26,136 bases of DNA from a virus. Shown one piece after another: positions 1 through 26,136 of this stretch. The stretch spans positions 1 to 26,136 of IMG/VR virus record IMGVR_UViG_3300020220_000286. One strand, given 5' to 3'. Both the position numbers and the translations under genes were made by a program. A model generated the notes under the pieces. The model had not been told where the DNA came from, searched no databases, and worked only from the letters and a program-made list of their open reading frames with translations. How positions within the stretch are numbered: position 1 is the stretch's first letter; each line of letters begins with the position of its first letter.

Positions 1-251
1 TGATATTTTTTACCACTCTCAAAAGTAAAGTCATATTCACAATGACCATTCTTCAAGTCAACAATACATGCTTCGTGAAAGTTAGTATCTTCCCCACGTT
101 GAAGAGACTTGTAATGATTACGAAGACTGTAATCAATATAATTCTGGCGCAGAGCATCACACAACAACCAAGTCCATTTGATGACATTGAGTTGCACAGT
201 ATTGCGAGCATCTTGCTCAGCAACAAATTGGTCGAAGGTAGTAGCAGTCAT
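1..251 (-). CDS. Hypothetical phage protein, C-terminus beyond window
   Basis: The reading frame opens with ATG at 251 (MTATTFDQFVAEQDARN) and stays open for 83 codons to the left edge, so the C-terminus is missing. It has no membrane segment; a Trp/Leu/Cys-rich stretch (KWTWLLCDAL, about residues 25-34) is probably a buried helix. It starts 24 bases after the stop of the preceding small gene and so probably shares its transcript. The initiation context (AATTCTCATGAC) also occurs at the gene starting at 3286. I do not recognise the family; it is typical of small cyanophage early genes. Confidence 0.7.
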   Translation of the reverse strand, partial: MTATTFDQFVAEQDARNTVQLNVIKWTWLLCDALRQNYIDYSLRNHYKSLQRGEDTNFHEACIVDLKNGHCEYDFTFESGKKY

Positions 252-275
252 GAGAATTGTTGAAGGAAAGTGGAA

Positions 276-431
276 TCAACCGCCAAAGAGTTCGTCAAAC
301 AGTGCATCACCAGACAATTCACGTTCGGTCCACACTTTTTCAGCATTGTCTGCAATCATTGCTTGCTCGATTTTAGCATCGATGGGAGATTGAGTAGAGT
401 GCCAGGTGCCGTTGCGGTCTTGCCAGAGCAT
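276..431 (-). CDS. Small hypothetical protein (51 aa)
   Basis: The frame runs from ATG at 431 to a TGA at 276. The product begins MLWQDRNGTWHSTQ and ends DALFDELFGG, with an acidic C-terminal half and no membrane segment. It is first in its unit: a TATATT box and palindromic leader lie 25 bases upstream, and behind them the terminator hairpin of the 499-918 gene. No Shine-Dalgarno sequence is visible. Coding status rests on the promoter context, tight spacing and ordinary composition. Function is unknown. Confidence 0.6.
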   Translation of the reverse strand: MLWQDRNGTWHSTQSPIDAKIEQAMIADNAEKVWTERELSGDALFDELFGG

Positions 432-442
432 GGGTCTGTTGT

Positions 443-462
443 TTGATTACCTATGTAATATA
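443..462 (-). promoter_or_regulatory. Early-type promoter -10 with palindromic leader
   Basis: The minus strand reads TATATT (462-457) followed by ACATAGGTAATCAAACAAC, almost the same as the leaders at 1287 and 3841. Here one base breaks the ATTACCTAGGTAAT palindrome. No good -35 lies at 16-18 bases because that position falls in the terminator hairpin. It probably drives the 51-aa gene. Confidence 0.5.
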
Positions 463-465
463 GAG

Positions 466-489
466 CAAAATGGGAGCATTGCTGCTCCC
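466..489 (-). terminator. Intrinsic terminator after the 139-aa gene
   Basis: On the minus strand a perfect 7-bp stem, GGGAGCA/TGCTCCC (489-483 with 478-472, 4-base loop), is followed by ATTTTG. It lies 9 bases past the stop at 499 and directly upstream of the next TATATT box, giving a terminator-then-promoter arrangement. Confidence 0.7.
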
Positions 490-498
490 AGTGGACAG

Positions 499-918
499 TT
501 ATGCTGCTGTCACCTGCTCCTGGGGAATCTTTACACTTTCAAGATAAGTTACGTCATGCCACTTACAAGTATCGTAGCACAACCATTCACCATCAGTGGT
601 AAAGAGATAGGCATATTCTTCTGCATCTTGCGTGAGATAATCGCTGATGCGCCAGTCATGACGAGGACCACGATTCTCTTCACCACGAGAAGAATAATAG
701 AGAGGACCAGTTTCAGGTAGTGTCTCATTATCCCAACCGACATTGGTATAGAGAGCACTGATATCACCACCATCAATCAACTCAGCAACCTTCTCACGAG
801 TGTTGAAATGTTGCTGAAGTTTGACACCATTGTACTCAGGATAACCATCCCAGTGACAATAGATAGAGAGCACAGAATCGTCTGCGAGTTGAAGACCGAT
901 GCGAGAGCGGGTTGCCAT
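499..918 (-). CDS. Conserved phage hypothetical protein (139 aa)
   Basis: The protein starts MATRSRIGLQLADDSVLSI and continues with YCHWDGYPEYNGVKL, a Trp/Tyr/His-rich signature I associate with a widespread phage hypothetical family whose N-terminus combines MATRSRIG with a CHWDGYP motif. The C-terminal half carries WRISDYLTQDAEEYAYLF and a WLCYDTCKW segment. It looks like a soluble single-domain protein with no signal peptide or membrane segment. The ATG at 918 has no evident Shine-Dalgarno sequence. It follows the 28-aa membrane gene and ends at a terminator hairpin, so it closes the unit that starts at the 1287-1315 promoter. Function is unknown. Confidence 0.85.
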   Translation of the reverse strand: MATRSRIGLQLADDSVLSIYCHWDGYPEYNGVKLQQHFNTREKVAELIDGGDISALYTNVGWDNETLPETGPLYYSSRGEENRGPRHDWRISDYLTQDAEEYAYLFTTDGEWLCYDTCKWHDVTYLESVKIPQEQVTAA

Positions 919-930
919 AACGTTGTGTAC

Positions 931-1017
931 TTAGCGGTAAATTGCTTTGAAGAAGAATACAATGCCACCAACTAAAAGAATGAAGGTGGCAAGGATAGAA
1001 AGGTCAACTACATTCAT
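931..1017 (-). CDS. Tiny single-span membrane protein (28 aa)
   Basis: The 28-codon frame starts with ATG at 1017, overlapping the upstream TGA by one base (TGATG), which suggests translational coupling. The product MNVVDLSILATFILLVGGIV continues FFFKAIYR: one hydrophobic helix (about residues 6-23) with a short basic tail, predicting Nout/Cin topology. Its size resembles small photosystem or cytochrome b6f subunits, but I see no diagnostic motif for any of them. The start-stop coupling argues that it is a real gene. Confidence 0.6.
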   Translation of the reverse strand: MNVVDLSILATFILLVGGIVFFFKAIYR

Positions 1018-1262
1018 CAACAGGCGCCATTCATAGGATTGACGAGTTGAGGAGTAGTGTTGAAACCAGTCACTTCCCAACCGAAACCAATACGCTCATT
1101 GATTTCACGTTGAAACTCACTCTTGGTGATACATTTGGTGCTCATTCCGAAACCTTGAAACTTGAGCACTTTCAGCATGAAACGAGTGTTATCTTTCACA
1201 GGGAAATAATCAACAGTCATGGAGGGATTGCCGTCGATTTGAGAAGTGGTGGACAGTTGCAC
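1017..1262 (-). CDS. Hypothetical protein (81 aa, GTG start)
   Basis: The longest frame starts with GTG at 1262, 24 bases after a TATATT box; an ATG at 1220 (MTVDYFPVKDNTRF) would give 67 aa. The middle is basic and hydrophobic (RFMLKVLKFQGFGM) and the C-terminal part has INERIGFGWEVTGFNTTPQL. The GTG is supported by promoter spacing matching the sister promoters at 431 and 3817. No domain is recognised. It is first in the 1262-to-499 unit. Confidence 0.65.
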   Translation of the reverse strand: MQLSTTSQIDGNPSMTVDYFPVKDNTRFMLKVLKFQGFGMSTKCITKSEFQREINERIGFGWEVTGFNTTPQLVNPMNGAC

Positions 1263-1273
1263 TTGGTGTCTTT

Positions 1274-1315
1274 CGATTACCTAGGTAATATAGGGGGGAT
1301 CGGGTGGGGAGTCAA
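1274..1315 (-). promoter_or_regulatory. Sigma70-like early promoter with perfect palindrome
   Basis: The minus strand reads TTGACT (1315-1310), a 17-base spacer, then TATATT (1292-1287). The -10 runs into ATTACCTAGGTAAT (1289-1276), a perfect 14-bp palindrome covering the expected start site. It faces the 81-aa gene. The host RNA polymerase should recognise it; the palindrome could be an operator. Confidence 0.8.
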
Positions 1316-1352
1316 GAGGTTGACCGATTAGCGTTGCTTATGGCAAATTGAC

Positions 1353-1547
1353 TCAGGCAACACCATTGGCAGAATCATCCCAGGGGTCGCGTACGTGAGA
1401 TACATTGCTATGACTAGAGAGATTTCGTTCTTTTTCGATAATTCTCGCGAGCACCGCTTCATCATCGCGCCCGCACTTAAAACCGTAGAAAAAACCGACT
1501 TTATATCCGAGGGCAAAACCAACTACCCCAAAGAGAATACTAATCAT
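1353..1547 (-). CDS. Small membrane-anchored hypothetical protein (64 aa)
   Basis: The N-terminus MISILFGVVGFALGYKVGFF is one glycine-containing transmembrane helix, followed by a charged helix (DDEAVLARIIEKERN) and a polar tail. ATG at 1547 overlaps the upstream stop by eight bases (ATGATTAG), and AGGAG lies just before it, supporting this frame over a shifted overlapping frame at 1328-1522. It is last in the 2312-to-1353 chain. Function is unknown. Confidence 0.65.
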   Translation of the reverse strand: MISILFGVVGFALGYKVGFFYGFKCGRDDEAVLARIIEKERNLSSHSNVSHVRDPWDDSANGVA

Positions 1548-1755
1548 CTCCTAATTGCCTACTAATGTCATCTTGCATTTTATCCATTTTATCTAGCAAT
1601 CCATCAAATGACTTAAGTTGTTCAATACGACATAACATCTCTGAAATAGATGTGCAAACGATTGGTCGCTCTTGTCGTGCTGCAAATGCTAATGCATTAC
1701 GCAATGATGATGTTGCTTCATCTAATGAATCTGTTACTTGTTGTGCTAATGCCAT
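1540..1755 (-). CDS. Hypothetical helical protein (71 aa)
   Basis: The protein MALAQQVTDSLDEATSSLRN is predicted almost wholly alpha-helical, with heptad-like segments (SEMLCRIEQLKSFDGLLDKMDKM), consistent with a small coiled-coil or binding protein. It overlaps the upstream gene by one base and the downstream gene by eight, placing it in a coupled series. No domain is recognised. Confidence 0.65.
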   Translation of the reverse strand: MALAQQVTDSLDEATSSLRNALAFAARQERPIVCTSISEMLCRIEQLKSFDGLLDKMDKMQDDISRQLGDD

Positions 1756-1961
1756 CAGTCAGATGCCCTCCATTGTGTATAAGTTTTTCTATTACCTAAT
1801 TTACATCTCATTTGTTGAAACTCTTCAACTACTTCTAGGATTTCCTGTGCTTTTACTTCACCATCGAGATAGAAGTCCCAGGTTTCATCATTACGACCTT
1901 TGATATAAGAATCATAAAGATATGTCATCAAAGTGTCAATCAGTAAATCGTGATGTGTCAT
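1755..1961 (-). CDS. Hypothetical protein (68 aa)
   Basis: The product MTHHDLLIDTLMTYLYDSYI is soluble and rich in acidic and aromatic residues (NDETWDFYLDGEVKAQEILEV), with a basic tail. Its ATG overlaps the upstream stop by four bases (ATGA, 1958-1961) and its own stop overlaps the next start by one base. This coupling is the main support. Function is unknown. Confidence 0.65.
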   Translation of the reverse strand: MTHHDLLIDTLMTYLYDSYIKGRNDETWDFYLDGEVKAQEILEVVEEFQQMRCKLGNRKTYTQWRASD

Positions 1962-2149
1962 TCTAATTTATCCAAAAAGATAAACTCATAGTGATTATCT
2001 TCGGGGTCATTACCATCAACAATCCATTCATCGTGGATTGCTTTTGCATTACCTACATTACCACAATTAGCAGCAGATTGCAACATTTCAAACAGGGAAT
2101 CACCCATGTTGTCGATGCTAGTTTGACGCTCATCAATGTCGTAATTCAT
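1958..2149 (-). CDS. Hypothetical acidic protein (63 aa)
   Basis: I chose ATG at 2149 (MNYDIDERQTSIDNMGDSLF) because the upstream gene stops at 2151. A longer frame from 2212 would overlap that gene by 62 bases. The C-terminal half is very acidic (HDEWIVDGNDPEDNHYEF). No membrane segment or known domain is seen. It ends in an ATGA overlap with the 68-aa gene. Confidence 0.65.
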   Translation of the reverse strand: MNYDIDERQTSIDNMGDSLFEMLQSAANCGNVGNAKAIHDEWIVDGNDPEDNHYEFIFLDKLE

Positions 2150-2150
2150 T

Positions 2151-2312
2151 TCAGACTGAAGGAGTAACGGAGATTTCTTTGATGTTGAGTCCACAGAGTT
2201 GACTGTAGACACGACGGAGAATCAAATCGACGGCAGACTTTGCCTTGGATCTTTCATACCAAACAGTGGTACATCCATCGTAGCACTCAACTTGAACGCG
2301 ATACATTTTCAT
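2151..2312 (-). CDS. Small basic hypothetical protein (53 aa)
   Basis: The frame starts with ATG at 2312, sharing one base with the stop of the 70-aa gene upstream (TGATG), and ends with TGA at 2151, two bases before the next start. The product MKMYRVQVECYDGCTTVWYE begins as a beta-rich segment, followed by a basic helix (RSKAKSAVDLILRRVY) and a strand-like end (LNIKEISVTPS). The beta-helix-beta outline is inference. Two Cys (C10, C14) could bind a metal, but no partner pair is close. Function is unknown. Confidence 0.65.
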   Translation of the reverse strand: MKMYRVQVECYDGCTTVWYERSKAKSAVDLILRRVYSQLCGLNIKEISVTPSV

Positions 2313-2524
2313 CAGTTACCCCAGAAAGCATCGTAGACATCAAAGACCCAATCAACAAGGTCATCAGTGCAATCGAGATTGAAACGATCGCACACCCAAT
2401 CGACACAATCTTCAACAGGAAGATGAGTGTCGCACATGTATGCTTGCAGGTCAGATTCCATGTGGAGTTTCAGCATTTCGAAGTCAGCAGTGAGAGCGAG
2501 AGAGATGGGGTCGTTGTTTTGCAT
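2312..2524 (-). CDS. Acidic hypothetical protein (70 aa), leaderless-type start
   Basis: I chose ATG at 2524 (MQNNDPISLALTADFEMLKL), not a longer frame from 2596, because a TATAAT box lies only six bases upstream and the extra N-terminal codons run through the repeat and the preceding gene's stop. The first four residues (MQNN) are encoded inside the 77-bp repeat and are shared with the 53-aa protein upstream. The C-terminal part is acidic with several Cys and Trp (MCDTHLPVEDCVDWVCDRF). Function is unknown. Confidence 0.65.
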   Translation of the reverse strand: MQNNDPISLALTADFEMLKLHMESDLQAYMCDTHLPVEDCVDWVCDRFNLDCTDDLVDWVFDVYDAFWGN

Positions 2525-2589
2525 ACCTGTATTATAGGCACACCATCGACCGCGATGGGGGCGTGAATGGACAGTTGTCCAACTGTCAC
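2513..2589 (-). repeat. Stem-loop/promoter cassette, copy A
   Basis: These 77 bases match 2736-2812 at 74 positions. On the minus strand the order is: end of the upstream gene, GACAGTTG/CAACTGTC inverted repeat (8-bp stem, 2-base spacer), a 40-base spacer, TATAAT (2536-2531), six bases, then ATG and the first codons of the next gene. The unit resembles the stem-loop plus early-promoter cassettes of T-even phages. No convincing -35 is seen. Confidence 0.85.
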
Positions 2590-2747
2590 ATGCCATTCAG
2601 GAAGTCATGGAGTGCCTCACGGTACTCCGCCTCAGTCTGAAAGACTCGCCCGTGGATTTCACGGGGATAGGTGGCAGTGGCAGCGGGTGCCTTGCTGGGT
2701 TCCTTGCCTTGGGAAAGGATCTGTTGGACGTAGTGGTTGTTTTGCAT
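2586..2747 (-). CDS. GC-rich small gene between two promoter cassettes (53 aa)
   Basis: Starting at ATG 2747 the product reads MQNNHYVQQILSQGKEPSKA, then a Pro/Ala linker, then REIHGRVFQTEAEYREALHD, a motif resembling small phage proteins ending in a short helix. It ends FLNGM at 2586, its stop lying in the copy A hairpin. TATAAT is six bases upstream of ATG, so the mRNA may be leaderless. The gene is visibly more GC-rich than the AT-rich genes at 2809-3286 and is bounded by near-identical repeats, suggesting acquisition as a cassette. A longer frame at 2597-2854 is a shadow. Confidence 0.65.
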   Translation of the reverse strand: MQNNHYVQQILSQGKEPSKAPAATATYPREIHGRVFQTEAEYREALHDFLNGM

Positions 2748-2812
2748 ACCTGTATTATAGGCACACCATTGACCGTCATGGGGGCGTGAATGGACAGTTG
2801 TCCAACTGTCAC
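2736..2812 (-). repeat. Stem-loop/promoter cassette, copy B
   Basis: This is the second copy of the cassette at 2513-2589. The inverted repeat spans 2793-2810 and includes the stop codon of the gene ending at 2809; TATAAT is at 2759-2754; ATG of the 53-aa gene is at 2747. Three differences from copy A cluster in the spacer. Confidence 0.85.
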
Positions 2813-2982
2813 TCTACCTGGCAGTCTGGGTGCCAGACTTTCAGAGATGCACAATACTGTTCTTTGGCAGTTTCTTTATAGTATGCCTTATACAGTTTGT
2901 CATCTCGTTGAATCAAAAATAGATTCCATCCAATTATGGCAAGAAAGGAAAGGGCAAAAGTAATAACGTATTTACGATCCAT
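2809..2982 (-). CDS. Single-span membrane protein (57 aa)
   Basis: I chose ATG at 2982 (MDRKYVITFALSFLAIIGWN), which overlaps the upstream stop by 11 bases; earlier ATGs at 2994, 3012 and 3018 overlap further. Residues 5-22 form one transmembrane helix behind a positively charged N-terminus, followed by a charged tail with two Cys (QYCASLKVWHPDCQVE). It could be a secreted or anchored small protein. Its stop is inside the copy B hairpin. Confidence 0.6.
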   Translation of the reverse strand: MDRKYVITFALSFLAIIGWNLFLIQRDDKLYKAYYKETAKEQYCASLKVWHPDCQVE

Positions 2983-3286
2983 GGAGAAACTCATGATGTT
3001 TTTGAAACTCATCTGCATCAGGAATACCTTTAATCCTATCTTTTAACCAATCTTCATCGTAAAACTCTACAATTTGATTCATTACATCTGTTTGATGAAG
3101 ACCTTTAAGAGAGTCCCAAAAACAATCAAATGCATAATCATACACTCCGCCGCGTTTCATATCAAATAGTCGCTGAGTGATATAATCAATCTTGAGACAT
3201 TCAAGTTGCTCCTCAATCAATTCTGGCACTTTATTAACCAAATCATTCTCTTCAGATTTCAGGATTTCGTCGTAAAGCATAGTCAT
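2972..3286 (-). CDS. Hypothetical protein (104 aa)
   Basis: The acidic, mainly helical protein starts MTMLYDEILKSEENDLVNKV and contains VYDYAFDCFWDSLKGL near the middle. A GGA Shine-Dalgarno-like core lies about 11 bases before ATG 3286. It starts 16 bases after the 75-aa gene and overlaps the downstream membrane-protein gene by 11 bases. No known domain is recognised; it could be a small host-takeover protein, but the sequence does not show that. Confidence 0.7.
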   Translation of the reverse strand: MTMLYDEILKSEENDLVNKVPELIEEQLECLKIDYITQRLFDMKRGGVYDYAFDCFWDSLKGLHQTDVMNQIVEFYDEDWLKDRIKGIPDADEFQKHHEFLHGS

Positions 3287-3302
3287 GAGAATTGCGGTCC
3301 TT

Positions 3303-3530
3303 TTACTTAACGGTGGAGATGGAATCTAGATATTGCTGACAACGAGCAATATGTTTTTGATGATATTCAATAGACTCGTTGAGGGTTTCAATCAGAGTGC
3401 CTACGAACTCATCTGCAGGGCAGTCATTTTCGAGATATTCATGTACTGAATCAACAAGGCGACTTTTACATTGCTTGTTGTATTCAGCATCCCAATCGAC
3501 TTGCAATGTGGGGCGTCCTTCGATAGTCAT
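3303..3530 (-). CDS. Hypothetical protein (75 aa)
   Basis: The protein begins MTIEGRPTLQVDWDAEYNKQ and ends in a long amphipathic helix (FVGTLIETLNESIEYHQKHI), rich in Glu, Gln and His. It is soluble with no recognised domain. It follows the 46-aa gene by 21 bases. No strong ribosome-binding site is visible. It lies in the unit starting at the 3841-3869 promoter. Confidence 0.7.
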   Translation of the reverse strand: MTIEGRPTLQVDWDAEYNKQCKSRLVDSVHEYLENDCPADEFVGTLIETLNESIEYHQKHIARCQQYLDSISTVK

Positions 3531-3551
3531 AGTGTATTTGTGGGGGTTAAA

Positions 3552-3692
3552 TTAGAAGCGTACGTTAACACCTACTACTTTTGCCTTTGGATTACGCGCT
3601 AAAGCAGTTTGACGTGCATCTTGTGCATTTACTGCTTGCACCTCTTCAGTAAATAGTTTTCCACCAACATAAAGTTGGACAAGATAAATCAT
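3552..3692 (-). CDS. Small hypothetical protein (46 aa)
   Basis: ATG at 3692 overlaps the upstream TGA by four bases (ATGA), a strong sign of coupled translation. The product MIYLVQLYVGGKLFTEEVQA continues with VNAQDARQTALARNPKAKVV and ends GVNVRF, suggesting a beta-alpha-beta mini-domain. A similar pattern (short strand, AxDxRxxAxA helix, strand) recurs in small phage proteins of unknown function. It has no membrane segment. Confidence 0.65.
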   Translation of the reverse strand: MIYLVQLYVGGKLFTEEVQAVNAQDARQTALARNPKAKVVGVNVRF

Positions 3693-3817
3693 TTGCGAAG
3701 AGGAGAGTTGTAGTAACGACGGAAAGCAGTAACAACAATAAGCAGCGTCGAAGCAACACCAACCAAACCAAGGAAGGTAACAGCATCACCAGAGAAAGAA
3801 TAAGTGTCGGGAGTCAT
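3689..3817 (-). CDS. Single-span membrane protein (42 aa)
   Basis: The product starts MTPDTYSFSGDAVTFLGLVG; residues 12-31 (AVTFLGLVGVASTLLIVVTA) are a clear membrane helix, followed by a basic end (FRRYYNSPLRK), so the C-terminus is probably cytoplasmic. ATG at 3817 follows a TATATT promoter by 23 bases and the gene is first in its unit. The size recalls small photosystem subunits, but no diagnostic motif is visible. Confidence 0.65.
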   Translation of the reverse strand: MTPDTYSFSGDAVTFLGLVGVASTLLIVVTAFRRYYNSPLRK

Positions 3818-3827
3818 GAGCGTTGTT

Positions 3828-3869
3828 TGATTGCCTAGGTAATATATTGGACATTTGGGGCAGTTGCAA
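3828..3869 (-). promoter_or_regulatory. Sigma70-like early promoter with palindromic leader
   Basis: On the minus strand TTGCAA (3869-3864), a 17-base spacer and TATATT (3846-3841) are followed by ACCTAGGCAATCAAACAAC. The leader is nearly the same as those at 457 and 1287, with one change in the ATTACCTAGGTAAT palindrome. It drives the 42-aa gene. Confidence 0.75.
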
Positions 3870-3885
3870 GACCCAGTGTGCCACT

Positions 3886-4071
3886 TTAATAATTGTCACC
3901 ACCTCGCGCCTTATCGGCATCGGTCAATATCTGTAGCAATTCTTGAGATGCGTTGATTCTATCCATGATGGACTGATTTAATTCATCAGCACTCATTACT
4001 TCTTCACTATATTTGCCGAATAATTCTTGCACTTTTTCGTATGCTTTAACTGCTTTATTTGCTTCATCCAT
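3886..4071 (-). CDS. Hypothetical helical protein (61 aa)
   Basis: I chose ATG at 4071 (MDEANKAVKAYEKVQELFGK) because it overlaps the upstream gene by eight bases (ATGGATGA), as other pairs here do; a start at 4137 would overlap by 74. The protein is nearly all helix with charged heptads and ends KARGGDNY. It closes the unit beginning with the restriction-modification-like pair and lies just upstream of the 3841-3869 promoter. Function is unknown. Confidence 0.6.
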   Translation of the reverse strand: MDEANKAVKAYEKVQELFGKYSEEVMSADELNQSIMDRINASQELLQILTDADKARGGDNY

Positions 4072-4312
4072 CGTTTCTAGTGAATAGTAAAGTTTCGCAA
4101 TCATCAAGAAGTTGTGTGCGTGATTTGTGATATGCACTCATACGTTGAAGAGCATCACGAAAACATTTTGCAAACTCACCAGGTGTAAGAACATCTTCTT
4201 CCACATATGATGTGAGTATATCTTCCATATCCGCCACACATTTTTGTAACTGTTGTCTGTGATAATTTATATCACTGCATGGTGCGTCAGTTTCGCCTGG
4301 CACTTCAGTCAT
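4064..4312 (-). CDS. Hypothetical helical protein (82 aa)
   Basis: ATG at 4312 (MTEVPGETDAPCSDINYHRQ) gives an eight-base overlap with the upstream stop (ATGACTGA); an ATG at 4327 would overlap by 23. After a short polar N-terminus the protein is helical (QLQKCVADMEDILTSYVEED and EFAKCFRDALQRMSAYHKS). It resembles its downstream neighbour in size and helix content, so the two could be distant paralogues or partners. No domain is recognised. Confidence 0.6.
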   Translation of the reverse strand: MTEVPGETDAPCSDINYHRQQLQKCVADMEDILTSYVEEDVLTPGEFAKCFRDALQRMSAYHKSRTQLLDDCETLLFTRNDG

Positions 4313-4556
4313 CGTGAATTGATACATTGTCTGTTTCCTCAGGGGTAATTTCTAGGTCACCTATATCTAGGTCAAGGTCTTTAATATATTGAGCAACGGC
4401 GTTAGAAAAAAACTCACTTATTTGCTCTTCATTCATATCATTAAGTATATACCAAACAGGATCTTCAGGGTCCCATTCAATAGCAAATGATCCATCCTCA
4501 TTCTCTGTTACTTTCAAACTATCTTTATCATATTGTGGTGATTCAACTGTCTCCAT
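4305..4556 (-). CDS. Very acidic hypothetical protein (83 aa)
   Basis: The product METVESPQYDKDSLKVTENE is strongly acidic throughout and contains FAIEWDPEDPVWYILNDMNE, an N-terminal strand pair followed by helix, then an acidic C-terminus (DLDLDIGDLEITPEETD). Such composition is seen in DNA-mimic phage proteins, but that is only a compositional analogy. It overlaps the upstream gene by 14 bases and the downstream one by eight. Confidence 0.65.
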   Translation of the reverse strand: METVESPQYDKDSLKVTENEDGSFAIEWDPEDPVWYILNDMNEEQISEFFSNAVAQYIKDLDLDIGDLEITPEETDNVSIHDD

Positions 4557-4758
4557 CTGTTAACTCCCTAAACGACCAATTTTCATCTTCTGGCACATCA
4601 ACCCAAAACCAATAGTCTGAATTATCTATAGCAGAAAAAAACCATCGTTGTGCTTCTTTATGCTCTATATGCACCAGTGGATTGCTATTCAAATAATTTG
4701 CATAATTAACAACTGCTTTATGAGTTTTTGGATAAACTAATGCTTTTGCTCTCAACAT
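4543..4758 (-). CDS. Hypothetical protein (71 aa)
   Basis: The protein starts MLRAKALVYPKTHKAVVNYA and has an aromatic, acidic second half (WFFSAIDNSDYWFWVDVPED). ATG at 4758 overlaps the methyltransferase stop by seven bases (ATGTTGA). It may be a small accessory of the DNA-modification genes or an unrelated early gene; the sequence does not decide. No membrane segment. Confidence 0.65.
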   Translation of the reverse strand: MLRAKALVYPKTHKAVVNYANYLNSNPLVHIEHKEAQRWFFSAIDNSDYWFWVDVPEDENWSFRELTDGDS

Positions 4759-5588
4759 GATAATCGAGTAAGTAAATTATCTTGGAATGGTGTAATTCTA
4801 TTTACACACATATCATAGTATTCAGGGTCAATTTCAAATCCAATGAAATTACGGTTTTCTTCCAATGCAACCTGTGCAGTGGTGCCACTACCCATGAATG
4901 GGTCTAATACAATATCACCAGGATTACTCCAGGTAATGATATGACCCCGTGCTAACTCTTCAGGCATGGTAGCAGGATGTTTGTAAGATGTCTTGCTGGA
5001 TTGACCGAAACCACCTGAATTAACGATACGCCAGATATTAGTCCTGGCGCCCCATTCTCTTGTTTCTTTACTCTTTTTACCAGCATCTTCCAACTCGCCT
5101 GTCTTCTTCCTTGCCTTAGCATTGCCCCATGAAGATATACCTACCCACTTGTTCTTCTTGTCCATGATGATATTCACTGTTTTAGGTTTACCCTTGCTGA
5201 GGATAAAACAATACTCAAATGCTTGCGAATAACGCACACTATGGGGACCAGCAGCAAATGCAATACCAGACTTCTCGTAAATCATAGTATCGTGCAGACG
5301 CAATCCACACTCCTCCATGAAATACAATGCCTGACGAAAACTGCTACCAGATTCACCACCATTGATGGTGGCATCCCCCACATTCCACATAATAACACCG
5401 CCAGGTTTCAGCACACGAGTGAGAGCGTGTGCAACATCTTTGAAGACATTGAAATCCCATTTGCTGCTGTCATTATATGTGCGAAGGTCATCGTATGGTG
5501 GCGATGTGATGCAGAGATCTATACTCTCAGCATCCATTTGATTCATGCCGTCAATGCAGTTGATGTTGTAAGTTTTATTAATCTCCAT
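4752..5588 (-). CDS. Beta-class DNA methyltransferase (278 aa)
   Basis: This is an AdoMet-dependent exocyclic-amino DNA methyltransferase. Motif IV is TSPPY (residues 28-32) near the N-terminus; the AdoMet-binding motif I is DPFMGSGTT (229-237) near the C-terminus, followed by GFEIDPEYYDMC. Motif IV before motif I defines the beta class. SPPY is commoner in N4-cytosine enzymes but also occurs in N6-adenine ones, so the base is unsettled. KHPATMPEELA (203-213) is also typical. I chose ATG at 5588 (MEINKTYNINCIDGM); upstream starts only add residues unlike the family. The partner at 5654-6250 resembles a nuclease. It could alternatively protect phage DNA as an orphan enzyme. Confidence 0.93.
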   Translation of the reverse strand: MEINKTYNINCIDGMNQMDAESIDLCITSPPYDDLRTYNDSSKWDFNVFKDVAHALTRVLKPGGVIMWNVGDATINGGESGSSFRQALYFMEECGLRLHDTMIYEKSGIAFAAGPHSVRYSQAFEYCFILSKGKPKTVNIIMDKKNKWVGISSWGNAKARKKTGELEDAGKKSKETREWGARTNIWRIVNSGGFGQSSKTSYKHPATMPEELARGHIITWSNPGDIVLDPFMGSGTTAQVALEENRNFIGFEIDPEYYDMCVNRITPFQDNLLTRLSC

Positions 5589-5653
5589 GAAGACATTAAA
5601 AAGGCACAGATACATTGTATCTATGCCCATGATATTTGTCAAGAGGTAGAGAA

Positions 5654-6250
5654 TCAGAGCAGCACTTCTGTAGGCAGAGTGAGGAATTGCAGTTTCTTGG
5701 TTGCTGGTTTCACAACACCAAACTGTGAGAGGATGCAATCTTCTTCACCCACAAGCAGTTCGAGAGTGGAAAAAGAGTCTTTGCGACCGCCTGAGGATTT
5801 CCACACGTTAGATTCGGTCAGGTTAGTATCAATCACAACCATTCCGAAACTATCAACCTGATTGTTATTGAAGGTGTATTTGATAGACCATACGAGGTTG
5901 GTCTTAGCACCACCGAAGTGAGAGGTTTTGTTACCTGTGGCGAAAGACGATTTGTTATCGCCACCACCAAGTTTAAACTCTACTTCACAACCCTCGATGA
6001 TATAGTCATAACCCACATTTTCTTCGCGTTTGCCGTTGATACCCAGGACACGAATACCTTCTTCAATGACATCATTCACGATGTATTGGAAGAGTTTTGT
6101 GAAATCTGCAGTATTCATAGAATCTTTCTGATGCTGCAGCGTCTTACCAGCATATGTGCGATAGATCTCCAGCACATAACGGTTGACTTCACGAATCACC
6201 CAAGGGGTAAGTTGCTCGATTGCGTTGATTGCAGCAGTTTGATTAGTCAT
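5654..6250 (-). CDS. Putative PD-(D/E)XK-type restriction endonuclease (198 aa)
   Basis: The protein begins MTNQTAAINAIEQLTPWVIR with a helical N-terminal half. A possible nuclease core follows: GYDYIIEGCEVEFKLGGG (residues 80-97) with Asp82 and Glu91-x-Lys93, the D...ExK spacing of PD-(D/E)XK enzymes. Next come Ser/Lys/Asn-rich residues (SSFATGNKTSHFGG) and a strand (LVWSIKYTF). Length fits small type II restriction enzymes. GGAG lies seven bases before ATG 6250, the best ribosome-binding site in the left half, and a consensus promoter lies upstream. The next gene is a methyltransferase, which supports the call. Function is inferred from motif and context; it could be another phage nuclease. 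Confidence 0.6.
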   Translation of the reverse strand: MTNQTAAINAIEQLTPWVIREVNRYVLEIYRTYAGKTLQHQKDSMNTADFTKLFQYIVNDVIEEGIRVLGINGKREENVGYDYIIEGCEVEFKLGGGDNKSSFATGNKTSHFGGAKTNLVWSIKYTFNNNQVDSFGMVVIDTNLTESNVWKSSGGRKDSFSTLELLVGEEDCILSQFGVVKPATKKLQFLTLPTEVLL

Positions 6251-6301
6251 AGTGTTTCTCCGTTGTTAATTTTGTTGGTCGCCATCCCTGACGACCTCCG
6301 T

Positions 6302-6330
6302 AATATACAACAGATTTACCGTGCGGTCAA
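6302..6330 (-). promoter_or_regulatory. Sigma70-like promoter for the nuclease-methyltransferase pair
   Basis: The minus strand has TTGACC (6330-6325), a 17-base spacer and TATATT (6307-6302), then ACGGAGG. It faces the 198-aa gene with a leader of about 45 bases. It lacks the ATTACCTAGGTAAT palindrome seen after the other TATATT boxes. Confidence 0.78.
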
Positions 6331-6343
6331 GACCAAGTGACAC

Positions 6344-6673
6344 TTATCTGACTGGCACAGGTGGTAGCAACTCATTACCAGGATGGTCATTCACTTTTCC
6401 ACGATAACTCTTGATATCATAAAAATGAGCATCTTCAATCTCGAGATCATCCCATTCATTATGATAAATTATCAAACACGATTCCATATGTGATCTTCGT
6501 GACCCTTCATCTTGTTCTGTTTCAGAGAAACACAGTGTAATATATTCATCATCGACAAATGCAATTTTACCTGTGAATCCTTTATATCTTGCGAATTGTC
6601 CAACTTCTAGAGATTTCAAAATGTTTCCTATTTCTTTAGGTACGCTTTCTGAGATTAGCAGAGGAATAGTCAT
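6344..6673 (-). CDS. Conserved phage hypothetical protein (109 aa)
   Basis: The protein begins MTIPLLISESVPKEIGNILK and contains EVGQFARYKGFTGKIAFVDD (about 23-42), a small beta-barrel-like segment, then EYITLCFSETEQDE, a conserved-looking strand plus acidic turn. The C-terminus ends in a Pro-rich tail (LLPPVPVR). I associate this fold pattern with a T4-like cyanophage hypothetical family but cannot name it. It lies four bases after the 57-aa gene and before the 6302-6330 promoter. Confidence 0.75.
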   Translation of the reverse strand: MTIPLLISESVPKEIGNILKSLEVGQFARYKGFTGKIAFVDDEYITLCFSETEQDEGSRRSHMESCLIIYHNEWDDLEIEDAHFYDIKSYRGKVNDHPGNELLPPVPVR

Positions 6674-6676
6674 ATG

Positions 6677-6850
6677 TCAAGAGAGTGATAGTTTTTCCAC
6701 AATACTTTTTATAAGGTCACGTTTAGACGATGCTATATCACCCATTTTTTCGTAACAATTCTTCTGATATAAGAAAAGAGATTGTCTGACTATAAACTTT
6801 TCCTCAGCAGTGAGGATAGCAGATTTTGGGAACATAACACACCTCGCCAT
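6677..6850 (-). CDS. Small basic hypothetical protein (57 aa)
   Basis: I chose ATG at 6850 (MARCVMFPKSAILTAEEKFI); a TTG at 6898 would overlap the oxygenase gene by 23 bases. The protein is a short basic helical domain (EKFIVRQSLFLYQKNCYEKM, then SSKRDLIKSIVEKL). It is the last small gene of the oxygenase operon and stops four bases before the 109-aa gene. No function is recognised. Confidence 0.55.
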   Translation of the reverse strand: MARCVMFPKSAILTAEEKFIVRQSLFLYQKNCYEKMGDIASSKRDLIKSIVEKLSLS

Positions 6851-6875
6851 CTTATTACTATTTAACAAAAATACA

Positions 6876-7589
6876 TTATCGACGGCGATAGTAATCAATA
6901 TTACTCCATATTTCCTTTACAGTTTTAGGATCGAATCCAGCGATACCTTGGTCAAACACTGGTGGTTTATTTTGCATCTCGTGCTCATGAAATAACTTTT
7001 CCCGTTCCTCTTTATCCATATACTTAAACGCAAGAATAAATCTATTGTAAAGAAATTTTAGTCCTGGTGCTTTCGCTGTGTGTGGGATTCTACCGTCAAA
7101 TAATATACATCTACCAGGTCTGGGTTGCACAATAAATCTAGCATCTAATGTATCATCAAAAAATACAGTTTCACCACCCCACTCAGGATGCCAAACAGGA
7201 TTCAAATAAACTATTAATGTTTTATTTTTAGACACAAAATATGGGGCATCACAATGAATACTTGGAGAATTGCCAAATCTTAATACATTAATATATGCAG
7301 AGTAACATTCATCACGAGGAGGAACACCAGGCACAACTGCCTCAAGATATGTTAAAATATCTTCCCACAATGGATTATTAGAACCATCTAACCCAACACT
7401 TTGAAAATATGTTGGATTTTCTACTGGACAAAAATTATATAATTGATGTGTCCAATATGTCCCTGCCAATTCTAACTCTGGATTTTCATTTGTTGGTGGC
7501 ACATCAACGCGATTACATCTATAGGGGAGATTAGTAAACTGCTCAACAAACTCAGTTGTATCTAATTTTGTATCGGTAATCTGAATCAT
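6876..7589 (-). CDS. 2OG-Fe(II) oxygenase, prolyl-4-hydroxylase-like (237 aa)
   Basis: The C-terminal two thirds is a double-stranded beta-helix dioxygenase. The iron facial triad is visible: IHCDAP gives His112-x-Asp114, and GRIPHTAK gives distal His170. Arg183 in YNRF is placed to bind the 2-oxoglutarate carboxylate. WGGETVFF (137-144) matches the GGxTxF segment of prolyl-4-hydroxylase-type enzymes. Such enzymes use O2 and 2-oxoglutarate to hydroxylate a protein side chain or small molecule; the substrate here is unknown. ATG at 7589 overlaps the preceding oxygenase by four bases. A proline-containing basic tail ends IDYYRRR. Confidence 0.9.
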   Translation of the reverse strand: MIQITDTKLDTTEFVEQFTNLPYRCNRVDVPPTNENPELELAGTYWTHQLYNFCPVENPTYFQSVGLDGSNNPLWEDILTYLEAVVPGVPPRDECYSAYINVLRFGNSPSIHCDAPYFVSKNKTLIVYLNPVWHPEWGGETVFFDDTLDARFIVQPRPGRCILFDGRIPHTAKAPGLKFLYNRFILAFKYMDKEEREKLFHEHEMQNKPPVFDQGIAGFDPKTVKEIWSNIDYYRRR

Positions 7590-8203
7590 ATATAATTCCC
7601 CATAATATTCAATGACATAACATATCTATCATCAGTAGAAAGATTCTTTTCTGTTTTATGAGTCAACCATCCAGGAAAAAATAATACATCATTGGTTTTA
7701 ACTTCTATTGGTAACCAATCTTGGTGTCTTTCATAATAATGATAAATTAATGGTTCTCCTAATTTGTATATTTGTAATGGATTTTTAATCAATAATCTAC
7801 CACTATCCTCTGGCACATTCAAATATGCAGCAACAGCAACTTGGACATTTTGATGATGATGCTCAGCAGTATATGCACCAGTAGGATGCATATTAATCCA
7901 AGATTCAGATAAATGTTTATTCATTGGGGCAAGATTCCAATAATTCCAAATATCATTAATCTGGTCAAATAACCATGGTTTGAAATCATCAAATTCATCC
8001 CAAGTGTGTGGTGGGGTAGTTCTACAAACTGTCACAGTTGTAATACCACCATCTTTCTCAAGAGTAACTAATTTTTTCTCTTTAGCGAAACTATCTGCTT
8101 GAGCAATAAACTCATCAACTTTGCTTTTGATAGTATCAAACTTAAAATCAAAGTGGGATTTATAAATGTATGGATATAAATTAATCGGGTCTAGGTATCT
8201 CAT
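7586..8203 (-). CDS. 2OG-Fe(II) oxygenase-like protein (205 aa)
   Basis: ATG at 8203 (MRYLDPINLYPYIYK) gives a 23-base overlap with the upstream gene; a TTG at 8218 is possible. The pattern is that of phage 2OG-Fe(II) oxygenases of the TIGR02466/PF13759 type: WINMHPTGAYTAEHHHQN (102-119, His115 and His117 as metal-ligand candidates), then AAYLNVPEDSGRLLIKNP, then VLFFPGWLTHKTEKN (173-187, His182) and RYVMSLNI with Arg193. The His-His variant of the first motif makes the ligand assignment less certain than in the 6876-7589 enzyme. It is the middle of the oxygenase operon. The substrate is unknown. Confidence 0.82.
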   Translation of the reverse strand: MRYLDPINLYPYIYKSHFDFKFDTIKSKVDEFIAQADSFAKEKKLVTLEKDGGITTVTVCRTTPPHTWDEFDDFKPWLFDQINDIWNYWNLAPMNKHLSESWINMHPTGAYTAEHHHQNVQVAVAAYLNVPEDSGRLLIKNPLQIYKLGEPLIYHYYERHQDWLPIEVKTNDVLFFPGWLTHKTEKNLSTDDRYVMSLNIMGNYI

Positions 8204-8888
8204 AATAATTCCTATCAATGGATTTTAAGTGGTCTGCCATGTGCTGCATTGGCACACTTATAGAAAGTCTTTTTTCCTGAGGTTGAGCATAGTGGAAACA
8301 TCTATTTGGAATATACAACATGTCTCCTGGTTTTAGATCGACATCAATAGCACATTCTAAATCTTTTTCATCTATATCATAGGCATATCTATCTACCAAA
8401 TAAGACGCCCTATTTTTATAAACTTTCCAATGAGTAATACCTTCAACTTGAATAATAAAATTATTTGCAAAATCTTCATGTATTTTGAATGATTTACTAG
8501 GTGATAGTCCACAATATACATGAAGAGCAGATTTTGTATTTGGAAAATAAGTTTCAAACTGCTGTAATATCTGTTGCTTTTGTCTAGTAATTAAATCAAA
8601 GTTATTGATAATTAAAGTATGTCCATCAATAAAAGCATCACGAATATCTTTAGCATCTGAGGAAGGTTTAGACCATGCTCTGTCATACCGCACAATATTG
8701 ATATATTTGTTAGTCACTTTATCAATCAACTGCATATCAAAAAATTGTGGATTATTAATGCACAATTCAACTTCATCCCACGTAGCAAAAACATGAGGAT
8801 CTTCAACAATTCCTTGCCAATACTGTGGGTCGTCGTTTATTGCCCACTTTTTAGTTGCATGTAGTTGTGTCAGAAGAGAAGATATCAT
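8181..8888 (-). CDS. JmjC/cupin-type Fe(II) oxygenase (235 aa)
   Basis: The protein has the layout of the cupin-like JmjC family that includes bacterial ribosomal-protein hydroxylases. FKIHEDFANNFIIQVEGITHWKVY (134-157) supplies His137-x-Asp139 and the GxxxWxxY segment; LKPGDMLYIPNRCFHYAQP (185-203) supplies the PGDxLYIPxxxxH motif with His199. It should bind Fe(II) and 2-oxoglutarate and hydroxylate a protein or small molecule. I chose ATG at 8888 because a TTG at 8900 is the only longer start. It overlaps the upstream gene by 38 bases. Its fold differs from the other three oxygenases, so it is not a recent duplicate. Confidence 0.85.
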   Translation of the reverse strand: MISSLLTQLHATKKWAINDDPQYWQGIVEDPHVFATWDEVELCINNPQFFDMQLIDKVTNKYINIVRYDRAWSKPSSDAKDIRDAFIDGHTLIINNFDLITRQKQQILQQFETYFPNTKSALHVYCGLSPSKSFKIHEDFANNFIIQVEGITHWKVYKNRASYLVDRYAYDIDEKDLECAIDVDLKPGDMLYIPNRCFHYAQPQEKRLSISVPMQHMADHLKSIDRNYYEIPRPD

Positions 8889-9516
8889 AATCAGATACAA
8901 AGTTAAGATTACAAATTATCCGATATGGATTTGTAGATGGATTACTTGATGAATGAAATTGATGTCCATCAAAGGCAAATAAAGTATTCTCTTTTGGAGT
9001 TACTCTTTTACACTCAGTATATTCTTGCGTACGTGCTTTATGCCATCTCTCGTCTATATTACCATAGTTTGGGTCATCATACTCATTGAAAAATACAGTA
9101 TCACCACTGGAATCATGAAAATAATATAGAGCAGCGTAATGATCTTTTTCACTATCGGTGTGCACACCATTATGATGTCCACCATTTCCATTATTTAATT
9201 GTAATGCAAGTCTAACTCTAGTAAATTCTATTGGGGCGGGCATTACATCCTTTATAGTATCAAGAAATGGGGCAAAATGGGGCAACCATGGGCTTTCAAC
9301 ACCATGATTATCAATTAAGAGATGAGTAAAACCAATTGATTTTTCTTCAGGTTTCATGTCTAATAATTTTGTATCACCAAAAGCATAACTGTGTGGTGTA
9401 TATGCAACATCTTCAGATAGAAAATACCACGGAAATCCTTTCATTCCACTAACCATATCAAACAATCTAGAATGATAAGATTTTCCTAGAAGATTGTTTA
9501 CCTGGATATATTTCAT
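8851..9516 (-). CDS. 2OG-Fe(II) oxygenase, P4H-like (221 aa)
   Basis: Iron ligands are in GVHTDSEKDHYAALYY (His119-x-Asp121) and FAFDGHQFHSSSNP (His188); Arg199 in NPYRIICNLNF is the expected 2-oxoglutarate ligand. SSGDTVFFNEY (137-147) matches the GxTxF segment of prolyl-4-hydroxylase folds. ATG at 9516 (MKYIQVNNLLGKSYHSRL) is the only ATG start; it overlaps the preceding gene by 50 bases, unusually long for this operon. Length fits a one-domain enzyme. The substrate is unknown; neighbours include three other Fe(II) oxygenases and the halogenase upstream. Confidence 0.9.
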   Translation of the reverse strand: MKYIQVNNLLGKSYHSRLFDMVSGMKGFPWYFLSEDVAYTPHSYAFGDTKLLDMKPEEKSIGFTHLLIDNHGVESPWLPHFAPFLDTIKDVMPAPIEFTRVRLALQLNNGNGGHHNGVHTDSEKDHYAALYYFHDSSGDTVFFNEYDDPNYGNIDERWHKARTQEYTECKRVTPKENTLFAFDGHQFHSSSNPSTNPYRIICNLNFVSDYDIFSSDTTTCN

Positions 9517-10132
9517 GATAATAATTTGAAAATGCTTGTATATTAAAAGAAATAGATATTCTTTCCCCATCGCTGTTACTCTTAGAAACAGAATGTAATA
9601 ACCAAGAGGGAAACATCACCATATAATCATTTACTGGAGAAAATGTAACTACATCTTCATTTAAGTTAGAGTTTTTGTTAAAATTATTACCTGCTCCCCA
9701 AAACTCTTTCATCATTTGAATATTAAGATCTCTATAGAGATTAAGTGCCCCAGAGCAACAATCAGGCACACTTAAATAATAAACACCAGACATAACGCTA
9801 CCTGGATGGTTATGAATAAGATTACTATGACCGTGATTATTTACATTCATCCAAAGATTAACAATGCGTAATGTATAATTTTGAAATCCAAACTTGTCTG
9901 CACAATAATATGCCATTTCAAGAATTTTACTTCTCAACTCATGCAATGGATTATTTTTCATAACTTCATCAACAAAGTCATGAGATTGCCATCCACCGTT
10001 GTTACTAACTACTCTCCCATCTGGGTCTTCATTTCGCACTACGTCAACAAATTTTAAGAGTTTATCTCTATCAAGTCCAACATCATCCTGAATCCACAAT
10101 GGTGTTGGAAATATCAAATTAGTTTCAATCAT
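9467..10132 (-). CDS. 2OG-Fe(II) oxygenase, TIGR02466-type (221 aa)
   Basis: The N-terminus METNLIF-like start (MIETNLIFPTPLWIQDD) and LWMNVNNHGHSNLIHNHPGS then VMSGVYYLSVP are hallmarks of the phage 2OG-Fe(II) oxygenase family TIGR02466/PF13759. Metal-ligand candidates are His107 and His109 in HNHPG and His180 in PSWLLHSV; Arg191 in ERISISFN binds 2-oxoglutarate in relatives. ATG at 10132 overlaps the previous stop by eight bases (ATGATTGA). It is the first oxygenase of the operon. T4-like cyanophages commonly carry this family; the substrate is not established. Confidence 0.92.
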   Translation of the reverse strand: MIETNLIFPTPLWIQDDVGLDRDKLLKFVDVVRNEDPDGRVVSNNGGWQSHDFVDEVMKNNPLHELRSKILEMAYYCADKFGFQNYTLRIVNLWMNVNNHGHSNLIHNHPGSVMSGVYYLSVPDCCSGALNLYRDLNIQMMKEFWGAGNNFNKNSNLNEDVVTFSPVNDYMVMFPSWLLHSVSKSNSDGERISISFNIQAFSNYYHEIYPGKQSSRKILSF

Positions 10133-10481
10133 CTTCAAATATGAAATCTTTATCAGTTACACTTGGGTCAACATGTTTCTTATATAAGGACATTGCTTCG
10201 ATTGCACCAACAAGTTTATTAATATGATCTTTTTTAAATTGCAATTCTTCTAAAGAAATCTTAGTGATTGTAGAAGTATAATGCATATTGTCAAGTGCTT
10301 CTCTCAACTTTTTGTAATCTTCTACAGCATCAGAGTGCTGTTGTAGAAAATTATTAACTAATTGGTCAAAAGTAATAAGTCCTTGAATTTCCTTACTCTT
10401 ATCAATTTCTAGACTTTCTTCACTTGTTGGTATTCCTGCTAGTTCTGCAAGATTTACTTCAGTTACAGTTTGCTCAGACAT
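10125..10481 (-). CDS. Coiled-coil-like hypothetical protein (118 aa)
   Basis: The protein starts MSEQTVTEVNLAELAGIPTS with an acidic disordered N-terminus, then a long helix (FDQLVNNFLQQHSDAVEDYK to ELQFKKDHINKLVGAIEAMS) with heptad spacing. It ends acidic (FIFEDD). It is the first gene after a CTAAATA late-promoter match and has AGAGG about 14 bases before ATG. It overlaps the first oxygenase by eight bases, so it could be a scaffold or adaptor for the enzymes; that is speculation. Confidence 0.75.
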   Translation of the reverse strand: MSEQTVTEVNLAELAGIPTSEESLEIDKSKEIQGLITFDQLVNNFLQQHSDAVEDYKKLREALDNMHYTSTITKISLEELQFKKDHINKLVGAIEAMSLYKKHVDPSVTDKDFIFEDD

Positions 10482-10483
10482 AA

Positions 10484-11368
10484 TTACATAAACCTCTTAA
10501 TGTTTTTATTTAGGGCAAGAATTGCTTTATGATTTTTGATTCTCTCTTTTAAATTACTGGATTCTAAAAAGTGCATACGCCTCTGATATTCCATAATTTG
10601 ATTGTTAGCAAAGTCCTCATCATTTGCTGATTCAACCACAATATTCCATCCTTTCATTTTTAAAAAATCTCTATGCACTGGCACCCACTGACATAATGGA
10701 GTGCCTGCTTTAATTAAATATTCACCTGGGTCTAACTTATGCCAGAACAATTGTAAATTAATTTCATACGAATATGATGGGTCAACAACTCCTGTGGGTG
10801 GAGTAAATCTATCTTCATCCCAATATGGAATAGGCATTTGAATAAACACAACATCGGGATGTGCTTGCACTCTCCATGGTAATTCAAGTTTAATTGTCGT
10901 ATCTAAAACATCTTTTGTTTGGTCAACTAAATGACGCATACCTTCAGTTTGTTGTGGAATATGTCCTGTTACAAATCGAGGATTTCCTACTGTGACATTA
11001 AATAGTCCTTGAGATAACCACTCAAAATCTATTGCGTTATCACCTATCTTAATTAGAATATCTGCTGGACATGGAAGTACATAACCAGAGTCCATGATTG
11101 AAGTTATTGCAGGGCAAGTTACAGCATGACCAGGGGATGGAGGGTTATAATTTTCTCTCCTTAGTTCTGCATTTGCTTTCTCCCACATATGTTTTACTTT
11201 AAGATATGGGCAACGTTTAGATTTATCTGCAGTTAATTTTAATGCATCAGTCCTCCACTTTCTATGAAGTTTTCTTGCTGGAAACCAAGGTTGTAATTCA
11301 GCAACACCAGGGTCAACTGAATAAAACCTAACCCATAGTTTCTTTTTAAAGATATTCATCAGTCCCAT
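10484..11368 (-). CDS. Unknown protein between halogenase and oxygenases (294 aa)
   Basis: The protein begins MGLMNIFKKKLWVRFYSVDP with a basic patch and contains CPAITSIMDSGYVLPCPADI (about 85-104), two Cys-Pro motifs, and IPYWDEDRFTPPTGVVDPSY further on. It looks like a soluble beta-rich domain followed by a basic helical tail (RMHFLESSNLKERIKNHKAI). From memory it resembles the family catalogued as DUF6065, which has no known function; I could not verify this. AAGGGA eight bases before ATG 11368 favours this start over 11359. It overlaps the halogenase by 23 bases, so the two are probably made together. Confidence 0.8.
   Translation of the reverse strand: MGLMNIFKKKLWVRFYSVDPGVAELQPWFPARKLHRKWRTDALKLTADKSKRCPYLKVKHMWEKANAELRRENYNPPSPGHAVTCPAITSIMDSGYVLPCPADILIKIGDNAIDFEWLSQGLFNVTVGNPRFVTGHIPQQTEGMRHLVDQTKDVLDTTIKLELPWRVQAHPDVVFIQMPIPYWDEDRFTPPTGVVDPSYSYEINLQLFWHKLDPGEYLIKAGTPLCQWVPVHRDFLKMKGWNIVVESANDEDFANNQIMEYQRRMHFLESSNLKERIKNHKAILALNKNIKRFM
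10507..10513 (-). promoter_or_regulatory. Late promoter match CTAAATA
   Basis: The minus strand reads CTAAATAA 26 bases upstream of ATG 10481, inside the 3' end of the 294-aa gene. CTAAATA is the variant reported for cyanomyovirus late promoters; the structural genes here use ATAAATA. It could give the oxygenase operon its own late transcription. Confidence 0.5.
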
Positions 11369-12932
11369 AAATGTTATCCCTTAGATATTCATAGTGTGAA
11401 GGAAGTTGTTGTACCCAATTTAACATAACTTCTCTGTCTTGTTGATATTTAGAGTGAGAAATTTCTAACTCTTCTAGATTAACATTTCTTTCCTTTATTG
11501 TAAAGTCTACAATAGGTCTATATCCAAGACCTGCCATGATATATGGAAGTCCATTGTAATTGGAATCATTGTATATATTTTCTGGATTTAACAAGATATT
11601 ATAATGTCCAGATGCAGCAATATATGTTGATTGCTTCACCCCAACCTGAGATTTTAAATCAACATGAGTGATTATATCTTTCCAATATTGAGTATCTTCT
11701 CGTTGACTCAATGTGTAATGCATAGCAACAAAGTTTTTCATTGTCTCTAACGCATTGTCAACGATAAAATTAAAACTATCTCTGTCAATTTTAGACACAA
11801 ATCCATTTCTACGTTGTAGTATATCACTTAGAAACATGAGATTTTCATGTGTAGTCATCAATCCTGTAGACTCTAATGGTTCTAAAAATCCGTAAGATAA
11901 TCCAATACCAACAACATTCTTTACCCATGCTTTTTCATGTTTTCCATGTTTAATACGAATTGGGCGAAGATGTGCAGACTCAGCAACTTCTGCAGAGTAT
12001 CTATTTGATAGATATTCTCTAAACTCTCTTTCAGCATCAGCATCTGAAATATATTTACTGCTATAAACATAACCAGTGCCTACACGATGCCAGAGTGGTA
12101 TATTCCATATCCAACCAGCATCCATTGCAACACAATCAGTATAAGTTTCCATCTGATTAATCCTATCAGTATATGGAATCTGAGTTGCTAACGCTCTATC
12201 ATTGTATAACTGATGATTAAATGATTTAAACTCAACTCCCATGTGTTGCTCTAACAACAACGATTTAAATCCTGTGCAATCAATAAACAAATCAGCACTG
12301 ATTGTATCATTATCTGTTGTGATAATAGAATTAATGGTGCCATCTGGTGTTTTGACAACATTTTCAATATCTCCTTTGATATGTACGACTCCATTGGGAA
12401 GAGCAATACTATCTCTCAGAAATTTTCCAAACAAATCAGCATCTAAATGATAGGCAGTATCCCATTCCGAGTCATAATTTGAATTAGGAATAGTCTCTGC
12501 AATTTTACACTCATCTGCGAGATAAGTATTCATATTATAGAAGCGAGCAAACTCTTCTGGAGGATATTGCTCCATTCCATATCTGCTTTGTAGCGCAAAG
12601 AAGTCAAATAAATTTCGTTTATAATCATCATTAAGATCCCATTTTCCAAAAGGATACTGAAATCTCTCACCAGTATTTTCTCTAAAATTTTTAAAAGCAA
12701 TGGAAGTTTTAAATGTTGCATTACATTTTGACATCCATTCTTCATCACGTAATTCCAAGCGATGAAGAAATCTATTGAATTGACCTAGGGTAGATTCTCC
12801 AACTCCAATAGGTTTTGTGACATTAGATTCAATTAATGCTATTTCAATGTCTGGAAATGATTTTGACAATAGAGCAGCAGACATCCATCCACTACTTCCA
12901 CCACCAACAATACAAATAGATTCAATTTTCAT
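11346..12932 (-). CDS. Flavin-dependent halogenase (528 aa)
   Basis: This is a tryptophan-halogenase-fold flavoenzyme that uses FADH2, O2 and halide to make hypohalous acid. Near the N-terminus GGGSSGW (10-16) is the FAD-binding glycine motif. TFKTSIAF places a lysine at 75, aligning with the catalytic lysine of PrnA. GWIWNIP (273-279) matches the WxWxIP signature that distinguishes halogenases from monooxygenases, and FLEPLESTGL (349-358) carries the conserved glutamates. Length matches the family. VirX1 from cyanophage Syn10 is a characterised marine viral relative in this family with iodination activity on diverse substrates; identity to it is unmeasured. Its start directly follows a terminator T-tract and no ribosome-binding site is seen. 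Confidence 0.95.
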   Translation of the reverse strand: MKIESICIVGGGSSGWMSAALLSKSFPDIEIALIESNVTKPIGVGESTLGQFNRFLHRLELRDEEWMSKCNATFKTSIAFKNFRENTGERFQYPFGKWDLNDDYKRNLFDFFALQSRYGMEQYPPEEFARFYNMNTYLADECKIAETIPNSNYDSEWDTAYHLDADLFGKFLRDSIALPNGVVHIKGDIENVVKTPDGTINSIITTDNDTISADLFIDCTGFKSLLLEQHMGVEFKSFNHQLYNDRALATQIPYTDRINQMETYTDCVAMDAGWIWNIPLWHRVGTGYVYSSKYISDADAEREFREYLSNRYSAEVAESAHLRPIRIKHGKHEKAWVKNVVGIGLSYGFLEPLESTGLMTTHENLMFLSDILQRRNGFVSKIDRDSFNFIVDNALETMKNFVAMHYTLSQREDTQYWKDIITHVDLKSQVGVKQSTYIAASGHYNILLNPENIYNDSNYNGLPYIMAGLGYRPIVDFTIKERNVNLEELEISHSKYQQDREVMLNWVQQLPSHYEYLRDNIYGTDEYL

Positions 12933-12934
12933 AT

Positions 12935-12958
12935 AAAAAAAGAGGTGTCTCCACCTCT
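12935..12958 (-). terminator. Strong intrinsic terminator before the halogenase
   Basis: On the minus strand AGAGGTG (12958-12952), a GAGA-type loop and CACCTCT (12947-12941) are followed by a run of T residues (seven Ts in all, to 12935). It lies 28 bases after the stop of the 142-aa gene at 12986. The T-tract ends two bases before the halogenase ATG. Confidence 0.88.
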
Positions 12959-12985
12959 ATGTATTATGCTTGAGACTCAGTTATT

Positions 12986-13414
12986 TTAGCGTGGCGGTTT
13001 CCAGTTGTCAACCCATGGGTCCCATGATGCTCTACCTGGAAGTTGTATTAACTTTGGATTTGGCACAAATGGGGGAATAGATGATGGTGCTGGATTTTCA
13101 GATTTTACTTTTTTAATATGGTCTACCCAGCGTGTGCCACCATCTAAAGAATCTTTATATTGCATATCTAGTTGTGCACCCACATCTCCATATCCAACCA
13201 TTCTAGAAACAGTTGCCGCTGCACGAAGATCTTCACACTCTGAGTGATGGACAACTTGCCCATTTATCATTACATGCTCATGTGTGCAATCATCTGGCAC
13301 ATCGCACCATTTCATATCGGCATCTGGACCTTCGTAAATTTCAAATTTATCTTCCTCATCACAAATATCTGTGATTGCTCCAGTAGCACGGGATATAATA
13401 GCGATTTTTGCCAT
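12986..13414 (-). CDS. Putative virion-associated protein (142 aa)
   Basis: The protein begins MAKIAIISRATGAITDICDE with a beta-rich N-terminal half including THEHVMINGQVVHHSECEDL. It then has YGDVGAQLDMQYKDSLDGGT followed by WVDHIKKVK, a QLDxxYxD...W motif recurring in small proteins encoded next to phage tail-fibre genes, and a Pro/Trp-rich C-terminus (ASWDPWVDNWKPPR). It has its own TATAAATA late promoter and an AAGGAG ribosome-binding site 12 bases before ATG, and is followed by the terminator at 12935-12958. It may be a fibre accessory or assembly protein; this is not proven. Confidence 0.8.
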   Translation of the reverse strand: MAKIAIISRATGAITDICDEEDKFEIYEGPDADMKWCDVPDDCTHEHVMINGQVVHHSECEDLRAAATVSRMVGYGDVGAQLDMQYKDSLDGGTRWVDHIKKVKSENPAPSSIPPFVPNPKLIQLPGRASWDPWVDNWKPPR

Positions 13415-13438
13415 GATAGATTTAAACTCCTTCGTTGT

Positions 13439-13446
13439 TATTTATA
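13439..13446 (-). promoter_or_regulatory. T4-type late promoter TATAAATA
   Basis: TATAAATA on the minus strand is an exact T4-type late promoter match, 25 bases upstream of ATG 13414 and abutting the stop (13447) of the preceding Gly-rich gene. Confidence 0.85.
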
Positions 13447-14256
13447 TCAACCAAAATACTCATATACGACTACAACTCCTTCACGTCCTCTAGCACCTCT
13501 GTTACTATCTCGGGACCCATTACCACCAGCACCCCAAGCTGCATGTGCCTCATGATTATGAGAATAGTTACTATTAGAGTGAGATGAAGGTTGACTGCCA
13601 CCCATATAGGATCTTCCTGCAGAATGATTCCCATAGCTGTAGTGAGACCCGTGACCATTTCCACCGCCGCCGAAGACATTCAAACTACCACCAGACCCAT
13701 TACCACCCAATCCACCAGCGTGTTGTTGAGAACAATTAGCACCAACACCACCGCCAGCAGAACAATAACCTCCAAATGAGGAACCATTTCCATTACCGCC
13801 ACATCCAGAGTAGTTAGTGCCACCTCCAGGGTTACCAACACTAACTCCCACTGAAGAAACATTAGTTACATCGATAACCATTTCTGCCATTCCACCAGCG
13901 CCACCCGATTCACAATATCCAGATCCACCTCCACCAGCACCAACAACTTGCACTCTAATACTTCTTACACCACTAGGTTTAGTCCAAGTACCATTGCTAG
14001 TGTAAACTTGCATAGATCTAAATCCACTAGCACTAGATACTGGAACCCAAGATAAGTTTGCTCCATCCGTAGTTAAATATCTACCACTATTTCCACTTAA
14101 TGATGGAATAATATATTTAGAAGACCCTGTAATTGTACCATTAATATTGATATTAGTGATTTTTAATGTGCCATGAGATGTAATTGCTCCTGAAGCAAGA
14201 TTAAATCCACTGAGACCCTGCTGGTCTTTAATAGATGTAACTCTAAGTATGCTCAT
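13447..14256 (-). CDS. Gly-rich tail-fibre/adhesin-like protein, copy 1 (269 aa)
   Basis: The protein has a structured N-terminal half (about 1-100) with an N-terminal SxLRVTSIKDQQGLSGF-like segment and LTTDGANLSW, and a Gly-rich C-terminal half from about 105. Gly-rich runs (GAGGGGSGY, GGGGNGHG) resemble polyglycine-II adhesin tips such as T4-like gp38, a parallel rather than proof. Cys recurs in GYCES, SGCGG, GGYCSA and ANCSQQH; a His/Asn/Ser segment (NYSHNHEAHAAWGAG) precedes the conserved GSRDSNRGARGREG end and a terminal YEYFG. It likely binds host surface or caps a fibre. It has its own late promoter and AAGGGG ribosome-binding site. Confidence 0.85.
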   Translation of the reverse strand: MSILRVTSIKDQQGLSGFNLASGAITSHGTLKITNININGTITGSSKYIIPSLSGNSGRYLTTDGANLSWVPVSSASGFRSMQVYTSNGTWTKPSGVRSIRVQVVGAGGGGSGYCESGGAGGMAEMVIDVTNVSSVGVSVGNPGGGTNYSGCGGNGNGSSFGGYCSAGGGVGANCSQQHAGGLGGNGSGGSLNVFGGGGNGHGSHYSYGNHSAGRSYMGGSQPSSHSNSNYSHNHEAHAAWGAGGNGSRDSNRGARGREGVVVVYEYFG

Positions 14257-14278
14257 TACACAATCCCCTTCTTAGATA

Positions 14279-14285
14279 TATTTAT
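14279..14285 (-). promoter_or_regulatory. Late promoter ATAAATA
   Basis: ATAAATA on the minus strand lies 23 bases upstream of ATG 14256 and overlaps by one base the stop codon of the next Gly-rich copy (14285). Confidence 0.8.
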
Positions 14286-15094
14286 TAACCAAAGTATTCA
14301 TATACGACTACAACTCCTTCACGTCCTCTAGCACCTCTGTTACCATCTCGGGACCCATTACCACCTGCTCCCCAAGCACAATGAGACTCATGACGATGGG
14401 AATAATTAGATTGGTTATGTGATGAGGGTTGACTGCCACCCATATAAGATACACCAGCAGTATGATTGCCATAACTATGGTTAGACCCATGACCATTTCC
14501 ACCACCACCATAAACGTTTATATTACCACCAGACCCATTACCACCCCATCCACCAGAGTGTTGTTGAGAACAATTAGCACCGAGTCCCCCAGATGCTGAG
14601 CAATAACCTCCAAATGAAGAAGTATTTCCATTACCACCACATCCAGCATAGTTAGTGCCACCTCCAGGGTTACCAACAGTGACTGATACCGAAGAAACAT
14701 TAGTTACGTCAACAATCATTTCTGCCATTCCACCAGCACCAGCAGATTCACAATATCCAGATCCACCTCCACCAGCACCAACAACTTGCACACAAATACT
14801 TCTTACACCAGTAGGTCTATTCCAAGTGCCATTACCAGTCCAAACTTGCATAGATCTAATGCCAGATGCAGTAGATACTGTTGCCCACTCTGTATTTGTA
14901 CCATTAGACATTAAAAATTTTCCAGCATGTCCTGATTGCACTGGAATTAAAAAATTAGATCTTCCTTGGATTTGTCCATTGATTACAAGGTTTGATACTG
15001 TAAGAGTACCTATAGTAGAAACCCCGCCACCAGAGAATGAAAATCCAGTAGCGCCTGTTAAGTCTCTAATTGAAGCAATTTTAAGTTGTGACAT
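14285..15094 (-). CDS. Gly-rich tail-fibre/adhesin-like protein, copy 2 (269 aa)
   Basis: This is the second of three tandem paralogues of exactly the same length. Its N-terminal region starts MSQLKIASIRDLTGATGFSF; from GIRSMQVWTGNGTWNRPTGV (about 79) onward it closely follows the others. The Gly-rich half has the same Cys motifs (GYCES, AGCGG, GGYCSA, ANCSQQH) and adds HCAWGAGG, where copy 1 has HAAWGAGG. The end is the shared GARGREGVVVVYEYFG. It is predicted to be a fibre-tip or adhesin subunit. The nearest homologues are the neighbours, and long exact DNA matches between copies suggest recent duplication or gene conversion. Confidence 0.85.
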   Translation of the reverse strand: MSQLKIASIRDLTGATGFSFSGGGVSTIGTLTVSNLVINGQIQGRSNFLIPVQSGHAGKFLMSNGTNTEWATVSTASGIRSMQVWTGNGTWNRPTGVRSICVQVVGAGGGGSGYCESAGAGGMAEMIVDVTNVSSVSVTVGNPGGGTNYAGCGGNGNTSSFGGYCSASGGLGANCSQQHSGGWGGNGSGGNINVYGGGGNGHGSNHSYGNHTAGVSYMGGSQPSSHNQSNYSHRHESHCAWGAGGNGSRDGNRGARGREGVVVVYEYFG

Positions 15095-15111
15095 AAGACT
15101 TAATTTTTAGT

Positions 15112-15118
15112 TATTTAT
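15112..15118 (-). promoter_or_regulatory. Late promoter ATAAATA
   Basis: ATAAATA on the minus strand lies 18 bases upstream of ATG 15094 and overlaps the stop codon of copy 3 (15118) by one base. Confidence 0.8.
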
Positions 15119-15927
15119 TAACCAAAGTATTCATGGATATACACAATCCCTTCACGTCCTCTAGCACCTCTGTTACCATCTCGGGACCCATTACCACCTG
15201 CTCCCCAAGCACAATGAGACTGATGATTATGGGAATAATTACTGTTAGAGTGAGATGAAGGTTGGGTACCACCCATATAGGATGATCCTGCAGTATGATT
15301 CCCATAGCTGTAGTGAGACCCATGTCCATTACCACCGCCACCGTAGATATTCAAACTACCACCAGACCCATTACCACCCCATCCACCAGAGTGTTGCTGA
15401 GAACAATTAGCACCAAGTCCACCACCAGCAGAACAGTAACTTCCAAATGAAGAAGTATTTCCATTACCACCACATCCAGCGTAGTTGGTACCACCTCCAG
15501 GGGTACCAACAGTGACTGATACCGAAGAAACATTAGTTACGTCAACTTGTCTTTGTGCCATTCCACCAGCACCAGCAGATTCACAATATCCAGATCCACC
15601 TCCACCAGCACCAACAACAGTAACCATAATAGTTCTTACACCAGTAGGTTTATTCCAAGTGCCATTACCAGTAAATGCTTGAATTGATCTAATGCCAGAT
15701 GCAGTAGATACTGTTGCATAAGATAAAGTAGACCCGTTGGTAGTTAAAAATCTACCACTATTTCCTGAAGGATTTGGAAGAATAAAAGCAGAAGATCCTG
15801 AGATAGTGCCATCAATAACAATATCAGTGACTGTTAAAGTGCCATTAGCAGTAATGCCACCAGCGGCAAGTGTAAAACCACCAAGTCCCTGAAGATCTCT
15901 AATAGAACCGAGTTTTAGCTGAGACAT
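15118..15927 (-). CDS. Gly-rich tail-fibre/adhesin-like protein, copy 3 (269 aa)
   Basis: This copy begins MSQLKLGSIRDLQGLGGFTL and shares with copy 2 the TGNGTWN-PTGVR segment, the four Cys motifs and HCAWGAGG. Its receptor-like differences include AQRQVDVTNV where the others have AEMxVDVTNV, and a distinct C-terminus (EGIVYIHEYFG). All three copies are 269 aa, implying selection against length change even as N-termini diverge. It is a probable late virion protein with its own ATAAATA promoter; TAGGAA lies 16 bases before ATG 15927. Confidence 0.85.
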   Translation of the reverse strand: MSQLKLGSIRDLQGLGGFTLAAGGITANGTLTVTDIVIDGTISGSSAFILPNPSGNSGRFLTTNGSTLSYATVSTASGIRSIQAFTGNGTWNKPTGVRTIMVTVVGAGGGGSGYCESAGAGGMAQRQVDVTNVSSVSVTVGTPGGGTNYAGCGGNGNTSSFGSYCSAGGGLGANCSQQHSGGWGGNGSGGSLNIYGGGGNGHGSHYSYGNHTAGSSYMGGTQPSSHSNSNYSHNHQSHCAWGAGGNGSRDGNRGARGREGIVYIHEYFG

Positions 15928-15950
15928 TTTATTATTCTACTGTTCCTAGT

Positions 15951-16262
15951 TTATTTATGCAAGTGGGATAAAAGAGAATTATAAAATAATCCTTCTGTAT
16001 TCAAGGTATTATGATGAATATCATGCCATAAATTTTCTAGTTGTTGCTCTATTGTTGGTTTCGGTTTTGGTGCATATTTTGCTGCCAAATCATTTTCTTT
16101 TTGCACAACTTCGCACATTGCCTCTATCTGTGGTGCATATGGCGCCTGATACATCGGGTCATTTGGAAAACTGATTTTTGTTAAATCACCATCTTCCATA
16201 ATAAACGATCTTCCATTAGAGAGGCGTCGAATTGCCTCTGCTTTCACATCATCAGAAAACAT
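15951..16262 (-). CDS. Putative fibre-associated small protein (103 aa)
   Basis: ATG at 16262 (MFSDDVKAEAIRRLSNGRSF) follows the upstream stop directly (TAATATG); a TTG at 16286 would run into the previous gene. After a helix and a small beta region (YQAPYAPQIEAMCEVV) comes TIEQQLENLWHDIHHNTLNT, a QLxxLWxDI motif also resembled in the 142-aa protein and typical of small proteins next to phage tail-fibre genes. It is probably an accessory or chaperone-like protein; exact role unknown. Its last codons contain the late promoter of copy 3. Confidence 0.75.
   Translation of the reverse strand: MFSDDVKAEAIRRLSNGRSFIMEDGDLTKISFPNDPMYQAPYAPQIEAMCEVVQKENDLAAKYAPKPKPTIEQQLENLWHDIHHNTLNTEGLFYNSLLSHLHK
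15952..15958 (-). promoter_or_regulatory. Late promoter ATAAATA
   Basis: ATAAATA on the minus strand lies 25 bases upstream of ATG 15927, inside the last codons of the 103-aa gene. Confidence 0.8.
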
Positions 16263-16263
16263 A

Positions 16264-17163
16264 TTAACCTCTAACTTCAACTGCAATTAAACTAGAAATA
16301 CTTCTCATATCATTAGACTGTCTATCATTAATATATAAATTTCGGACGCCACCACCCCAGGAAGCACTTGCACCAACTGAATATGTGCAAGGTGTTGTAG
16401 TATTAGGCATATCCATATACATGAATGTGGCATGATACATATGGTCTTCAGTATCATGCCCATCATAAACAGTGGCAACACTACCACTACTCACGTTAGT
16501 ATTACCACTAAGGTTTGTTGTAAGAATACTATTATTTCTTAAAAATCCAAATGTAGTAACATGTCTTTGATTAGAAGCAATACTAGCTAATAAAAGAATC
16601 TTGGAATTAGTATGTGTTGGTTGAAGTGTAACTTCTAATGATGGAATTGCAGTTAAGTTATCAGAAAAAATCAAATAACGAGTTGGGGGAGTTTGAGCAT
16701 ATCTTAATTGTAAAACGCGACCTTCACCAACATCATTATCTTCACCACCTAAAAGAAACCAGGTAGCACCGTTTTCGATAGTTACTGTAAATCCATTATT
16801 AATTTGCACTGGACCAGCAGTAAATCCATTAGTAAACTCTGTGCCACCATTTGCTACTGGTCCAATAGTAATATTTTCTTTAATCTGGGGACCATTAGTA
16901 CGAATAATAGAATCCTCACCTACAGCAGGACCACCCCCGCCAACATCATCCCAACCAGGAACACCTGCAGCAGCATCTGCTAAGTAGATTTGTGCCATAT
17001 CTTCGGTGGTATTATACACCAAAGTGCCATATGGTGGTATGCCTAGAGCATTAATTTGCGTCTGATTGAGAGCAGGCAAATTGACTTGCTCTGTAACCTT
17101 TAGAGCAGTTACCAGTGCTCTTGTTACAGCATCAATCTGATTTCCTATGATTTTGGTAGCCAT
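16264..17163 (-). CDS. Putative virion structural protein (299 aa)
   Basis: The protein begins MATKIIGNQIDAVTRALVTA with a helical start, then ALGIPPYGTLVYNTTEDMAQ and a Gly-rich spacer (DDVGGGGPAVG), typical of cyanophage virion proteins whose N-terminus attaches and whose C-terminus is exposed. The C-terminal half is beta-rich with Asn/Ser/Thr repeats and NLYINDRQSNDMRSISS near the end. It has GAGG seven bases before ATG and its own late promoter. It could be a fibre or baseplate-attached protein; homologues appear to be cyanophage-specific. No enzymatic motif is seen. Confidence 0.8.
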   Translation of the reverse strand: MATKIIGNQIDAVTRALVTALKVTEQVNLPALNQTQINALGIPPYGTLVYNTTEDMAQIYLADAAAGVPGWDDVGGGGPAVGEDSIIRTNGPQIKENITIGPVANGGTEFTNGFTAGPVQINNGFTVTIENGATWFLLGGEDNDVGEGRVLQLRYAQTPPTRYLIFSDNLTAIPSLEVTLQPTHTNSKILLLASIASNQRHVTTFGFLRNNSILTTNLSGNTNVSSGSVATVYDGHDTEDHMYHATFMYMDMPNTTTPCTYSVGASASWGGGVRNLYINDRQSNDMRSISSLIAVEVRG

Positions 17164-17185
17164 TTGACGCCTCTATTCGTTTAAC

Positions 17186-17192
17186 TATTTAT
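17186..17192 (-). promoter_or_regulatory. Late promoter ATAAATA
   Basis: ATAAATA on the minus strand lies 23 bases upstream of ATG 17163 and just past the stop of the 1190-aa gene (17196). Confidence 0.8.
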
Positions 17193-17195
17193 TTT

Positions 17196-20100
17196 TTAAA
17201 TGACCAACTCACGAATCTGCACAACATCTCCATTCTGGGGAAGTGTGCTGATTGAAAAATCAACAGCATTAGACGTAACAGTATAGTCTATACCTGGGCG
17301 CTGACAAATACCATTTAAGAATACTAAAATTGAATAAGCAGTATGCCCTGGTGAAATAGCAAATGATGTAGTAGTTCCATTACCAGTATACATTACACCA
17401 TTATTACCGTTATTAACACCAGTTGCTAGAGAATACTTATCTGCACAACCATATCTACCAGTCACATCAATATTACCAGTTACTGATACATTACCACTAA
17501 TTTTCATTCTATTATTAGCATCAGGTGCTATGCCTATACCATAATTGGTCACACCTGAGAATCTATTTGATGTAATAGGTCCAGTGTCACTTAATCCCCA
17601 CTTATACCAAGTACCCGAATCATAAATCCAACCTAAGAAAGTGCCAGGAGTCCACTCAATGTTATAACAAATATCTCCAGTGTTAAATGCTAGACCAGGT
17701 GGAAATTCAGGATTACCATTGTTATCCGCATTTGCCATGAGGATATTTCTAAGCACTGTGCCATCTTCATTTGATAATGTAAAGTTAACAGTTTGGATTG
17801 TATTTTGGGACGTGATTTTCTTTTGGAATGTTACAGGTCCAGAGAATACAGATTCTAATTGGTTAGATGCACCACCAATAACTGTTAATTTATCAGTTAA
17901 CACTAATTCTGAGAATGTTTCAATAGTTGAGCCCTCTTCACCTAGCACATTAAGTTGTGCAATATCTTCATTAGTAATTTGACCCGTAACTGGGTTAATA
18001 ACTTGGTTACCAACAAACAACTCTCCATCACTATTGACACCAGAATAATATGCAACTCCAGACCCTTCTCGCAATGCTTGCGAAAGTCTTGTTGCTGCTG
18101 GAGATAGAACTTCAACCTGAGTAGATGGGAATGCCGTTGAATAGTTACCAGGACCGAATCCAAGATATTCAAAAGTATGTCCACCAGCACGAAGAATCGA
18201 ATAACGACGTAATTCAACTAAAATTGGTTGGACAGAAGTATCAGCATTTAATTTGAGAGGAATCTTTCTATCTTCAGCTTCTCCTAATCTTGAAGTAACT
18301 ACGATACCATTCAATACGTTAGATGTTGTATTGTATCCGAGATTATTATTACTTTCTAGTAAGAAATATTGTGATGTCTCTTTAGTGATTGACCTTAAAT
18401 TATCATTATTTGGAGTTGGTGATGCACCATCAGTGGTGAAAACTTCACCAATAGTTTGGTTATCAGCGATTGATACTGCTGCTAATGGGTCGCTTACTGG
18501 ATTATCTCTATCGAATGCAGGATAAAGGTCAACAGTATTCTGAGAGAAGGAGAAATCATTAAAATTTGAAGTCGATGGCGTAACTGAAGCATTAAGAAGT
18601 GTCAGATAGTAAATACCATCTTGCACACCTCGAATAAACTCTTGATATACTTCTTTTGCATAAATGTAATATATCTTACCATACTTAGGAGAGTTAGTTT
18701 CAGAAGATCTTGGTTGGATTACAAAACCAGTAATAGGTTCTCTAGGTACTGGGAAGGCATCTTTATTCAAGACATAGCGATAACGATAAATTCGGTCAAC
18801 CAAGTTACGAGCATCGGGGACTCTACGAATATATGTGGTAGGTGTGAATCCTAAGTTTTGGTAAATAGAGTTTGCTTGAAGTGTAGTGTAAATTGTATTA
18901 CCAGCACTATCAACTTGTAAATACCACTGACTCCTTGCAGTATCCCATTTAAGTGGAGAATCGTCATCTCCAGCTTTTGTGCCAGTAACAGCTGGTCCAG
19001 ATGGATTTATTTTGGCAAAATGCACTGTTGGGGCACTAGCACCAGCAGCTAACAATGATACATAAATTTGGTCTGGGCTAGTAAGATTATCACGTCTTGC
19101 TCCAACAGTATATCCTTGTATTTTACTTGGTGGTCTACCTGTCTGAGTTGTATATCCATACAAGTATAGTCTAGTTGGGTCAGCAACACTACGAGTTTTA
19201 GTAATATCAATAGTCACCCAGTTAATCGAAATTTCGTCAACGTCCGAAAGAGACTTGGGAGGGATAACGTGAGTGATTTGACCTGCTTTATCTTTAGTAA
19301 ATGCTACTGATTTAAATCCTTTAGACCTTAGTGAGGTATTACCAAAGTTTGAGTTTGAGTTGGTGATAGACATGTCACCACCTGTGTCACTAAAGAAGTG
19401 GTCACCAAATCCCACAGCGAACACAGACACAACTTGAATGAATGCATCATTTGATGCTTTAATATGAGCGTGACGCCAACCCTTTCTATATTTGCAAAGA
19501 CCATTAATATGTGCTCCAGAACCTGCTGCCTGCACTTCATATGCTTGAGTAGATTGATTATAAAGCACAAATGCACGGTCATCTTTCTGTAGCGAAATAC
19601 CAGTAAACTGGGCAACAACCATGGATTTGAAACCTGTAGCTTCTGCTCCATCTGCGTGCATACCATTGATACCCCACACAGATCTCAATGACATATTGAA
19701 AACATATGGAGATGCGGAGTCAACTGTATCAATTTCAACTTTAACTAAAATATTACTGCCAAGAGCATTTCCAGAAGGCTCTGCTGACATCTGATAAGTA
19801 AACTGATTTCCTTGTGAAGATGTTACTAAAAACGACCCATTATAAAGGAGAGCGTCCTGGTCAGTAGGACCAGTAATGCCAGAAAGATTAACTGCGACAC
19901 CGACAGAGAATCCGTGGTTTTTAGGATTACCAAGCTCATCAACTGTAAAAGCAGTAGCAGTTTGTCCATTACGAATAATTTGAGATACAGCAAATTCATC
20001 CGAAATTGGACCTACAATTCTATTTTCTTCTATTCTCGCTTGTAGTTGGTCTTGAGCAGGAATACCAGATGTGTCAGGAATAACAGCATATCCCTTGGAG

Positions 20101-20768
20101 ATTTTCTGATAGTATAACTCCAAGTCTGTCAGATTTGCATATTCAAAGCATGTTAGTTTGTGGTGGGAGAAGTTTGGAGCAATTTGAGAAAGGTCATCAC
20201 GATAGTATACTCCATTAGTATCTCCATCAAAGAAAGATGCTTGCCAAAAATAACAACCACCAGTTACTCGGAAAATTGCAGTCGGTCCAGGTTCGTTTGC
20301 CAGAGTAATACCTAAACTACCCTGGACTGTAGGATATGGGACATACTTTGGTATTAATTTTGTGCGACGTAAATCAGACCCAACAATAGAACAACCACGA
20401 GGCACAATCACGCCACCACGAGTGCTATTAAACTTATAAAGTTCGTTAGATGGAGACGTAATATCGAAATTAGTATTTGCGTTAAATGGTTGAATTTGAT
20501 TATAATCGGACATTCCTGGACGATTATCAATAATATATTCAGATGGATATAGGTAGATTGAGAATGCATCAAATTCGTCATTACTCAAACCAACACGATA
20601 CGAGAAACGTGCTACTTCAAGAAAAGCACGTTGCAGAGTCTTAAAAGGACGCAATGCAGAGTTACCTCTATTGTCAAAGGCATCTGACGCATCAAAGTCA
20701 TCAGGGTTAACGTAAATAATACGTCCAGTTCTCGACGTGATGATATTCTTAAGACGAGTAAGTGCCAT
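17196..20768 (-). CDS. Large cyanophage virion structural protein (1190 aa)
   Basis: The N-terminus MALTRLKNIITSRTGRIIYV, then FDASDAFDNRGNSALRPFKT, matches a structural protein I recognise across T4-like cyanophages. The N-terminal domain is followed by beta-rich repeats and a segment GFGDHFFSDTGGDMSITNSN of beta-helix character. The C-terminal region (about 1100 onward) includes YTGNGTTTSFAISPGHTAYS and FLNGICQRPGIDYTVTS, the FLNG-xxQ-PGxDYTV pattern of phage fibre C-terminal domains. It is probably a long fibre or baseplate-attached protein. It has its own ATAAATA promoter and AAGGA ribosome-binding site. Function of the family is annotated only as structural. Confidence 0.93.
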   Translation of the reverse strand: MALTRLKNIITSRTGRIIYVNPDDFDASDAFDNRGNSALRPFKTLQRAFLEVARFSYRVGLSNDEFDAFSIYLYPSEYIIDNRPGMSDYNQIQPFNANTNFDITSPSNELYKFNSTRGGVIVPRGCSIVGSDLRRTKLIPKYVPYPTVQGSLGITLANEPGPTAIFRVTGGCYFWQASFFDGDTNGVYYRDDLSQIAPNFSHHKLTCFEYANLTDLELYYQKISKGYAVIPDTSGIPAQDQLQARIEENRIVGPISDEFAVSQIIRNGQTATAFTVDELGNPKNHGFSVGVAVNLSGITGPTDQDALLYNGSFLVTSSQGNQFTYQMSAEPSGNALGSNILVKVEIDTVDSASPYVFNMSLRSVWGINGMHADGAEATGFKSMVVAQFTGISLQKDDRAFVLYNQSTQAYEVQAAGSGAHINGLCKYRKGWRHAHIKASNDAFIQVVSVFAVGFGDHFFSDTGGDMSITNSNSNFGNTSLRSKGFKSVAFTKDKAGQITHVIPPKSLSDVDEISINWVTIDITKTRSVADPTRLYLYGYTTQTGRPPSKIQGYTVGARRDNLTSPDQIYVSLLAAGASAPTVHFAKINPSGPAVTGTKAGDDDSPLKWDTARSQWYLQVDSAGNTIYTTLQANSIYQNLGFTPTTYIRRVPDARNLVDRIYRYRYVLNKDAFPVPREPITGFVIQPRSSETNSPKYGKIYYIYAKEVYQEFIRGVQDGIYYLTLLNASVTPSTSNFNDFSFSQNTVDLYPAFDRDNPVSDPLAAVSIADNQTIGEVFTTDGASPTPNNDNLRSITKETSQYFLLESNNNLGYNTTSNVLNGIVVTSRLGEAEDRKIPLKLNADTSVQPILVELRRYSILRAGGHTFEYLGFGPGNYSTAFPSTQVEVLSPAATRLSQALREGSGVAYYSGVNSDGELFVGNQVINPVTGQITNEDIAQLNVLGEEGSTIETFSELVLTDKLTVIGGASNQLESVFSGPVTFQKKITSQNTIQTVNFTLSNEDGTVLRNILMANADNNGNPEFPPGLAFNTGDICYNIEWTPGTFLGWIYDSGTWYKWGLSDTGPITSNRFSGVTNYGIGIAPDANNRMKISGNVSVTGNIDVTGRYGCADKYSLATGVNNGNNGVMYTGNGTTTSFAISPGHTAYSILVFLNGICQRPGIDYTVTSNAVDFSISTLPQNGDVVQIRELVI

Positions 20769-20792
20769 TTATAGGAATCCTTCTATCTTGAG

Positions 20793-20799
20793 TATTTAT
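20793..20799 (-). promoter_or_regulatory. Late promoter ATAAATA
   Basis: ATAAATA on the minus strand lies 24 bases upstream of ATG 20768 and overlaps by one base the stop codon of the 730-aa gene (20799). Confidence 0.8.
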
Positions 20800-22991
20800 T
20801 AAGTTGTTGTTTGTTTAGTCATATTAATCACAGTAAAGTCTTCAGATGGAGATTCGAATCCATTGACATTATAACTAATACTCGCTGCAGAAGAATATAC
20901 TAAAAGATTTTCACCAGGACCAACTATAATAGATGAATTTTTTTCAGTGTCATTTGCTCCTACTGAATTATCATAGAAAATATAGTCTTCATCACTATAC
21001 AATGCTGTTGAGGTTGTATGAATCCCTGTTGAAATACTGGCAACGGTAAATGTTAAAGCAGGTGCACCTCCATTACCTAATTGACTATCATTAATTGTGA
21101 TTGTATTACTAACAACAAAGTTTTCACCACCATCAACAAGAGTCACTGTTGCACCACCACCTGCAGCAACTGTAACCGTAAATGTTGCTTTAGTTATATT
21201 ACCAGGACCAGAAGTTGAATTTGCCTTAAGATTTGCATAAGTGCCAGCGGTACGAAGTGCATTTGCTGCACCCACATTACTAATTGAAAGAATTTTACCA
21301 TTAACAACCTTAGTTGTTACACGTGTGCCTAAATTCTTGGTTGGAGTATCATAAAATTCTTTGCCAGCGACAAATTCTGGAGACCCAACACCAAGAGCAA
21401 CTTTTAAATGACACTTAGCAGGGTCCCAATCTTGCACAAATCCATAAGGTCCAACTTCAATACCAGATGGTTGAATGGTTTGAGTTACTCCGTTAATTGT
21501 AAAAGTATCACCAACAGCAAGTGTTTCTCCAGCAACATCATAAACAAAAATATCAAAGAAGAATGGATTTGTATCGACAGAAGAGGCGAATCCAACACCA
21601 GTTGTTGATCCTGCAGGAGTGCCATCAGCATATATGAATAAGTTTGGTGATGTATTCACATCTACAGCAATAGAAGTATATGCTCCTGAAGACCCTGCGG
21701 TGCCAACTTTAGAGACACCTTGTGTATACTCAGTGCCAGCAGGTGTGCCATTTGGACCCTCTGCATTATTTGTAGAGTATTTAAGAGGAAAATTTGCACA
21801 ACTGGCGTCAGATAAATCGTAAATATAAGTTCTACCCAAGACATAAATTTGAGCATTAGGTAGTGTATGATTGGTCCCACCTCCAGTGGTCGTAAGTAAG
21901 TATTTAGAATCAACCGCAGCAGATACTGTAGCTACAAAACTTAATGTTGCTGAAGCGTTTGAGGATGCACCAGTAATATTTTCGCCTTCTGTGAAGAAAT
22001 TAACAAGATATGTCCCATTATCTGTAAGAAGAGTTACTACAGATGCATCTGCATGGTTAACTGCAGCGGTGCCATAGCGACCCCTAACTACTGTTAAATC
22101 ATTACCATTTACTGCTGTTATTGACATCAATTCGTTGTTAATACGAATAAATGACCCAGATACAAATCCTGTAGAGTTAGCAACGGTAAGAGTAACATCA
22201 CCTGCTGCAAAAACTGCACCTTCGGAAATTGTAGAAGTTGTAGCAGAGGCTGACCAACTATTAACAGCACGACCTGGTGGGATAACTGCTGCAGTAGTAC
22301 CCAACGACCCACGAGTAATTGTAAGAGTGTTGGTAGTAGTATTAATTGCAGTAATTGTTGCAATTTCACCTCCAGCATCTGGAGCATTCAGGGTTATTAA
22401 CTGACCAGTAGCAAGACCAGTATTACGAGAAATCTTTAAGCTAGTAGCTGCAGCGGTAACATCAGGAATATGGAATATAATTCCAGTGCCACCAGCAGCA
22501 AGACCTCTAAACACTGTAGAAATTCCAGAAGTATTTCCAGTAATTGTTTCTCCACCAGAAAATGTGCCAGCTATACTATTTGCTGCAACCCCAATAGTAG
22601 TAACTTTTTGCACAATAGCATAGAAAGTTACATCAGAAATTGGCTTAAATACATCTAAAATTTTTCCTTTTGCTCCATTCGTTGTGGAAAATATAGTACC
22701 TGGAATAGCATTAGCGTTTTGAAACCCTGGAGAAAGTGTTAATTTATAACTACTAAACGGATTACCCTTCGTAAATTTGTAGGAAGATGCTACTCCACCA
22801 TTGTTAGATTCAGGTCCATCTAAATGTAAGACCTGATCGTAGTTACGAAGAGCCATGCGATAAGTTGCACCAGATGCACTTTGGTTACAGACATTAACTA
22901 CTGTGCTACCAGTCACTGTGGTAGGACATCTATACAACACTGTATTTGTGGTTGCTGCTGGTTTTTTAGCTGCGAGTCTTCCTGCTGTCAT
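20799..22991 (-). CDS. Virion structural protein with tandem repeats (730 aa)
   Basis: The protein begins MTAGRLAAKKPAATTNTVLY, then TVTGSTVVNVCNQSASGATY, a cyanophage tail-protein N-terminus. Two tandem domains follow: about 178-240 (SLKISRNTGLATGQLITLNA with TITRGSLGTTAA) and about 262-318 (VTLTVANSTGFVSGSFIRIN with VVRGRYGTAA), an RG-x-x-GT repeat common in phage fibres. The rest is Thr/Ser/Gly-rich with short beta strands. It starts six bases after the stop of the 445-aa gene and shares its late promoter. No catalytic motif is seen; it is probably part of a tail fibre or baseplate. Confidence 0.88.
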   Translation of the reverse strand: MTAGRLAAKKPAATTNTVLYRCPTTVTGSTVVNVCNQSASGATYRMALRNYDQVLHLDGPESNNGGVASSYKFTKGNPFSSYKLTLSPGFQNANAIPGTIFSTTNGAKGKILDVFKPISDVTFYAIVQKVTTIGVAANSIAGTFSGGETITGNTSGISTVFRGLAAGGTGIIFHIPDVTAAATSLKISRNTGLATGQLITLNAPDAGGEIATITAINTTTNTLTITRGSLGTTAAVIPPGRAVNSWSASATTSTISEGAVFAAGDVTLTVANSTGFVSGSFIRINNELMSITAVNGNDLTVVRGRYGTAAVNHADASVVTLLTDNGTYLVNFFTEGENITGASSNASATLSFVATVSAAVDSKYLLTTTGGGTNHTLPNAQIYVLGRTYIYDLSDASCANFPLKYSTNNAEGPNGTPAGTEYTQGVSKVGTAGSSGAYTSIAVDVNTSPNLFIYADGTPAGSTTGVGFASSVDTNPFFFDIFVYDVAGETLAVGDTFTINGVTQTIQPSGIEVGPYGFVQDWDPAKCHLKVALGVGSPEFVAGKEFYDTPTKNLGTRVTTKVVNGKILSISNVGAANALRTAGTYANLKANSTSGPGNITKATFTVTVAAGGGATVTLVDGGENFVVSNTITINDSQLGNGGAPALTFTVASISTGIHTTSTALYSDEDYIFYDNSVGANDTEKNSSIIVGPGENLLVYSSAASISYNVNGFESPSEDFTVINMTKQTTT

Positions 22992-22997
22992 TTGAAA

Positions 22998-24335
22998 TTA
23001 CCAACCTGCTTGGAAAAATGATTGAAGTCTTATTTGTCCACCCAAAACAGGGGCGGAAATGGCACCACCGAATGAAATTGCAACATTACTAATATTATTA
23101 GTTGAGAGAAGTGTTGCATCGGCGTCTGGAAATTGAATAGTACGATTTCCAGTTAAGTTTGAGGCATCAATAATAACAATACCATTAAGGTTTGCTGGAT
23201 TTTTAATTTTCATTAATTCCATTGTCTTGTTATAGAGAGTTTGTGTTTTTCTCTCAGAAACAAGAATACTTGTGCCTGTTGTATTTAGAGGTGCCGCTGG
23301 GTCATTATCTGGAAATGCAAACTGATATGTTTGATTATTTTCAATATTAGAAAGGTCCAATTGAATCTTTCTGGTTTCTCCCTCATCGGGGTCAGTATCA
23401 CAAAATACTGCACCCTTATATACTTTATTATAGATAACTTGAGTAGATTCCTCACCAACAAGAGTAACGTTGAGGTTTGGAAATTTAACTGTCCTATTCT
23501 GTGTCAACAACGAAGAATCAAAAATTACATAACGTGTTGGGACATTTATATCATTTGATGGGACATTTGAAAATGTTGGATTAACAAGATTTTTGTTAAA
23601 TACATTTTGCTCAGTAATATCATCAAGTAATGTAGATTGTGTTAACTCTTTGAAATCAGGCAGTCTATAGATATGAAGACCTGGAGATTCCCAGGCATCA
23701 CATTCAAATTTGGCAATTTTTGCTGGGTTAGTAGACCCAGTTACTTGTAATTCACTATCTTTAATAATAATAGTTTTATTAGTAACTGTTTGAAAGGTGT
23801 CGTTAGCAACTAACGTGGTGCTAGTATTAGTACCTACGCTTGGTAAATCGAAGCGACGTGTGCCAGACTGCGTTGAAATTGTATCAACGTTAAAGGTAAC
23901 TCTCTTTGCTGGATTTTGGTCTCCTTGCAAGAAGAATTGAGCATCTGTCTGTACAAGTGGTCCATTAACAGTAAAGACTCCACTACCTTGAGGAGTCATC
24001 TCAATATTAGATGTTGCTGAAGCACTATCAATCGCTCTAATTAGAAGTGTTGATGATGCATCAGTATTTAATCTACGAGAATTATAAAATGCAGCAGTGC
24101 CAAATGTAAGTCCAATTTCATTTACAGCAGATTGATACAATCCAGTATCACGGTCTAAGTCAAAAGCTAGACCTGGTTGAGCAAGTGACCCTGCAGATAA
24201 CCCACGAAACAACTGATTGACTTTTGCTTTTCTATTGGGTAAAAGCGGATCGGAAATAACTATAGGGAGGATTGCCTCCCCTGTCACAAGATCATTTGAG
24301 ATAGTTTCTAATTGCGATATTCTTTTACTTGCCAC
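22998..24335 (-). CDS. Tail-fibre-like structural protein (445 aa, GTG start)
   Basis: GTG at 24335 starts MASKRISQLETISNDLVTGE, followed by a GLSAGSLAQPGLAFDLDRDT segment typical of cyanophage fibre N-termini. At least three imperfect repeats of roughly 55 residues follow, each with a variant of (L)TxNRTxxFP and a (Q)TxxNKT turn: LTQNRTVKFPNLNVTLV, TQVIYNKVYKG, TQTLYNKTMEL and LTGNRTIQFPDADATLL. Such repeats form beta-helical fibre shafts in relatives. It is first in the late unit at 24364 and precedes the 730-aa gene. Its role is structural by family pattern. Confidence 0.88.
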   Translation of the reverse strand: MASKRISQLETISNDLVTGEAILPIVISDPLLPNRKAKVNQLFRGLSAGSLAQPGLAFDLDRDTGLYQSAVNEIGLTFGTAAFYNSRRLNTDASSTLLIRAIDSASATSNIEMTPQGSGVFTVNGPLVQTDAQFFLQGDQNPAKRVTFNVDTISTQSGTRRFDLPSVGTNTSTTLVANDTFQTVTNKTIIIKDSELQVTGSTNPAKIAKFECDAWESPGLHIYRLPDFKELTQSTLLDDITEQNVFNKNLVNPTFSNVPSNDINVPTRYVIFDSSLLTQNRTVKFPNLNVTLVGEESTQVIYNKVYKGAVFCDTDPDEGETRKIQLDLSNIENNQTYQFAFPDNDPAAPLNTTGTSILVSERKTQTLYNKTMELMKIKNPANLNGIVIIDASNLTGNRTIQFPDADATLLSTNNISNVAISFGGAISAPVLGGQIRLQSFFQAGW

Positions 24336-24363
24336 GTAGTTTCAACACAATTTGCTACAGTTT

Positions 24364-24371
24364 TATTTATA
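24364..24371 (-). promoter_or_regulatory. T4-type late promoter TATAAATA
   Basis: TATAAATA on the minus strand is an exact late promoter match 28 bases upstream of the GTG start at 24335. It drives the 445-aa and 730-aa genes. Confidence 0.85.
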
Positions 24372-24381
24372 CAACCTATAC

Positions 24382-24804
24382 TTAGTAGGACGGAATATCT
24401 AAATTTGATTTAGATATTTCTTCTTCTGATGCTGGATGAATTACTTCTTTAAGGATACCATTCCTAAAATACAAATAGACTGTTGGCCATTCAGAATGGC
24501 GACCATCCCATCTAGTTGGATATGTTTCAACTAAAGAATTAACTCTTGCTGGTTTTATTTTACCATGTATACCATTTGGAATCCATACAAAATTTAAATA
24601 AGGTCTCTCAGAATTATATCCATCATCGCCCTCTGAGAGTTCTACAAAGTCTGCAGTGCCTGAATAATCAATTTCAAATAACTGACCATATGGGTCTAAG
24701 AAATAATCTGTCATGCAACTATCTAGACTTTTGGTTTGTAATTCTTTTTTATAAAAGTCTGGTCCGAGGTCTCGGTAACAGTAGATTGTGTCGTACATTC
24801 CCAT
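24382..24804 (-). CDS. Conserved phage protein, MGMYD family (140 aa)
   Basis: The protein begins MGMYDTIYCYRDLGPDFYKK; MGMYD(T/S) starts are frequent in a phage and bacterial hypothetical family. It contains LDPYGQLFEIDYSGTADFVE (a beta hairpin with Gly turn) and YLNFVWIPNGIHGKIKPARV (further beta), ending in an acidic Ser-rich tail. It is soluble with no recognised catalytic motif. It overlaps a possible 56-aa gene by 82 bases. It follows the RimK-like gene, so both may belong to one unit that ends just before the late promoter at 24364. Confidence 0.8.
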   Translation of the reverse strand: MGMYDTIYCYRDLGPDFYKKELQTKSLDSCMTDYFLDPYGQLFEIDYSGTADFVELSEGDDGYNSERPYLNFVWIPNGIHGKIKPARVNSLVETYPTRWDGRHSEWPTVYLYFRNGILKEVIHPASEEEISKSNLDIPSY

Positions 24805-24893
24805 GATTTTTTCTTAGGTCGTAGGTGAAAAAGATTTGGCCAGGTATCACGTATAATTTCTGCTAGTTTATATGGTGTGTCTTTTGAAATCAT
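24723..24893 (-). CDS. Possible small gene overlapping its neighbour (56 aa)
   Basis: An ATG at 24893, one base after the stop of the RimK-like gene, opens MISKDTPYKLAEIIRDTWPN, then LFHLRPKKKSWECTTQSTVT. The 3' half overlaps the start of the MGMYD-family gene by 82 bases in another frame, and its C-terminal residues look like a shadow. The N-terminal 30 residues, with a natural helix and basic cluster, look genuine, so either the gene is real with an unusual overlap or it once ended earlier. Confidence 0.4.
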   Translation of the reverse strand: MISKDTPYKLAEIIRDTWPNLFHLRPKKKSWECTTQSTVTETSDQTFIKKNYKPKV

Positions 24894-24894
24894 T

Positions 24895-25785
24895 TCATAG
24901 ATTAGAGCGCAGTCTTGCATATGCAAATATTTTTTCTGGGATATTAATATTTAATGCTGTTTCAAATCCTTTAAATCCTGGGGAGGAGTTTGCTTCACAG
25001 ATTCGATATCCGTCTTCATGAAATAGAAGATCGACACCAGCAATATCAAGATTGAGAGTTTTCGCAACTTGTATCGACAACATTTCCATTTCATCATCTA
25101 TTTCGTATGGTTGACCAATCCCACCACGGGATATATTTGCCTTGAATGACCCATCCGTAGACTCCCTCTTCATTGCACCTACAACTTTACCACCAATCAC
25201 AATGACACGCAAGTCTCTACCACTTGAATATTCAATATACTCTTGGACAATCAAAGAATTTCTAAAGTCTAGTGCAGAAATTAATTCTGATAAGTCGTTA
25301 AATTGTTTTTTATTCTCACACAAATAAACTCCAGCACCGTGAGAACCAGTTACTACTTTTACAACACAAGGAAATCCTACTTGTTTTTCTAATAAATCGC
25401 AATTATTAGGAAAACGAGTAAGCATTGTTTTTGGAATAGGAAGTCCTGCTTGAGCCAAAATCTGATTGGCATACATTTTATCTTTAGAGGCGACAATACT
25501 ATCAGAGTTTGGTAATGTTAGTACATTTAACCTTTCAAACTGCCTAAGAACAGATAGGTTGTAATTGCCAGTAGCAGACCCAGTGCGAGCGAGTAACACA
25601 TCAGGTAGACTAACAATATTAGATTGGTAACGAATTGATTTGCGGTCATCACGAGAAACTAGTAAGTCGATTTCATCAGCATAAACTATAGAAAAATCAA
25701 TATCTTGTTTTTTAGATTCCTCTATGAATCTATCTCTTTCGTAAGTCTCCTTCGAATTACGATTTGTTAACATCCATAATTTCAT
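24895..25785 (-). CDS. RimK-like ATP-grasp ligase (296 aa)
   Basis: The enzyme shows the ATP-grasp fold: a Rossmann-like N-terminus (MKLWMLTNRN, VYADEIDLLV), SKDKMYANQILAQAGLPIPK (100-119), the ATP-binding strand and loop FPCVVKVVTGSHGAGVYL (138-155), GRDLRVIVIGGKVVGAMKR (189-207), and metal-ligand motifs AGVDLLF (249-255) and CEANSSPGFKG (263-273). This is the pattern of RimK-type ligases, which add glutamate residues to ribosomal protein S6 or other acceptors. The phage target is unknown. Length is normal for the family. It starts 25 bases after tRNA-Ala without an obvious Shine-Dalgarno sequence. Confidence 0.92.
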   Translation of the reverse strand: MKLWMLTNRNSKETYERDRFIEESKKQDIDFSIVYADEIDLLVSRDDRKSIRYQSNIVSLPDVLLARTGSATGNYNLSVLRQFERLNVLTLPNSDSIVASKDKMYANQILAQAGLPIPKTMLTRFPNNCDLLEKQVGFPCVVKVVTGSHGAGVYLCENKKQFNDLSELISALDFRNSLIVQEYIEYSSGRDLRVIVIGGKVVGAMKRESTDGSFKANISRGGIGQPYEIDDEMEMLSIQVAKTLNLDIAGVDLLFHEDGYRICEANSSPGFKGFETALNINIPEKIFAYARLRSNL

Positions 25786-25809
25786 ATTAGGTAACGAAAC
25801 AAGAATTGA

Positions 25810-25882
25810 TGGAGAATAGGGGACTCGAACCCCTCACCCCTGCCGTGCAAAAGCAGTGCTCTACCAAATGAGCTAATTCCCC
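25810..25882 (-). tRNA. trnA(UGC): tRNA-Ala (UGC)
   Basis: The minus strand folds to a canonical cloverleaf: acceptor GGGGAAT with ATTCTCC (one G-U pair), D-arm GCTC/GAGC with the GG pair, anticodon arm CTGCT/GGCAG-type stem around TTTGCAC (anticodon TGC), and T-arm GGGGTTCGAGTCCCC. Discriminator A; no CCA is encoded. It reads GCA and other GCN codons. Confidence 0.95.
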
Positions 25883-25885
25883 GTT

Positions 25886-25957
25886 TCCTCTGTCTGGGAA
25901 TCAAACCCAGTTTCCAACTCCCTTGTCGGGGTGTCCTTATCAATAGACTACCAGAGG
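25886..25957 (-). tRNA. Degenerate tRNA-like element, anticodon unassignable
   Basis: The minus strand has an acceptor-like stem CCTCTGG with ACAGAGG (one mismatch), a D-arm GTCT/GGAC, and a perfect T-arm CTGGG TTTGATT CCCAG. The anticodon arm does not form the usual five-base-pair stem and seven-base loop; only CCC/GGG pairs, and no U33 is visible. The usual G19-C56 tertiary pair seems replaced by A19-U56. It may be a tRNA pseudogene or tRNA-like RNA. Confidence 0.5.
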
Positions 25958-25961
25958 TTGT

Positions 25962-25986
25962 GGGTCGGATATGATGGTCCCGACCC
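25962..25986 (-). other. Stem-loop in the tRNA spacer
   Basis: GGGTCGG (25962-25968) and CCGACCC (25980-25986) form a perfect 7-bp stem with an 11-base loop between tRNA-Thr and the tRNA-like element. There is no T-tract, so it is not an intrinsic terminator; a role in tRNA precursor processing is possible. Confidence 0.6.
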
Positions 25987-26012
25987 GTATGGAAGAACCG
26001 AAGTCCATCCAA

Positions 26013-26084
26013 AGCCTAATGTCAGACTTGAACTGACGACCGCTCGCTTACAAGGCGAGTGCTCTACCACTGAGCTAATCAGGC
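26013..26084 (-). tRNA. trnT(UGU): tRNA-Thr (UGU)
   Basis: A canonical cloverleaf on the minus strand: acceptor GCCTGAT with ATTAGGC, D-arm GCTC AGTGGTA GAGC, anticodon arm CTCGC CTTGTAA GCGAG (anticodon TGT), T-arm GTCAG TTCAAGT CTGAC. The discriminator is T; no CCA is encoded. It reads ACA codons. Confidence 0.95.
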
Positions 26085-26092
26085 ATCTTCAT

Positions 26093-26098
26093 ATTATA
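26093..26098 (-). promoter_or_regulatory. Sigma70-like -10 for the tRNA block
   Basis: TATAAT on the minus strand lies 8 bases upstream of tRNA-Thr, so transcription would begin at or just before its 5' end. The -35 position (TTCCGA at 17 bases) matches poorly. Confidence 0.55.
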
Positions 26099-26136
26099 CA
26101 CTATTTGGTTTTGGGTCGGAAGGGGCAGTCAGGACA

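Follow-up and report, generated by a model that had tools for sequence, protein, structure and literature searches.

A promoter-bearing cassette between small early genes of T4-like cyanophages as a probable joint of gene exchange

From the sequence comparisons reported here, we consider it probable that a pair of direct repeats in a cyanophage genome fragment arose by recent duplication (or gene conversion) of a promoter cassette some 70 bp long, and that recombination from cassette to cassette adds, deletes and swaps genes in these phages. The window, by which we mean the whole stretch of DNA analysed (a virus record of 26,136 b), represents part of a T4-like cyanophage genome, with its early small genes on the minus strand; among the relatives found here, the Synechococcus phage S-SZBM1 is the closest annotated one in synteny. 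The direct repeat is 80 nt long (2510-2589 and 2733-2812), and its copies match at 95%, differing at four of the 80 positions. The original prediction had described near-identical cassettes at 2513-2589 and 2736-2812, each with an inverted repeat at an upstream stop, a TATAAT box and an ATG followed by the codons for MQNN, and all of these elements were confirmed (Table 1): 74 of the 77 bases agree (96%), the 8-bp arms GACAGTTG and CAACTGTC occur in both copies, each dyad overlaps a TGA inside GTGACAG, and the ATG (2524 and 2747) lies exactly 6 nt past TATAAT. Read on the minus strand, each copy runs GTGACAGTTGGACAACTGTCC...TATAAT-ACAGGT-ATGCAAAACAAC. None of the other pairs among the 483 compared within genomes is as similar as this one (0.948; the next reaches 0.83 and the median is 0.45), from which we infer that the second window copy is recent.

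Table 1. Cassettes, their parts and the genes around them in the window
Feature	Position	Strand	Basis
Cassette copy 1, upstream of the 53-codon gene and predicted to drive it; includes dyad, spacer, -10 and the MQNN codons with their start ATG	2733..2812	-	95% to copy 2; model R1, E 4.1e-9
Dyad GACAGTTG-GA-CAACTGTC of copy 1; shares bases with the TGA (2811-2809) that ends ORF 2809-3018	2793..2810	-	hairpin list
-10 box TATAAT of copy 1; 6 nt to ATG 2747; predicted +1 is the A of ATG	2754..2759	-	sequence; rigid family spacing
Cassette copy 2; contains the stop of the 53-codon gene and the ATG of the 70-codon gene that follows	2510..2589	-	repeat match; model R1, E 5e-10
Dyad of copy 2; shares bases with the TGA (2588-2586) that ends the 53-codon gene	2570..2587	-	hairpin list
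-10 box TATAAT of copy 2; 6 nt to ATG 2524	2531..2536	-	sequence
Third cassette, diverged (TGACAGCAGCATAACTGTCCA ... TATATTACATAGGTAATC)	447..513	-	profile, E 4.3e-5
Fourth cassette, weak, diverged	3839..3899	-	profile, E 0.018
53-codon gene, phrog_649, function not assigned; between both cassettes	2586..2747	-	ORF list, homologues
70-codon gene MQNNDPISL..., phrog_10297, function not assigned	2312..2524	-	ORF list, homologues
Upstream gene; in S-SZBM1 the homologue SSZBM1_22 (57%) likewise has its end at a cassette	2809..3018	-	comparison with S-SZBM1

The 77-bp unit, which had been proposed as a search query for related cyanophages, has no other exact occurrence (exact 20-mer and 30-mer scans of viral contigs; blastn against phages). 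A diverged family of such units is nevertheless widespread in T4-like cyanophages; it surfaced only when degenerate patterns were used and when homologues of the 53-codon gene were followed. Absence of the unit elsewhere, named at the outset as a refutation, is therefore true of the exact 77-mer but false for the family. A degenerate pattern retrieved at least 17 marine cyanophage-like contigs that have one common layout (inverted repeat, about 24 nt, CCTATAATA, AGGTAATCAAGGGA, ATG); the loose pattern CAGTT-N-AACTGTCCA alone was dropped as too common to inform. A search for homologues of the 53-codon gene retrieved 27 viral contigs, with identities of up to 92%, and most of these homologues are bounded on both sides by like units. 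The units around these pattern matches and homologues served to build a profile (model R1), which is based on sequence only because RNAalifold gave no consensus pair. It returned 218 matches in 41 cyanophage loci and none in reversed sequences. The units cluster in one small-gene zone per genome, with up to 14 per contig, nearly all are oriented in the direction of transcription, and the isolates that carry them include S-SZBM1, S-CREM1, S-WAM2, S-RSM4, ACG-2014d, Syn9 and S-PM2. Rfam held nothing relevant to the unit. The absence of the unit from all 194 cyanobacterial host genomes scanned at E 1e-5, with strict filters and no positive control, weakly suggests that it is phage-specific. A second repeat class, TATATTACCTAGGTAATCAAACAAC, is also present in the window (438-478, 1268-1308 and 3822-3862); these repeats carry the same -10 and AGGTAATC leader as many marine cassettes, and two of the three overlap diverged cassettes.

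The anatomy of the unit was drawn from 150 non-redundant members, which are phylogenetically dependent on one another. They share the layout of a dyad (GTGnCAGTT-N5-AA[C/G]TGnCCAC), about 50 nt, a -10 box and a start codon, the left arm of the dyad reading GTG[A/C]CAGTT and the right arm AA[G/C]TG[T/G]C-CAC. The -10 box is strongly conserved as TATACT or TATAAT and starts 51-53 nt from the beginning of the unit in 145 of the 150; no conserved -35 was found across the same set, and the bases 12 and 13 nt from the start of the -10 are A/G and T. The dyad is also tied to the end of the preceding gene, an ORF stop lying near it in 96 of 125 units as against 29-40 at random positions, with a TGA inside GTGACAG as the commonest arrangement (33 cases).

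At the other end of the unit, the first ATG past the -10 is 6 nt away in 31 units and 21-27 nt away in 96. Whenever an ATG coincides with the predicted +1, it begins an open frame of at least 35 codons (32/32, compared with 32% of random ATGs from the same strand), and the resulting N-termini (MNKT, MKNT, MKNN or MQNN) recur on otherwise unrelated genes. The 53-codon gene has homologues in 315 cyanophage records, which align from residue 3-4, and the S-SKS1 homologue of the 70-codon gene (50%) starts with MQTYTDP and likewise has cassette-like sequence upstream. Since the homologues of both window genes align only from residue 3-5 on, MQNN would belong to the cassette region, and both genes are predicted cases of leaderless translation.

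Gene order is less stable at the cassettes than elsewhere in the same zones. Within the cassette zones of 24 loci, adjacency was kept in 58% of comparisons when no cassette lay between the genes and in 37% when one did (bootstrap of the difference 0.12-0.31). Ends of DNA alignments fall inside cassettes in 30.0% of cases, 2.3 times the 12.9% expected at random (200 controls, maximum 15.1%), with a peak between +40 and +100, close to the -10 and the leader. The clearest single case is a pair of contigs in an empty and a filled state: L328 has one cassette (5688), whereas L317 has two (5591 and 5860) and an additional 269 bp, made up of one 62-aa ORF and one cassette. As far as the end of the -10, the L328 cassette follows the 5' cassette of L317; from the leader on it follows the 3' one, which places the crossover inside the cassette. 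A cassette in a third contig (L325:7539) is a chimera with its left part like L327:15189 and its right part like L326:6571. More generally, cassettes that share both neighbouring genes are about 90% alike, those sharing one about 57% and those sharing none 50%; the left/right asymmetry of half-cassette inheritance that mid-cassette crossovers would leave was not significant (p = 0.17). As most cassettes of one genome are only about 45% alike, the homology available for recombination would be short. Operon ends may also rearrange more for selective reasons, which would weigh against the shuffling model.

At the site of the window pair itself, S-SZBM1 has the order SSZBM1_22, one cassette (6412), SSZBM1_21 (MWDEIQDMPGEIFDF...) and SSZBM1_20, the last being the homologue of window gene 1958-2212. 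The window reads gene 2809-3018, cassette, 53-codon gene, cassette, 70-codon gene, gene 2151-2312 and gene 1958-2212. S-SZBM1 lacks the 53-codon gene and carries its homologue of gene 2151-2312 elsewhere in the genome. A state with a single cassette and no intervening gene, which the original prediction had suggested looking for in other strains, is seen in the L328/L317 pair (for the 62-aa ORF). The S-SZBM1 site has been replaced rather than simply emptied, and we found no strain that is nearly identical to the window but for the loss of the 53-codon gene. In the lake contigs L298-L301 (around 3940-4150), the 53-codon gene is fused in frame behind the first 15 codons of a gene like SSZBM1_21 (MWDEIQDMPGEIYDV), themselves behind a cassette. 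We take this fusion as the trace of a replacement at a site of this type.

This organisation is reminiscent of the promoter-early stem-loops (PeSLs) described in the T-even phages and further T4-like ones (Arbiol et al. 2010; Comeau et al. 2014; as cited in PMC4503421), which are likewise small repeated promoter-bearing units between hypervariable early genes, and at which genes are gained, lost or swapped. As in PeSLs, the cyanophage copies are clustered between small genes of hypervariable regions and genome differences break at the units. Of the sigma-70-like early promoter that each T4-type PeSL carries, the cyanophage units show a strongly conserved -10 and no conserved -35. What sets the cassette apart is that its dyad, which is present upstream of the promoter with neither covariation nor a T-run, behaves as a DNA motif at a rigid distance from the promoter, and that it overlaps a stop codon and can donate a start codon with an N-terminal tag. 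Moreover, the profile has no match in T4 (1-50000). The idea of a cyanophage version of gene-shuffling cassettes is supported as regards the family between small genes, the breakpoints and the empty and filled states, but not as regards the stem-loop or, over T4 1-50000, membership of the T-even family by sequence. PeSLs were previously sought in the ORFanage of S-PM2, a hypervariable region, where their density was judged too low to explain gene gain and potential stem loops were noted at 11369-11391 (Puxty et al. 2015, PMC4503421). A profile unit at 11350 overlaps that place. The ORFanage and its neighbour (8575-24052) contain about 10 candidate units with E < 0.1, most of them without a good hairpin.

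The dyad could instead be an RNA stem-loop, acting as a terminator or as a protector of the mRNA 3' end of the upstream gene, as in the T-even PeSLs. Its position at the stop codon of that gene suits such a role, the window copies have perfect 8-bp arms able to form a hairpin of 7-8 bp (RNA fold z -2.07 and -1.34), and the first 28 nt of the units fold slightly better than shuffled sequence (mean z -0.81); the C-rich spacer, however, gives the same z as these 28 nt, and in many units the stem is only 3-4 bp. Across the 150 units, arms pair no better with their own partners than with swapped ones (5.62 against 5.72 of 8), the CAG/CAC and CTG/GTG alternatives of the two arms are independent (p = 1), and no T-run was found after the dyads. 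Given this lack of covariation and of a U-tract, together with the rigid distance from dyad to -10, a DNA operator is likelier than a stem-loop, the latter being in our view quite improbable, and the label of stem-loop first given to these repeats was abandoned. The parsimonious reading is that of a putative DNA-binding dyad centred near -52 of a promoter without a -35, which a protein would recognise.

In 2016, Doron et al. reportedly described a novel early-gene regulatory element in Syn9 that is conserved in T4-like cyanophages, with P-TIM40 also covered. We find about nine units with E < 0.05 in the small-gene region of Syn9 (44775-52997) and a weak match in P-TIM40. The cassette resembles that element in being promoter-like with an extra upstream element, and its units occur in Syn9, P-TIM40 (weakly), S-PM2 and other T4-like cyanophages; the promoter part of the cassette is thus probably the same element and already known. 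To our knowledge, the latter has not been described as a recombination joint or as a donor of start codons, and what seems new here is the early element as a PeSL-like joint that supplies stop and start codons. The units might of course be merely conserved early promoters of this kind, one per early gene, that accompany whole-gene exchange with no causal role for the cassette. The location of the units in the small-gene region of Syn9, the phage of the reported element, accords with such an explanation, as do the divergence of most cassettes (median 45%) and the missing overall half-cassette signal. It is nonetheless unlikely, considering that cassette junctions are broken more often than cassette-free ones in the same zones, that the L317/L328 crossover lies inside a cassette, that L325:7539 joins left and right parts of different origin, and that the window pair is 95% alike. 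The record being an IMG/VR-type fragment, one may also think of a false tandem duplication in the assembly of a metagenomic contig. This is hardly credible, however: the two copies differ at 4 of 80 positions and in their flanks, each is in frame with its own gene, and the 53-codon gene sits between two cassettes in many independent contigs.

For the recombining cassette we propose the following scheme. In the sequences, the first bases of the dyad often provide the stop codon of the preceding gene and are followed by a fixed spacer, a -10 without a conserved -35 and a predicted transcript start region, AT[G/C]AACAAAAC... Where this region reads ATG, it serves directly as the start codon and contributes a short N-terminal tag (MNKT, MQNN). 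The dyad may bind a transcription activator or serve as an upstream promoter element for early transcription by the host RNA polymerase, the resulting mRNAs presumably being leaderless or short-leadered. As the small genes are each bounded by units, recombination between cassettes would add, delete or swap one gene together with one cassette, and the neighbours would remain properly stopped, promoted and started. In the window, the module would consist of the 53-codon gene and one cassette, separating the conserved gene 2809-3018 from the genes that once followed it. In its widest form, to which we give somewhat less than even credence, this scheme makes one promoter element of T4-like cyanophages, above all freshwater ones, a plug-in slot whose activator-type dyad with stop codon, -10 and start at +1 would give any small gene between cassettes early transcription and a leaderless translation start with the cassette tag, cassette recombination being the main route of early-gene turnover. 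The hyperplastic regions of cyanophages hold hundreds of small genes with no assigned function, and a recognisable and widespread joint makes their turnover testable. With the unit, early promoters and leaderless starts can be predicted from the DNA and gene starts corrected, and it suggests that the dyad is read by a putative activator.

Pfam yielded no domain for either of the flanked genes (53-codon and 70-codon). The 53-codon gene is indeed richer in GC than its surroundings, as had been noted at the outset: its GC of 0.56 and GC3 of 0.65 are the regional maximum, the neighbours ranging over 0.35-0.49 (0.38 for ORF 2809-3018 and 0.35 for ORF 2972-3286). Its homologues, however, are equally GC-rich (0.55-0.65) inside their own low-GC loci, and we therefore rejected composition as a sign of import. 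Other genes of the window deserve brief mention. At 13447-15927, three paralogous genes of 269 aa each stand in tandem; they are rich in glycine, have repeat blocks 84-87% identical in DNA and are probably tail-fibre or adhesin-like. A DNA methyltransferase gene (4752-6250) resembles cyanophage N6A methyltransferases and adjoins a 198-aa ORF that could be a putative restriction-type partner. Beside the structural genes, a 296-aa ORF (24895-25785) appears RimK/ATP-grasp-like by eye.
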